In this document: piece after piece, positions 1 to 64,000 of the stretch
How the letters are laid out: each line of letters starts with the position of its first letter
Numbering within the stretch: position 1 is the first letter of the stretch
Made by a program: the position numbers and the translations under genes
NCBI GenBank assembly: GCA_038049695.1
Contig: CP142461.1
Location: forward strand, 24,745,001-24,809,000
DNA length: 64,000 bases
Direction of reading: 5' to 3'
From: Cinnamomum chago
Lineage: Eukaryota > Streptophyta > Magnoliopsida > Laurales > Lauraceae
The notes under the pieces: generated by a model
What the model was told of the DNA's origin: nothing
Databases searched by the model: none
Seen by the model: the letters and a program-made list of their open reading frames with translations, nothing else

Positions 1-59
1 TATGGTAGTGATAGGAATCATGTACCATCTTGAGGCAAAGTATTGAAGATGACATCAGG

Positions 60-246
60 GATGCGGATTTGGATTTTTGTTTTGACCTTGAGTCCTAACA
101 GGCTGTATGTGGCAAGTTAGGGGGTCGGATTTGGTTTTGACTGTGTGACCCAACAAGCTGTATGTGGAATGTTGGGGGGTCAGGTTTTGGTTTTTGGTTT
201 TGGTCTTGTGACCTAACAAGCTGTATGTGGAATGTTAGGGGACCGG
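60..246. repeat. Three degenerate tandem units of about 60 bp
   Basis: The phrase aacaRgctgtatgtgg followed by a G-rich run (gttagggggtc or similar) recurs three times, near 95, 151 and 216, separated by TTTTGGTTTTG-like runs. The units are diverged. No coding potential is seen. The block lies upstream of the PMD-like gene and is probably non-coding DNA of the element that carries that gene. Confidence 0.6.
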
Positions 247-877
247 TTTGATTTTTGGTGAAATGTCAATTTCAAGGTTTGGCTCAATTTGGCTCATGAG
301 GTGAGATGGTTAGGTTTTTTGGAAGCTCATGGGGCCTGGAATTCTTGTATGGTCCAATCAACTCAAAAGAGGCATGGAACCATTTTTTTTTTTATGCTCT
401 TGGTAAGAGGAATCTTCTCTAAAAGCCACTTTTAGTGCCTAGGTGGTCAAACCTGGCTCATATTGGCTAACCCATGGGACCTTAAGCTTTTGGGAATGGC
501 TTAGATCTCATATGGTTTTATTTTGGAAAGAATTTCTAAAGATATCTCTTTTGGATAGAGAATATCTAAGAATATCTTAACTTGGAGAGAATTTCTCAAG
601 TTCCCTTGATTTTTTAGAGAGAATTTCTCAAAGAATATTCTCTTTAGGAGAGATTATCTCAAATTCCCTTTTATTTTGGGAAGGTTGCTAATTTTTAGCA
701 CTTACCTCCTTGCTTTTCTCTTCTTTCCTCTTTTGGTTTGCTCTCTTCCATAAAAGCAAGTGAGGTGGGATCTCTTGCTTTTGTTGCTTTCTTTTTTTCC
801 AAAAGTCTTCAAGAGTTGCTCCAAGTGCAAGAGTTCTCCTTCTTCAAGAGTCTTCAAGTTCTTCTTCTTCTCCATCC
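247..877 (+). other. Upstream region and leader of the PMD-like gene
   Basis: AT-rich DNA without a convincing reading frame. Between 530 and 670 there are several imperfect short inverted motifs of the type gagaatttctc. From about 700 the sequence becomes pyrimidine-rich (ctcttctttcctctttt), as is common in plant 5' untranslated leaders. It ends in tccatccATGG, the proposed start codon context of the gene at 878. No TATA box was assigned with confidence. Confidence 0.4.
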
Positions 878-1771
878 ATGGCTTCAAGTAAGTTACCTTT
901 TTTTTTTTTTTTAAGAAATCCATGTAGAAATAGGATGGGGAAAAAGAAAGTGTTTCTTTTCTTTCTTTTTTTTTCTTCTTTCTTTCTTTTCTCTTTTTTT
1001 TTCTTTTTTCCTTTTTGCACGTTTTTTCTTCTCTTTTTTTTTTGTGCTTCTCTTTTTTCTTTCTTTTTTTTTTCTTTTTGCATTTTTTTTTGTGGGCCGT
1101 ACGGACAGATCCGTATGGATCTGGCCGTACGGCCCGTGGCCTGTGGGCCCAGCCCCTTTTTTTTCTTCTCTTTCTTTTTTTTTTTGATCTTTCTCCCTCT
1201 TTTTTTTTTTTTGAGAAAGTTTTCTTTCTTCTTTTTTTCTCATCATGACAATGCATCCTTTTTTTTTTTTTTTTTTGCATATCAAGATGTTCATATATGC
1301 TTTTGTTTTTGTAACAGTTGATAGCATGATGTGGTGACATACCTGAAAACCTTTACAAAGTTAGGAACTTGGAGCTCGCAGCAATGTTGAGCCTTTCCTG
1401 ATTTTGCGGAGTTTTTCAAGGTTTCGAAAGTTTGGAGTTTTGGAGCTCGCAGTGATGTTGAGCCTATCTCCAAGCTTTCTATTTCTGTCGGGGTACTTCT
1501 TTTTCTTTGGAATTGCCCCGAGGTCATGCCGAAATTTCGCCAGATTTTTTTTAGCAAAATTTCGTCATTTTGATGATAATTCTTTCCTCCTTTTTTTTTT
1601 TGACCTTTTGCAGGTGGTCCTTCCAGAACAGACAAGGGTAAAGAACCTATCACAAGCGTACCTCGTCGATCTGCGTAATCTTCTAATCCGGCCGTCCAGC
1701 AGGCCTGGGAGAAGGTGCAATACGTCGAGCAGCACCTCGAGGAGTGTGACTCCCTCAATAGAGAGGAGGCG
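878..1771 (+). pseudogene. PMD-like gene, 5' part: exon 1, intron 1, start of exon 2
   Basis: Proposed exon 1 is only ATGGCTTCAA (878-887), followed by a strong donor GTAAGT. Intron 1 (888-1613) ends in a T-rich tract and ttttgCAG. Exon 2 starts at 1614 and joins in phase, giving an N-terminus that begins MASSGPSRTDKGK. The frame runs to 1771, where element E interrupts it inside the codon series E-E-A; it resumes in the same frame at 19617. The join is supported by the 5-bp duplication aggcg at 1767-1771 and 19612-19616. One in-frame TAA lies at 1676-1678, so even without the insertion the frame is broken there, unless splicing avoids it. The tiny first exon is inferred from splice signals only. 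Confidence 0.6.
1097..1132. repeat. Palindrome cluster CCGTACGG in intron 1
   Basis: Two perfect CCGTACGG palindromes (1097-1104 and 1125-1132) flank AGATCC-gtat-GGATCT (1108-1123). They sit in an otherwise T-rich intron full of long T runs (900-1290), so the GC-rich palindromes stand out. They resemble in style, but not in sequence, the palindrome clusters in the LTRs of the other elements in this window. Confidence 0.7.
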
Positions 1772-3342
1772 TGTGAGAACCCGACCCCTAATCTCTTGGA
1801 TTAGTGTTGTTCTATTTGTGGATTAGTTCTTTTAGTGGGATTAGTAGTTGTTGGGTTGAGTTTGTGAGCTAGAATGGTTTTTCTTCTAGTTTTGGGCTTT
1901 TGAGTGCTTTGGTAGCTTGTGGGGCCCTTTGGGGGTTCCCTTTTCGGCTTTGCTTTTCTTGTGAGATTTTCCCGATTTGTTTCGTATCGCGTTTTTGGCC
2001 CGTTGCATTCATCTTGAGGAATCCTACAACTTTCATGTTGGCCCCGTATCCATTTGAGAACCCCAAAAACCCGATTTCTTGGCCTTGAGGGCAAAACAGT
2101 CATTTCACACCAAATCTGTACCCAAAACTTGATATTCTCGAAATCCGTGAAACATATACTTTTTGGAAACTAGATATTTCGACGATCATTTCTTCCTTCT
2201 TCGTCGAATCCATCCGAGGTCCCAAATTAGATGATTTCAGCCACCCAAGTCCCTTAAGTTGTGGGGCCCAAACCTCACTTGTTTATAAAAGGAACCCATC
2301 TCCTTCATTGCTCATTCTTCACCATTGTTCCAGCTGAACCTAGGGTTTTCCCTTGTGCAACTTCTTCTTCTTCTTGCTTCTCCATCTCCAAGCCACACCA
2401 ATAGTTCCTCGATCAAGAAATGGAGACCACCTTCTTCTTCCTCATCTTGCAAGCTTTCCATTGATACCATTTGTGAAGAGAACCCTCCATCACAAGACTT
2501 CCTTTGAGCTTACCTTGTCCATTAGAGGACCTTCCAAGTAAGTGTTCTTCTTCATCTTCTAGATTTGTAATCTTCTAGCCTTAGAGAAGCTCCACCTTGA
2601 TTATTGAAAGGTTTCATTGTCATTTCATTGTTTAACCCATTTTAGGGTTTGTTTTGGGGGTTTTTGTAGAGGTTGTGGATCTTGAGCTTGAGAGGTGTTT
2701 AGGAGCTTGGATTTGCTTGATTAGAGTCAAAGGCAAGTGGATGAATGGATTGTTTTGATTATTAACATGTTTTGTGAGAAAATCTTGATTCATTAATGGT
2801 TTTGGTGATTTTAATAGTTGTCTTTGTTAAGGATTTTGTAATTGCAATTTGATGGATGCATTTGCACTTTAGCATCATTTGATATTTCACACATGCATTG
2901 ATTTAAAATATCTTGAAATCTTGTTTTATACATACATAGCTTTTAAGATTTGGAAAAGTTTTTGTTTTATGCATGTTTTGGTTCTAAACTTGGATGCATT
3001 AGTTTTAGAACCCAAACTCTTTTGAAAACCTAATTCTTTGTGCATTATGTTTGGAAAATCATGTTGAGGATTTAGGTTTGAGCCTTGCATACATTCTTCA
3101 CAAAAAGAATCTTTTTTGTATGCATTTTCATTTGAAAAGAGTTTTATCAAATCAAGCTAGCCTTTGGTTTTAAACTTTTGAATCTTTTTAGGCTTTGTGT
3201 TTTTCATGTTTTTAAACATCTTAGAATGGCTTAAAACATGTTATTTAAGCTTGATTTAGTGGCCCAAAGATCCCTCAAAGAAATACTTTGAAATGGAAAA
3301 AAGTTGGATTTTTGGCCCCAGGGACTCGCCCGGCAGTGTCGC

Positions 3343-3482
3343 CGGTCGACCGAGACCTGTGTCTCGGTCGACCGAGGACACTGTAGGGCGACTGTGCAGT
3401 TTCTGAACTGCAAGCTGCCAACGGTCATTTTTATGACCGTTGTGCTTTCTCGGTCGACCGAGACCCCTTTGCCGGTCGACCG
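3343..3482. promoter_or_regulatory. CGGTCGACCG palindrome cluster upstream of TATA in the LTR of A
   Basis: Perfect CGGTCGACCG decamers lie at 3343-3352, 3365-3374, 3451-3460 and 3473-3482. Between them is a perfect inverted repeat CAACGGTCAT-tttt-ATGACCGTTG (3419-3442). A TATAAAG box follows at 3510, 28 bp after the last palindrome. The same arrangement recurs in the 3' LTR of A and in the LTRs of B, C and D. The position suggests binding sites for a dimeric DNA-binding protein controlling U3 transcription; that is inference. Each decamer has two CpGs and could equally be a methylation target. Confidence 0.75.
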
Positions 3483-3509
3483 AGAACTAGCCGTTGGCAA
3501 CTTTTTGGC

Positions 3510-3516
3510 TATAAAG
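3510..3516 (+). promoter_or_regulatory. TATA box of the LTR of A
   Basis: TATAAAG in the context tggcTATAAAGtcc. It sits just after the palindrome cluster. The related LTRs of B, C and D have TATAAATA at the same place (for example 37348-37355). Transcription would start about 30 bp downstream. Confidence 0.7.
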
Positions 3517-4154
3517 TCCATTCATTTCCAACCTTTTTCAAGGCTTGACACATGAACTTTTGAGAGCATTTTGGAGCCAAAGAAAGGGGAAGAAGTTGGA
3601 AAGGCTAGAGGGCTATTTGGAAATCAAACTCATGAGTTTTTAAAAGGTACACCTTTATAGTTATTTTGATTTCCATTCAAATGAAATCCATGCATGTTCA
3701 AATCCTTTGTATTTTCATTTATGCATGATTTCAAGCCCTTAAAGAGTTGTTTAGCAAACTCAATATCTTTCTTGGTAAATTAGATTGGTTTGCAAACTCT
3801 CTTAACTAAATCACATGCTTTCTTAGACTTTTACATTCATACAACTTGTTTAGTTCAATTCTTAAAGTTGTTTGAATTTCTCATGTGATTAGTTTTCTCT
3901 TCAATCATCATTTTATAAGCTTTGATTTTAAAATGCATCATGCATTCATTTAAGAGCTTCTTTGTTGAAATTGATTGAAGAAACACACTCATACACTTGT
4001 GCACACACTTTAGCTTAATTGAGTGTATGTTTGTAATTTGTATTAAACTTTCATATTAGCCTATTCAAGAGGCAATTTCATTTGAGCTTAAATTGTAATC
4101 TCTTAGAGTGATCTTTTGGAAAGACACCTTCTTAGAGAAATCTCTATTTGTAAA

Positions 4155-4320
4155 GGTTATTGCTTAGCCTAAGAAAAGCATCTTGTAAGGTTATTGCTTA
4201 GCCTAAGAAAAGCATTTTGTAAAGGTTATTGCTTAGCCTAGAAAAGCGCATTGTAAGGTTGTTGTTGAGCCTAGAAAAACAACATTGTATAGGTTATTGC
4301 TTAGCCTTTGAAAAAGCATA
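4155..4320 (+). repeat. Five tandem hairpin units in the LTR of A, loop AGCCT..GAAA
   Basis: Units of 32-38 bp near 4158, 4191, 4226, 4257 and 4293 read ggttattgcttagcct..gaaaagcat. In most the stem is TGCTT/AAGCA. In the unit at 4261-4283 both arms have changed, to GTTGTT/AACAAC, around the same loop GAGCCTAGAAA. Element B shows TTGATGTT/AACATCAA around AAGCCTTGAAA (38666-38692). A constant loop with exchanged stems points to a structure kept at the RNA level. Confidence 0.75.
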
Positions 4321-4576
4321 AATAGTGGAAATCCGGTGGGGTGTTGGATGCACAAGCCGGTAGTGGATGTAGGCACGTTGGCCGAACCACTATAAATATT
4401 GTGTTGTGGTGATTGCTATGTGGTGATTGTTTTTGTTTAGCTTCCGCATATTTTATGATCAATCATCACATGTGACTAGTTTTTGTTAAGAAATTAAAAT
4501 TGGTTTAAATTGGTCACATTTGTAGCTCACCCTATTCACCCCCCCTCTAGGGTTAGGATCCTCGTGGACTTTCAAT

Positions 4577-4590
4577 TGGTATCAGAGCCA
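4577..4590 (+). other. Primer binding site of A (tRNA-iMet)
   Basis: TGGTATCAGAGCCA starts two bases after the 5' LTR end. It is complementary to the 3' end of plant initiator tRNA-Met, the usual primer of copia and many gypsy elements. Confidence 0.9.
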
Positions 4591-4689
4591 AGTGCTCTAT
4601 CCCTTAGGATCAAGTGTTTGGAACTCTTGATTAGGTGTAAAAACCTAGAGTTAAAACCCTAGAGTAGTGCTTATTTGAAATTCATTAGA

Positions 4690-6264
4690 ATGGACTCCAC
4701 TATGCTAGACTTTGTAGATTCTTCTAGACCCCTCATTCTTCCTTCTATTGGAGATTCAAACGCTCACTTAAATGAATATCAATTTGACTCAAAAGAGGAA
4801 GAAAATGAGTATGATGAAGATGATCTTCAACAAGCCTATAATGAATTATATACATTATCTTCAAAGCTTGATAAGAGAAATAAAAGTCTAAAAGAAGAAT
4901 CAAATAGACTAAACAAAGAGCTAGCCTCTTCAAAAGATGAACTTAGAGAGAAAGAAGAAGTTATAAAATGTCTAGACTCTAAGTTCATGATCTCTTTAAA
5001 TAACCTATCCAACATTCAAGATGAACTAAAAGAATTAAAGATGGGTTATGAAAATGTCAATAAGGAAAATCTAAAACTAAGAGATCAATTACAAAGGCAA
5101 GGTAAAGACTTTAACAATCTTGAATCTAAATTGACTATCTCTAAGAAAAATTTATCTAATGCTCAAGATGAATTAAATGAGATTAAGATAAATTGTGATG
5201 AGCTTAAAAATGAAAATTTGAACCTAAGAGATACAATTAAAAGACAAGATGAAAACATTAACTATTTAAAATCCAAGTTGACAATTTCTAATGAAAACTT
5301 GTCTAATGCACAAAGTAATGTAAAAACTCTAGAACTTGGATCTAATATAGTTAATTAACTTAAAGCTAAGTTAAAACTTGCCAATGAAGAGCTAAGCAAA
5401 TATAAGGAAATTGAAAATGAACTTTCAAAAGTTAAAAATGAAAATTCAATCCTTATAACCAAAGTCACTCAACTTGAAAGCTATAAACAAAAGTATGAGT
5501 GCAAGTTTACCCAAAGTGAAGATAGACTTGAAAAATTATTTAAATTGGGTAAACCTCATGGAGATAGGACGGGTCTTGGTTTTAATAAGTATACTTCACA
5601 TGACCCTAAATTCACCAACACTTTTGTGAAAGGTGAGTCCTCATTCTCTAGCACTCTCTCTCAAATGTCCAAAATTAAATGTCATTATTGTGGTAAAGAA
5701 GGACATCTAAAATTTGAGTGCAAACTAAGAAAAAGAAGCTATGTGTCTAAGCCCATCTTTGAACTAAAGAATGGAGAATCAAAACCTATGAAGGGTAAGA
5801 CACTAAAATCCAAGGAAGACTCCATAAAGCTTAAACAAGTTAAACCAATTAACAAGGAGTCTCCCAAGATAGATTCTAAAAAGCTTAAACAAGTTAAACC
5901 AAGCTTGAAAGAATCTAAGAACAAAAAGCTTCTCAACCTACCTCCCTTATATGAACCCATGAAAGAACTTTTGAAGAAAGTTGCTAAGTTAAATCTAAAA
6001 TTCAAAAGTCAAGTAAAGGGAGAAAGTAAGAAGAAAAGAAAAGTGAAACAATCCCCAAAGAAACAAACTCACCAACATCAAAAGACTAATCACCATTCTA
6101 AGCCAAATTTAGTAAAATCTAAATATCATGGTGATAAGTTCAAATTGAAAATTTATCAAGTTAAATCTCCTATAGTTGGTGAGAAGTCCAAACAAGACCT
6201 CAAAGTTCAACCCTCCCAAGACCTTAGGTGGATTCCAAAAATTATCTACTTAGTCAAACCTTAA
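4690..6264 (+). pseudogene. gag-like frame of element A with one in-frame stop
   Basis: One frame runs from ATG at 4690 to TAA after 6261, broken by a single TAA at 5356-5358; the frame is the same on both sides. The first part (about 220 aa) is acidic near its start and then a long Lys/Glu/Asn-rich predicted coiled coil with three related segments ending in SN-type repeats. The second part has a GKPHGDRTGLGF segment common in plant copia Gag proteins. A CX2CX4HX4C zinc knuckle follows (CHYCGKEGHLKFEC, about 5680-5725), then a very basic tail ending in a WIPK-like motif, as found just before protease in full elements. Gag coats and packages element RNA. No protease or polymerase follows. The single stop may be recent or read through; no frameshift is visible. 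Confidence 0.8.
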
Positions 6265-6279
6265 GGCCTTGAACCTCCT

Positions 6280-8060
6280 TGACCAACCTATCCTTTAATA
6301 GTTAAATTATTTTGTTGGTCATGTTGCTTTGCATTTTGTTCTTTCTTAGTTACATTTCTTAAAATGCATTGTTTCTTTATGATCAATTGATTTTGTTTTC
6401 ATACACCATTCTAAGTTACACTTCATGGTTTTCAAAATCTTTTGATTATAATTTCATCATGTTTGATTTGCTTTTTGCACACATATGTCTTGCATTGCAT
6501 TTCTTTACATGATTAATTGATTGTGATGTTAAAAGCTTTCATAGCTAGATTTATTCATGATCAATTGTTGTTGAATCATTTGTAAGATTTTTTTGAACAA
6601 ATGATTTGAATCAATTCAAGTTTTTCCATGGACTTCTAAGTTATACTTTTATATGGAAAATCATTGTTTTGAAAAATCGACTTGTATGTGTTTCATTTAA
6701 GTCATATCTTTTAAAATACAATGTTGAAAATTGATCTTCAAATTCATTCTTTTTATGCTCATTGTTGGATTTTGTTTATCAAAATGATTTGAAGATTGTT
6801 TGAATGGAAATGCTCTAAAACATCATTAGTTATAATCATCAACGCATGTTCCATGATTCTCATTTCCTTTTTCTTTTGGTTACATCATCTTAGAAATGGA
6901 AATGAATATTGTTTGCATCTTTGCTTATTTGTCTACATTCTTTCTATATGCAAATGACTATTGGTTCCATGTATGGTTGTGATCTTAGTTATATTTGTAG
7001 AAACCATACTAGAACCCAAATCCATCCTCTATGCCTTCTAGTCATTTCTTTTTGGATGGTTATGATGTTGATTCATGTAGATTCTCTTGGTGTCATCCTT
7101 ATACATGTTTCAACTTCATAAGTAGTGATCTTAATCATATGAAACACTTTGAAATCCATTCCTCGTATTTCTATATGTTTAATGGATATCTTAGATGTTG
7201 AATTCATATGATTTTGACACTTTGGAAATTGCATGCTTTACCAAGTCATATCCTTTTGCATTGCAATTTGCCTTGTTCATCACTATGCTCATTAGTTATA
7301 TCTTACAAAGTGATGAATATCCATTTATGATGCTTGATGGTTGTTTGTGTTTGTCACATCCTTGCTATTAATTATATTGACATATTCAATTGGTTTCTTT
7401 TGGTATAATTTTCCATTGATTTCATATCCAATTGATGTCTAATCTTGTGTATGTGATAGACCTTGTGTACATTGGATTGAACTTGATAGTTATATATGTG
7501 TTCCATGTCACACACCATTAGCATCATAATTTTCATGTTTGCCACCTCTCTTGCTCATATAGGTATATCTCATGACCACCATGTTTATGTGTTCATAATA
7601 TTGGTTGGTTATTAGTTGAGGTTGGCTTCATGCTTGAAATTTATTTCACTCTTCTTGCACATAATAGTCATATTTATTGTTTGAATGAAATGATTTCACA
7701 ACTTTTATAGCATATGATTTTCATAGTTATATTGATTGATGCTATGTTTGAGTAAACCCCTTTGTATCATGGATAGCTCTAATTTGGATTTCTCATAATA
7801 GTTATACTTTTAAATCCATTTTAGAGTGATTGATTTAATAGTCATATCCTTAAATCTCAATTGGTATTCTTTGTTTTTCCAATTGATATCCATGATTGCT
7901 TTTCCCATTGACCTTGATCTTTTGGTAATTTGATCATATTGAGCTTTATAGTTAAATGAATCTAATCCTTTCCTTGAAGTTGACCCTCACTTGGTTAAAC
8001 CATCTACTTCTTGCATTTAATAGTTATATCTTGTCAAAGTTTGACAAAAGAAGAGAATGG
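6280..8060 (+). other. Hairpin array of element A with AGTTATATC-like loops
   Basis: No coding frame. The region is a series of short inverted repeats whose loops carry a motif close to AGTTATATC. Clear members (left arm/right arm): TGACCAAC 6280-6287/GTTGGTCA 6314-6321; TGCATTTT 6330-6337/AAAATGCA 6361-6368; ATCTTCAAAT 6734-6743/ATTTGAAGAT 6787-6796; TTCATCACT 7276-7284/AGTGATGAA 7309-7317; ATAGCAT/ATGCTAT 7707-7745; CTCTAATTTGGATTT 7777-7791/AAATCCATTTTAGAG 7812-7826 (two mismatches). Loops are mostly 20-28 nt. Stem sequences are unrelated to each other; the loop motif is shared. Related arrays fill elements B, C and D. Function unknown; candidates are RNA packaging, Gag binding or RNA stability. 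Confidence 0.8.
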
Positions 8061-8160
8061 ATTGAGGGGGAGTGTAAACCTTCATAGGAAGTATTAGTTT
8101 TGATCAAATTCACCCTTGGATTGCCTTTGAGCCCTTAGAGATAACTTACATACATGATAG

Positions 8161-8200
8161 CCTGTTATGAATTTCATTTTCGATTTCATTTGTTAACAGG
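8161..8200 (+). other. Conserved inverted repeat CCTGTTA/TAACAGG
   Basis: CCTGTTA (8161-8167) and TAACAGG (8194-8200) enclose a T-rich 26-nt loop. The same arms recur in element B near 41790-41829 and in C near 48405-48446, where the loop is largely conserved too. The right arm, in ttcatttgttaacagG, also looks like a splice acceptor. Role unknown. Confidence 0.6.
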
Positions 8201-8261
8201 TGCTTCTAAAGGTATTCTTCTTGTCTCATGTGTGTAGGTACCTTTGCAATTTAATGTCAAA

Positions 8262-8745
8262 GGGGGAGAGAGAGTTCAAGTGTGTCTCAAAGATCTCCTA
8301 CTCTTCAAAGGGGGAGAGAGTTCGAGAGTTCAAGTACTCGAAGATCTCCTATCCATCAAAGGGGGAGAAAGAACTCAAGTTCTCAAAGGGTGAAGAGAAT
8401 GTCCAAGCTTCCTAAGGAGAGTTGTGTATGATCTTCTACAAAGGGAGAGAATGCATATCTTGCCAAAGGGAGAGAGAGGCATGGTCAAAGGGGGAGAGCA
8501 AATAGAAGAAAGAAAGCTTGGAGCTAAAGAAGATGCTTGGCCAAAGAGAGGAAGATGAAAAGAAAGCTTGAAGAATGATCAAGCACCAAGCATCATGAAG
8601 ATTGAAGAAAAGAACTCAAGAGCCCAAGCTAAGAGAAGAAGCATCCAAGAAGATTTCAAGACTTGTCCAGCTGAGGGGGAGCTGAAGACCTTGGTGTGTA
8701 ATTTCAATGATGAGTAAGTTGCCATCAAATTGCAAAGGGGGAGAT
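8262..8745 (+). repeat. Purine-rich zone with repeated polypurine-tract-like motifs
   Basis: The motif caaaggggGAGA and close variants occurs about eight times (near 8262, 8309, 8357, 8385, 8441, 8463, 8484 and 8735). The last copy (8733-8745) directly abuts the 3' LTR and is the expected plus-strand primer; others lie up to about 480 bp upstream. The open frames here are by-products of the purine bias and are not called as genes. Confidence 0.75.
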
Positions 8746-10495
8746 TGTTAGGGATTTTGTAATTGCAATTTGATGGATGCATTTGCACTTTAGCATCATT
8801 TGATATTTCACACATGCATTGATTTAAAATATCTTGAAATCTTGTTTTATACATACATAGCTTTTAAGATTTGGAAAAGTTTTTGTTTTATGCATGTTTT
8901 GGTTCTAAACTTGGATGCATTAGTTTTAGAACCCAAACTCTTTTGAAAACCTAATTCTTTGTGCATTATGTTTGGAAAATCATGTTGAGGATTTAGGTTT
9001 GAGCCTTGCATACATTCTTCACAAAAAGAATCTTTTTTGTATGCATTTTCATTTGAAAAGAGTTTTATCAAATCAAGCTAGCCTTTGGTTTTAAACTTTT
9101 GAATCTTTTTAGGCTTTGTGTTTTTCATGTTTTTAAACATCTTAGAATGTCTTAAAACATGTTATTTAAGCTTGATTTAGTGGCCCAAAGATCCCTCAAA
9201 GAAATACTTTGAAATGGAAAAAAGTTGGATTTTTGGCCCCAGGGACTCGCCCGGCAGTGTCGCCGGTCGACCGAGACCTGTGTCTCGGTCGACCGAGGAC
9301 ACTGTAGGGTGACTGTGCAGTTTCTGAACTGCAAGCTGCCAACGGTCATTTTTATGACCGTTGTGCTTTCTCGGTCGACCGAGACCCCTTTGCCGGTCGA
9401 CCGAGAACTAGCCGTTGGCAACTTTTTGGCTATAAAGTCCATTCATTTCCAACCTTTTTCAAGGCTTGACACATGAACTTTTGAGAGCATTTTGGAGCCA
9501 AAGAAAGGGGAAGAAGTTGGAAAGGCTAGAGGGCTATTTGGAAATCAAACTCATGAGTTTTTAAAAGGTACACCTTTATAGTTATTTTGATTTCCATTCA
9601 AATGAAATCCATGCATGTTCAAATCCTTTGTATTTTCATTTATGCATGATTTCAAGCCCTTAAAGAGTTGTTTAGCAAACTCAATATCTTTCTTGGTAAA
9701 TTAGATTGGTTTGCAAACTCTCTTAACTAAATCACATGCTTTCTTAGACTTTTACATTCATACAACTTGTTTAGTTCAATTCTTAAAGTTGTTTGAATTT
9801 CTCATGTGATTAGTTTTCTCTTCAATCATCATTTTATAAGCTTTGATTTTAAAATGCATCATGCATTCATTTAAGAGCTTCTTTGTTGAAATTGATTGAA
9901 GAAACACACTCATACACTTGTGCACACACTTTAGCTTAATTGAGTGTATGTTTGTAATTTGTATTAAACTTTCATATTAGCCTATTCAAGAGGCAATTTC
10001 ATTTGAGCTTAAATTGTAATCTCTTAGAGTGATCTTTTGGAAAGACACCTTCTTAGAGAAATCTCTATTTGTAAAGGTTATTGCTTAGCCTAAGAAAAGC
10101 ATCTTGTAAGGTTATTGCTTAGCCTAAGAAAAGCATTTTGTAAAGGTTATTGCTTAGCCTAGAAAAGCGCATTGTAAGGTTGTTGTTGAGCCTAGAAAAA
10201 CAACATTGTATAGGTTATTGCTTAGCCTTTGAAAAAGCATAAATAGTGGAAATCCGGTGGGGTGTTGGATGCACAAGCCGGTAGTGGATGTAGGCACGTT
10301 GGCCGAACCACTATAAATATTGTGTTGTGGTGATTGCTATGTGGTGATTGTTTTTGTTTAGCTTCCGCATATTTTATGATCAATCATCACATGTGACTAG
10401 TTTTTGTTAAGAAATTAAAATTGGTTTAAATTGGTCACATTTGTACCTCACCCTATTCACCCCCCCTCTAGGGTTAGGATCCTCGTGGACTTTCA
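8746..10495 (+). repeat. 3' LTR of element A
   Basis: Starts TGTTAGGG directly after the polypurine tract and ends GGACTTTCA. It carries the same four CGGTCGACCG palindromes (first at about 9264), TATAAAG near 9431 and five hairpin units (about 10075-10240) as the 5' LTR. Confidence 0.95.
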
Positions 10496-10820
10496 GTCTT
10501 TAATATGATTAATATTGATTTCAAGATGTGCTTATTGATGAGTTATTTCTCCCTTGTTAATCTCTTGGAAATGTATGTATCATAGTGTCAAGATTTCAAA
10601 TGATTTCACATGAATGAGTTTTCTCCACCTTGTGATTAATTGTGAATGGAAAGAATGGAAACAGAGGAACTTGAAATGAGGAGCTCTTTAGCTCATGTTA
10701 TTGTCTTGGAAACATGTATTTAAACCATCTTGTTTATGGTTCTTTGTGGTTGATTATATGTTGGGAGGAAAGGAAAAAGAGGAAGAAAAATCAGCTTTCC
10801 CGGACTTGCTGTACCCAGGT

Positions 10821-10935
10821 CCGATCGATCGGACCTACAGGCCGATCGATCGGACTGTCAGTAACTGTAAGCCTTTTTGGGCCGATCGATCGGACCCTGT
10901 ACATTCTGGTACAGAAATTTCGACCGATCGATCGG
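10821..10935. promoter_or_regulatory. CCGATCGATCGG palindrome cluster, 5' LTR of E
   Basis: Four perfect CCGATCGATCGG dodecamers lie at 10821-10832, 10842-10853, 10882-10893 and 10924-10935. The surrounding DNA is AT-rich. The cluster is in the first half of the LTR, as expected for U3. A role in promoter control or silencing is inference only. Confidence 0.75.
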
Positions 10936-13619
10936 AGGACTCAGTTTGAGTCCGGTGAAATTTGATATTTGCTTTTTTTTGGAAACCTTTGGGCTTTCTA
11001 TGAGTCCTAGGGGTATATACCTTAGTGTTAAGACCAATTGTACCCTAATCTAAGGTCTCTAAGACTAGGGGACTAAAAGGAAAGAATGGTGTTGATCTAG
11101 ACACTAATTCTTGGTTTTTGGTGGTTCCTTGGCTACCCTTTTTGGACTGTTTGGACCATGTGTGAGAATGTCTTGAGCCGACACGCCTCACGGTTGGTTC
11201 GGTGGCATCGAAGTTCAATCCATTTCAATCTTGAACGGGATGGAACGATGCGATATCTTCTTTATATCTAAACACAAGCCTATTTCCTTGGTTATCGCTA
11301 ATTCTATTCCTTTCGATGACTGAATCGGTTACTCGATGTTTCCGGAGTAATGTCATGCCTAGGATGGACCGTTTATAATCTTGATTCTTGCTATTGTAAT
11401 ATCTAGTACTACCCATAAGCTCATGTTAAGATTTTAAAGTAGTAAAAGTGCATAAGGAGCCCGGGATGTCTTCAAACTCAAGGAGTACCAAGTAATGATT
11501 ATAATCGACATACGGGACCCCTATTCACTTAAATAGATCTTGAAATTTATACTTTTCCCGAAATTGTTATAGTTCATTGTTTCACCTCTTTTCCCGAGAT
11601 TTGCATTACATGACTTGTTTTCCCGAAAGCATTGGAGTTACTCTAGTAACAGTCATTTGTCCCGAAGCGCATTGCATCACATGAAATGACAGTGTGCCCT
11701 TGAGCACCCCATTTTACCCGTCTATTTATTGTACTTGATTTACTTGTTTCCCCGAAAGCATTGAAGTTACGCTAGTAACAGTTAATTGTCCCGAAATGTA
11801 TTGCCCGATATGAAGTGACAGTGTGCCCTTGAGCACCCCCGTTTTACCCGTTTATTTATTGTACTTGATTAACTTGCATATGTCTCGATTGGTTTTGACC
11901 TATGAGTCGGCATCACTAAGCTTTGATACCTTGTCGGTTTGATCCACCGACTTGGAAATCCCTCTCCCGTCCCGCCAGCTGCAGTTTGGATCCCGATACC
12001 CGGTTATTGCCGTGGTCCCGTCCCGATACCCGGTTCCCTACCGTGGTCTCGTTCCCGTTCCCGTATATTTATTATTGTATATATGATTTACGTGGAGTCT
12101 CCTCACCTTGTGTGACTGAGACCAACGTCCCGCTCTTGTCACTTCGGTGATAGAGGACTTAGCTTCTTGTGATTGCCATCTTGCCAGTTCCCGATTCCTT
12201 GGACACCCGACATGGTTTATATTGCTTACTTGTTTTCAGATAAATGATTCATTGCTTTTATGAAAGTTGTTATTTAGATAAGTGTTAATGCTCTCTATTG
12301 TAAATTCAGTCACTATTATATTGTTTTATGTCCTTTGCACACGTACATGTTTTACATGAATGCCGGTTGGGTGAATACCCGTACTTTTACACATGTTCCA
12401 TACGATCAATGATTTTGCTAGATTTATATGATTACACGTGTTTTAAAGGAATACTCGAATTGTTAAATATCCGTACCTTGTTTTAAAGGACATTTGGTTT
12501 GTCAGATATCTATGTTTATACCTGTTTTTAAATGAATACCCGAATTGTTAAATACCCATGCTTTGAAATAGGTTTCAAATGACACTTGTTTTGCCAGATT
12601 CCTATGTTTATACATATTTTACATGATACCCGATTTGTTAAAATATCCATACTTTGGAATAGGTTTAAATGAACATTAGTCTTGTTGGATTTCTTTGGTT
12701 ACACCTGTTTTAAACGATACCCGATTTATTAAATATCCATACTTCTACATAGGTTTCAAATGGACATTGGTTTTGCTAGACTGCTATGAATACCTGGTTT
12801 GTTGTATACTTGTGTTTTTACTTAAGTTTCAAATGAACGTTGTTTTGCCATACCGCTATATTTATACATGTTTTAGACGAACACCCCATTGTCAAATATC
12901 TATGATTATAGATGATGTAAACGAACACATGTTTTATTAGATGTTCATGTTTTACCCATGCTTGAAATGAATACAAGTTTTCCCCGAGATTCCCGACTTT
13001 GCACCCGTTTAATTATATGCAGCATTTGATCGAATAGCATGATTTATCATATGTTTTACTCTTTAGTATATTGTGATCTTTTCATCCACCTGCCAGACCG
13101 TCGTGTCTGACCCACTACTTTTGGTACTCAGGTTCAGATTTCCTCGCCCCGAGTTGAGTGCTTTTGTTGGCTGTAGAGCCATGCTTTGCAGGTTGGTTTG
13201 TCGGCTATGTCATGTAGACATTGAGCTTGACATCGGAGCTACGTCACATTTGGGTAGTAGTTTATAGCTTATTGTTGTATGGCTTTTATTAGCCTTTTCT
13301 TGGGATTCTTAATTAATGTACATTGATAATTGTAACTTGAACATATTTGGGAATGTAATATCCTGTTACCGTCAGCTCTGTAATTTATTGTGATGGTTAC
13401 TCCAGTCTGATATGATTCTTTATATAATAGCTATGTGCTAAAGGTTGAGTGCGACGCGGAATCCGATGGCCACGGACTTCGGGTCGCAACGCCACAAATG
13501 CTTCCTCAAAATATTCAGAATGTGTTGTCTTCACACACGCGGATCTTGGGAGAAGTAAAAAATACATTTATGCTTAATCCCATCTCCCGCCCCCGAGGTT
13601 TCGGTTCGGGGGCGTGACA

Positions 13620-15431
13620 GACTGGTATCAGAGCGGGCAGGTTTCTAGGAAATAAAACACTCTAGGAACCTTAAGACGTGTGGTGAGGACTCGTTTTCTT
13701 TTCTCTAGTTGTTGTTTTTTGTGAGTTTGTGCCTGTTTTTCTCCTAGTGGGGGAGACTATTTTTGTCTCCTTTTCTTGTTCTTGTTGTTAGTGAATTTGG
13801 GGGACCAAATTCTTTTCTAGTGGGGGAGAATTTAGTGTCTCCGCACCCACATTTAGTTCCTTTGCCTTGTTTTCGCGCCAGAGAGTCAGAGTTTTGTGGA
13901 CCTAGCAGATGTTTCTCGAAGGACTTGGCAGAATTTTCAGCTTTTGGATGTCGCAGATGGAGCTTTAGAAGGAATTTGTGACCAATTGTTCGTCAGCAAG
14001 GAATGTGAGCAGCATATGGAGACCCAATTACAGTTGATCGTGTACCGTCAGAGGATTCGTCAGGCAAGTAAGTGTGGATTTTTGGATAAACTTGGATTAT
14101 TTCCTAAGTCAGAAGACTCCATAAGCCGAATAAGTGGTGGACTTTATGAGATTTGAGGTGACTTTCAGTGGTGCAGCTTCAAAAAGATGCGAAAAGTTAG
14201 GGATTTCTTGAGTATTGATAAGCTTGTGACGGGAATTGTCGGAGGAGGTTTAACAGTTGCAGTTAGGATGGTGAGTCAACTCAGCGGGATGTGTCAGTGG
14301 ATGGTTAAAAGCATAGGAAATTAGCTTTCAGCAGCAGTGTAGAGAGAGTTGCATGTGGAATTGATTATTACTTGATCACATGATGAGAAGATTTAGTGGA
14401 CTTTACCGACTTGTAGAACATCGGTTTGGGCAGAGTACAGATGCGAGCAGAAAAATCATCACCGATGGACAATGACAGTTGAAGGATTCAGAGAAGAATG
14501 AATTTGACAGAAGCACACCTCACAAAGTTGGACAAGTGGAGTAGCATGGCAGTTAAAGTGTTGACGGGTCTAGTCAGAGTTGGAAACCTACAGAGCTGTG
14601 AACACTGTGTTTTCAACGAGCAGATATAGATGATTGAAGTGTTCAGAGGACCGTTCAAATATTTGATTGAATCAGCTTGGTATATGAAGGAGTGATAGAT
14701 TTCCAAGTCATTCGCCTCGAAGATCGTGCATTGGCAAGAGACCTAATTTCGACAACTTTGGCAGAAATGGCAGAAGAGTACAGAGGACTGGACAACATTG
14801 CCTAAAGTAAGAGATATCTGGTAGTACTAAACGTCACCAATTTTCCGAAGTCAGGGCAGAAAGAAGAATAAGACAATATTTCAAGGTAAAGACATGTCTA
14901 AGACCGACAGAAACTGACTATTGTGTAGTGGATCAAGAGCAACGGACAGAAACAGTTAGAGCTTCAAATGTTGAGAATGGTGAAAGGACAAGCATGATTG
15001 TGTCAGAGACTGATTGCTGCGAAATGGATCAAAAGCACCGAGCAGAAATAGTTAGAGCCAGCAAGAGTTCACATTGAAGATTGTGCAATTGACATGAGAC
15101 CCTAGCTTCTACAGTTGTGATGAAGTCGATGGAATTGTTCCAAGAACTTTCTGCATCAGGGTGACTAGAAGCGAGAGACTTGGTGGAACGTAGAAGGAGT
15201 TAGAGATAGCAAATTCCTTGAGCAGCCAGATTTGTAGAGCAGTAGCAGATTTGAGCCAGTGGTGGAATGCCTGACAACTGTTGATGGTTGAGCGAGGAGT
15301 TCTACCGCGATGATGACCCAGTGTGGAGCAGTCGTTTGAGGTTTTGTTTTCGAAGTGTGGGATTGATGTCCCCACTTGTTTTTGATTTGTTTAGTTCATT
15401 TGGAGGACCAAATGTTCTAAGGGGGGGAGGA
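13620..15431 (+). other. Non-coding interior of element E with primer site and polypurine tract
   Basis: The interior begins with gac and a primer site TGGTATCAGAGCG (13623-13635) for initiator tRNA-Met. It ends with a polypurine tract (aaGGGGGGGAGGA, 15419-15431) abutting the 3' LTR. The 1.8 kb between has only short frames and shows no gag or pol motif. The phrase agtgggggaga appears twice near 13747 and 13820. A short frame at about 13900-14150 has no recognised domain. This fits a retrotransposon derivative that retains only cis-acting signals. Confidence 0.8.
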
Positions 15432-18400
15432 TGTGAGAACCCGACCCCTAATCTCTTGGATTAGTGTTGTTCAATTTGTGGATTAGTTCTTTTAGTGGGA
15501 TTAGTAGTTGTTGGGTTGAGTTTGTGAGCTAGAATGGTTTTTCTTCTAGTTTTGGGCTTTTGAGTGCTTTGGTAGCTTGTGGGGCCCTTTGGGGGTTCCC
15601 TTTTCGGCTTTGCTTTTCTTGTGAGATTTTCCTGATTTGTTTCGTATCGTGTTTTTGGCCCGTTGCATTCATCTTGAGGAATCCTACAACTTTCATGTTG
15701 GCCCCGTATCCATTTGAGAACCCAAAAACCCGATTTCTTGGCCTTGAGGGCAAAACAGTCATTTCACACCAAATATGTACCCAAAACTTGATATTCTCAA
15801 AATCCGTGAAACATATACTTTTTGGAAACTAGATATTTCGACGATCATTTCTTCCTTCTTCGTCGAATCCATCCGAGGTCCCAAATTAGATGATTTCAGC
15901 CACCCAAGTCCCTTAAGTTGTGGGGCCCAAACCTCACTTGTTTATAAAAGGAACCCATCTCCTTCATTGCTCATTCTTCACCATTGTTCCAGCTGAACCT
16001 AGGGTTTTCCCTTGTGCAACTTCTTCTTCTTCTTGCTTCTCCATCTCCAAGCCACACCAATAGTTCCTCGATCAAGAAATGGAGACCACCTTCTTCTTCC
16101 TCATCTTGCAAGCTTTCCATTGATACCATTTGTGAAGAGAACCCTCCATCACAAGACTTCCTTTGAGCTTACCTTGTCCATTAGAGGACCTTCCAAGTAA
16201 GTGTTCTTCTTCATCTTCTAGATTTGTAATCTTCTAGCCTTAGAGAAGCTCCACCTTGATTATTGAAAGGTTTCATTGTCATTTCATTGTTTAACCCATT
16301 TTAGGGTTTGTTTTGGGGGTTTTTGTAGAGGCTGTGGATCTTGAGCTTAAGAGGTGTTTAGGAGCTTGGATTTGCTTGATTAGAGTCAAAGGCAAGTGGA
16401 TGAATGGATTGTTTTGATTATTAACATGTTTTGTGAGAAAATCTTGATTCATTAATGGTTTTGGTGATTTTAATAGTTGTCTTTAATATGATTAATATTG
16501 ATTTCAAGATGTGCTTATTGATGAGTTATTTCTCCCTTGTTAATCTCTTGGAAATGTATGTATCATAGTGTCAAGATTTCAAATGATTTCACATGAATGA
16601 GTTTTCTCCACCTTGTGATTAATTGTGAATGGAAAGAATGGAAAGAATGGAAAGAGAGGAACTGGAAATGAGGAGCTCTTTAGCTCATGTTATTGTCTTG
16701 GAAACATGTATTTAAACCATCTTGTTTATGGTTCTTTGTGGTTGATTATATGTTGGGAGGAAAGGAAAAAGAGGAAGAAAAATCAGCTTTCCCGGACCTG
16801 CTGTACCCAGGTCCGATCGATCGGACCTACAGGCCGATCGATCGGACTGTCAGTAACTGTAAGCCTTTTTGGGCCGATCGATCGGACCCTGTACATTCTG
16901 GTACAGAAATTTCGACCAATCGATCGGAGGACTCAGTTTGAGTCCGGTGAAATTTGATATTTGCTTTTTTTTGGAAACCTTTGGGCTTTCTATGAGTCCT
17001 AGGGGTATATACCTTAGTGTTAAGACCAATTGTACCCTAATCTATGGTCTCTAAGACTAGGGGACTAAAAGGAAAGAATGGTGTTAATCTAGACACTAAT
17101 TCTTGGTTTTTGGTGGTTCCTTGGCTACCCTTTTTGGACTGTTTGGACCATGTGTGAGAATGTCTTGAGCCGACACGCCTCACGGTTGGTTCGGTGGCAT
17201 CGAAGTTCAATCCATTTCAATCTTGAACGGGATGGAACGACGCGATATCTTCTTTATATCTAAACACAAGCCTATTTCCTTGGTTATCGCTAATTCTATT
17301 CCTTTCGATGACTGAATCGGTTACTCGATGTTTCCGGAGTAATGTCATGCCTAGGATGGACCGTTTATAATCTTGATTCTTGCTATTGTAATATCTAGTA
17401 CTACCCATAAGCTCATGTTAAGATTTTAAAGTAGTAAAAGTGCATAAGGAGCCCGGGATGTCTTCAAACTCAAGGAGTACCAAGTAATGATTATAATCGA
17501 CATACGGGACCCCTATTCACTTAAATAGATCTTGAAATTTATACTTTTCCCGAAATTGTTATAGTTCATTGTTTCACCTCTTTTCCCGAGATTTGCATTA
17601 CATGACTTGTTTTCCCGAAAGCATTGGAGTTACTCTAGTAACAGTCATTTGTCCCGAAGCGCATTGCATCACATGAAATGACAGTGTGCCCTTGAGCACC
17701 CCGTTTTACCCGTCTATTTATTGTACTTGATTTACTTGTTTCCCCGAAAGCATTGAAGTTACGCTAGTAACAGTTAATTGTCCCGAAATGTATTGCCCGA
17801 TATGAAGTGACAGTGTGCCCTTGAGCACCCCCGTTTTACCCGTTTATTTACTGTACTTGATTTACTTGCATATGTCTCGATTGGTTTTGACCTATGAGTC
17901 GGCATCACTAAGCTTGGATACCTTGTCGGTTTGATCCACCGACTTGGAAATCCCTCTCCCGTCCCGCCAGCTGCAGTTTGGATCCCGATACCCGGTTATT
18001 GCCGTGGTCCCGTCCCGATACCCGGTTCGCTACCGTGGTCTCGTTCCCGTTCCCGTATATTTATTATTGTATATATGATTTACGTGGAGTCTCCTCACCT
18101 TGTGTGATTGAGACCAACGTCCCGCTCTTGTCACTTCGGTGATAGAGGACTTAGCTTCTTGTGATTGCCATCTTGCCAGTTCCCGATTCCTTGGACACCC
18201 GACATGGTTTATATTGCTTACTTGTTTTCAGATAAATGATTCATTGCTTTTATGAAAGTTGTTATTTAGATAAGTGTTAATGCTCTCTATTGTAAATTCA
18301 GTCACTATTATATTGTTTTATGTCCTTTGCACACGTACATGTTTTACATGAATGCCGGTTGGGTGAATACCCGTACTTTTACACATGTTCCATACGATCA

Positions 18401-19611
18401 ATGATTTTGCTAGATTTATATGATTACACGTGTTTTAAAGGAATACTCGAATTGTTAAATATCCGTACCTTGTTTTAAAGGACATTTGGTTTGTCAGATA
18501 TCTATGTTTATACCTGTTTTTAAATGAATACTCGAATTGTTAAATACCCATGCTTTGAAATAGGTTTCAAATGACACTTGTTTTGCCAGATTCCTATGTT
18601 TATACATATTTTACATGATACCCGATTTGTTAAAATATCCATACTTTGGAATAGGTTTAAATGAACATTAGTCTTGTTGGATTTCTTTGGTTACACCTGT
18701 TTTAAACGATACCCGATTTATTAAATATCCATACTTCTACATAGGTTTCAAATGGACATTGGTTTTGCTAGACTGCTATGAATACCTGGTTTGTTGTATA
18801 CTTGTGTTTTTACTTAAGTTTCAAATGAACGTTGTTTTGCCATACCGCTATATTTATACATGTTTTAGACGAACACCCCATTGTCAAATATCTATGATTA
18901 TAGATGATGTAAACGAACACATGTTTTATTAGATGTTCATGTTTTACCCATGCTTGAAATGAATACAAGTTTTCCCCGAGATTCCCGACTTTGCACCCGT
19001 TTAATTATATGCAGCATTTGATCGAATAGCATGATTTATCATATGTTTTACTCTTTAGTATATTGTGATCTTTTCATCCACCTGCCAGACCGTCGTGTCT
19101 GACCCACTACTTTTGGTACTCAGGTTCAGATTTCCTCGCCCCGAGTTGAGTGCTTTTGTTGGCTGTAGAGCCATGCTTTGCAGGTTGGTTTGTCGGCTAT
19201 GTCATGTAGACATTGAGCTTGACATCGGAGCTACGTCACATTTGGGTAGTAGTTTATAGCTTATTGTTGTATGGCTTTTATTAGCCTTTTCTTGGGATTC
19301 TTAATTAATGTACATTGATAATTGTAACTTGAACATATTTGGGAATGTAATATCCTGTTACCGTCAGCTCTGTAATTTATTGTGATGGTTACTCCAGTCT
19401 GATATGATTCTTTATATAATAGCTATGTGCTAAAGGTTGAGTGCGACGCGGAATCCGATGGCCACGGACTTCGGGTCGCAACGCCACAAATGCTTCCGCA
19501 AAATATTCAGAATGTGTTGTCTTCACAATCGCGGATCTTGGGAGAAGTAAAAAATACATTTATGCTTAATCCCATCTCCCGCCCCCGAGGTTTCGGTTCG
19601 GGGGCGTGACA
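15432..19611 (+). repeat. 3' LTR of element E
   Basis: Uninterrupted 4180-bp copy from TGTGAGAACCC to GGGGGCGTGACA, followed by the target duplication aggcg. It shows what the 5' LTR looked like before element A inserted: gttgtctttaatatg near 16480 is the empty site. Its palindromes lie at 16813-16824, 16834-16845 and 16874-16885; the fourth (16916-16927) has decayed to CCAATCGATCGG, a CpG-to-CpA change as expected from methylated-cytosine deamination. Confidence 0.95.
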
Positions 19612-22528
19612 AGGCGCGGCAGGCACTGATTGCTCGCAAAGGAGAGGATTTCTATAAAATCATGGTAAGCATTCGTCCCTGGGTGATAGAGGATCAGAGG
19701 GTGTTGCCCAAGCCTACCTTCTTCTTTGGTGATGCAGCCCCAGCCGATATGACGTATCGAAGGAGATGCTTCCCGTTTTCCTACACAGTTGATGGTGTGA
19801 AGAAAATTGTTGCCACCCGATCGATTTTTGATCGTACTATTTCGATCATGAGTCTCTCTCCCACGTGCCTGAAGAGGGAAGATCCTCCAAGATGGGTGAG
19901 GAGGACCAACGTGGTCAAGACCGGGGTTTTGATTGGCAGTTCTCCTGGACATATGGAGAAGTCGCCTGCTGACATGGACATCTTGATGCCGGCCAGCAAC
20001 TACCAGGGCGCAGATTATCCATCGGTTGATTTGAAACCGATGGGCCTTGGCATCTTCAGTGGTGACGGCAGCAACTGGGTGAAGCCTTTTCGACTCCGCG
20101 GCCGCTTCAGTGCTGACTCCGAGTGGAAGTCTTGGACTGACCATATCTTGTTTGTTGGGGGCGCCATTTTGAAGGAAGCCGGGATCTTTGATGCGGTCCG
20201 TGCATTTAGGGAGACCGTGATCTTTTCCGACGAGGCCTTCATGGCCATGCTTGAGTCATTCCTCCCTCAAACCAATACCTTCATAGTGACGAATGGTGAG
20301 ATTGGTTTTTCTCTGCAGGAACTGAGTGCCGTTACCGGGTTGCCCATCCTCGGGAAACTCTATGAGGAGTTCATGCCGATTGACAGCGTCCTTGAGGAGA
20401 GGTCAGAGGAATTCAGGCTTTTATACTTTCAGCTCGTCGTCTTCTACGATTTTTTGAAGGAGAAGGAGGGCTCGAAGGTAAGGTCTAGCAGCTGGAAGAG
20501 TTTCGGCTCTTCTTTTCTCAGTTTCCTTGACAGCAAGGGGCCTTCTACCAGTATGTCCAGGGAGGACAAGAAGACTGCGGCCACGCAAGAGGAGCTGAAG
20601 GGTTTCTTCGCCGGTACCAGTAGTATTTGTTCTGATATCGCACTGCGGAGAGATCTTGCTGTTTACCTCACATATTGGTTTGGTGAGGCTATTTTTGCTG
20701 GAGGAGATGGGACGTACATCCGGCCGCATTGTATTTTTCTGGCTTGTCAGATGGCGTTTGGAGAGCAGCTAGCTTTGGTGCCAGCTTTATACTCCTATTT
20801 GTGCACTGAACTGCAGGCAGCTGCTTTCTTGGTCCGGCTTGGGCAACCCATGAACAGGGTATTTTCCGCCAATATTTTCTATTCGTGGTTTGTATACCAC
20901 TGTCCCGGCTTCCATCGACTGGGTGTTGCGCAAGACGACGACCCTTTGATGATTCGATTGGCTAAGGGAAAAGCCATAGTCGAATCTCTTTTGTTTGCCC
21001 GCATGAGGATCCGACGATTCAGGGACGTCGAGATGGGGCAGTCTTCAGTGAAGCTTTCTTCAGAGTTGCGGAAGAAGGCTTTTGATTTTGGTGCCTCCCG
21101 CGATTCCACTAGGGCAGGATCTGGAAGGCACTACTCTTTGACGAATGCAGAAAAGGAGTGGCTTTTTAGCATACGAGTCGGCACGATGGTATATCGTAGA
21201 CATCTTTTTGTAGATATCCAATCGTATGTGCCTTCCCGCTTTGCGCTACAGCTGGGCTTTTCTCAAGGCGTTGTTGGAGCGCCTTCAAGCATGGTGAAGC
21301 GCTTTGGAAGTTTGCAGGATGGAAGAAACGCATGGGCTTTCTATAGTGCTGAGGACACTACTTCCATGATTTCCTATCCTGTACTGCCGACTTCCCGGAC
21401 TGCCGGTTTCACAAAGTGGTTCGTGGAGAGCTTCATGGCATACCGGGGTTTTTCCAAGAGGGAGCTTGATGTGAAGCTGTCATCTGGAAAGGGCCTTGGA
21501 AAATCAGATGGCGTCCGGCGGGAGGAAGTTTGGGCCTTCCTTTCCGGAGAGAAGCACAAGATAGGCTTTCTCGGTGACCAGGGCGTCATTGGCTCTGAGG
21601 CTGCTCGGGAAATACCTGATGAAGCTATAAAGCAGCTAGAACAGGAGGAAGCCGAACTTGATGCTTGGATGCAAGCAGCACAGAGGCGAGTTTCCGTGGA
21701 GTCTACTGGCAAGAGCAGGCCATCCAGTGAGGAGTCAAGCGAGAGACCAGACTCTGATGGTGGGGCAGGTTCTTCTAAGAAGCGAACTCACCGAAGTAAG
21801 GGGAAGAGGAGTCAGCATCACAATAAAGACTCTTCTGATAAAGAAGTTCCTCTTACTATCAATGAGGAGGTGCCCGAGGTTGCTGAGGAGCCTCCGGAAA
21901 AAAGGAGCAGAGAAGAAGATACCGTTGGTGGAGGTATGTTTCCACTTCTCTCTGTTCCTTTCATGGTATTTTTCCATATTTTGATTTGCTTCTGCTTCTG
22001 CTTCTTTTTTTATTTTATTTTAGCAGAAGAGGAAGACATGGCGATCCCTCATGTTGCAACCGATGAGAGGACGCCTGACCCTGTGGAGACGCTAGAAGAC
22101 AAACCAAGGGACTCTGAAATGAATGCAGAATCTCCAACTGGTATTACTTTTTCCGCTTTCTTTTCTTTTTTGTCTGTGACTTGATTTGCTAACATACATT
22201 TTTTTTTGTATCAGCTGATTTATCACAGGATTCCGACGACTTTGAACCATCGATGGACGCCAGTGTTGACGATACTTTTGAAGAGTTCATGGAGAAGGAA
22301 AGCATTCTGCCAATCGTCGAAGAAGGTACTTTCATAGTAATAACCCTGATAGTGATTTTTTAACAGGATCGTATTCATACCTTTTTGTGTTTGGCAGATT
22401 TTGAAGTGACAGAAGAGAGTCCATCGCTTCCTTCAGAGCCAGAGCCAGGGATGCCAGAAGTTGACCCAGTAATTGGGACTCCTCCAGCCAATTCAGATCG
22501 CTCAAGGGATATGACCCAGGCGACGTGA
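19612..22528 (+). pseudogene. PMD-like gene, main body (exons 2-5) downstream of element E
   Basis: The frame resumes at 19617 in phase with 1771. It runs about 770 codons to 21933, then exons 22024-22140, 22215-22325 and 22398-22528, each with GT..AG borders and matching phase, ending at TGA 22526-22528. The region near residues 150-250 of the main body (FETVIFSDEAFMAML-like, then a GEIGFSLQELSAVTGLPILG segment) resembles the plant mobile domain (PMD, aminotransferase-like) family found in MAIN/MAIL1 and in gypsy and MULE elements. The C-terminal part is acidic/basic low complexity with Ser-rich and Lys/Arg-rich stretches. Codon use is GC-richer than the flanks. The 3' part is open, so decay is slight apart from element E and the upstream stop. 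The PMD assignment is by motif and moderately sure; function is unknown. Confidence 0.7.
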
Positions 22529-22792
22529 GGAAGGCAAAAGCCATAGAGGGCACAATTGTTCTGATTGCAAGTATGGTGAGCCCCAAAATGAGCGTCCCAG
22601 TGACTGCTAGAAGCAATTGTAAACCTAAATTCGACTTATCGCGAAGCAGGGCTTGCTCGAGATAAGAAGAATATAAGGTTGGAGTTTTACAAATGCGCCG
22701 GTCGCGAATACAGTAGACCCTGAAAGGGCGTACTAGCACCGCTAGACACAAATGCTGGAGATCGCATCCATGAGATGGGATCCTCTGGTTTT
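22529..22792. other. Short spacer, nothing recognised
   Basis: Probable 3' flank of the PMD-like gene. The sequence CGACGTGAGG at the stop could instead act as a splice donor, which would extend the gene here; no clear exon follows. No repeat family recognised. Confidence 0.3.
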
Positions 22793-23885
22793 TGAAATGT
22801 CAAAATGGATTCATCAAGGAGAGCATGTGGTATCCCGATCCAAAGACGGGCTCAACGATTTCCGCGAGCACCAGTACCTCGGAAGGAACCACAATTTCTC
22901 GGATCCGAATCCAAAATGACGAGAGTTTTTTTTTTTTTTTTGAAAGGCCAAGATCAGGTCCATCAAAGAGAGCAAATGATGTTCCAATCTGAACACGGGC
23001 TCAGCGGATAATCGCGAGCGCCAGTGCTCAGAAAGGAAGAGACCAAAATTTCTCAGATTTGAACCTAAAAATGACGAAAGCTTTTTTTTTTTTTTTTTTG
23101 AAAAGTTTAGTTTTTTTTTTTTAATTTTTTTTATTTAAAAGACAAGGGAGCACACAAAGGCTTCCTAACCCGGTCTTATGAAATCACAATTGATAGAATT
23201 GCCCCCAGGTAAGGGTAGGATTAGTTAATGAACCCATTTGGAGGACCCTTGCCTCGAACAGTCAGGCTGTCTCCACACTCTGGACAAGGCTTTTCTTGAA
23301 TCAACCGAGATCAAAGAACGCAGTTGGTTTGGCCTTAGCGGTCTATGTCTTTCTTTTTTTTTTTTTACTAGACTCATTGAAGAGAAACAATGATCCAAAA
23401 CCTTAGTCGAACAGGCTCAACATTTCTGCAAGCGCGACGAACGATAGGATAGGATCAAACCTTCTCAATTTTGAATCCAAAACGAAAAGAAGTTTGATTT
23501 TTTTTTTAATTGTTTTCTTTTTTTTTTTTAAATTCTAATGAATTCATCAAAGAGAAACAATGATCCAAAACCTTAGTCGAACAGGCTCAACATTTCTGCA
23601 AGCGCGATGAACGATAGGATAGGATCAAAACTTCTCAATTTTGAATCCAAGGCAAAGAAGTTTGCTTTTTTTTTTTTTTTTTTTTTTTAAATCTCTAACA
23701 GACTCATCGAAGAGAAACAATGGCCCAATCCCCGATCCAAGCCGGTCTCAGCGGATAATCGCGAGCGCCAATGCCCAGAAAGGAAAGGATCAAAGTTTCT
23801 CAATTTTGAATCCAAAATGAGAAATCTAAACTTTTTTTTTGAAAAGAGAAAGAATGGAAATAGATTGAAAGAATTTGACATTTCC
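22793..23885. repeat. Degenerate units of about 150-170 bp separated by T tracts
   Basis: Five related units start near 22800, 22945, 23370, 23540 and 23700. Each reads roughly 'catcRaagagaRcaatg.tcc...cgggctcaRcgg...gcgcgagcgcca...gaaagga..aaaYttctcaRttttgaatccaaaatgacg' and ends in a run of 9-22 T. A different stretch (23130-23345) splits units two and three. On the minus strand these would be A-tract-linked repeats in the leader of element F2. No coding frame supported. Confidence 0.65.
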
Positions 23886-24023
23886 AAAAAAATCCCATCT
23901 CATGCGAAATCCAACATAGGCCACCAGCCAAAAGGTAGCCAAGGAATTCGGAAATGAAACATAAGCAAAGATATAATATGCGAATATTTCAATTCCAAGC
24001 ATCCGGTGTTCTCAAGTAAACAT

Positions 24024-24041
24024 GTCCCACCGGGTGTGCCA
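24024..24041 (-). other. Candidate primer binding site of element F2
   Basis: Read on the minus strand this is TGGCACACCCGGTGGGAC. It starts with TGG, as required to pair with a tRNA CCA end, and lies three bases from a CA dinucleotide that would end the LTR. The tRNA was not identified, so this is tentative. Confidence 0.4.
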
Positions 24042-24716
24042 GCTTGATGGAACGCGCTCCAATGACCCCGGGCGCTACCGGGCGTCGGCGGACGTGGGAG
24101 TCCGTTTGGTCCGACCCTTTCGCCCCCGGAGGGCGGAGCGTGCATCAACGCTTTTGGGTGTTTGGGTGGGTGTGCCAGATTTTCTATTTTACTTGGAATT
24201 GCAAGTGATGATCCGGAGATCAATCTTCGCAAGTAAAAAAGGAAATCAACTTCTTTTCAAGTTTCCATTGCATATATATTTAAGAAAAGAGACAGTTTTT
24301 GATTTTGCCGTAAAAGGCGATTTTTTGGCATTTATAGCCGATTTTTGGCGTTTATAGCCGATTTGTGGCGTTTATAGCCGATTTACAATTCTCATCAATA
24401 ATGAAAGACAAGAGTTGTGGTTTTTTGTCTCTTTAAAAAAAATACAAAATACAATGAAAAGCGAGAAAGGAAGAATCTAACTTTTCAGGAGATTGTGGGA
24501 GGGACCCGTTTAGATTGACGGTCGCGAGTCATGTATGGACTCCGCCACATCCATGCAAATGAGAACGTCGGATGCTTTGGATTCGCTTGGCTTGGCTATA
24601 TCCTCAGATTTTTAGAGAACAAAGACCGAGAGAAGGTCTTATGTTCAATAAAAAGCCGAGTAGAAGGGCTGAAGAGCCATGTCTAAGCCACTTTTGTTGA
24701 AGTAGAAGGTAAAGGA

Positions 24717-24740
24717 CCTTGGGGGGAGTGCCCCCCAAGG
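24717..24740. repeat. Perfect inverted repeat CCTTGGGGGG-agtg-CCCCCCAAGG
   Basis: Ten-bp arms with a 4-base loop. The pairing continues outward with two mismatches. It lies downstream of the F2 TATA box on the minus strand, so it would be transcribed near the RNA 5' end and could form a very stable hairpin in the leader or act as a terminator-like structure. Confidence 0.8.
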
Positions 24741-24868
24741 GACTTTTGTCACCTTGTAGTGGAGGCTGCTGCGGAATTCCGACAGAGGTTTCTCTCTCTC
24801 TGAGCTTCTGGATCTCTAGAGCAGGAATTGCTGATGATTTCGATCCCCGGAATGCTTGGAGGGGACTC

Positions 24869-24879
24869 CTATTTATAGG
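24869..24879 (-). promoter_or_regulatory. Minus-strand TATA box of the F2 LTR
   Basis: CCTATAAATAG on the minus strand, followed by GC-richer DNA. Its placement inside the LTR fits the U3/R border. Confidence 0.65.
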
Positions 24880-25529
24880 CCTTTAGGTAGCCTTTAGGAG
24901 TGATTTATGAGCCTTTATGGTAATAAAGCTCATTAAGGGAGGAGTTACAAGTTTAATTGTCTCTTGCTTTGTAACTCCTGCCCCTTGGATTTCATTGGCC
25001 GGAGGAGAGTCATGGGCATTTAATCGCCTTTAATCTCCATTATGTTAGGAGTTTCATGGCTTGAATGCCATGATTGTTTGGACTTGTAACTCCTGAACAG
25101 AGGCTCCTGATTGGGCCGTCCAAGATAATGGGTTAATGACTGCATTAACTTGCCATAAACGGGCCAATTGATAGCATTAAGTGGCCGCCTTAGTAGCTGA
25201 AGAGTTGCGGGCCATGTTGCGTCTTTTGGAATTCCCTTTGCGATGATCATCGATGGATCCTTATGTAAATCAACATCAGATGATCATGTAGTTTCAGACA
25301 TTGGTTGATACCAGCGGGCCGACAGCATCTGTCCAGTTGATTTCGCGATCAAGCGAGCAGAAAGTGCACTTTTTTGGTTGTTCGGCTGGCGATCAATGAA
25401 GTTTTTGAAGTTCTGGAAAGGAGTCCTGTGATCTTGATAAATATCAGTGAATTTGGGGCCTCAAAAGCCTGAATCTGGAAAAATCACAGGGACAGAACAA
25501 CTCGTCTCGCGAAAACGGACGAAACGGGG

Positions 25530-25603
25530 GGTCCCGGGGCGAAATCGGCGCCCCGGACCTCCCAGGGTCGCAGGGGCCTGCGACCATGGCCCCTGCGACC
25601 CTG
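25530..25603. promoter_or_regulatory. GC-rich palindrome cluster in the F2 LTR
   Basis: GGTCC(c)GGGGCG pairs with CGCCCCGGACC (25530-25559). A perfect 16-bp inverted repeat follows, CAGGGTCGCAGGGGCC (25563-25578) and GGCCCCTGCGACCCTG (25588-25603), separated by 9 bases; within it GGTCGCA/TGCGACC forms a smaller inverted repeat. The neighbouring DNA has few CpGs. Confidence 0.75.
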
Positions 25604-26627
25604 GGGGGAAAATCCCTTCCCGGGGCCCGTTTTTGGCCGTTTCTCGTCGTTTTTCGCTTCCGTTTTTTTTTGCTTGTTTTCTTTGACATTTCTCCACATT
25701 ATTTGGCTTGATTTCCCTCTGAAAAACCTGATGAGAATCCTTGCAAATTGGTTTGCAAAGTTTCTGATTTTCCGGGAAAAGCCGAACGCAGAACTGCTGA
25801 TTTTCCGCCAGAAGCTGAAACATGATCAAACGATGTCGGAATGACCTGAAATTTGAGGTGAAGCTTCTTGAGCATTAAATAAGACCAACCATGGGCTTTC
25901 GTTTGAGTTTTGAAGCCGTTTGGAGTTTTACAAACGCTTGCCTTTGATTTCACCGCGAGGGAAATGCCGAGCTTTGACTTTTGGTCAAATGATGTCCGAT
26001 TGACCTGAAATTCGACGGGTGACTCCCTCATCAGTAGATAAGACCAACCATAGGCTTTCGTTTGAGTTTTGAAGCCATTTGGAGTCATGCAAATGCTTGC
26101 CTTTGATTTCACCGCGAGGGAAATGTCGATCTTTGACTTTTGGTCAAACGATGTCCGGTTGACCTGAAATTCGACGAGGAGCCTATTGGAGTCATTTTGA
26201 GATGATCTACAAGCTCCAAATTGGGTACCATGGTTCCGGGGTGCTCTGCCGCTGGTAGGCTTGATTCAGCCGTTGGAGAGTTGATGATGGGTCAAACGTT
26301 GCTGGTTTGACTTGAGACTTGACGTGGAGCCCTTTGGACATATTTTGAGAACATCCATAGGCCCCGATCGAAGATTTGGTGTCTCCGATTCTGCCGCCGC
26401 CGGGAGCGCTTGTTTAGCTGTTGGAGAAGTGAAGCTAGGCCAAATGATGTCGGAATGGCCCGAAACTTCATGTGTACCTCTCTTTTGGTTGTTTTGAATG
26501 ACCTTGCAGTTTTTGTTTGATTCTGACAAGATCTGATGCTTGAAGTGGCGCCTGCCTATTTTTGGTAGGATGCGGCTCCATGTAGCTTTTGGTGTAAAGA
26601 GACAAAGTGACATTTTTGGTGTCAACA

Positions 26628-28887
26628 GACGCGATATCTTCTTTATATCTAAACACAAGTCTTTCCCTTGGTTATCGCGAATTCTATTCCTTTCGGTGAC
26701 TGAATAGGTTGCTCGATGTTTCCGGATTAATGTCATGCCTAGGATGGACCGTTGATAATCTTGATTTTTGCTATTGTAACATCTAGTGCTACCCATAAGC
26801 TCATTTTAAGTTTTGAAAATAGTAAAAGTGCATAAGGAGCCCGGTATGTCTTCAAACTCAAGGAGTACCAAGTAAATTATTATAATCGACATACGGGACC
26901 CCTATTCACTTAAACAGATCTTGAAACCGATATTTTACCCGAAATTGTTATAGTTCATTGTTTCACCTCATTTCCCGAGATTTGCATCACATGACTTGTT
27001 TTCCCGAAAGCATTGAAGTTACTCTAGTAACAGTTACTTGTCCCGAAGTGCATTGCACCATGTGATATGCCAGTGTGCCCTTGAGCACCCCCGTCTTGCC
27101 CGTTTGATTATGTATTTGTACTTGATTTACTTGCATTGTCTCGATTGTATTTGACCTATGAGTCGGCACCACTAAGCTTGGATAACCCTATTGGTCTGAT
27201 CCACCGACTTGGAGATCCCCCCTCTCGTCCCGCCAGCTGCAGTTTGGATCCCGCTACCCGGTTATTACCGTGGTCTTGTCCCGATACCGCAGATTGCTAC
27301 TGTGGTCCCCGATGCCCGACTCGCTACCGTGGTCATGTATAGTATATGTATATGCATTCATGAGATCCACTGTTTCTCCTCACCTCGAGTGACTGAGATC
27401 AGTGCCTAGTATATGTATATGTATTTATATGAGATCCCCTGTTTCTCCTCACCTCGAGTGACTGAGATCAGGGCCTAGTTATTGCTCTATCGCTTTAGTG
27501 ATAGAGGACTTAGCTTCGTGTGGTTGCCATCTTGCCAGTTCCCGATTCCTTGGATACCCGACACGTTTTATATTGCTTACTTGTTTTCCGATAAATGATT
27601 CGTTTCCTTTATGAAAGTTGTTATTTTAACAAGTGTTCATATTCTCCAATGTAAGTTCAGTTATTATTATATTGTTTTCTGTTCTTTGTACCCGCACATG
27701 TTTTAAATGAATGCTGGTTGGGTGAAGACCCATGCTTTTACATATGTTTCAAACGATCCATGATTTTGCTAGATTTACATGATTACACATGTTTTAAAGG
27801 AATACCCGAATTGTTAAATATCCGTGCTTTGTTTTAAATGACATTGGTTTGTCAGATCCCTAGGTTTACCCACGTTTTAAAGGAGTACCCGAATTGTGAA
27901 ATATCCATGCTTTGAAATATGTTTTAAATGACACGTGTTTTGTCAGATTCCTATGTTTATACCTGTTCTAACTGAATGCCCGATTTGTTAAATATCCGTA
28001 CTTTCACATATGTTTCAAATGGACTTTGGTTTTTGCCAGACTGCTATGAATACCTGGTTTGTTAAATACTTATGTTTTTACCTAAGTCTCAAATGAACGT
28101 TTGTTTTGCCCGGCCACTATATTTATAAATGTTTTAGACGAACACCCGATTGATAAATATCTATGCTTTTACGGATGATGTAAATGAATATATGTTTTAT
28201 TAGATCTTCATGTTTTACCCATGCTTGAAATGAATACAGGTTTTCCCCGAGATTCCCGACTTTTGCACCCGTTTAATTATATGCAGCATTTGATCGAGTA
28301 TCATGATTTATCTTATGTTTTATTCTTCAGTATATTTATTATCTTTTCATCCACCTGCCAGACCGTCGTGTCTGACCCACTACTTTTGGTACTCAGGTTC
28401 AGATTTCTTCGTCCCGAGTTGAGAGCTTTGTTGGCTGTGGAGCCATGTTTTACAGGTTGTTTTGTCGGCTATGTCATGTAGACATTGAGCTTGACATCGG
28501 AGCTACGTCATATTTGGGGTAGTGTTTATAGCTTTTGTTGTATGGCTTTCATTAGCCCTTTTCTTGGGATTCTTAATTAATGTACATTGATAATTGTAAC
28601 TTGAACATATTTGGGAATGTAATATCCTGTTACTGTCAGCTCTGTAATTTATTGGGATGGTTACTCCAGTCTGATATGATTCTTGATATATTAGCTATAT
28701 GCTAAAGGTGGAGTGCGACGCGGAATCCGATGGCCACGGACTTCGGGTCGCAACGCCACAAAGCTTCCGCAAAAATATTCAGAATGTGTTGGAATGTGTT
28801 GTCTTCACACACGCGGATCTTGGGAGAAAAATATAATTATGCTAAATCCCATTCCCGCCCCCGAGGTTTCGGTTCGGGGGCGTGACA
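26628..28887 (+). repeat. E3: 3' part of an E-family LTR
   Basis: Aligns with element E from the phrase gacgcgatatcttc (3' LTR, about 17240) to the LTR end GGGGGCGTGACA at 28887. It is more diverged than the two LTRs of E, for example with a local duplication near 27340-27480 of tagtatatgtatatg plus gagatc..ctgtttctcctcacctcgag. The 5' half is cut off by the F2 terminus. No palindrome cluster remains because that part is missing. Confidence 0.85.
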
Positions 28888-29276
28888 GTAGTTCTCGCTA
28901 CCTAAGGGCTTGATTTTGCTGCTCGAGAGTTGATGGAGGGTCAAACGGTGTCGGTTTGACTTGAAACTTGACATTTAGCCTTTCGGAGGTATTTTGAGAC
29001 CATCCGTAGGCTCTGATCGAAGATTTGGGGTCTTCGACACCGTCGCCGCCGGGAGCTGCTGCTTAGCTGTTGGAGAAGTGAAGCTAGGCCAAATGATGTC
29101 GGAATGGCCCGAAACTTCATGTGTACCTCTCTTTTGGTTGTTTTGAATGACCTTGCAGTTTTTGTTTGATTCTGACAAGATCTGATGCTTGAAGTGGCGC
29201 TTGCCTATTTTTGGTAGGATGCGGCTCCATGTAGCTTTTGGTGTGAAGAGGCAAAGTGACATTTTTGGTGTCAACA
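28888..29276 (-). repeat. F1: terminal fragment of an F-family LTR
   Basis: Matches about 26235-26627 of the F2 LTR and ends at the same minus-strand TGTTGACACC terminus. Several substitutions separate the copies. The E3 LTR end abuts its inner side. Confidence 0.8.
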
Positions 29277-31638
29277 CTTCCTTTGAGCTTACCATTGCCA
29301 TTAGAGGACCTTGCAAGTAAGTATTCCCCTTCATCTTCTAGATTTGTTATCTCCTAGCCCTTGAGAAGCTCCACCTTTATTATTGGAAGGTTGCCTTGCT
29401 ATTTCATTGTTTTGACTCTTTTAGGGTTTGTTTGTTTTGGGGATTTTTGCCATAGCTTGGATTCCTTGCTTGGGAGACTTGTTAGAGCTTGATTGTATTG
29501 TTAGAAGACTCAAGGCAAGTGGATGAATGATTTTTCTAAGCTTTCATTGACTTTGGGTATTTTTCCATTAATGCATATTTATTATCATTGTTTTGAAATA
29601 AATGTTCATGGAAGTAATAATGGTGCATTTATGTCAAAGAGAGGTAGTAGTTCATAGCAATTAATATCTTCTTGTTTTATCTCAAATATGTATATTATGT
29701 GAGATGGTTTCCTTCTTTTCTTTCCTTGTATTGAATGTGATATGGATGGAGGAGAATGTGATGGACGTGGTTGGAGATTTAAGGTCTTTTGGATGGAGAT
29801 TTATACTCCTCATTTGATGTATGAAAGTGGTTAAGAAGAGGTTGTAAAAAGAAAGAGTTATTGTGGAGCTGAATTGGTCTGAATTCAGGTTCTGGACAGT
29901 TCGCTTGAGCGACCATGACACTTCGCTCGAGCGACCTGTCCAGGGAAGGGTTCGGAGCATTCCACTAGCTTGGTCGCTCGAGCGGACCCCTGGTCGCTCG
30001 AGCGGACATCCCAGAACTCATTCTAGAGAGTTGTTCGTTCGAACGCATTTAAATATTCGCTCGTCCTAATGAGTTCGTTCGAACGACCTTAACTTCGCTC
30101 GAGCGAACCCACCCAGACAGCTATTCCAGCGAGCAACTCGCTCGAGCGAACCCTCCAGTCCGCTCGAGCGATGCGGTTCGTCTGGCATAGGCTATGTTTG
30201 GGACAATGTTCAATTGTTTCAATGGTTGGGTCTATTCTCTTGGAACCCCTCTATATCAAGGAGATTTATTAAGCATTGTATGAGGCCATTTGAGGAAGAA
30301 ACCATATCACAAAGATTTCATTCGAAGTTTTGAAACTTCAAGGTGTATAAGGAGCCCAGAATGTCTTCTAACTCAAGGAGTACCAAGTCTTTATTATAAT
30401 CGACATACAGGACCCCTATACACTAAATAGATCTTGAAACCAATATTTTACCCGAAATTGTTATAGTTCATTGTTTCACTTCATTCCAAGATTTACTTTA
30501 CATGATGTGTTTTCCCGAAAACATGTTAGTTACACTAGTAACAGTGATTTATCCCGAGATGTATTACCCGACTTGGAACGACAATGTGCCCTTGAGCACC
30601 CCCGTCTTGCTCGTTTATATATTGTACTTGATTTACTTGCATATGTCTCGATTTGTCATTTGACCTATGAGTCGGCATCACTAAGCTTGGATACCTTGTC
30701 GGTTTGATCCACCGACTTGGAGATCCATCTCCCGTCCCGCCAGCTGCAGTTGGGATCCCGATACCCGGTCTATTACCGTGGTCCCGTCCCGATACCCGGT
30801 TCGCTACCGTGGTCCCATCCCGTATATTTATATTGTACATATGATTTGCGTTGAGTCTCCTCACCTTGTGTGACTGAGATCAATGTCCCGTGATACTGTT
30901 GTCACTTTAGTGACAGAGGACTTAGCTTTATGTGATTGCCATCTTGTGAGTTCCCGACCCCTTGGTTACCTCATATGTTTTATCTTGTTTACTTGTTTTC
31001 TAGCAAATGATTTATCTTCTTTATGAGAGTTCTTGCTTAAACAGATTTCTATGCTTTTCAAGATATTTCATTCATTATATGTTGTTGTATCCTTTCACTC
31101 TCTTGCCAGGCCGTCGTGTCTGATACATTTGCTTTGGTACTCAGGTCCCGTTGCCGGTTTCCTTGAGGAGGAGCCGGAGGAGGTGGTAGGTGAGCTACAA
31201 CCTTTAGTCGAGTGGCGTGCTGACGATGTCATGTAGACATCGGGTTGCTACGAGAGGCGTACATTTTGAGGAGAATTATTTAACCATTTTTTTGGGGTTA
31301 TTGTTTTGTTTATATTGGCCTTTGTTGGCCTCTAATTTTGGGGATTGTAATTAAATGATCTTTTGTAAACTTTAACTACTTTTGGGTAACATGCTAATGT
31401 TCATTGCTCATTCTGATACAGTTTTTGATACTTGATGTTAATGCTTTCATGACTAGAGATAGTCTGACTATTTGATTTGCTACATGCTTCCGCACTTAAA
31501 AGAAATATTCATTCATGGTTGTGATATCCTCACCGCGGACACCTGTGGGAAATTAAATAAGTTGTATATTGTTGATGTAGATCCTTCAATCATTATTCAT
31601 TAGTCCTGATCCCAGATTCCCGGTCTGGGGCCGCGACA
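29277..31638 (+). repeat. E2: variant E-family LTR, truncated at its 5' side
   Basis: Starts at cttcctttgagcttacc (compare 2500 and 16158 in E) and keeps E-like landmarks in order: the ttagggtttgttt region, 'caaggcaagtggatgaatg', a palindrome cluster, 'gcccagaatgtcttc.aactcaaggagtacc', the four 'cccgatacccggt' phrases (30765-30810) and a gccaggccgtcgtgtctgat region. It ends differently, in GGTCTGGGGCCGCGACA (31638). The cluster carries another palindrome than E, so this is a distinct subfamily. Nothing resembling a primer site follows. Confidence 0.75.
29934..30170. promoter_or_regulatory. CGCTCGAGCG/CGTTCGAACG palindrome cluster in E2
   Basis: CGCTCGAGCG occurs at 29934-29943, 29975-29984, 29995-30004, 30096-30105, 30139-30148 and 30161-30170. 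CGTTCGAACG occurs at 30036-30045 and 30076-30085. A decayed copy (tcgcttgagcga) precedes them near 29910. The cluster occupies the same place in the LTR backbone as CCGATCGATCGG does in element E. Confidence 0.8.
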
Positions 31639-31641
31639 CCT

Positions 31642-33031
31642 TGTTATGCACGTCCAAGAGGGGTTAATTCCCCTCTTTATAGCCCTCAATTCCACCTCTT
31701 TTCCTATTTGAAATAGAAGTTTAACTCCCATTACAAAATAGTAACCTTCTCCCTTGCTAGTTGCCATAGAAGTCTTACTTCCACAACAATTAGTAGCTTT
31801 CTCCTTTCTAATTAAAATAGAAGTCTTACTTCCATTAATAATTAGTAACTTACTAAATCACAATTAGAAGTCTTACTTCAAATATGATTAGTAACTTCCT
31901 CTTTTACTAATTAAAATAGAAGTCTCACTTCCATCAATAATTAGTAACTTACTATTACCACTATTAGAAGTCTCACTTCAAATAGAAATAGTAACCTTCC
32001 TATTAGAGTTCAAGTAGAATTAGTATCTTTCTAATAATTTGGGCTAGCGTGGGGACCACTAGGGATTCCTTAGAAAGCTGGCTTCAATTGGGACACGCGA
32101 CCCCACATCTCATGTGCAATCCAGGCCCACAGTTAATTGCAACTAACTCCACTATATAAATGCAATTGCACTCCAGTCTTAGAAATATGTTACAATGAAG
32201 ACCCTAAACTTCCCAAATACCACAAGTAGGCCCCTCTATCATTATCCATGGATCAATTGGAATAAATCTGTCCCATCCAATCTTAGATCCACATCTTATT
32301 ATCCTTGAGCCCCAATTAATTATAGTGATCATTTGGTACCAATCCAATTAACTCTTAATTGGAATGGGTGCGCACTTACCAATGATAAATCCATTAATTG
32401 GCACAAGGGGATAATGTAGATAGATTCCATCTTGATCATTGCATGTTCCCACAGTCCTACTACCATGTACCCAAGACACCGAGGTGTTGACCTACAGTTG
32501 GCCTCACTCATTGGTGACTCAAAGCAAATGAATAGACATAAACTTGACTTCATCAATGTCTCAGGATTGAGAGCCTATTGCTAGGGAATTATGAGAGCAA
32601 TCCTTAAATCGAGACAATATTTCATAAGGTGCTTCTCATGGTCCTTCAATACATCCAATGTACCAGCACTATGATCCAGAATCTTATATTCTGATGATCG
32701 AGACAAATCACACTATCTCATAGTGATCAAAGTACTACAACCTTGTCAAATGAGATGCCCAATCTCATCACTGGTTGTGAAGATATTTTAAGTATAAGAC
32801 TTGTGACACATATCTCCCATATGTGGATCTCATCTATATACATATATCACATCTAATATACTAATGAGACCCGGTTCATCTTATGAACCATTATGTCATA
32901 TGTATTGGTCATGTGCATAAAGTAATAAGTCACCATTCATCTCATGAAAGGAAAGCATGATTATATTGATAAATAAAGAAATTAATCAATTTATTACATC
33001 AACTGATGGATTGAGACCATACAATCTAACA
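31642..33031 (-). mobile_element. G2: minus-strand LTR, probably copia-type
   Basis: On the minus strand it starts TGTTAGATTGTATGGTCTC at 33031, and the same terminus recurs at 33800. The plus-strand left end is placed at TGTTATGCACG (31642), giving TGTTA..TAACA ends, but this end is uncertain because the E2 LTR end is only three bases away. A minus-strand CTATAAAG lies at 31675-31682. No internal coding region accompanies it, so it is a solo or truncated LTR. Confidence 0.6.
31710..32030. repeat. About six tandem units of 50-60 bp in G2
   Basis: Units read roughly 'aattaaaatagaagtcttacttccattaataattagtaactt'. Successive copies differ by substitutions and small indels, and neighbouring units alternate between 'acttcc' and 'acttcaa' endings. 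Confidence 0.7.
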
Positions 33032-33680
33032 TCTACATGAATACATGGTTTTTCCACTCGTTTTAATTATATGTAGCATTTGATCAAATAACATGATTTA
33101 TCATATGTTTTATTCTTCAATATATATATTATCTTTTCACCCACCTGCCAGACCGTTGTGTCTGACCCACTATTTTTGGTACTCAGGTCCAGACTTCTTC
33201 GTTCCGAGTTGAGTGCTTTTGTTGGCTGTGGAGCCATGCTTTATAGGTTGTTTTGTTGGCTATGTCATGTAGACATTGGGCTTGACATCGGAGCTACGTC
33301 ATATATGGGGTAGTGGTTAATAGCTTATTGTTGTATGACTTTTATTAGCCTTTTCTTGGGATTCTTAATTAATGTACATTGATAATTTGTAACTTGAACA
33401 TATGTGGGAATGCTTATCCTGTTACTGTCAGCTCTGTATTTCGTTGTGATGGTTTACTCCAGTCTGATATTGTTCTTGATATAATAGCTATATGCTAGAT
33501 ATTGAGTGCGTCGCGGAATCCGATGGTCACGGACTCTCGGTCGCAACGCCATGAAAGCTTCCGTAAAATATTCAAAATGTGTTGGAATGTGTTGTCTTCA
33601 CACACGCGGATCTTGGGAGAAAAATATATTTATGCTTAATCCCATTCGCGCCCCCAAGGTTTCGGTTTGAGGGTGTGACA
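33032..33680 (+). repeat. E4: 3'-terminal fragment of an E-family LTR
   Basis: Aligns with the last 650 bp of element E, from the phrase near 12970-13020 (gtttaattatatgcagcatttgatc) to the LTR end, here decayed to ggtttgagggtgtgaca. More diverged than E and E3, with CpG losses. Confidence 0.85.
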
Positions 33681-33800
33681 ATGTGCATTAAGTAATAAAA
33701 CACCATTTATCTCATGAAAGGAAAGCATGATTTTATTGATAAATAAAGAAATTAATCATTTATTATATCAACTGATGGATTGAGACCATACAATCTAACA
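33681..33800 (-). repeat. G1: terminal 120 bp of a G-family LTR
   Basis: Matches about 32910-33031 of G2 and ends at the same acaatctaaca terminus. It follows directly after the E4 LTR end. Confidence 0.85.
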
Positions 33801-35895
33801 TTGCCTAGGTAGACTTGGCAGGCTGGGTGCCCAGCAGGTGGCGCCCAGGCGGACTGGTTACTAGATATGGATCTCCTATGGATAGTGTTGGTGAGACGGG
33901 GCGGGGGTCCACTCCCCAAGGAGGAGCTGCTCGCAACGGTTGTCATGCAATGCTAGTTGGTGGGTTACGGGTCTGGTGCTTTTTAGATTAGTTTAAGTCT
34001 AGGTCGATTACAGTTTCAAGTCTGTTAAGTCGAAAATGTTTTATTATGCTGATCGAGATTGGGTTAAGGTCTTAGTTAATTAGGTTAAGCCGTGGTTGGA
34101 GCTTCCTTGGGAATAAGTAGGCTAGGCGTCCAGAGGGTGGTGCTCAGGTGGAATGTCCAGGCTAGGCGCCTAAGGGGTGGCGCCCAGGTGATTTATGTTT
34201 AGGTTTTCTTTAATCCGAATCAATTAGGGTCTTAAGGTTTTTTTTATGGATCAATAATGTTTTATGATACAATTTAGAATTGGTTTAAGGTTTTAGTTAG
34301 TTAGATTAAATTTAATTCCAATTCCTTAGGGACTAAATAGACTGGGCGCCTAGGGGGTGGTGCCCAGGTGGATTTTGTAGGATGGGTGCCTAGGGGGTGG
34401 CGCCTAGGTTTTAGTTAGGGAATTGGTGATTAGGGTTTGATTAGAGTTTGATTCTAAGATTGTTAATTAGACTTCATTAATTAGGGTTTGAAATAAAGGT
34501 TTGTTATTTAAGTTAAGTTTATTAATTAGGATTTTAATAGGAGCTTATTAATTGAGATTTATTAATTAGGGTTTTAATTAAGGTTCTGTTAATTAGGGTT
34601 TTGGTTAAGGTATTTTATTAGGGTTGATTAATTCACTTAGGCACGAATAGAACTAGGATTATCTACCTAATATCTATTCTTTTTTTTTATGGATTTTTCT
34701 ATTTCTTTTAAATCTTTTTTTTGTACACTTCTCTAATTACTAAAGAGGAAGATGAGAAAGGAAGAGTTTTAGGCTTTTGTGATTTTTTGATGTTTTATGC
34801 ACTATCAATGCAATCTAACCTAAAGTGTGATGATTCAATAATTCAAAGGCCAAAGTTCAACAATCAATCATCGTCATCATAGAGATTCAATCAGCAGAAT
34901 ATAGAAAATGGGGGCCGGAAAGCAAGCTAGTGACCTAGGGGCGCCCAAGTGTCTCTGCAATACTTGGGCGCCACTGTATTTCTCTACTGGTTGTGATGTA
35001 TTTCTGATCTCCGGCGATATTCCGACACTTTGCGACTAAATGCCTGGTCCTAATATGAATTTTTAATATCAGAACTTCTGGATCTGAAAACGATGATGTG
35101 AGGACCAAGATTTGAGGGACGGATCCCTTTGCAAGGACTTGGACGCACCCACAGTGGCGCCCAAGTACCTCTGTTCTTCCTTCTTTTCTTTTCCTTCCAT
35201 TTTAGTAATATATTTGATCATCTTTCAATTCTTTTAATGCTCTTTACATATCCGAAGGCTTTGATATCAACTTGTATGAGGATGGATTCAGATCTAAGAA
35301 ACAGAATGCATGCGAAACGGGAAATTGGGGTCGAAGTCCTACCCAGGGACTTGGGCGCCCAAGTGCTTTTCTGCACTTTTCTTCCTCTTTTGCTTCTTTT
35401 TTTCAATGCTTTTCGTGTGATTAAGAACATAAAGTTACATATCTGAGGGTCCTGATATCAATATGTATGAGAATGAATTTGGATCTAAGAAACGAAGTGC
35501 ATGCGATACGAAAATCAGGGCTGAAGCCCTACCCAGGGACTTAGGCGCACCCACAGTGGTGCCCAAGTTCTTTCCTGCACTTTTCTTTCTCAAATTCGGA
35601 TATTTCCTAGTGAAAATAATATGGATGCAAGATCTATTCTACTCACGAGTTCATGATGATTAAAATGATGCAGATCTACAACCTATGAATGATCCTAAGC
35701 ATGTTTCTAACTACTAATGATGATGAATACTAATTAAAAAGAACTAGATCTAGAAATACAAGTTTGGATCTGTTTTTTTCAAGTCCTAGATAGAATCTCG
35801 CGCAAATCCATGGCTTTTGGAAGCTTTCTCCATTGCTGATCTTGAAAACCAGAGTGTTCCCTCTTCTCCTTTCTTCTAGATCTAAAAGTTCTCTC
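33801..35895. repeat. H: unclassified repeat block rich in GGCGCC palindromes
   Basis: No coding frame is supported. From 33801 to 34410 the motif 'gggcgcctaggggtggYgcccagg' and relatives recur about six times. From 34425 to 34640 there are many attaattagggttt units containing telobox-like TTAGGGTTT. From 34930 to 35575 the palindrome cTTGGGCGCCcaag or its broken forms occur about six times. The structure resembles LTR and leader DNA of another retroelement whose ends were not found. Confidence 0.5.
35050..35600. repeat. Three degenerate tandem units of about 185 bp in H
   Basis: Units begin near 35065, 35265 and 35453. Each has 'gatatcaa.ttgtatgaggatg.attYggatctaagaaac' (weak in the first), then 'gaccagggactt', a GGCGCC-type palindrome in cttgggcgcccaagt or a form expanded by 'cacccacagtgg', and a T-rich tail. 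Confidence 0.6.
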
Positions 35896-36811
35896 TATAC
35901 TTGGTTGAATCTTTGGTTGTTGTTTTCCATCATAAGAAAATCACTTTCAAAACTATCTTATGTTTTGGATTCAACTTCTTTACAAATCATATGTTTTCAT
36001 GTTTTGTTTTATCTTTGATAAATCTTTAGTAGCATGTTAAACTATGATGTGTTGTATCCTTAGCATGTTCTATATTTTGAATTGATCTATTGTTTTGGAT
36101 GCATCACCATTTGATTCAATCCAAGTAGTACTTTATTTGGTAAATCTAAGTAGATCATGTTAGTGAAAAATCTTTGAAATCATATGTAACATGATCCATA
36201 TACTTGGTTGAATCTTTGGGTGTTGTTTTTCATTATACGAAAATCTCTTTCAAAATATATCTTATGTTGTGGATTCAACATCTTTACAAATCATATGTGA
36301 ATTTGTTTTAAAGTTTCACAACTTGCTTTGCATTGATTGGTATATCATATTCAAGTTGTATTTATAATTACATATGATTTGTCCCCTAATTTCAATCAAA
36401 TCTATTTTTATGTTTTTTGAGCTACATTGTTGATTTGATTGACATCCCTATGCATCACATGTTTAGAGCTAATTTCATACAACTTGTGAATCTTTGACAT
36501 CATTAACAAGTTGTTTCTTTTAACATGCGACTTGCATTCTTTCCTTAATCATAAAATGTTTTATAAGCTAAAACTTTCAAAAGCCTTAGGCTTACATTTA
36601 TGAGCTTTCTTTTTCAAAATGATTGAGGACATCATACAGACACACACATCATGTGCTTTCATCTTTGCATTCATAGTGTGAGTGTGTATTAGATTTTCAC
36701 TTCCATATCCGCCTATTTAAGAGGCATTGTAATGAGCTTAATTGAATCTCCATCAAGTGTATTATAGACACTAAGTAAGTGAGATAACCAACCTATGGTT
36801 GAAGAGGTTAT
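35896..36811 (+). repeat. B0: fragment of an A/B-family LTR into which B inserted
   Basis: Aligns with the second half of the LTRs of B, C and D (from 'atacttggttgaatctttggttgttgttttcc' to 'gataaccaacc.tggttgaagaggttat'). It stops at 36811, where element B begins with TGTTAGGG; the uninterrupted LTR would continue tgcttagcct. The last five bases, gttat (36807-36811), are the predicted target duplication. The continuation would lie to the right of B, outside the window. Confidence 0.75.
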
Positions 36812-37192
36812 TGTTAGGGTTTTTATAGATTGCAATTTGATGGATGCATTATCATTCAAGCATCATTTGATTTACACACTTGCATTGGTTTTAAATAAAC
36901 TTGAAATCTTGTTTTATTCATGCATTGCTTTTAAGATTTGTAAAAGTATTGATTTATGCATGATTTGTCTTTTTATCTTGGATGCATTTGTTATAGAAAA
37001 GAGTTTTCAAGAAATCAAGCCAGCCTTTGTTTTAAAAGTTTTGAATCTTTTTAGGCTTTTTATGTCATGTTTTAAAAACCATTAGAATCTTTAAAACATG
37101 TTTTCCAAGCTTGATTTAGTGGCCAAAAGGTCCCCCAAAGAAATACTTTCAAAATTTGCAAAAGTTGGATTTTGGGGCCACTGCAGTGTCGC

Positions 37193-37355
37193 CGGTCGAC
37201 CGGCGCAGAGGTCCCGGTCGACCGGGAACACTGCAAGGCAAAAATGGCCTGGCGCACCAACGGTCAGAAATCCAACCGTTGTGTGATCCCGGTCGACCGA
37301 GGCCTGTGTGCCGGTCGACCGAGGACTAGCCGTTGGGCATTTTTTGCTATAAATA
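37193..37355. promoter_or_regulatory. CGGTCGACCG palindromes and TATA box in the 5' LTR of B
   Basis: CGGTCGACCG at 37193-37202, 37215-37224, 37290-37299 and 37312-37321. The first two are extended to CCGGTCGACCGG and CCCGGTCGACCGGG, unlike in A. TATAAATA lies at 37348-37355, 26 bp after the last palindrome. The 3' LTR copy (about 42639-42768) matches closely. Confidence 0.75.
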
Positions 37356-38605
37356 TGAGTTCTTTCCCTTGCCAAAAGTTGGGAATTTTAAGCCCCTCCT
37401 TGAGAGGTATTGAGGCATATCAAAAGGGAAAAGAACCAAGGGATGAAGGGGATGATTAGGAAAGCTAAAGCTTGGATTAATGAAGTTAAACCACCAAGTA
37501 GGCTCTTCCTTCCTTAATCATATGTTTTCATGCTTTTGTTTTATTTTTGGTAAATCATTTCTAGCATGTTAAACTATGTTTGTGTTGTGTCCTTAACATG
37601 TTTTATGTTTTGAATTGATTTATTGTTTTGGATACAACACCATATGATTCAATCCAAGTAGTACTTAACTTTGGTAAATCTAAGTAGATCATGTTAATAG
37701 AAAAATCTTTGAAATCATATGTAACATGATCCATATACTTGGTTGAATCTTTGGTTGTTGTTTTCCATCATAAGAACATCTCTTTCAAAACTAACTTATG
37801 TTTTGGATTCAACTTCTTTACAAATCATATGTTTTCATGTTTTGTTTTATCTTTGATAAATCTTTTGTAGCATGTTAATCTATGATTTGTTGTATCCTTA
37901 GCATGTTCTATATTTTGAATAGATCTATTGTTTTGGATACATCACCATTGATTCATCAAGGTAGTACTTTATCTTTGGTAAATCTAAGTAGATCATGTTA
38001 ATGAAATTTGTAACATGATTCATATACTTTGTTGAATCTTTGGTTGTTGTTTTCCATCATGAGAAAATCTCTTTCAAATGTATCTTATGTTTTGGATTCA
38101 ACATCATTACAAATCATATGTGTATTATTGTTTTAATGTTTCACAACTTGCCTTACTTTGATTGGTAAATCATTTTCAAGTTGTCTTTATAATTACATAT
38201 GATTTGTCCCCTCTTTTCAATCAAATCTATTTTTATGTTTTGAGCTTCATTGATGATTTGATTGACATCCCTATGCATCACATGTTTAGAGCTAATCCAT
38301 TTCATACAACTTGTGTAACTTTGATATCATTAACAAGTTGTTACTTTTAACATGTGATTGCATTATATCCTCAATCATAAATGTTTTATGAGCTAATATT
38401 TTCAAAAGCCTTAGGCATACATTTATGAGCTTTCATTTTCAAAATGATTGAGGACCACACACACACACACTTCATGTGTTTTCATCTTTGCATTCATAGT
38501 GTGAGTGTGTATTAGTTTTTCACTTCCATATCCGCCTAATTAAGAGGCATTGTAATGAGCTTAATAGAATCTCCATCAAGTGTATGTTAGACACTATCTT
38601 AGTGA

Positions 38606-38762
38606 GATAACCAACCTTGTGGTTGAAGAGGTTATTGCTTAGCCTATAAAAGCATAGTGTATAGGTTGATGTTAAGCCTTGAAAAACATCAATGTAAGGT
38701 TATTGCTTAGCCTTGGAAAGCATATTGTAAAGGTTATTGCTTAGCCTATTGAAAAGCATATA
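38606..38762 (+). repeat. Tandem hairpin units in the LTR of B
   Basis: Four units: TGCTT/AAGCA near 38637, TTGATGTT 38666-38673/AACATCAA 38685-38692 around AAGCCTTGAAA, TTGCTT/AAGCA near 38703, and TATTGCTT/AAGCATA near 38735. They are preceded by AACCA..TGGTT (about 38610). Homologous to 4155-4320 in A. Confidence 0.75.
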
Positions 38763-39016
38763 TAGTGGAAATCCGGTGGGGTGTTGGATCACAAGCCGGT
38801 AGTGGATGTAGGCATTGAGGCCGAACCACTATAAATCCTTGTGTGATGGTGATTGCTTTGTGGTGATTGTTTTCTTTAAGCTTCCGCATCTTGTATGTTT
38901 AATCATCACATGTGACTAGTTTGTTTTAAAGAAGTTAAAATTGTTAAAATTGGTCATAATTGAAGCTCACCCTATTCACCCCCCCTCTAGGGTTCGGATC
39001 CCCATGGACTTACAAG

Positions 39017-39264
39017 TGGTATCAGAGCTGTAGAGCCTCGAAAAAACTCCTTGTGAGTCGTGATCACTCGCATCCACGGAAACTCTCGCTTGAAATAGCG
39101 GATAAATAGAGACTCTCCGTTCGTGGCAGGCATGTGGGGGGGGGGACTATCGTGCTCCATGTGTCTGGACTCTGATAGGTACCATTTGGTGATCCGTGTT
39201 AAGAGGATGTGGGTCCTCAAGGGTTTTGAAGAAATTCAGACCCCTCAACAAGTGGTATCAGAGC
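39017..39264 (+). other. Duplicated primer binding site of B with a 220-bp insert
   Basis: caagTGGTATCAGAGC occurs at 39013-39028, directly after the LTR, and again at 39249-39264. Elements C and D have one copy followed at once by 'gggttactcc', which in B follows the second copy. The segment 39029-39248 is absent from C and D. It looks like a retroelement leader of different origin, gained by template switching at the primer site or by insertion. Confidence 0.75.
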
Positions 39265-39536
39265 GGGTTACTCCATTTTAGGGCTTAACAACCCGGAGTT
39301 GATCCTTGCTAGATTTGAACCCTAGTGTTGTGATTTATTGCATATCTTTTTAAAGATTTCCACTATGATTGAAAATGTTTTTCCCTAGCCTCTTTGCACC
39401 ACTCTAAGACTTTTCTAAGTTATATCTTCTAGAGTTGGTGAGTCCTCAAAGTGATCTCTCAAGGACACCTTTTCAAGACCTTAGGTGTATTTTCAAAGGT
39501 AGACTATTTGAGTAACCTTAAGGCCTTGATCCCCCT

Positions 39537-41700
39537 AGACCAACCTATTCTTTTTAGTTATTTCTAATTGTTGGTCTTGTTACATTTGCATTTTGTTGCT
39601 TTATAGTCACATCTTTTAAAATGCAATGTTTCTTTGTGATCATTTGATTTTGTATTCATGAACTTCTAAGTTATATCTCATGGTTTTCAAAATCCTTTGA
39701 TTGCAATACTTTCATGATGGATTTGCATTTTGTTCAAATAGTTATATCTCTTGTATTGCTTATCTATTCATGATCAATTGATTATGATTACAAATGCTTT
39801 CATAGCTAGTTTTTTCATGATCAATTGATGTTGGAAAATCATTTGATGTTTGTCATAGTTAGATCCTTTTTGTAAATCAAATGATTTGAATCTATTTAAG
39901 TTTTCCATTGTTTTTCAAAGTTATATCTCTTGGTATGGAAACTTTGTGAGTGTCTATTGTTTTACAATTTGAAAATTTACAATAGTACACTTCTTGTTTT
40001 TCAAATTCACTTGCTCTTATTTCTAAATGATTCTTTATTGGAATTTCATATATTGAAGTGATTTGAGAAACTTTGGAAAATGTTCTATGCTTTATTGGTT
40101 GTATTTTTAGAAGCATTTTCCTTGAATTTATTTCCTTGTGCCTAATTATGATTATATCATTTGGAAGGAAATATTTTTTACAAAAAATTTGCATCTTTGC
40201 TCATTTAGTTATATTTCATTTATGCAAATTGATTTTGATATCTTACTTTGCTTGGTTAGATATGATGTCATTGATTTGCATGTGTTGTGCCTAAATTGGT
40301 ATATATAGTTTCATTAATGCAATTAATGATTGTTTATGTGCTTTATAGTAAAATCTTGTATTTGAGCTTTTTAAGTACATATGTGATTTTATGTGCTAAG
40401 TTCATTTGGTTTAAACCACATATCCATTTTCCATTGCATTGTAAGCATTAGTACATTTGCTAAGAGTGGAGATGTTACACGATAGATTGATCCTTTTACT
40501 TCATACCTTCTTGTGCTTAAATAGTTATACTCTTTTTTATGATTGGTATGAGTTAGATCTTGAGTGTTGATTAATCCTCTCTATGCAAATGTCAAATTGT
40601 TCTATGTATGGTTGTGTTATTTATTATATTTGTAGAAACCATACTAGAACTCAAATCCATCCTCTATGCTTTCTAGTCATATTCTTTTTGGATGGTTATG
40701 ATGTTGATTCATGTATTTACTCTAAGTGATGTCATTCTTATACATGTTTCAACTTCATAGTAGTGTTCTTAATCATATGAAACTCTTTGAAACCCATTTC
40801 TCATATTTCTATATGTTTGATGGATATCTTAGATGTTGAATTCATATGATTTAGTCACTTTGTAAATTGCATGCATTTACCAAGTCATATCCTTTTGCAT
40901 TGCAATTTACCTTGTTCATCACTATGCTCTATAGTCATATCTTTAAAAGTGATGAATATGCATTTATGATGCTTGATGGAATTTTGTGTTTGCCACATTC
41001 TTGCTCTTTATCATGTTATCAAATTCAATTGGTTTCAATTGGTATAATTTTCGATTGATTTGATTTCTTGTGAATGTGATAAATCTTGTGTGCATTGGAT
41101 TGAACTTGATAAGTAATATGATTGTTCCATGTCACACACCATTAGCATCATAATGCTCATGTTGCCACCTCTTTTGCTCATATAGGTATATCTCATGACC
41201 ACCATGTTTATGTGTTCATAATATTGGTTGGTTATTAGTTGAGGTTGGCTTCATGTTTGAATTTCATTTCACTCATCTTGCACTTTAATAGTCATATTTA
41301 TTGATTGAATGAAATGAGTTCAAAACCTTCATAGCATATGCTTTCCATAGTTAGATTATTTGATGCTATGATTAATAAACCCCATTGCTTCATGGATAGC
41401 TCTAATTTGGATTTTTCCTAATAGGTATATCTTTAAATCCATTTTAGAGTGATTGATTTAATAGTCATATCCCTAAATCTCAATTGGTAGTCTTTGTTTT
41501 TCCAATTGATATCCATGATTGCTTTTCTCTTTAGACCTTGCTCTCTTTTGGTAATTTGATCATATTGTGCTTAATAGTTAAATGAATCTAATCCTTTCCT
41601 TGAAGTTGACCCTCAATTGGTTAAACCATCTTCTTCTTGCACCTAATAGTTAAATCTTTGTCAAAAGTTTGACAAAAGGAGAGAATGGATTGAGGGGGAG
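39537..41700 (+). other. Hairpin array of element B
   Basis: Same array as in A, in an element without gag. Clear members: AGACCAAC 39537-39544/GTTGGTCT 39570-39577; AATCATTTGAT 39837-39847/ATCAAATGATT 39876-39886 (11 bp, 28-nt loop with catagttagatcc); TCAAATTCACTT 40001-40012/AAGTGATTTGA 40056-40066 (one bulge); CATAGCAT 41330-41337/ATGCTATG 41363-41370; CTCTAATTTGGATTT 41400-41414/AAATCCATTTTAGAG 41435-41449. Between stems the DNA is AT-rich and non-coding. Array members follow each other every 60-80 bp. Confidence 0.8.
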
Positions 41701-42257
41701 TGTAAACCTTCATAGGAAGTATTAGTTTTGATCAAATTGACCCTAGGATTGCCTTTGAACCCTTAGAGACTTTTTCCATACATGATAGCCTGTTATGTAT
41801 TTCATTTTCGATTTCATTTGTTAACAGGTGCTACTAAAGGTATTTTCCTTATTTCATGTGTGTAGGTACCTTTGCAATTTAATGGCAAAGGGGGAGAAAT
41901 TATGCAAGTTCTCAAAAGGGTGAAGAGAATGTCCAAGCTTCCTAAGGGGAGGTTTTGTATGATCTTCTACAGGGGAGAGAATACATACCTTGCCAAAGGG
42001 AGAAAGAGGCATGGTCAAAGGGGGAGAGCAAATAGAAGAAAGAAAGCTTTGAGCTAAAGAAGATGCTTGGCCATAAAGAAAGAAAGATTGAAGAATGATC
42101 AAGCACCAAGCATCATGAAGAATGAAGAAAAGAGCTCAAGCTAAGAGAAGGAGCATCCAAGAAGATTTCAAGCCTTGTCCAGCTGAGGGGGAGCTGAAGA
42201 CTAAGTGTGTAATCTCAGTGGTGAGTGAGTTTGCCAACAAATTGCAAAGGGGGAGAT
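41690..42257 (+). repeat. Purine-rich zone and polypurine tract of B
   Basis: ttgagggggagtg near 41690, then caaagggggaga-type motifs near 41885, 41995, 42017 and 42185, and the terminal tract caaagggggaga (42246-42257) that abuts TGTTAGGG of the 3' LTR. Parallel to 8262-8745 in A. Confidence 0.7.
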
Positions 42258-43431
42258 TGTTAGGGTTTTTATAGATTGCAATTTGATGGATGCATTATCA
42301 TTCAAGCATCATTTGATTTACACACTTGCATTGGTTTTAAATAAACTTGAAATCTTGTTTTATTCATGCATTGCTTTTAAGATTTGTAAAAGTATTGATT
42401 TATGCATGATTTGTCTTTTTATCTTGGATGCATTTGTTATAGAAAAGAGTTTTCAAGAAATCAAGCCAGCCTTTGTTTTAAAAGTTTTGAATCTTTTTAG
42501 GCTTTTTATGTCATGTTTTAAAAACCATTAGAATCTTTAAAACATGTTTTCCAAGCTTGATTTAGTGGCCAAAAGGTCCCCCAAAGAAATACCTTTAAAA
42601 TTTGCAAAAGTTGGATTTTGGGGCCACTGCAGTGTCGCCGGTCGACCGGCGCAGAGGTCCCGGTCGACCGGGAACACTGCAAGGCAAAAATGGCATGGCG
42701 CACCAACGGTCAGAAATCCAACCGTTGTGTGATCCCGGTCGACCGAGGCCTGTGTGCCGGTCGACCGAGGACTAGCTGTTGGGAATTTTTTGCTATAAAT
42801 ATGAGTTCTTTCCCTTGCCAAAAGTTGGGAATTTTAAGCCCCTCCTTGAGAGGTATTGAGGCATATCAAAAGGGAAAAGAACCAAGGGATGAAGGGGATG
42901 ATTAGGAAAGCTAAAGCTTGGATTAATGAAGTTAAACCACCAAGTAGGCTCTTCCTTCCTTAATCATATGTTTTCATGCTTTTGTTTTATTTTTGGTAAA
43001 TCATTTCTAGCATGTTAAACTATGTTTGTGTTGTGTCCTTAACATGTTTTATGTTTTGAATTGATTTATTGTTTTGGATACAACACCATATGATTCAATC
43101 CAAGTAGTACTTAACTTTGGTAAATCTAAGTAGATCATGTTAATAGAAAAATCTTTGAAATCATATGTAACATGATCCATATACTTGGTTGAATCTTTGG
43201 TTGTTGTTTTCCATCATAAGAACATCTCTTTCAAAACTAACTTATGTTTTGGATTCAACTTCTTTACAAATCATATGTTTTCATGTTTTGTTTTATCTTT
43301 GATAAATCTTTTGTAGCATGTTAATCTATGATTTGTTGTATCCTTAGCATGTTCTATATTTTGAATAGATCTATTGTTTTGGATACATCACCATTGATTC
43401 ATCAAGGTAGTACTTTATCTTTGGTAAATCT

Positions 43432-45777
43432 TGTTAGGGTTTTTATAGATTGCAATTTGATGGATGCATTATCATTCTAGCATCATGTGATTTACACACT
43501 TGCATTGGTTTTTAAATAAACTTGAAATCTAGTTTTATACATGCATTGGTTTTTAGATTTGGAAAAGTTTGTGTTATATGCATGTTTTGGTTCTAAACTT
43601 GGATGCATTGGTTTTAGAACCCAAAACTCTTTTGAAAACCTATTTCATTGTGCATTATATTTGGAAAATCATCTTGTGATTTTAGGTTTGAGTTTTGCAT
43701 ACATTCATCACAAAAAGAATCATTTGTGTATGCAATTTCATTTGAAAAGAGTTTTCAAGAAATCAAGCAAGCCTTTGTTTTAAAAGTTTTGAAACTTTTT
43801 AGGCTTTTTATGTCATGTTTTAAAAACCATTAGAATCTTTAAAACATGTTTTCCAAGCTTGATTTAGTAGGCAAAAAGGTCCCCCAAGCAAAACCTTCAT
43901 ATATGCAAAAGTTGCATTTTTTGCAAAAAGGGGGGAGTCCCGGCAGTGTCGCCGGTCGACCGAGAGGCAGGTCTCGGTCGACCGAGACAACTGGAGGTAA
44001 AACTGCAGTTTTTGAACTGAAACCTCCAACGGTCAGAAATCTGACCGTTGTGCCTTCCCGGTCGACCGAGACCTCTTTGTCGGTCGACCGAGAACTAGCC
44101 GTTGGGCACTTTTTGCTATAAATATGAGTTCTTTCCCTTGCCAAAAGTTGGGAATTTTTAACCCCTCCTTGAGAGGATTTGAGGCATATCAAAAGGGAAA
44201 AGAACCAAGGGATGAAGGGGAAGATTAGGAAAGCTAAAGCTTGGATTAATGAAGTTAAACCACCAAGTAGGCTCTTCCTTTCTTAATCATATGTTTGCAT
44301 GCTCTTGTTTTATTTTTGGTAAATCATTTCTAGCATGTTAAACTATGTTTGTGTTGTGTCCTTAACATATTTTATGTTTTGAGTTGATTTATTGTTTTGG
44401 ATACAACATCACATGATTCAATCCAAGTAGTACTTGAATTGGTAAATCAAAGTAGATCATGTTAATGAAAGAACTTTGGTAAATCATATGTAACATGATC
44501 CATATACTTGGTTGAATCTTTGATTGTTGTTTTCCATCATAAGAACATCTCTCTCAAAACTAACTTATGTTTTGGATTCAACTTCTTTACAAATCATATG
44601 TTTTCATGTTTTGTTTTATCATTGGTAAATCTTAGTAACATGTTAATCTATGATTTGTTGTATCCTTAGCATGTTCTATATTTTGAATAGATCTATTGTT
44701 TTGGATACATCACCATTGATTCATCAAAGTAGTACTTTATCTTTGGTAAATCTAAGTAGATCATGTTAATGAAATATGTAACATGATTCATATACTTTGT
44801 TGAATCTTTGGTTGTTGTTTTCCATCATAAGAAAATCTCTTTCAAATGTATCTTATGTTTTGGATTCAACATCATTACAAATCATATGTGTATTATTGTT
44901 TTAATGCTTCACAACTTGCCTTTCTTTGATTGGTAAATCATTTTCAAGTTGTCCTTTTAATCACATATGGTTTGTCCCCTAATTTCAATCAAATCATTTT
45001 TTATGTTTTGAGCTTCATTGATGATTTGATTGACATCCCTATGCATCACATGTTTAGAGCTAATCCATTACATACAACTTGTGTAACTTTGATATCATTA
45101 ACAAGTTGTTACTTTTAACATGTGATTGCATTACTTCCTCAATCATAAATGTTTTTGAGCTAAAACTTTCAAAAGCCTTAGGCATACATTTATGAGCTTT
45201 CATTTTCAAAATGATTGAGGACCACACACACACACTTCATTTGTTTTCATCTTTGCATTCATAGTGTGAGTGTGTATTTGTATTTCACTTCCATATCCGC
45301 CTATTTAAGAGGCATTGTAATGAGCTAAATAGAATCTCCATCAAGTGTATGATAGACACTAATTAGAGAGATAACCAACCTTGTGGTTGAAGAGGTTATT
45401 GCTTAGCCTATAAAAGCATAATGTATAGGTTGATGTTAAGCCTTGAAAAACATCATTGTAAGTTTATTGCTTAGCCTTGGAAAGCATATTGTAAAGGTTA
45501 TTGCTTAGCCTATTGAAAAGCATAAATAGTGGAAATCCGGTGGGGTGTTGGATCACAAGCCGGTAGTGGATGTAGGCATTGAGGCCGAACCACTATAAAT
45601 ACTTGTGTGATGGTGCTTGCTTTGTGGTGATTGTTTTTATTAGCTTCCGCATATTGTTTGATAATCATCACTTATGACTAGTTTGTTTTAAAGAAGTTAA
45701 AATTGATTAAAATTGGTCATAGTTGAAGCTCACCCTATTCACCCCCCCTCTAGGGTTCGGATCCCCATGGACTTACA
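43432..45777 (+). repeat. 5' LTR of element C
   Basis: Contains four CGGTCGACCG palindromes (from about 43954 to 44092), TATAAATA near 44117, short CA-dinucleotide tract near 45225 and hairpin units at about 45374-45525. It is longer than the LTR of B because it keeps a segment (about 43560-43750) that B lacks but A, D and C share. Confidence 0.9.
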
Positions 45778-46065
45778 AGTGGTATCAGAGCGGGTTACTC
45801 CATTTTAGGGCTTAACAACCCGGAGTTGATCATTGCTAGATTTGAACCCTAGTGTTGTGTTTTATTGCATATCTTTTAAAGATTTCCACTATGTTTGAAA
45901 ATGATAATTTCCCTAGCCTCATTGCACCACTCTAAGACTTTCTCAAGTTATATCTTCTAGAGTTGGTGAGTCCTCAAAGTGTTCTCTCATGGACAACCTT
46001 TTCAAGACCTTAGGTGAATTTTCAAAGGTAGACTATTTGAGTAACCTTAAGGCCTTGATCCCACT

Positions 46066-48300
46066 AGACCGACCTATTCTTTTTAGTTATATCTATTTGT
46101 TGGTCTTGATACATTTGCATTTTGTTTCTTTATAGTCACATCTTTTAAAATGCAATGTTTCTTTGTGATCATTTGATTTTGTCTTCATGAACTTTTATAG
46201 TTATATCTCATGGTTTTCAAAATCCCTTGATTGCAATTTTTTTTTTCATGATGGATTTGCATGTTGTTCATTTAGTAATATCTCTTATTGTGCATATCTA
46301 TTCATGATCAATTGATTGTGATTACAAATGCTTTCTAGCTAGTTTTTCATGATCAATTGATGTTGGAAAATCATTTGATGTTTGTCATAGTTAAATCCTT
46401 TTTGGAAATCAAATGATTTGAAGCAACCTTAGTTTTCCATTGATTTACAAGTTATATCTTTTGATATGGAAAATTTGTAAGTGTCTATTGTTTTTACAAA
46501 TTGAAAACTTTACAATAGTACACTTCTTGTTTTTCAAATTCACTTGCTCTTAATTCTATAAATGATTCTTTGTTGGAATTTCATACATGAAGTGATTTGG
46601 AAAACTTTGGAAAATGTTCTAAGCTTTATTAGTTATATTTATAGAAGCATTTTCCTTGAATTTATTTCCTTGTGCCTAATTATGATTGTATCATTTGAAA
46701 GGAAATAATTTTTACAAACAATTTGCATCTTTGCTCATTGAGTTACATTCTTTATGCAAATTGATTTTGATGTCTTACATTGCATGGTTGGATATAGTTT
46801 CATTGATTTGCATGTTTGTGCCTAACTTGGTATATTCTCTTAGATGCATTTTGATGATTGTTTATGTGCTTTATAGTAAAATCTTGCATTTGAGCTTTTT
46901 ATGTACATATGTGATTTTATGTGCTAAGCTCATTTGGTTTAAACCACATATCCTTTTCCATTGCATTGTAAGCATATTACATTTGCTAAGAGTGGAGATG
47001 TTACATGATAGCTTAATGGATCATTTTAGATGAATTGGAATTAAACCATTGTTCTTAATAGGTATATCCATTTATGTGGTCCATCTTCATCTTTATGTGA
47101 TCCATGATGTCTCTCTAACTTCATACCTTCTTGTGCTTACATAGTTATATTCTTTATTGATGATATGGTATGAGTTAGATCTTGAGTGTTGATTGATCCT
47201 CTCTATGCAAATGTCAAAGTGTTCTATGTATGGTTGTGATCTTAGTTCTATTTGTTGAAACCATACTAGAACTCAAATCCATCCTCTATGCTTTATAGTC
47301 ATTTCTTTTTGGATGGTTATGATGTTGATTCATGTATATGCTATAAGTGATATCATCCTAATACATGTTTCAACTTCATAGTAGTGATCTTGATCATATG
47401 AAACTCTTTGAAATCCATTCCTCATATTTCTATGTGTTTGATGGATAACTTAGATGTTGAATTCATATGATTTAGTCACTTTATAAATTGCATGCATTTC
47501 AAAGTCATATCCTTGTGCATTGCAATTTACCTTGTTCATCACTATGCTCAATAGTTATATCTTTATTAGTGATGAATATGCATTTATGATGCTTGATGGA
47601 TTTTTGTCACATTCTTGCTCTTTATCATGTTATCAAATTCAATTAGTTTCAATTGGTATAATGTTTGATTGATTTGATTTCTTGTGAATGTGATAAATCT
47701 TGTGTGCATTGGATTGAACTTGATAAGTAATATGGTTGTTCCATGTCACACACCATTAGCATCATTATGCTCTTGTTGCCACCTCTCTTTGCTCATATAG
47801 GTATATCTCATGACCACCATGTTTATGTGTTCATAATATTGGTTGGTTATTAGTTGAGGTTGGCTTCATGTTTGAATTTCATTTCACTCTTTCATGCACC
47901 TTAATAAGTCATATTTATTGATTGAATGAAATGATTTTCAAAATCTTACATAGCATATGATTTTCATAAGTAATATTGATTGATGCTATGTTTGAGTAAA
48001 CCCCATATCATGGATAGCTCTAATTTGGATTTTTCCTAATAGGTATATTTTTAAATCCATTTTAGAGTGATTGATTTAAATAGTCATATCCTAAATCTCA
48101 ATTGGTATTCTTTGTCTTTCCAATTGATATCCATGATGGCTTTTCCCATAGACCTTGCTTTCTTTTGGCAATTTGATCATATGAGCTTGATAGTTAAATG
48201 AATCTAATCCTTTCTTTGAAGTTGACCCTCACTTGGTTAAACCATCTTCTTCTTGTACCTAATAGTTAAATCTTTGTCAAAAGTTTGACAAAAGGAGATA
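46066..48300 (+). other. Hairpin array of element C (best preserved copy)
   Basis: Non-coding. Clear members (left/right): AGACCGAC 46066-46073/GTTGGTCT 46099-46106; TTGCATTTT 46115-46123/AAAATGCAA 46147-46155; AATCATTTGAT 46369-46379/ATCAAATGATT 46408-46418; GGAAAATGTTCTA 46609-46621/TAGAAGCATTTTCC 46642-46655 (one bulge, 20-nt loop with attagttatattt); TTATTTCCTT 46662-46671/AAGGAAATAA 46699-46708; CAATTTGCAT 46719-46728/ATGCAAATTG 46754-46763; CTAACTTCATACC 47115-47127/GGTATGAGTTAG 47167-47178; GTTCTATGTATGGTT 47221-47235/AACCATACTAGAAC 47259-47272; TTCATCACT 47535-47543/AGTGATGAA 47568-47576; CATAGCAT 47949-47956/ATGCTATG 47983-47990; CTCTAATTTGGATTT 48018-48032/AAATCCATTTTAGAG 48053-48067. 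Confidence 0.85.
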
Positions 48301-48893
48301 ATGGATTGAGGGGGAGTGTAAACCTTCATAGGAAGTATTAGTTTTGATCAAATTGACCCTTGGATTGCCTTTGAGCCCTTAGAGACTACTACCTCACATG
48401 ATAGCCTGTTATGTACTTCATTTTCGATTTCATTTGTTAACAGGTGCTACTAATGGTATTTTCCTAGTTTCATGTGTGTAGGTACCTTTGCAATTTAATG
48501 GCAAAGGGGGAGAAATTATGCAAGTTCTCAAAAGGGTAAAGAGAATGTCCAAGCTTCCAAAGGGGAGAGTTGTGTATGATCTTCTACAAAGGGAGAGAAT
48601 GCATACCTTGCCAAAGGGAGAAAGAGGCATGGTCAAAGGGGGAGAGCTAATAGAAGAAAGAAAGCTTGGAGCTAAAGAAGATGCTTGGCCATAAAGAAAG
48701 AAAGATTGAAGAATGATCAAGCACCAAGCATCATGAAGAATGAAGAAAAGAGCTCAAGCTAAGAGAAGGAGCATCCAAGAGAGAAGGAGCATCCAAGAAG
48801 ATTTCAAGCCTTGTCCAGCTGAGGGGGAGCTGAAGACTAAGTGTGTATTTTCAGTGGTGAGTGAGTTTGCCATCAAATTGCAAAGGGGGAGAT
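48300..48893 (+). repeat. Purine-rich zone and polypurine tract of C
   Basis: Repeated aaagggggaga-like motifs as in A and B. A local duplication of 'gagaaggagcatccaaga' occurs near 48765-48800 and is absent from B. The tract caaagggggaga (about 48882-48893) abuts the 3' LTR. Confidence 0.7.
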
Positions 48894-51239
48894 TGTTAGG
48901 GTTTTTATAGATTGCAATTTGATGGATGCATTATCATTCTAGCATCATGTGATTTACACACTTGCATTGGTTTTTAAATAAACTTGAAATCTAGTTTTAT
49001 ACATGCATTGGTTTTTAGATTTGGAAAAGTTTGTGTTATATGCATGTTTTGGTTCTAAACTTGGATGCATTGGTTTTAGAACCCAAAACTCTTTTGAAAA
49101 CCTATTTCATTGTGCATTATATTTGGAAAATCATCTTGTGATTTTAGGTTTGAGTTTTGCATACATTCATCACAAAAAGAATCATTTGTGTATGCAATTT
49201 CATTTGAAAAGAGTTTTCAAGAAATCAAGCAAGCCTTTGTTTTAAAAGTTTTGAAACTTTTTAGGCTTTTTATGTCATGTTTTAAAAACCATTAGAATCT
49301 TTAAAACATGTTTTCCAAGCTTGATTTAGTAGGCAAAAAGGTCCCCCAAGCAAAACCTTCATATATGCAAAAGTTGCATTTTTTGCAAAAAGGGGGGAGT
49401 CCCGGCAGTGTCGCCGGTCGACCGAGAGGCAGGTCTCGGTCGACCGAGACAACTGGAGGTAAAACTGCAGTTTTTGAACTGAAACCTCCAACGGTCAGAA
49501 ATCTGACCGTTGTGCCTTCCCGGTCGACCGAGACCTCTTTGTCGGTCGACCGAGAACTAGCCGTTGGGCACTTTTTGCTATAAATATGAGTTCTTTCCCT
49601 TGCCAAAAGTTGGGAATTTTTAACCCCTCCTTGAGAGGATTTGAGGCATATCAAAAGGGAAAAGAACCAAGGGATGAAGGGGAAGATTAGGAAAGCTAAA
49701 GCTTGGATTAATGAAGTTAAACCACCAAGTAGGCTCTTCCTTTCTTAATCATATGTTTGCATGCTCTTGTTTTATTTTTGGTAAATCATTTCTAGCATGT
49801 TAAACTATGTTTGTGTTGTGTCCTTAACATATTTTATGTTTTGAGTTGATTTATTGTTTTGGATACAACATCACATGATTCAATCCAAGTAGTACTTGAA
49901 TTGGTAAATCAAAGTAGATCATGTTAATGAAAGAACTTTGGTAAATCATATGTAACATGATCCATATACTTGGTTAAATCTTTGATTGTTGTTTTCCATC
50001 ATAAGAACATCTCTCTCAAAACTAACTTATGTTTTGGATTCAACTTCTTTACAAATCATATGTTTTCATGTTTTGTTTTATCATTGGTAAATCTTAGTAA
50101 CATGTTAATCTATGATTTGTTGTATCCTTAGCATGTTCTATATTTTGAATAGATCTATTGTTTTGGATACATCACCATTGATTCATCAAAGTAGTACTTT
50201 ATCTTTGGTAAATCTAAGTAGATCATGTTAATGAAATATGTAACATGATTCATATACTTTGTTGAATCTTTGGTTGTTGTTTTCCATCATAAGAAAATCT
50301 CTTTCAAATGTATCTTATGTTTTGGATTCAACATCATTACAAATCATATGTGTATTATTGTTTTAATGCTTCACAACTTGCCTTTCTTTGATTGGTAAAT
50401 CATTTTCAAGTTGTCCTTTTAATCACATATGATTTGTCCCCTAATTTCAATCAAATCATTTTTTATGTTTTGAGCTTCATTGATGATTTGATTGACATCC
50501 CTATGCATCACATGTTTAGAGCTAATCCATTACATACAACTTGTGTAACTTTGATATCATTAACAAGTTGTTACTTTTAACATGTGATTGCATTACTTCC
50601 TCAATCATAAATGTTTTTGAGCTAAAACTTTCAAAAGCCTTAGGCATACATTTATGAGCTTTCATTTTCAAAATGATTGAGGACCACACACACACACTTC
50701 ATTTGTTTTCATCTTTGCATTCATAGTGTGAGTGTGTATTTGTATTTCACTTCCATATCCGCCTATTTAAGAGGCATTGTAATGAGCTAAATAGAATCTC
50801 CATCAAGTGTATGATAGACACTAATTAGAGAGATAACCAACCTTGTGGTTGAAGAGGTTATTGCTTAGCCTATAAAAGCATAATGTATAGGTTGATGTTA
50901 AGCCTTGAAAAACATCATTGTAAGGTTATTGCTTAGCCTTGGAAAGCATATTGTAAAGGTTATTGCTTAGCCTATTGAAAAGCATAAATAGTGGAAATCC
51001 GGTGGGGTGTTGGATCACAAGCCGGTAGTGGATGTAGGCATTGAGGCCGAACCACTATAAATACTTGTGTGATGGTGCTTGCTTTGTGGTGATTGTTTTT
51101 ATTAGCTTCCGCATATTGTTTGATAATCATCACTTATGACTAGTTTGTTTTAAAGAAGTTAAAATTGATTAAAATTGGTCATAGTTGAAGCTCACCCTAT
51201 TCACCCCCCCTCTAGGGTTCGGATCCCCATGGACTTACA
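48894..51239 (+). repeat. 3' LTR of element C
   Basis: 2346 bp from TGTTAGGG to GGACTTACA. Palindrome cluster from about 49416 to 49554, TATAAATA near 49579, hairpin units at about 50836-50988. Confidence 0.95.
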
Positions 51240-51244
51240 AATCT

Positions 51245-51969
51245 AAGTAGATCATGTTAATGAAATATGTAACATGATTCATATACTTTGTTGAATCTTT
51301 GGTTGTTGTTTTCCATCATGAGAAAATCTCTTTCAAATGTATCTTATGTTTTGGATTCAACATCATTACAAATCATATGTGTATTATTGTTTTAATGTTT
51401 CACAACTTGCCTTACTTTGATTGGTAAATCATTTTCAAGTTGTCTTTATAATTACATATGATTTGTCCCCTCTTTTCAATCAAATCTATTTTTATGTTTT
51501 GAGCTTCATTGATGATTTGATTGACATCCCTATGCATCACATGTTTAGAGCTAATCCATTTCATACAACTTGTGTAACTTTGATATCATTAACAAGTTGT
51601 TACTTTTAACATGTGATTGCATTATATCCTCAATCATAAATGTTTTATGAGCTAATATTTTCAAAAGCCTTAGGCATACATTTATGAGCTTTCATTTTCA
51701 AAATGATTGAGGACCACACACACACACACTTCATGTGTTTTCATCTTTGCATTCATAGTGTGAGTGTGTATTAGTTTTTCACTTCCATATCCGCCTAATT
51801 AAGAGGCATTGTAATGAGCTTAATAGAATCTCCATCAAGTGTATGTTAGACACTATCTTAGTGAGATAACCAACCTTGTGGTTGAAGAGGTTATTGCTTA
51901 GCCTATAAAAGCATAGTGTATAGGTTGATGTTAAGCCTTGAAAAACATCAATGTAAGGTTATTGCTTAG
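51245..51969 (+). repeat. Right part of the 3' LTR of B
   Basis: Resumes the LTR of B after element C (compare 37985-38707 in its 5' LTR) and stops inside the hairpin units at 'ggttattgcttag', where CACTA begins. The end of the LTR is beyond the window. Confidence 0.9.
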
Positions 51970-51989
51970 CACTACAACAAAATACAGTT

Positions 51990-53170
51990 TTTCCAACGCG
52001 GTCACCGCGTCTGGAAAAATCAGAATTGCGTCGGGACAGGCTTTACCGACGTAGTACAATGCGTCGGCACCACGTCGGCAACCAAATGCCTGGAAAACCA
52101 TTCCCGACGTAATAATGTTTAGCGTCGGGAAAAAATGGTCATTTACCGACGCAATGGTGCGTCGTCCCAACCGTCAGCAATTCCAACAAACATCAAACTT
52201 AGTGGTCAACCTCACTTCACTGCCGACGCTAAACAACGTCGGTTAAACATTTGCCGACGCTAATAGTAGCGTCGGAATATGTCTTTGACGACGCATACAA
52301 AACGCCGGTAATACATATCCCGACATGTCGAAGCGTCGGGAAATGTCTTCAACGACACATGTAAATTACTATTAGCGACGTAGGGAATGCGTCGGGCAAT
52401 AGATTTACCTAACTTCTGACGCATAACGTCGGTTATACATTTGCCGACGCACATACAAGCATCGGAATACATATTTGACGACGCATACACAACGCCGGTA
52501 ATAGATATCCCGGCGTATTGAAGCATCGGGAAATGTCTTCAACGACGCAGGAAAATTATTTTTAGAGACGCAGACAGTGCGTCGGGAAATAGATGTATCT
52601 AATTTCCAACGCATAATAACATCGGTTATACATTTGCCAACGCACATATTAGCGTCGGAATACATATTTAACGACGCATGCACAACGCCGGTAATAGATA
52701 TCCCGACGTATTGAAGCATCGGGAAATGTCTTTAACGACGCAGGAAAATTATTTTTAGAGACGCAGACAGTGCGTCGGGAAATAGATCTACCTAATTTCC
52801 AACGCATAATAACATCGGTTATACATTTGCCAACGCACATATTAGCGTCGGAATACATATTTAACGATGCATACACAATGTCAGTAATACATATCCCGAC
52901 GTGTTGAAGCATCGAGTTATGTCGTTAACGACGCAGGAAAATTACTTTTGGCTACGCGAAGAGTGCGTCGGAAAATAGTTTTACGTCATTGCCGACGCAT
53001 AATAACGTCGATTATACATTTGCCAACACACACACTAGCGTCGGAATACATATTTGACGACGCATACACAGCGCCAGTCATACATATTCCGACGTGTTAA
53101 TGCATCGAGAAAAGTCTCCAACGCGGGTAGGAAATTTACTTTTGGCGACGCAGAGAGTGCATTGGGAAAT
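51990..53170. repeat. CACTA subterminal repeats: GCGTCGG motifs in tandem units of about 192 bp
   Basis: The phrase atacatttgccgacgc recurs at about 52251, 52441, 52633, 52826 and 53020, giving periods of 190-194 bp. Each unit contains many direct and inverted copies of GCGTCGG/CCGACGC. Subterminal motifs of CACTA elements bind TnpA-type proteins in known cases. Open frames across this stretch merely follow the repeats. Confidence 0.85.
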
Positions 53171-53543
53171 AACTTCTCTTATCAATTAAGAAATAATTGG
53201 AAAAATTAGGAAAAATTCCTGTACAATATTTTCCTGTTCAAATCTACATTTTCAACATTGCACAAGCATAAGCATTGATAAACAACAAATAATCCCACAT
53301 TCATCATGTAACAATAAAAAATAATGACTCATCAATAAATTAAAACCAATCATAAAACTTGTCCATGCCACATAAAATGTAATATCCCATGTAAAAAAAG
53401 GTCAAATATCTCAATAAATTAAATCTCAACTAAAATCTAATCATCATCAAATATCCAAAGTACACCATGAAACACGGCCAGCAAGGAGTAAAATGAACTT
53501 GTTAGAGGGATGACCCATGCCAATTCATAAAACCATCAAATCC
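53171..53543. other. AT-rich 3' flank of the tnpA-like gene
   Basis: Low-GC DNA between the subterminal repeats and the last tnpA exon. It likely contains the 3' untranslated region of the minus-strand gene. No other feature seen. Confidence 0.4.
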
Positions 53544-56447
53544 TTATCTTTCGGAGGAGCCCGAACCATCCATACCGACCCGGGAAAGCAGCAACTGAAT
53601 CTGACTCTGCATTTGATTCTGCATAGCTGCCTGATCTTGCATTTGCTTCTGCGAGTCCTCATACTGTCGCCGCAACTCTTCTCTCAACTCTTCTTGTGCT
53701 TTCAAAGAATCAGCTAGTTGCTGCCGTAGGGTGCTCATCTCAGAAGACATCAAGATACCACTAGAAGATGATGATGGGCCCCTCGAGCGGTACCCTTGCC
53801 TCCTTGCAACCCTTTTCCCTAGCAGATTCTCGATCACCTGTTGCTCAGCCACTGGAGAGTTAATTTCAGGTTGCGACAGTGCATCTTCCATTCTTCGCTG
53901 CATTATCAAAGCATTCATATATGTCATGTAATTAATATATGTTATGCAACTGAAATAAGAAAACAAAAATCCACGCAAAGTTTGGTTATGAAACAACTCA
54001 CATGTGTTTCCTCAGCATGATCTGTGATCCATTTGTTCTTCTTCTTGCTATAGTGTCGCTGTCGATATAAATTAGGTTGAGATGGAGGATCCTGTTGCTC
54101 ATCTGCCTGCATGATCGAGAACTGGGCTGCAAATGAACGAGATCCAGATGTATGAAGCGTCTTCACTTTGCTCCGGCTTTCTTTATTCCTCTGTGACTTG
54201 CGCTGAAAATTACAAGTAATAGATAATGAATTGAGTAAGTAAAATTTTCCAACTTATGGCGATAAAAATATTTATAAATATTTATAATAATAGACATAAA
54301 AGGGCACACACACACCTAAAAGATTATTTTATAAATAGAACATAAAAACAGAGACAAAGTGAGTACATATCTCTTTGTAAGTTACAAAATAATTAGAGCA
54401 GTTAGAACTTAGTATGATAATCACCAAAAGCCATGTTTAGACATTATTCCAATTTTGTTGTGCTAATTTTGATTAATTTTGATTAGAATGATATAATGAA
54501 ATTATTCTCAGATTGCAAGGGAAGTTTTGGATGCAGCAGCTCATGTGATCAAACCTGGAGTGACAACCGATGAAATTGATGAGGTGGTTCATGAGGCTAC
54601 AATTGCTGCTGGTTAGTGTCTCCTTGATGACACTGTGTGCCTTTATGCCTTATCAAATAACATGATTATAGATCTGTTATCTTCTTGTTGATTTTACAGA
54701 AGTTATTGACCATATGCAATTTTCAGTGCTAGATACAAGACATTAATCTCATAAGGTGTGAAGCAACAGTTGGATTTTATTGATGTGTTTCTCGATGGAT
54801 AGAAAAAGGAATCATAAGATCTGCTCATCTTAGAGTGTTATTGAGGGTTGGATATGTTCCTTAATCCAAGTACATGCACAGTATTATCAGGCCTTTCATG
54901 TATACTTGAGATGCCATAGGTAATCCATTCCAAGCAGTTCATGTGATGGGCTGTTCCTTGGATAGGTCTTTTGACAGAAATCTTTAGAACAAAGACAGCA
55001 CCTTCATGCGGTTGGAGGTTATGAATAAAATGCAACAAATTATTATTTTGGTGTTTGAGGTTTTTCTTTTTATTATTATTTTGGATGGGGGTGGTGGTGG
55101 TGGTGGTGTGTTTGTAGGTGGGAAGGAGAGGGCAAGTTCTGGATTGATTTGGCATTTTCCCGTGGTTCATCAGACCCATGTTTTGGGTCACTTTAACATG
55201 GACCCAGTGTGTACAAACTACAAACTAACAAACTAAGTCTCAAGGACATGTTGTGCAACCTCAACCTTTAATATCATATAATTTGGCCTGCCTTGTTTGA
55301 GATAGTTTGTGTCATTTCTTTCTCAAAAACTCACATCTGTTTCTAAGTTCTTTATGCCCCTGAAGTTTTTCAGGAAGAATCAGCTTCATGTTATGAGGTA
55401 TCCTATTTTCTAAAATAAAAGGAAAAAAGAAAAAGAAAAATAGTGTGCAATAGTAGAAAGAGAATCAATCCGCTGTAAATGTTAAAGACACTTATGCTAT
55501 ATATCCAGCAGAGATAAATAAATAAATAAAAATGAAAAGAAAAAAAGTATACTTCAAAGTAAATATTAAAATCCTACCAAACACCTCCAAACATTGTCCT
55601 ATAAGCCAAGATCATACTTAGTTACTTCTCTATGGTGAATCATCAAGTTTACCGTCAGTGCATCTTGATACACTTTGGCTTCATTTGAAGCCTTTTCCTG
55701 TTTCTATTTTGTGACCCTGATCAATAAGCAATGAGCATTCCATTAATAAGCAAATGTCAGGTGAACATCAAATTGGGTACAAAGCACATAAAAGTTATAT
55801 TGATCAAAGCTGATACCAAGTGGGCATTATAGATTTGGACTTTAAATGCAACTAGCAACAAACACCCATCTCACAGTCTGAGAACTCCTTCCTAGCCAAT
55901 GCGCATCTCCCCTCCCATAACTTCGCTACTCTATACACATCTTTCAAAATCTTCTCCTTGCCATTAAGAATTCATTTTTTTTACCTTACACATTTTTTTC
56001 TCTTTCATTTAAAATTTACCACAGAATAGAATTAAATGTTAGCTTTCAGATGACCTGTTCTCTACTCTAGAAAGGACCACAATCCAAGACTCAATTTCTA
56101 CCCCCAATGATTGAAGAAACTAAAAAACTAAAAAAAAAAAAGAAGAAAACCTCTCCTAAGATTGTTGGTGGTACACAGTCTACCTATCATCTCAATCAAG
56201 CAAAAAGCCTCAACACCAGGAGTGAGAACTATGCAGACAAGTGAACAAGGTGGCCTAGAATTGGAGATAGGAACAGGGGACTTGAAAATGAACTTTTCAG
56301 AGTGACAATTATTCCAAATTCAAGCATCACTATCGTCCAATGCAAGTGAAACATCTTATAATAGAATATTAAAAATAACTAAAAATCTTATAATAGTCTC
56401 ATTTTTTTTTTTTTTGGAGTGGTGGTTAATGGACACATTAAAGGCAC

Positions 56448-56492
<45 letters not shown>

Positions 56493-59400
56493 TACAGAAC
56501 ATAACATTAGCTTTAGTATAGAACTTGACTTGCCCCTTTCTTAAAGACATCTCCATCCACACTTGAATCATCACCCAAAACCAAATGAGATTAGGAGTCC
56601 TCTCATAAGCTATGGCAAGAAGCTCTTCTCCATCAGAGTTGTCTCCATAACTTGATGCAGCTGGATTCCAAATGAAACTATCTTTAACTTCTTTTTTTCT
56701 TTTTTCTTTTCTTTTTAACATTTGGCTCTAAATCCCATAATTATTGGGGACAATTCAATTTCCATAGCCACCGACATGAAGGGAGCACTTCTTTATTCAA
56801 AGACTCCCACCAAAAAAACCTCCTTTTCCCTCTCACACCTACACACCCACCCTGCAGGAACATTCCAACACAGGGACTAGATTCAAATATGTTCATTTTT
56901 GCTAGCTCCTGAATATCACAGTCCACAAATTCTTTCACTTCTGCCAGTTAAGCATAAGAAGGCTCAACTCAAATTTAGTTCACAAATACTAAAACAAGAT
57001 GACCGATTGTTCATAGTTCTCTTTTGGTTAAACATAACTAGCTCAAAGGTAAAGTGTTCATAGAAAGACTCAATGTCAAACAACTGCTGGGCCGAATACA
57101 TAAGTCTATTTAGAAGCCAATAATTCTGTTAAGCAAACGTTTCCAGCATCCATGCTCACAAGGCAAGCCAACTGACTCAATTATTCCTCTCCAGCCCCCA
57201 CAATAAGATTCAAATCAGAAACATAGTTTGGATTATGGGGGTTGTATGATCTTAATGTTATTCATAGCAACTTAATCGAAACCTAAAGATGTGTACTCTC
57301 CAGACCTTCTTTTTCTACATTTATTATGCCAGTCGAACTCAGTAATGTGGAACAGCAGGGACTCGAGTGATATATCAAAACATTTAAGTGACTAGAGTGA
57401 TATAACTCAACAATGTGGAACAGCAGGGTCATTTCAACTAAGAAAATCATAAATATACAATTCTCAGCAAGAGAAATTGAATATGAACAAAGAAAATAGA
57501 AAAAAGAGAACCCTTTTCTTTTTTCAAAGACTGCTATCACTAACAATCTCGCAATCCATTCTTAAAAAAGAAAATTTTACATGAAAAATGAACCATCCAC
57601 TGTGGGCCCCCACAATGTCTAACAGTTTGGATCATGAAAGGCCACACTTGCCCAATTTGAGAATTCCAGCAAACCATGTGTCTATCTATACAACCTGAGC
57701 AGTAACAGCCCCACAGTTGCCCAAATTGAGAATTCCAGCAAACCATGTGTGTATCTATACAACCTGAGCAGTAACAGCCCCACAGTTTTAAAAAATTGAA
57801 CAGTTTCCTTATTGTTTACAAAATTGTTTTATCTAGTGCCCCTCTCTCTCTCTCCATCTTTTTCTATCTTTCTCTTTCTCCATAAAAGAACCTAACAACC
57901 GCTCCTTTTAACAAATCAACAAAACATCCCAATCCACCACCCCCACATGAAAACAACAGCCATAAAACTAATAGTAACAAAAATTGAGACATCCCATCCC
58001 ATCCCATCAAACCATACTACTGACCAATATCATCAATGCCCTTATTTCACATCTGCACTCTTTTGCTTTCTCAGGTCTCAAACTGGTTCATTAATGCAAG
58101 AGTCCGGTTGTGGAAACCCATGGTTGAAGAGATGTACCAACAAGAGTCAAAAGAAGAGGAGGATGGAGAAGGAGATGGCAAAAACAACCACACCCAGAGA
58201 GCACAATCACCAATGCCAGCCACTGCAATAACAGCAGGCAAAAGATCTGAAATCAATGCCCAGGATAGTGACCCCACAGTCTCACACAAGGCAATCAATA
58301 GACTACACTACTCGGAAAACCAAGCTGACTTGGGTGACAATGCCGAGATGGGTCAGATCATGGCCCACCTGGGCTCTGACCCACATTGACCACTAGGAGA
58401 CACGTGTTGGATGGATGGGGCTATAGAGATGGGGACCACTGCAAATGGGGCACATTTAGGACCATCATGTGTCATGTTTGGATCCACTGGAGATGTGTCA
58501 CTTACATTGGGGCTCACGCATGCAGAGAACGTGCCCGAAAAGACCTAATTCTCTGTTGCAGATTTTGGAGGGTTATAGAAGAAGAAAAAAGAAAATGGAG
58601 AAAAACCAAATCTTGAAAAATAAAAATAAAAAATCACCCATTTTTCTAATTTCCATTCTTCTCTCTTTCTTTTTCTTCTCCTCCAGAGTTGGGAAAACAC
58701 ATGAATGAGAAGTGAATGTAATTTATTAAAGAGACCCGGATTGATAGATTTGGATGTGGATAATAGGTGGGCTAAATATCAGTAGCTGAAATGATCTTAA
58801 CCCTTAGCTAAAACAACAACAATATTTAAAACAACAACAATATATAGTGTAACGACTAATTTAAACCATGTACCGAAAGCAAATCAGTTAATATAATTTA
58901 GTTACCTTCCATTCTGGTGTCTCCCATTTGTTTTCTATCAGCCAGACCCACTGGGCCGCCCTCTGCGTATCATATGGGCACTGCTTCGGATCGTGGCCAT
59001 TTTCCAACGACTTCTTATAAGCTTTGTATAGCTCCGCCCTGAACTCCCTATAGATATGCATCGCTAGTTTGCCGATTGCATTTGCTACACGTGCGTCAGT
59101 CTTCCAGTCGCCAAAGTCATACTTTTGCTGTCATTTAAAACCAACAAGTGTGAAAAGTAAACAGTAAAGCCTATGAATATAGATTAGAAAGTATAATATT
59201 GTTTTATTACCGCAGCTGCAGTAAAGATTGCCTCCTTGCACCCATCATCAATTGCTCCCCATGTTTCTTTGTTTAATGGTGCAAGCCTCCGAATATGACT
59301 CCCCAGCTCGATTGCAAATGTAGAGGCATTTATACCTTCAAAAGCCCTCGATTGTGCACCTAGCGGAACAGAAATCCTACCGCCCAGAATCCTCATCCTC

Positions 59401-60073
59401 TTCTCTGACTCATGGCCCACCACCCTACCCCGTACACGCCGAGAGGATGATGCTACAACCAGCACAAAAAAATCCGAATTATTAATCATAAAGAAATGTA
59501 ATCGAACTAATGAGTTTGAAAATATAATAAAGTCAAATATTTCTTACCTACGCTGCTGTCTGTAGTAGGCTGGCTTGATTCATTGCGCTGGGTGGCACCG
59601 ATCTCACACTGATTGGCAATACGATCTGGGACCGATTCTTGAGTGCCTGCTGATTGGCTTTGTCTGCGTCTCCCTGGGGCCATATGTGCAAACTGAATAA
59701 CACAATAAGTTAGGATAAAATCAAGAATTACAAAAAAAAAACACAATAAGTTAGTATCCATGCAAGAAATAACACAATAAGTTAGTATACATGTAAGAAT
59801 TTTGATATTAGATATAACAACCTCATCTTCTAACTCTTCTTCTTCCTCACTACTTCCGGATGGTCTATACTCCTTGTCGACGTCATCATGCTCGCCTTCA
59901 ACAGAGAGTTGACGCCGAGATGGATTTTGGATTGCTTGTACCAATTGTCGTGCGCCAATTTCACTCATTCTGGCCATGTTACTTACAATATTCTTATTTC
60001 TAGCCAACTCATAAGCATTCTTCTTTTGAGACAATGCGCCAGGAGGAACATAAGCTTTTCTTTTTTTCGGCAT
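53544..60073 (-). CDS. tnpA-like gene (Transposase_24 family), six exons inferred
   Basis: Exons on the minus strand with consensus borders: 60073-59822 (starts [18 protein letters not shown], then an acidic EEEEELEDE run), 59692-59548, 59452-59211 ([20 protein letters not shown], similar to the family's N-terminal core), 59127-58906 ([24 protein letters not shown]), 54202-54003 ([20 protein letters not shown], a family signature) and 53897-53544 (Gln/Glu-rich coiled coil, stop TAA). These proteins accompany tnpD in plant CACTA elements and probably bind subterminal repeats. All exons are open with no stop seen, but the fourth intron (58905-54203, 4.7 kb) holds foreign gene fragments. The exon model is by eye. 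Confidence 0.7.
54512..54611 (+). pseudogene. Captured exon of a methionine aminopeptidase 1-like gene
   Basis: A 100-bp open segment between an acceptor (ttattctcAG) and a donor (GTTAGT) translates to [20 protein letters not shown] and continues [14 protein letters not shown]. This matches the conserved N-terminal part of the catalytic domain of eukaryotic type 1 methionine aminopeptidases, which remove initiator methionine. Only one exon is seen; metal-binding residues lie downstream in the family and are absent. It is antisense to the tnpA gene and lies in its intron. Confidence 0.85.
54612..57640 (+). other. Probable captured intronic or intergenic DNA in the tnpA intron
   Basis: No exon recognised. 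The first part may be the intron that followed the methionine aminopeptidase exon. A GGT run (55085-55110) and a CT microsatellite of about 20 units (56452-56488) occur. 'aatgtggaacagcaggg' is repeated at about 57342 and 57411. The origin of this stretch was not determined. Confidence 0.4.
56452..56488. repeat. CT dinucleotide microsatellite
   Basis: Uninterrupted (CT)n run of about 18 units, next to gtgtacagaac. Confidence 0.9.
57651..57788. repeat. Tandem duplication of 69 bp
   Basis: Two copies, 57651-57719 and 57720-57788, beginning cccaaWttgagaattccagc and ending acagccccacagtt. They differ at about three positions. Confidence 0.9.
58075..58389 (+). pseudogene. Captured last exon of a BEL1-like homeodomain gene
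   Basis: After a polypyrimidine tract and acceptor (ctttctcAG) the frame reads [20 protein letters not shown] and continues YQQESKEEE. This is the third helix of a TALE/BELL homeodomain and the conserved segment just behind it. It runs 104 codons to TGA 58387-58389 with a Ser/Asn-rich tail, as in BLH proteins. The first two helices, the BELL and SKY regions and the rest of the gene are absent. The exon is open and lies on the plus strand, in the same orientation as the aminopeptidase exon and antisense to tnpA. About 300 bp of presumed 3' untranslated DNA follow. Confidence 0.9.
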
Positions 60074-60251
60074 TTTTTGGACCGCTATTATAAAAAAAGA
60101 CAAAGGGATCATAAATATATAAAAGGATCAAACATATATATATATATAAATTTAATAAAAAGTCAAATAGAGGCAAACAAATGAAAGTAAAATTAACGAT
60201 TCCATTGCATGTAATCCTTGTCCACACACATGAAGAAATTAAATTTACATA

Positions 60252-60524
60252 TCATAATTCCATATCAGAATCAATATCAAGGTCGGACTGGTCAGTTTCC
60301 TCTTCATTTATGTACTCTGCCAATGTTTCATCCTCATCACCACCATCACCAGCAATTGGCTCATCGCCATCTGCCGCAGGTTCATTATCATCAAGGACGA
60401 TATCTGGTTCAATGTCATCCCGAGTGTAAGAAAAGGAAAAATCCTCGGCAACAGATACTGAGACAGTTTCAATGGCTTCTTCCTGTTGGTATGGCTCGTT
60501 TATCACATTTTCCTCGCTTTCCTC
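60252..60524 (-). pseudogene. C-terminal end of a tnpD-like CACTA transposase gene, cut by D
   Basis: Open minus-strand frame entering from element D and ending in a stop at 60252-60254. It encodes a strongly acidic tail (runs of Asp/Glu, ending DLDIDSDMEL), as is common at the C-terminus of plant TNP2/tnpD proteins. No catalytic part is in the window; it would lie right of element D. Assignment rests on location, orientation and composition. Confidence 0.55.
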
Positions 60525-63500
60525 TGTTAGGGTTTTTATAGATTGCAATTTGATGGATGCATTATCATTCTAGCATCATGTGATTTACACACTTGCATTG
60601 GTTTTTAAATAAACTTGAAATCTAGTTTTATACATGCATTGGTTTTTAGATTTGGAAAAGTTTGTGTTATATGCATGTTTTGGTTCTAAACTTGGATGCA
60701 TTGGTTTTAGAACCCAAAACTCTTTTGAAAACCTATTTCATTGTGCATTATATTTGGAAAATCATCTTGTGATTTTAGGTTTGAGTTTTGCATACATTCA
60801 TCACAAAAAGAATCATTTGTGTATGCAATTTCATTTGAAAAGAGTTTTCAAGAAATCAAGCAAGCCTTTGTTTTAAAAGTTTTGAAACTTTTTAGGCTTT
60901 TTATGTCATGTTTTAAAAACCATTAGAATCTTTAAAACATGTTTTCTAAGCTTGATTTAGTGGTCAAAAGGTCCCCCAAAGAAATAACTTTGAAATTGCA
61001 AAAGTTGCATTTTTTGCAAAAAGAGGGGGAGTCCCGGCAGTGTCGCCGGTCGACCGAGAGGCAGGTCTCGGTCGACCGAGACAACTGCAGGCAAAAATTG
61101 CCTGGGCGCACCAACGGTCAGAAATATGACCGTTGTGTGTTCTCGGTCGACCGAGGCCTGTTTGCCGGTCGACCGAGAACTAGCCGTTGGCCACTTTTTC
61201 CTATAAATATGAGTTCTTTCCCTTGCCAAAAGTTGGGAATTTTTAACCCCTCCTTGAGAGGATTTGAGGCATATCAAAAGGGAAAAGAACCAAGGGATGA
61301 AGGGGATGATTAGGAAAGCTAAAGCTTGGATTAATGAAGTTAAACTACCAAGTAGGCTCTTCCTTTCTTAATCATATGTTTGCATGCTCTTGTTTTATTT
61401 TTGGTAAATCATTTCTAGCATGTTAAACTATGTTTGTGTTGTGTCCTTAACATATTTTATGTTTTGAGTTGATTTATTGTTTTGGATATAACATCACATG
61501 ATTCAATCCAAGTAGTACTTGAATTGGTAAATCAAAGTAGATCATGTTAATGAAAGAACTTTGGTAAATCATATGTAACATGATCCATATACTTGGTTGA
61601 ATCTTTGGTTGTTGTTTTCCATCATAAGAACATCTCTCTCAAAACTAACTTATGTTTTGGATTCAACTTCTTTACAAATCATATGTTTTCATGTTTTGTT
61701 TTATCATTGGTAAATCTTTGTAACATGTTAATATATGATATGTTGTATCCTTAGCATATTCTATATTTTGAATAGATCTATTGTTTTGGATACATCACCA
61801 TTGATTCATCAAAGTAGTACTTTATTGGTAAATCTAAGTAGATCATGTTAATGAAAGATGTAACATGATTCATATACTTTGTTGAATCTTTGGGTGTTGT
61901 TTTTTCCATCATAAGAAAATCTCTTTCAAATGTATCTTATGTTTTGGATTCAACATCATTACAAATCATATGTGTATTATTGTTTTAATGCTTCACAACT
62001 TGCCTTACTTTGATTGGTAAATCATTTTCAAGTTGTCCTTATAATTACATATGATTTGTCCCCTCTTTTCAATCAAATCTATTTTTATGTTTTGAGCTTC
62101 ATTGATGATTTGATTGACATCCCTATGCATCACATGTTTGGAGCTAATCCATTACATACAACTTGTGTAACTTTGATATCATTAACAAGTTGTTACTTTT
62201 AACATGTGATTGCATTACTTCCTCAATCATAAATGTTTTTTTTGAGCTAAAACTTTCAAAAGCCTTAGGCATACATTTATGAGCTTTCATTTTCTAAATG
62301 ATTGAGGACCACACACACACACTTCATATGTTTTCATCTTTGCATCCATAGTGTGAGTGTGTAGTTGTTATTCACTTCCATATCCGCCTATTTAAGAGGC
62401 AATGTAATGAGCTTAATTGAATCTCCATCAAGTGTATGTTAGACACTAAATTAGTGAGATAACCAACCTTTGGTTGAAGAGGTTATTGCTTAGCCTATAA
62501 AAGCATAATGTATAGGTTGATGTTAAGCCTTGAAAAACATCATTGTAAGGTTATTGCTTAGCCTTGGAAAGCATATTGTAAAGGTTATTGCTTAGCCTAT
62601 TGAAAAGCATAAATAGTGGAAATCCGGTGGGGTGTTGGATCACAAGCCGGTAGTGGATGTAGGCATTGAGGCCGAACCACTATAAATACTTGTGTGATGG
62701 TGCTTGCTTTGTGGTGATTGTTTTTATTAGCTTCCGCATATTGTTTGATAATCATCACTTATGACTAGTTTGTTTTAAAGAAGTTAAAATTGTTAAAATT
62801 GGTCATAAAAGAAGCTCACCCTATTCACCCCCCCTCTAGGGTTCGGATCCCCATGGACTTACAAGTGGTATCAGAGCGGGTTACTCCATTTTAGGGCTTA
62901 ACAACCCGGAGTTGATCCTTGCTAGATTTGAACCCTAGTGTTGTGATTTATTGCATATCTTTTTAAAGATTTCCACTATGATTGAAATTGAAATTTCCCT
63001 AGCCTCATTGCACCACTCTAAGACTTTTCCAAGTTATATCTTCAAGAGTTGGTGAGTCCTCAAAGTGTTCTCTCATGGACAACCTTTTCAAGACCTTAGG
63101 TGAATTTTCAAAGGTAGACTATTTGAGTAACCTTAAGGCCTTGATACCCCTAGACCAACCTATGTTTTTTAGTTATATCTTTTTGTTGGTCATGTTACAT
63201 TTGCATTTTGTTGCTTTATAGTCACATCTTTTAAAATGCAATGTTTCTTTGTGATCATTTGATTTTGTATTCATGAACTTCTAAGTTATATCTCATGGTT
63301 TTCAAAATCCTTTGATTGCAACCTTTTCATGATGGATTTGCATTTTGATCATATAGTTATATCTCTTGTAGTGCATATCTATTCATGATCAATTGATTGT
63401 GATTACAAATGCTTTCATAGCTAGTTTTTCATGATCAATTGATGTTGTAAAATCATTTGATGTTTGTCATAGTTAGATCCTCTTTGGAAATCAAATGATT

Positions 63501-64000
63501 TGAAGCAACCTTAGTTTTCCATTGATTTACAAGTTATATCTTTTGATATGGAAAATTTGTAAGTGTCTATTGTTTTTACAAATTGAAAACTTTACAATAG
63601 TACACTTCTTGTTTTTCAAATTCACTTGCTCTTAATTCTATAAATGATTCTTTGTTGGAATTTCATACATTGAAGTGATTTGGAAAACTTTGGAAAATGT
63701 TCTAAGCTTTATTAGTTATATTTATAGAAGCATTTTCCTTGAATTTATTTCCTTGTGCCTAATTATGATTGTATCATTTGAAAGGAAATAATTTTTACAA
63801 ACAATTTGCATCTTTGCTCATTGAGTTACATTCTTTATGCAAATTGTTTTTGTTGTCTTACATTGCATGGTTGGATATGGTTTCATTGATTTGCATGTTT
63901 GTGCCTATCTTGGTATATGTTTTCATTAATGCAAATTGATGAGTGTTTATGTGCTTTATAGTAAAATCTTGAATTTGAGCTTTTTAAGTACATATGTGAT
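60525..64000 (+). mobile_element. Element D: A/B/C-family element, 5' LTR and part of interior
   Basis: 5' LTR 60525-62863 (2339 bp, TGTTAGGG..CTTACA) with CGGTCGACCG palindromes from about 61049 to 61179, TATAAATA near 61202 and hairpin units at about 62470-62612. Primer site TGGTATCAGAGC at 62866-62877, single copy. The interior starts with the gag-less leader and then the hairpin array. The bases before it (60520-60524, tcctc) would be the target duplication; the right end is outside the window. Confidence 0.9.
63150..64000 (+). other. Hairpin array of element D (window end)
   Basis: GACCAAC 63153-63159/GTTGGTC 63185-63191 with loop ..ttttagttatatctt..; GGAAAATGTTCTA 63692-63704/TAGAAGCATTTTCC 63725-63738; CAATTTGCAT/ATGCAAATTG near 63804-63846. 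Same order as in C. Confidence 0.8.

Follow-up and report, generated by a model that had tools for sequence, protein, structure and literature searches.

The interiors of related LTR retrotransposons in the genome of Cinnamomum chago carry many hairpins with private stems and loops of about 24 nt that contain a one-stranded AGT-N-A-W-A motif, and these hairpins occur in coding as well as in non-coding sequence. Comparisons between copies indicate that the stems, and in family A also the AGT core of the loop, are conserved. As the best explanation we propose, with a probability of about 0.45, that the hairpins may serve as dispersed packaging signals for a zinc-knuckle Gag-like protein. The window analysed comprises 64,000 nt of CP142461.1 (24,745,001–24,809,000, forward strand), and all positions given below are window positions. 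That the retrotransposon interior is built of numerous hairpins, each with its own stem and with a loop motif in common, had been put forward in a preliminary description of this DNA; our results confirm this and add that the interior is conserved between copies.

Four related LTR elements (A, B, C, and D) were identified in the window by blastn self-comparison (Table 1). Element C lies within the 3′ LTR of B, flanked by the 5-bp repeats AATCT; element A is flanked by the 5-bp repeats GTCTT, and its empty site could be located near 16479–16484, in a duplicated copy of the flank of A. As the LTRs of each pair are 99.6–99.9% identical (A, 99.8%; B, 99.6% over a 1176-bp piece; C, 99.87%), the insertions are recent. 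The array is thus carried by recent insertions, which was counted in favor of the packaging reading. No pol-type frame was detected in the interiors of A, B, or C. Element C has LTRs of 2.3 kb and an interior of 3.1 kb with no listed ORF longer than 115 aa; it is devoid of the Gag-like frame and retains the LTRs, primer site, polypurine tracts, and array.

Judged by LTR and polypurine marks, as the elements themselves are devoid of pol, A, B, and C are Sirevirus-type Copia elements. The polypurine octamer AGGGGGAG occurs in their interiors 7 (A), 5 (B), and 5 (C) times and never on the opposite strand, the junction AGGGGGAG-AT-TG that marks Sireviruses is present in all three, and so is a poly-C stretch close to the LTR end. 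At the terminal octamer all three also have an inverted repeat of 13 bp (B with a single mismatch), with the left arm ending at the octamer and the right arm 19–20 bp inside the LTR, i.e., shorter than in Sireviruses, where the right arm averages 28 bp inside the LTR according to the available text of PMC2829016. The same source reports CGG-CCG palindromic LTR boxes in 13 of 21 Sirevirus elements; here such a box, CGGTCGACCG, is present four times in every 5′ LTR of A, B, and C, compared with at least eight in elements bearing the palindromic repeated motifs (RM) (PMC2829016). Rfam searches at gathering score gave no match across the whole window, including for the retrozyme hammerhead. The hallmarks of a LARD (long LTRs, a long conserved non-coding interior, no protein) hold for C but not for family A, which has a Gag-like frame. 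The preliminary description had compared the interior with that of LARD elements; the family is a Sirevirus-type Copia with Gag-coding family-A copies rather than a plain LARD. TR-GAG elements are LTR elements with a Gag-like frame and without pol, to which family A is similar.

When a stem score of at least 17 was taken to define a strong hairpin, 19 strong motif hairpins were detected in the array of C. The array itself was as described before, at a number nearer to 20 than to the suggested 25–30. The spacing, given earlier as one hairpin every 60–80 bp, turned out to be irregular, with 49–402 nt between motifs of neighboring strong hairpins. In 27 hairpins of C and A that passed geometric filters, the loop had a median length of 24 nt, in the center of the 20–28 nt reported previously, but ranged more widely (13–31 nt), and the motif lay at a median of 9 nt past the 5′ arm and 5 nt ahead of the 3′ arm. 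Hairpins were indeed present at 46066–48300, yet they are not confined to this stretch; a weaker one lies upstream (motif at 45946), and more were found in the Gag-like frame of A. Further stems without the motif exist in the array.

Table 1. Elements, arrays, and hairpins in the window (+, forward strand).
Feature	Position	Strand	Remarks
Element A	about 2825–10495		
Element B	from about 36812		3′ LTR split by C
Element C	43432–51239		
Element D	from about 60525		runs past window end
5′ LTR of C	43432–45777	+	blastn self-comparison; ends adjusted by TG...CA
3′ LTR of C	48894–51239	+	blastn self-comparison; preceded by junction AGGGGGAG-AT-TG
LTR part with four stems around TGGTAAATC	49747–50414	+	motifs 49779, 49939, 50085, 50393; 8 sites overall
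Linker of C	48309–48891	+	5 AGGGGGAG octamers at 48309, 48505, 48637, 48822, 48884; no motif site at ≥7/9
Array of A	6270–8060	+	12 strong motif hairpins
Array of B	39530–41694	+	18 strong motif hairpins
Array of C, non-coding	46060–48310	+	used for pairing permutations, substitution counts, motif-free stem search
Array of D	63147–64000	+	partial, cut by window end; continues in adjoining genomic locus
Upstream hairpin	45925–45968	+	motif 45946, AGTTATATC loop; ungapped stem score 14.5 (sub-threshold); 12 pairs in constrained fold
Hairpin 1	46064–46108	+	motif 46085; pair 46066–46106 A-T in C and B, T-A in A, A/A in D
Hairpin 2	46115–46155	+	motif 46134; also folded alone
Hairpin 3	46167–46232	+	motif 46199; long loop
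Hairpin 4	46250–46302	+	motif 46274; pair 46263–46289 G-T, but T-A in 5/19 copies
Hairpin 5	46368–46419	+	motif 46389; perfect 12-bp stem
Hairpin 6	46431–46475	+	motif 46450
Hairpin 7	46609–46655	+	motif 46631; also folded alone
Hairpin 8	46712–46770	+	motif 46741; also folded alone
Hairpin 9	47120–47174	+	motif 47143
Hairpin 10	47228–47266	+	motif 47244; also folded alone
Hairpin 11	47273–47322	+	motif 47297
Hairpin 12	47316–47382	+	motif 47346; fold z −3.5
Hairpin 13	47484–47529	+	motif 47503; fold z −3.3
Hairpin 14	47531–47580	+	motif 47553; fold z −3.9
Hairpin 15	47696–47757	+	motif 47726; irregular stem
Hairpin 16	47879–47934	+	motif 47907
Hairpin 17	47948–47991	+	motif 47969; outer pair A-T in C, T-A in B, T/T in A
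Hairpin 18	48010–48075	+	motif 48041; fold z −3.5
Hairpin 19	48242–48304	+	motif 48264; large loop containing second small palindrome
Gag-like frame of A	4693–6264	+	coiled coil, CCHC zinc knuckle; one in-frame stop in window copy
Frame hairpin	4937–4988	+	loop with AGTTATAAA
Frame hairpin	5814–5865	+	loop with AGTTAAACC
Frame hairpin	5870–5917	+	loop with AGTTAAACC
Frame hairpin	5967–6009	+	loop with AGTTAAATC
Frame hairpin	6084–6140	+	loop with AGTAAAATC

The motif and the stems are clearly linked. In element C (45930–48300), 28 sites match AGTTATATC at 7/9 positions or better, and 19 of them lie in stems with a score of at least 18, compared with 11% when the flanks were mixed between sites. 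On average, the best stem that a site could form from its own flanks scored 19.4 in C vs. 14.1 for mixed and 15.0 for dinucleotide-shuffled flanks, 19.3 vs. 14.1 (mixed) in B, and 17.8 vs. 14.1 (mixed) in A, and in each array none of 5000 permutations reached the observed value. Shuffled sequence does not, then, yield as many arms, and since mixing the flanks left them no more able to pair than shuffling did, the arms are unrelated between hairpins; both points had been raised in the preliminary description and are borne out. The exact core AGTNAWA showed the same association in the arrays of all three elements as well as within the Gag-like frame of A (0/3000 each), and there was no signal in three control regions or in the LTR (the latter with two sites). 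Association of the motif with stems was likewise absent from control regions (lowest value 467/3000).

A search for stems blind to the motif (loops of 10–34 nt, stem score of at least 18, random windows as expectation) pointed in the same direction. The motif was present in 13 of 21 loops in C (3.7 expected; 0/2000), 12 of 19 in B (3.7; 0/2000), and 8 of 11 in the partial array of D (2.3; 0/2000, but 255/2000 at a score of at least 22). For A the excess was weak (7 of 17 vs. 3.4; 71/2000) and not significant at scores of at least 20 or 22. The reversed motif appeared in 4 (C), 2 (B), 3 (D), and 2 (A) of the same loops. In an open count, AGTTATAT was the top enriched 8-mer of array C, and the motif is one-stranded there, with 15 sites at 8/9 or better on the forward strand and none on the reverse. 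The four clear stems around TGGTAAATC in the LTR possibly belong to the same class as the array hairpins; their association was not significant, as 707 of 3000 permutations of the eight sites reached the observed value. Readings of the motif as a splice site or as complementary to tRNA, judged by eye only, were dropped.

Stem arms change about three times more slowly than the loops they enclose, both between C and B and among 29 copies of family A. For the 19 strong hairpins, the C vs. B alignment gave 18/533 substitutions for arms, 16/170 for the motif, 35/290 for the remaining loop, and 83/1138 for spacers (Fisher's test, 4e-6 for arm vs. loop and 0.001 for arm vs. spacer); for C vs. A the respective numbers were 54/460, 32/156, 57/264, and 154/850. 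When the same substitutions were placed at random in 300 simulations, the stem-forming power observed from C to B (22.2 vs. 18.5 simulated) was reached in none, and neither was that from B to C; from C to A the two halves of the array gave 2/300 and 0/300. Stems without the motif in the same array were not significantly kept between C and B (z of 0.9 and 0.4 in the two directions), but were somewhat conserved between C and A (z of 2.35 and 1.84), so they are not neutral there. Stem keeping was also not significant in other repeats of the window (z from −0.1 to 1.7 in six tests with 1–8 stems each) or in the linker (z of 1.0 and 0.0). The LTR was rejected as a neutral control, since its stems are conserved too, and the other repeats, the linker, and the motif-less stems were used instead.

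The family-A set consisted of the window copy and 28 further arrays, taken from 40 listed among 6240 candidates (the window's own array being one of the 40), with 90–97% identity; as the copies are related, substitution counts across them are not independent events. The share of minority bases was 0.023 for arms, 0.077 for loops, 0.062 for the motif, and 0.042 for spacers, and variable sites amounted to 63/271 (arm), 106/203 (loop), and 425/1227 (spacer), with arms slower than spacers (p = 0.0003). Each of the 11 family-A hairpins above the threshold kept its stem in 28–29 of the 29 copies and its motif in 16–29, a single hairpin accounting for the lowest motif value. A similar order emerged from a C-type set of 19 distinct copies, to which B and D belong, with 0.0071 for arms, 0.0183 for loops, and 0.0132 for spacers. 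By position, the motif rates in family A were 0.016 (A), 0.009 (G), 0.006 (T), 0.147 (N), and 0.031 (A), followed by 0.066 (T), 0.044 (A), 0.125 (T), and 0.116 (C) for positions 6–9. Variable AGT sites (7/33) were fewer than other variable loop sites (106/203; p = 0.001) and than those at motif positions 4–9 (37/66; p = 0.001), which are as variable as the loop; the difference between AGT and spacer was not significant (p = 0.14). In family C, AGT was no slower than the spacer (0.0127 vs. 0.0132). These alignments mark AGT as a constrained loop core in family A; a shared loop motif exists as was noted earlier for AGTTATATC, with the constraint in family A on AGT rather than on all nine bases.

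The Gag-like frame of A contains no capsid-type Pfam domain. Among the best 83 scored copies of this frame (8111 genome candidates), 61 had no internal stop, and several are arranged in tandem units of 5.9–6.0 kb. For 16 copies, all picked among the stop-free ones, mean dN/dS was about 0.46. In all 16 the array follows directly 3′ of the frame, without pol (700 nt downstream of each), and in at least 4 of the 16 a block of the array of about 700 nt (B coordinates) is missing. We compared these frames with codon shuffles that preserve both the protein and codon usage. The 16 intact frames contained 176 stems vs. 73 ± 7 after shuffling and 51 AGTNAWA loops vs. 3.9 ± 2.2 (0/100 in both cases); in any single copy, no more than 1 of 100 shuffles matched the observed number of stems and no more than 4 of 100 that of motif loops. 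For copy A alone, 9 stems vs. 4.0 (4/600) and 5 motif loops vs. 0.5 (0/600) were obtained. The motif itself exceeded the shuffles in the 16 frames (141 vs. 82). Among control frames, four short ones had no stems above codon shuffles, but a PMD frame did (23 vs. 16; 1/200); as this control is also stem-rich, the motif-loop count is the informative one. Rates in the coding frame were 0.029 for arms, 0.082 for loops, and 0.035 for other sites, so no clear slowing of the arms relative to other frame sites is evident.

Folding of the array, as had been advised, gave z of −7.9 and −8.5 for two 1-kb stretches (20 shuffles each), and 12 hairpins folded singly had z from −1.2 to −3.9. In 350-nt windows the mean z of the arrays was −3.2 to −6.0 on the forward and −2.5 to −3.9 on the reverse strand, and for LTRs the respective ranges were −4.5 to −5.2 and −3.8 to −4.5; LTRs are structured at least as much as the array. 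The gene region was near zero, and 108 windows outside the elements, gene region included, had a mean z of −1.2 (forward) and −1.9 (reverse), and individual windows among them reached values as low as those of the arrays. As both strands, the LTRs, and some other windows fold well, the folding excess is specific neither to one strand nor to the arrays. The predicted probability of a fully unpaired motif (all nine bases) was low in arrays, at 0.17 on average, vs. 0.11 for such sites outside. Stem density in the arrays was about twice that of shuffled sequence, as it was in the Gag-like frame, LTR parts, the PMD frame, and a satellite. It was therefore rejected as a hallmark on its own, and the count of motifs in loops is the telling measure.

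The proposed covariation between copies was not significant, although the arms are strongly conserved. Over three alignments, 5 double-changed pairs were still paired and 3 were broken; in core stems of C vs. A, 5 were paired and 5 broken, in part through misalignment around 6600–6900, with similar values in slid controls. An alignment of hairpins cannot hold the motif and the stems in register together. By eye, a few real pair swaps could be seen (A-T/T-A at 46066–46106, and A-T/T-A at 47948–47991 in B); they are too few for a claim, and covariation was dropped as proof. Pairing in RNA is expected to favor changes to G-U over those to A-C. Single changes to G-U were no more common than to A-C (16 vs. 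12, p = 0.57), with ratios near composition.

Other roles for the hairpins have to be weighed against packaging. The same sequence evidence would fit loops that bind a host factor, rather than Gag, which might, for example, act in exporting, stabilizing, or translationally controlling a long, mostly non-coding RNA, and element C keeps the array though it has no Gag-like frame; yet the sites also run through the Gag-like frame, seemingly more of them than a transport element requires, and we regard this reading as somewhat unlikely. The hairpins could instead act as single-stranded DNA during reverse transcription, in strand transfer, cDNA protection, or binding of integrase or nucleocapsid. 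That G-U is not preferred over A-C and that both strands fold about equally well would agree with this, but the numbers of such changes are small and a one-stranded motif suits RNA as well as either cDNA strand; we regard a DNA role as unlikely.

We consider it quite improbable that the structure only compacts or protects the RNA, or engages small-RNA pathways as has been discussed for maize Copia, with the loop motif incidental. In its favor are the high structure and conserved stems of these elements' LTRs, and links between Copia hairpins and small RNAs are discussed in the available text of PMC10760457. Against it stand the strong association of the loop motif with stems and the fact that, in family A, no part of the loop changes more slowly than AGT. 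Functionless inverted repeats produced by template switching in reverse transcription, the loops of which mutate faster as they are unpaired, would account for loops changing faster than spacers between C and B (0.121 vs. 0.073) and for the lack of a significant excess of paired double changes. This explanation is disfavored and is the least probable of those considered, since it leaves the common loop motif unexplained, the motif hairpins in intact frames exceed codon-shuffled controls, and arms are slower than spacers (p of 0.001 and 0.0003).

Under the packaging explanation, the one-stranded motif, the private but conserved stems, the many copies, and the presence in coding sequence together suggest recognition of a single strand by a binder of many sites. 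Recognition by Gag in trans, suggested in the preliminary description, remains the favored guess. In the genomic RNA, numerous loops would each offer a low-affinity docking site to the zinc-knuckle Gag-like protein, or to the Gag of a full Sirevirus, which would gather the RNA and assemble the particle around it. Family A would provide the protein and carry sites as well, and element C, frame-less but with LTRs, primer site, polypurine tracts, and sites, may share the particles of family A as a passenger. As such sites would be many and redundant, single ones may vary or be lost in blocks. Points that weigh against packaging are the weak covariation, the near equality of G-U and A-C changes, the variable motif positions 4–9, the unslowed AGT of family C, the partial conservation of motif-less stems between C and A, the structured LTRs with their conserved stems, the low predicted accessibility of the motif, and the fact that no autonomous partner was found among the four stretches covered. 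More tentatively, the dozens of AGU-loop hairpins in the interior and Gag-like frame could form a distributed structural code read by the element's own zinc-knuckle protein, with C as a derived parasite of little beyond LTRs and code, possibly showing that the code alone suffices for mobilization in trans.

Dispersed RNA packaging signals have been described in small RNA viruses, e.g., STNV with its A.X.X.A loops and MS2 (PMC3662417), and the RGAG loops of HBV are another example (PMC7612645). The STNV loops are the nearest working parallel; the STNV genome is only the mRNA of its coat protein (PMC3662417). As in these viruses, many stem-loops per RNA share a short degenerate loop motif, one of the two features that characterize a system of multiple packaging signals, the other being binding of the loops by the coat or Gag protein during assembly. 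The present case differs in that it concerns a Copia retrotransposon whose loops measure about 24 nt and stand in one contiguous array within a non-coding interior, with a binding protein that is putative. Sirevirus RM, located in the LTR or close to env, have conserved arms and a very short center (PMC2829016). They occur in the same retrotransposon group and are likewise high-copy inverted repeats, and CGGTCGACCG is the RM given for the Vitis element (PMC2829016). In the array, by contrast, every stem has its own arms, it is the loop motif that recurs, and the location is internal. LARD and TRIM elements have a non-coding interior, are assumed to be mobilized in trans, and are said to hold conserved RNA structure (PMC7215508). 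The elements studied here resemble them in the non-coding interior and in tandem LTR-interior arrays, as in Cassandra, and differ from them as described in the available text by the hairpin array with a shared loop and by sister copies that encode a Gag-like protein (PMC7215508).

Pattern and protein scans of viral and genome contig collections revealed no relatives; 11 protein relatives were obtained from public data. No autonomous partner was found among four downstream stretches of 2.2 kb, which were devoid of the motif array (150 RVT_2 matches listed of 16771 candidates); one of the four has an octamer just past the end of pol. The literature on structured non-autonomous LTR elements, LARDs, and Sireviruses, in the part available and with subscription journals mostly uncovered, contained no comparable array, which is not proof of absence. 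The family is present in high copy, as first listings gave 5178 and 6240 candidate places, mostly unscored (6240 for A-type arrays).

The way in which LARDs and other non-coding retrotransposons are packaged and mobilized by other elements is a long-standing open question. With about 20 naturally varied hairpins, a defined loop core, high copy number, a candidate binder encoded by sister copies, and block deletions, the elements described here make the packaging question directly testable. If the packaging explanation is true, dispersed packaging signals would extend from small RNA viruses to LTR retrotransposons.

Among the most invariant parts of the array, the interior run of hairpins with private stems and a shared loop motif, were 47781-47860 of element C and its homologues in the related Sirevirus-type Copia LTR elements A and B, as judged by eye from a comparison of the three. 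This stretch may also have a long-range stem, GCCACCTC/GAGGTTGGC. Stems were also found within the LTRs (see table), and they possibly represent the same hairpin class as the interior array. The KN homeobox fragment probably belongs to a homeobox gene, as one of its exons. Stems in the plant mobile domain (PMD) frame outnumbered those in its codon-shuffled controls (23 vs. 16).

Features located in the window
Feature	Position	Details
Long stems (four) enclosing TGGTAAATC	49747-50414 and the corresponding LTR regions	loops 26-28 nt
Additional perfect stem in LTR	49047-49087	
Satellite-like array	52235-53171	193-bp unit, 4.9 copies; strongly structured
Frame with plant mobile domain (Pfam PMD)	19662-22184	840 aa
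Fragment with KN homeobox domain	58036-58389	

Element A was inserted into one copy of a 99% identical duplication (1765-2825 and 10496-13619 vs. 15426-19611), the other copy retaining the empty site. Element B carries its primer binding site twice (39012-39265), about 235 bp apart, with different sequence in between.

Three proteins labelled Streptomyces in public databases (P0005, P0008, and P0010) match the plant Gag-like frame at 72-76%; they are probably plant contamination in the Streptomyces-named assemblies.

In the searched genome (G000), arrays like that of element C repeat every ~5.3 kb (C8, 49.77-49.80 Mb; C3, 56.84-56.86 and 66.13-66.17 Mb; C1, 52.27-52.29 Mb; and L034, the locus continuing element D past the window end, where one more unit follows), and Gag-like frames repeat every 5.9-6.0 kb (C2, 37.23-37.28 Mb; C11, 12.51-12.52 Mb). 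These steps correspond to head-to-tail LTR-interior tandems, an arrangement likewise reported for Cassandra (PMC7215508).
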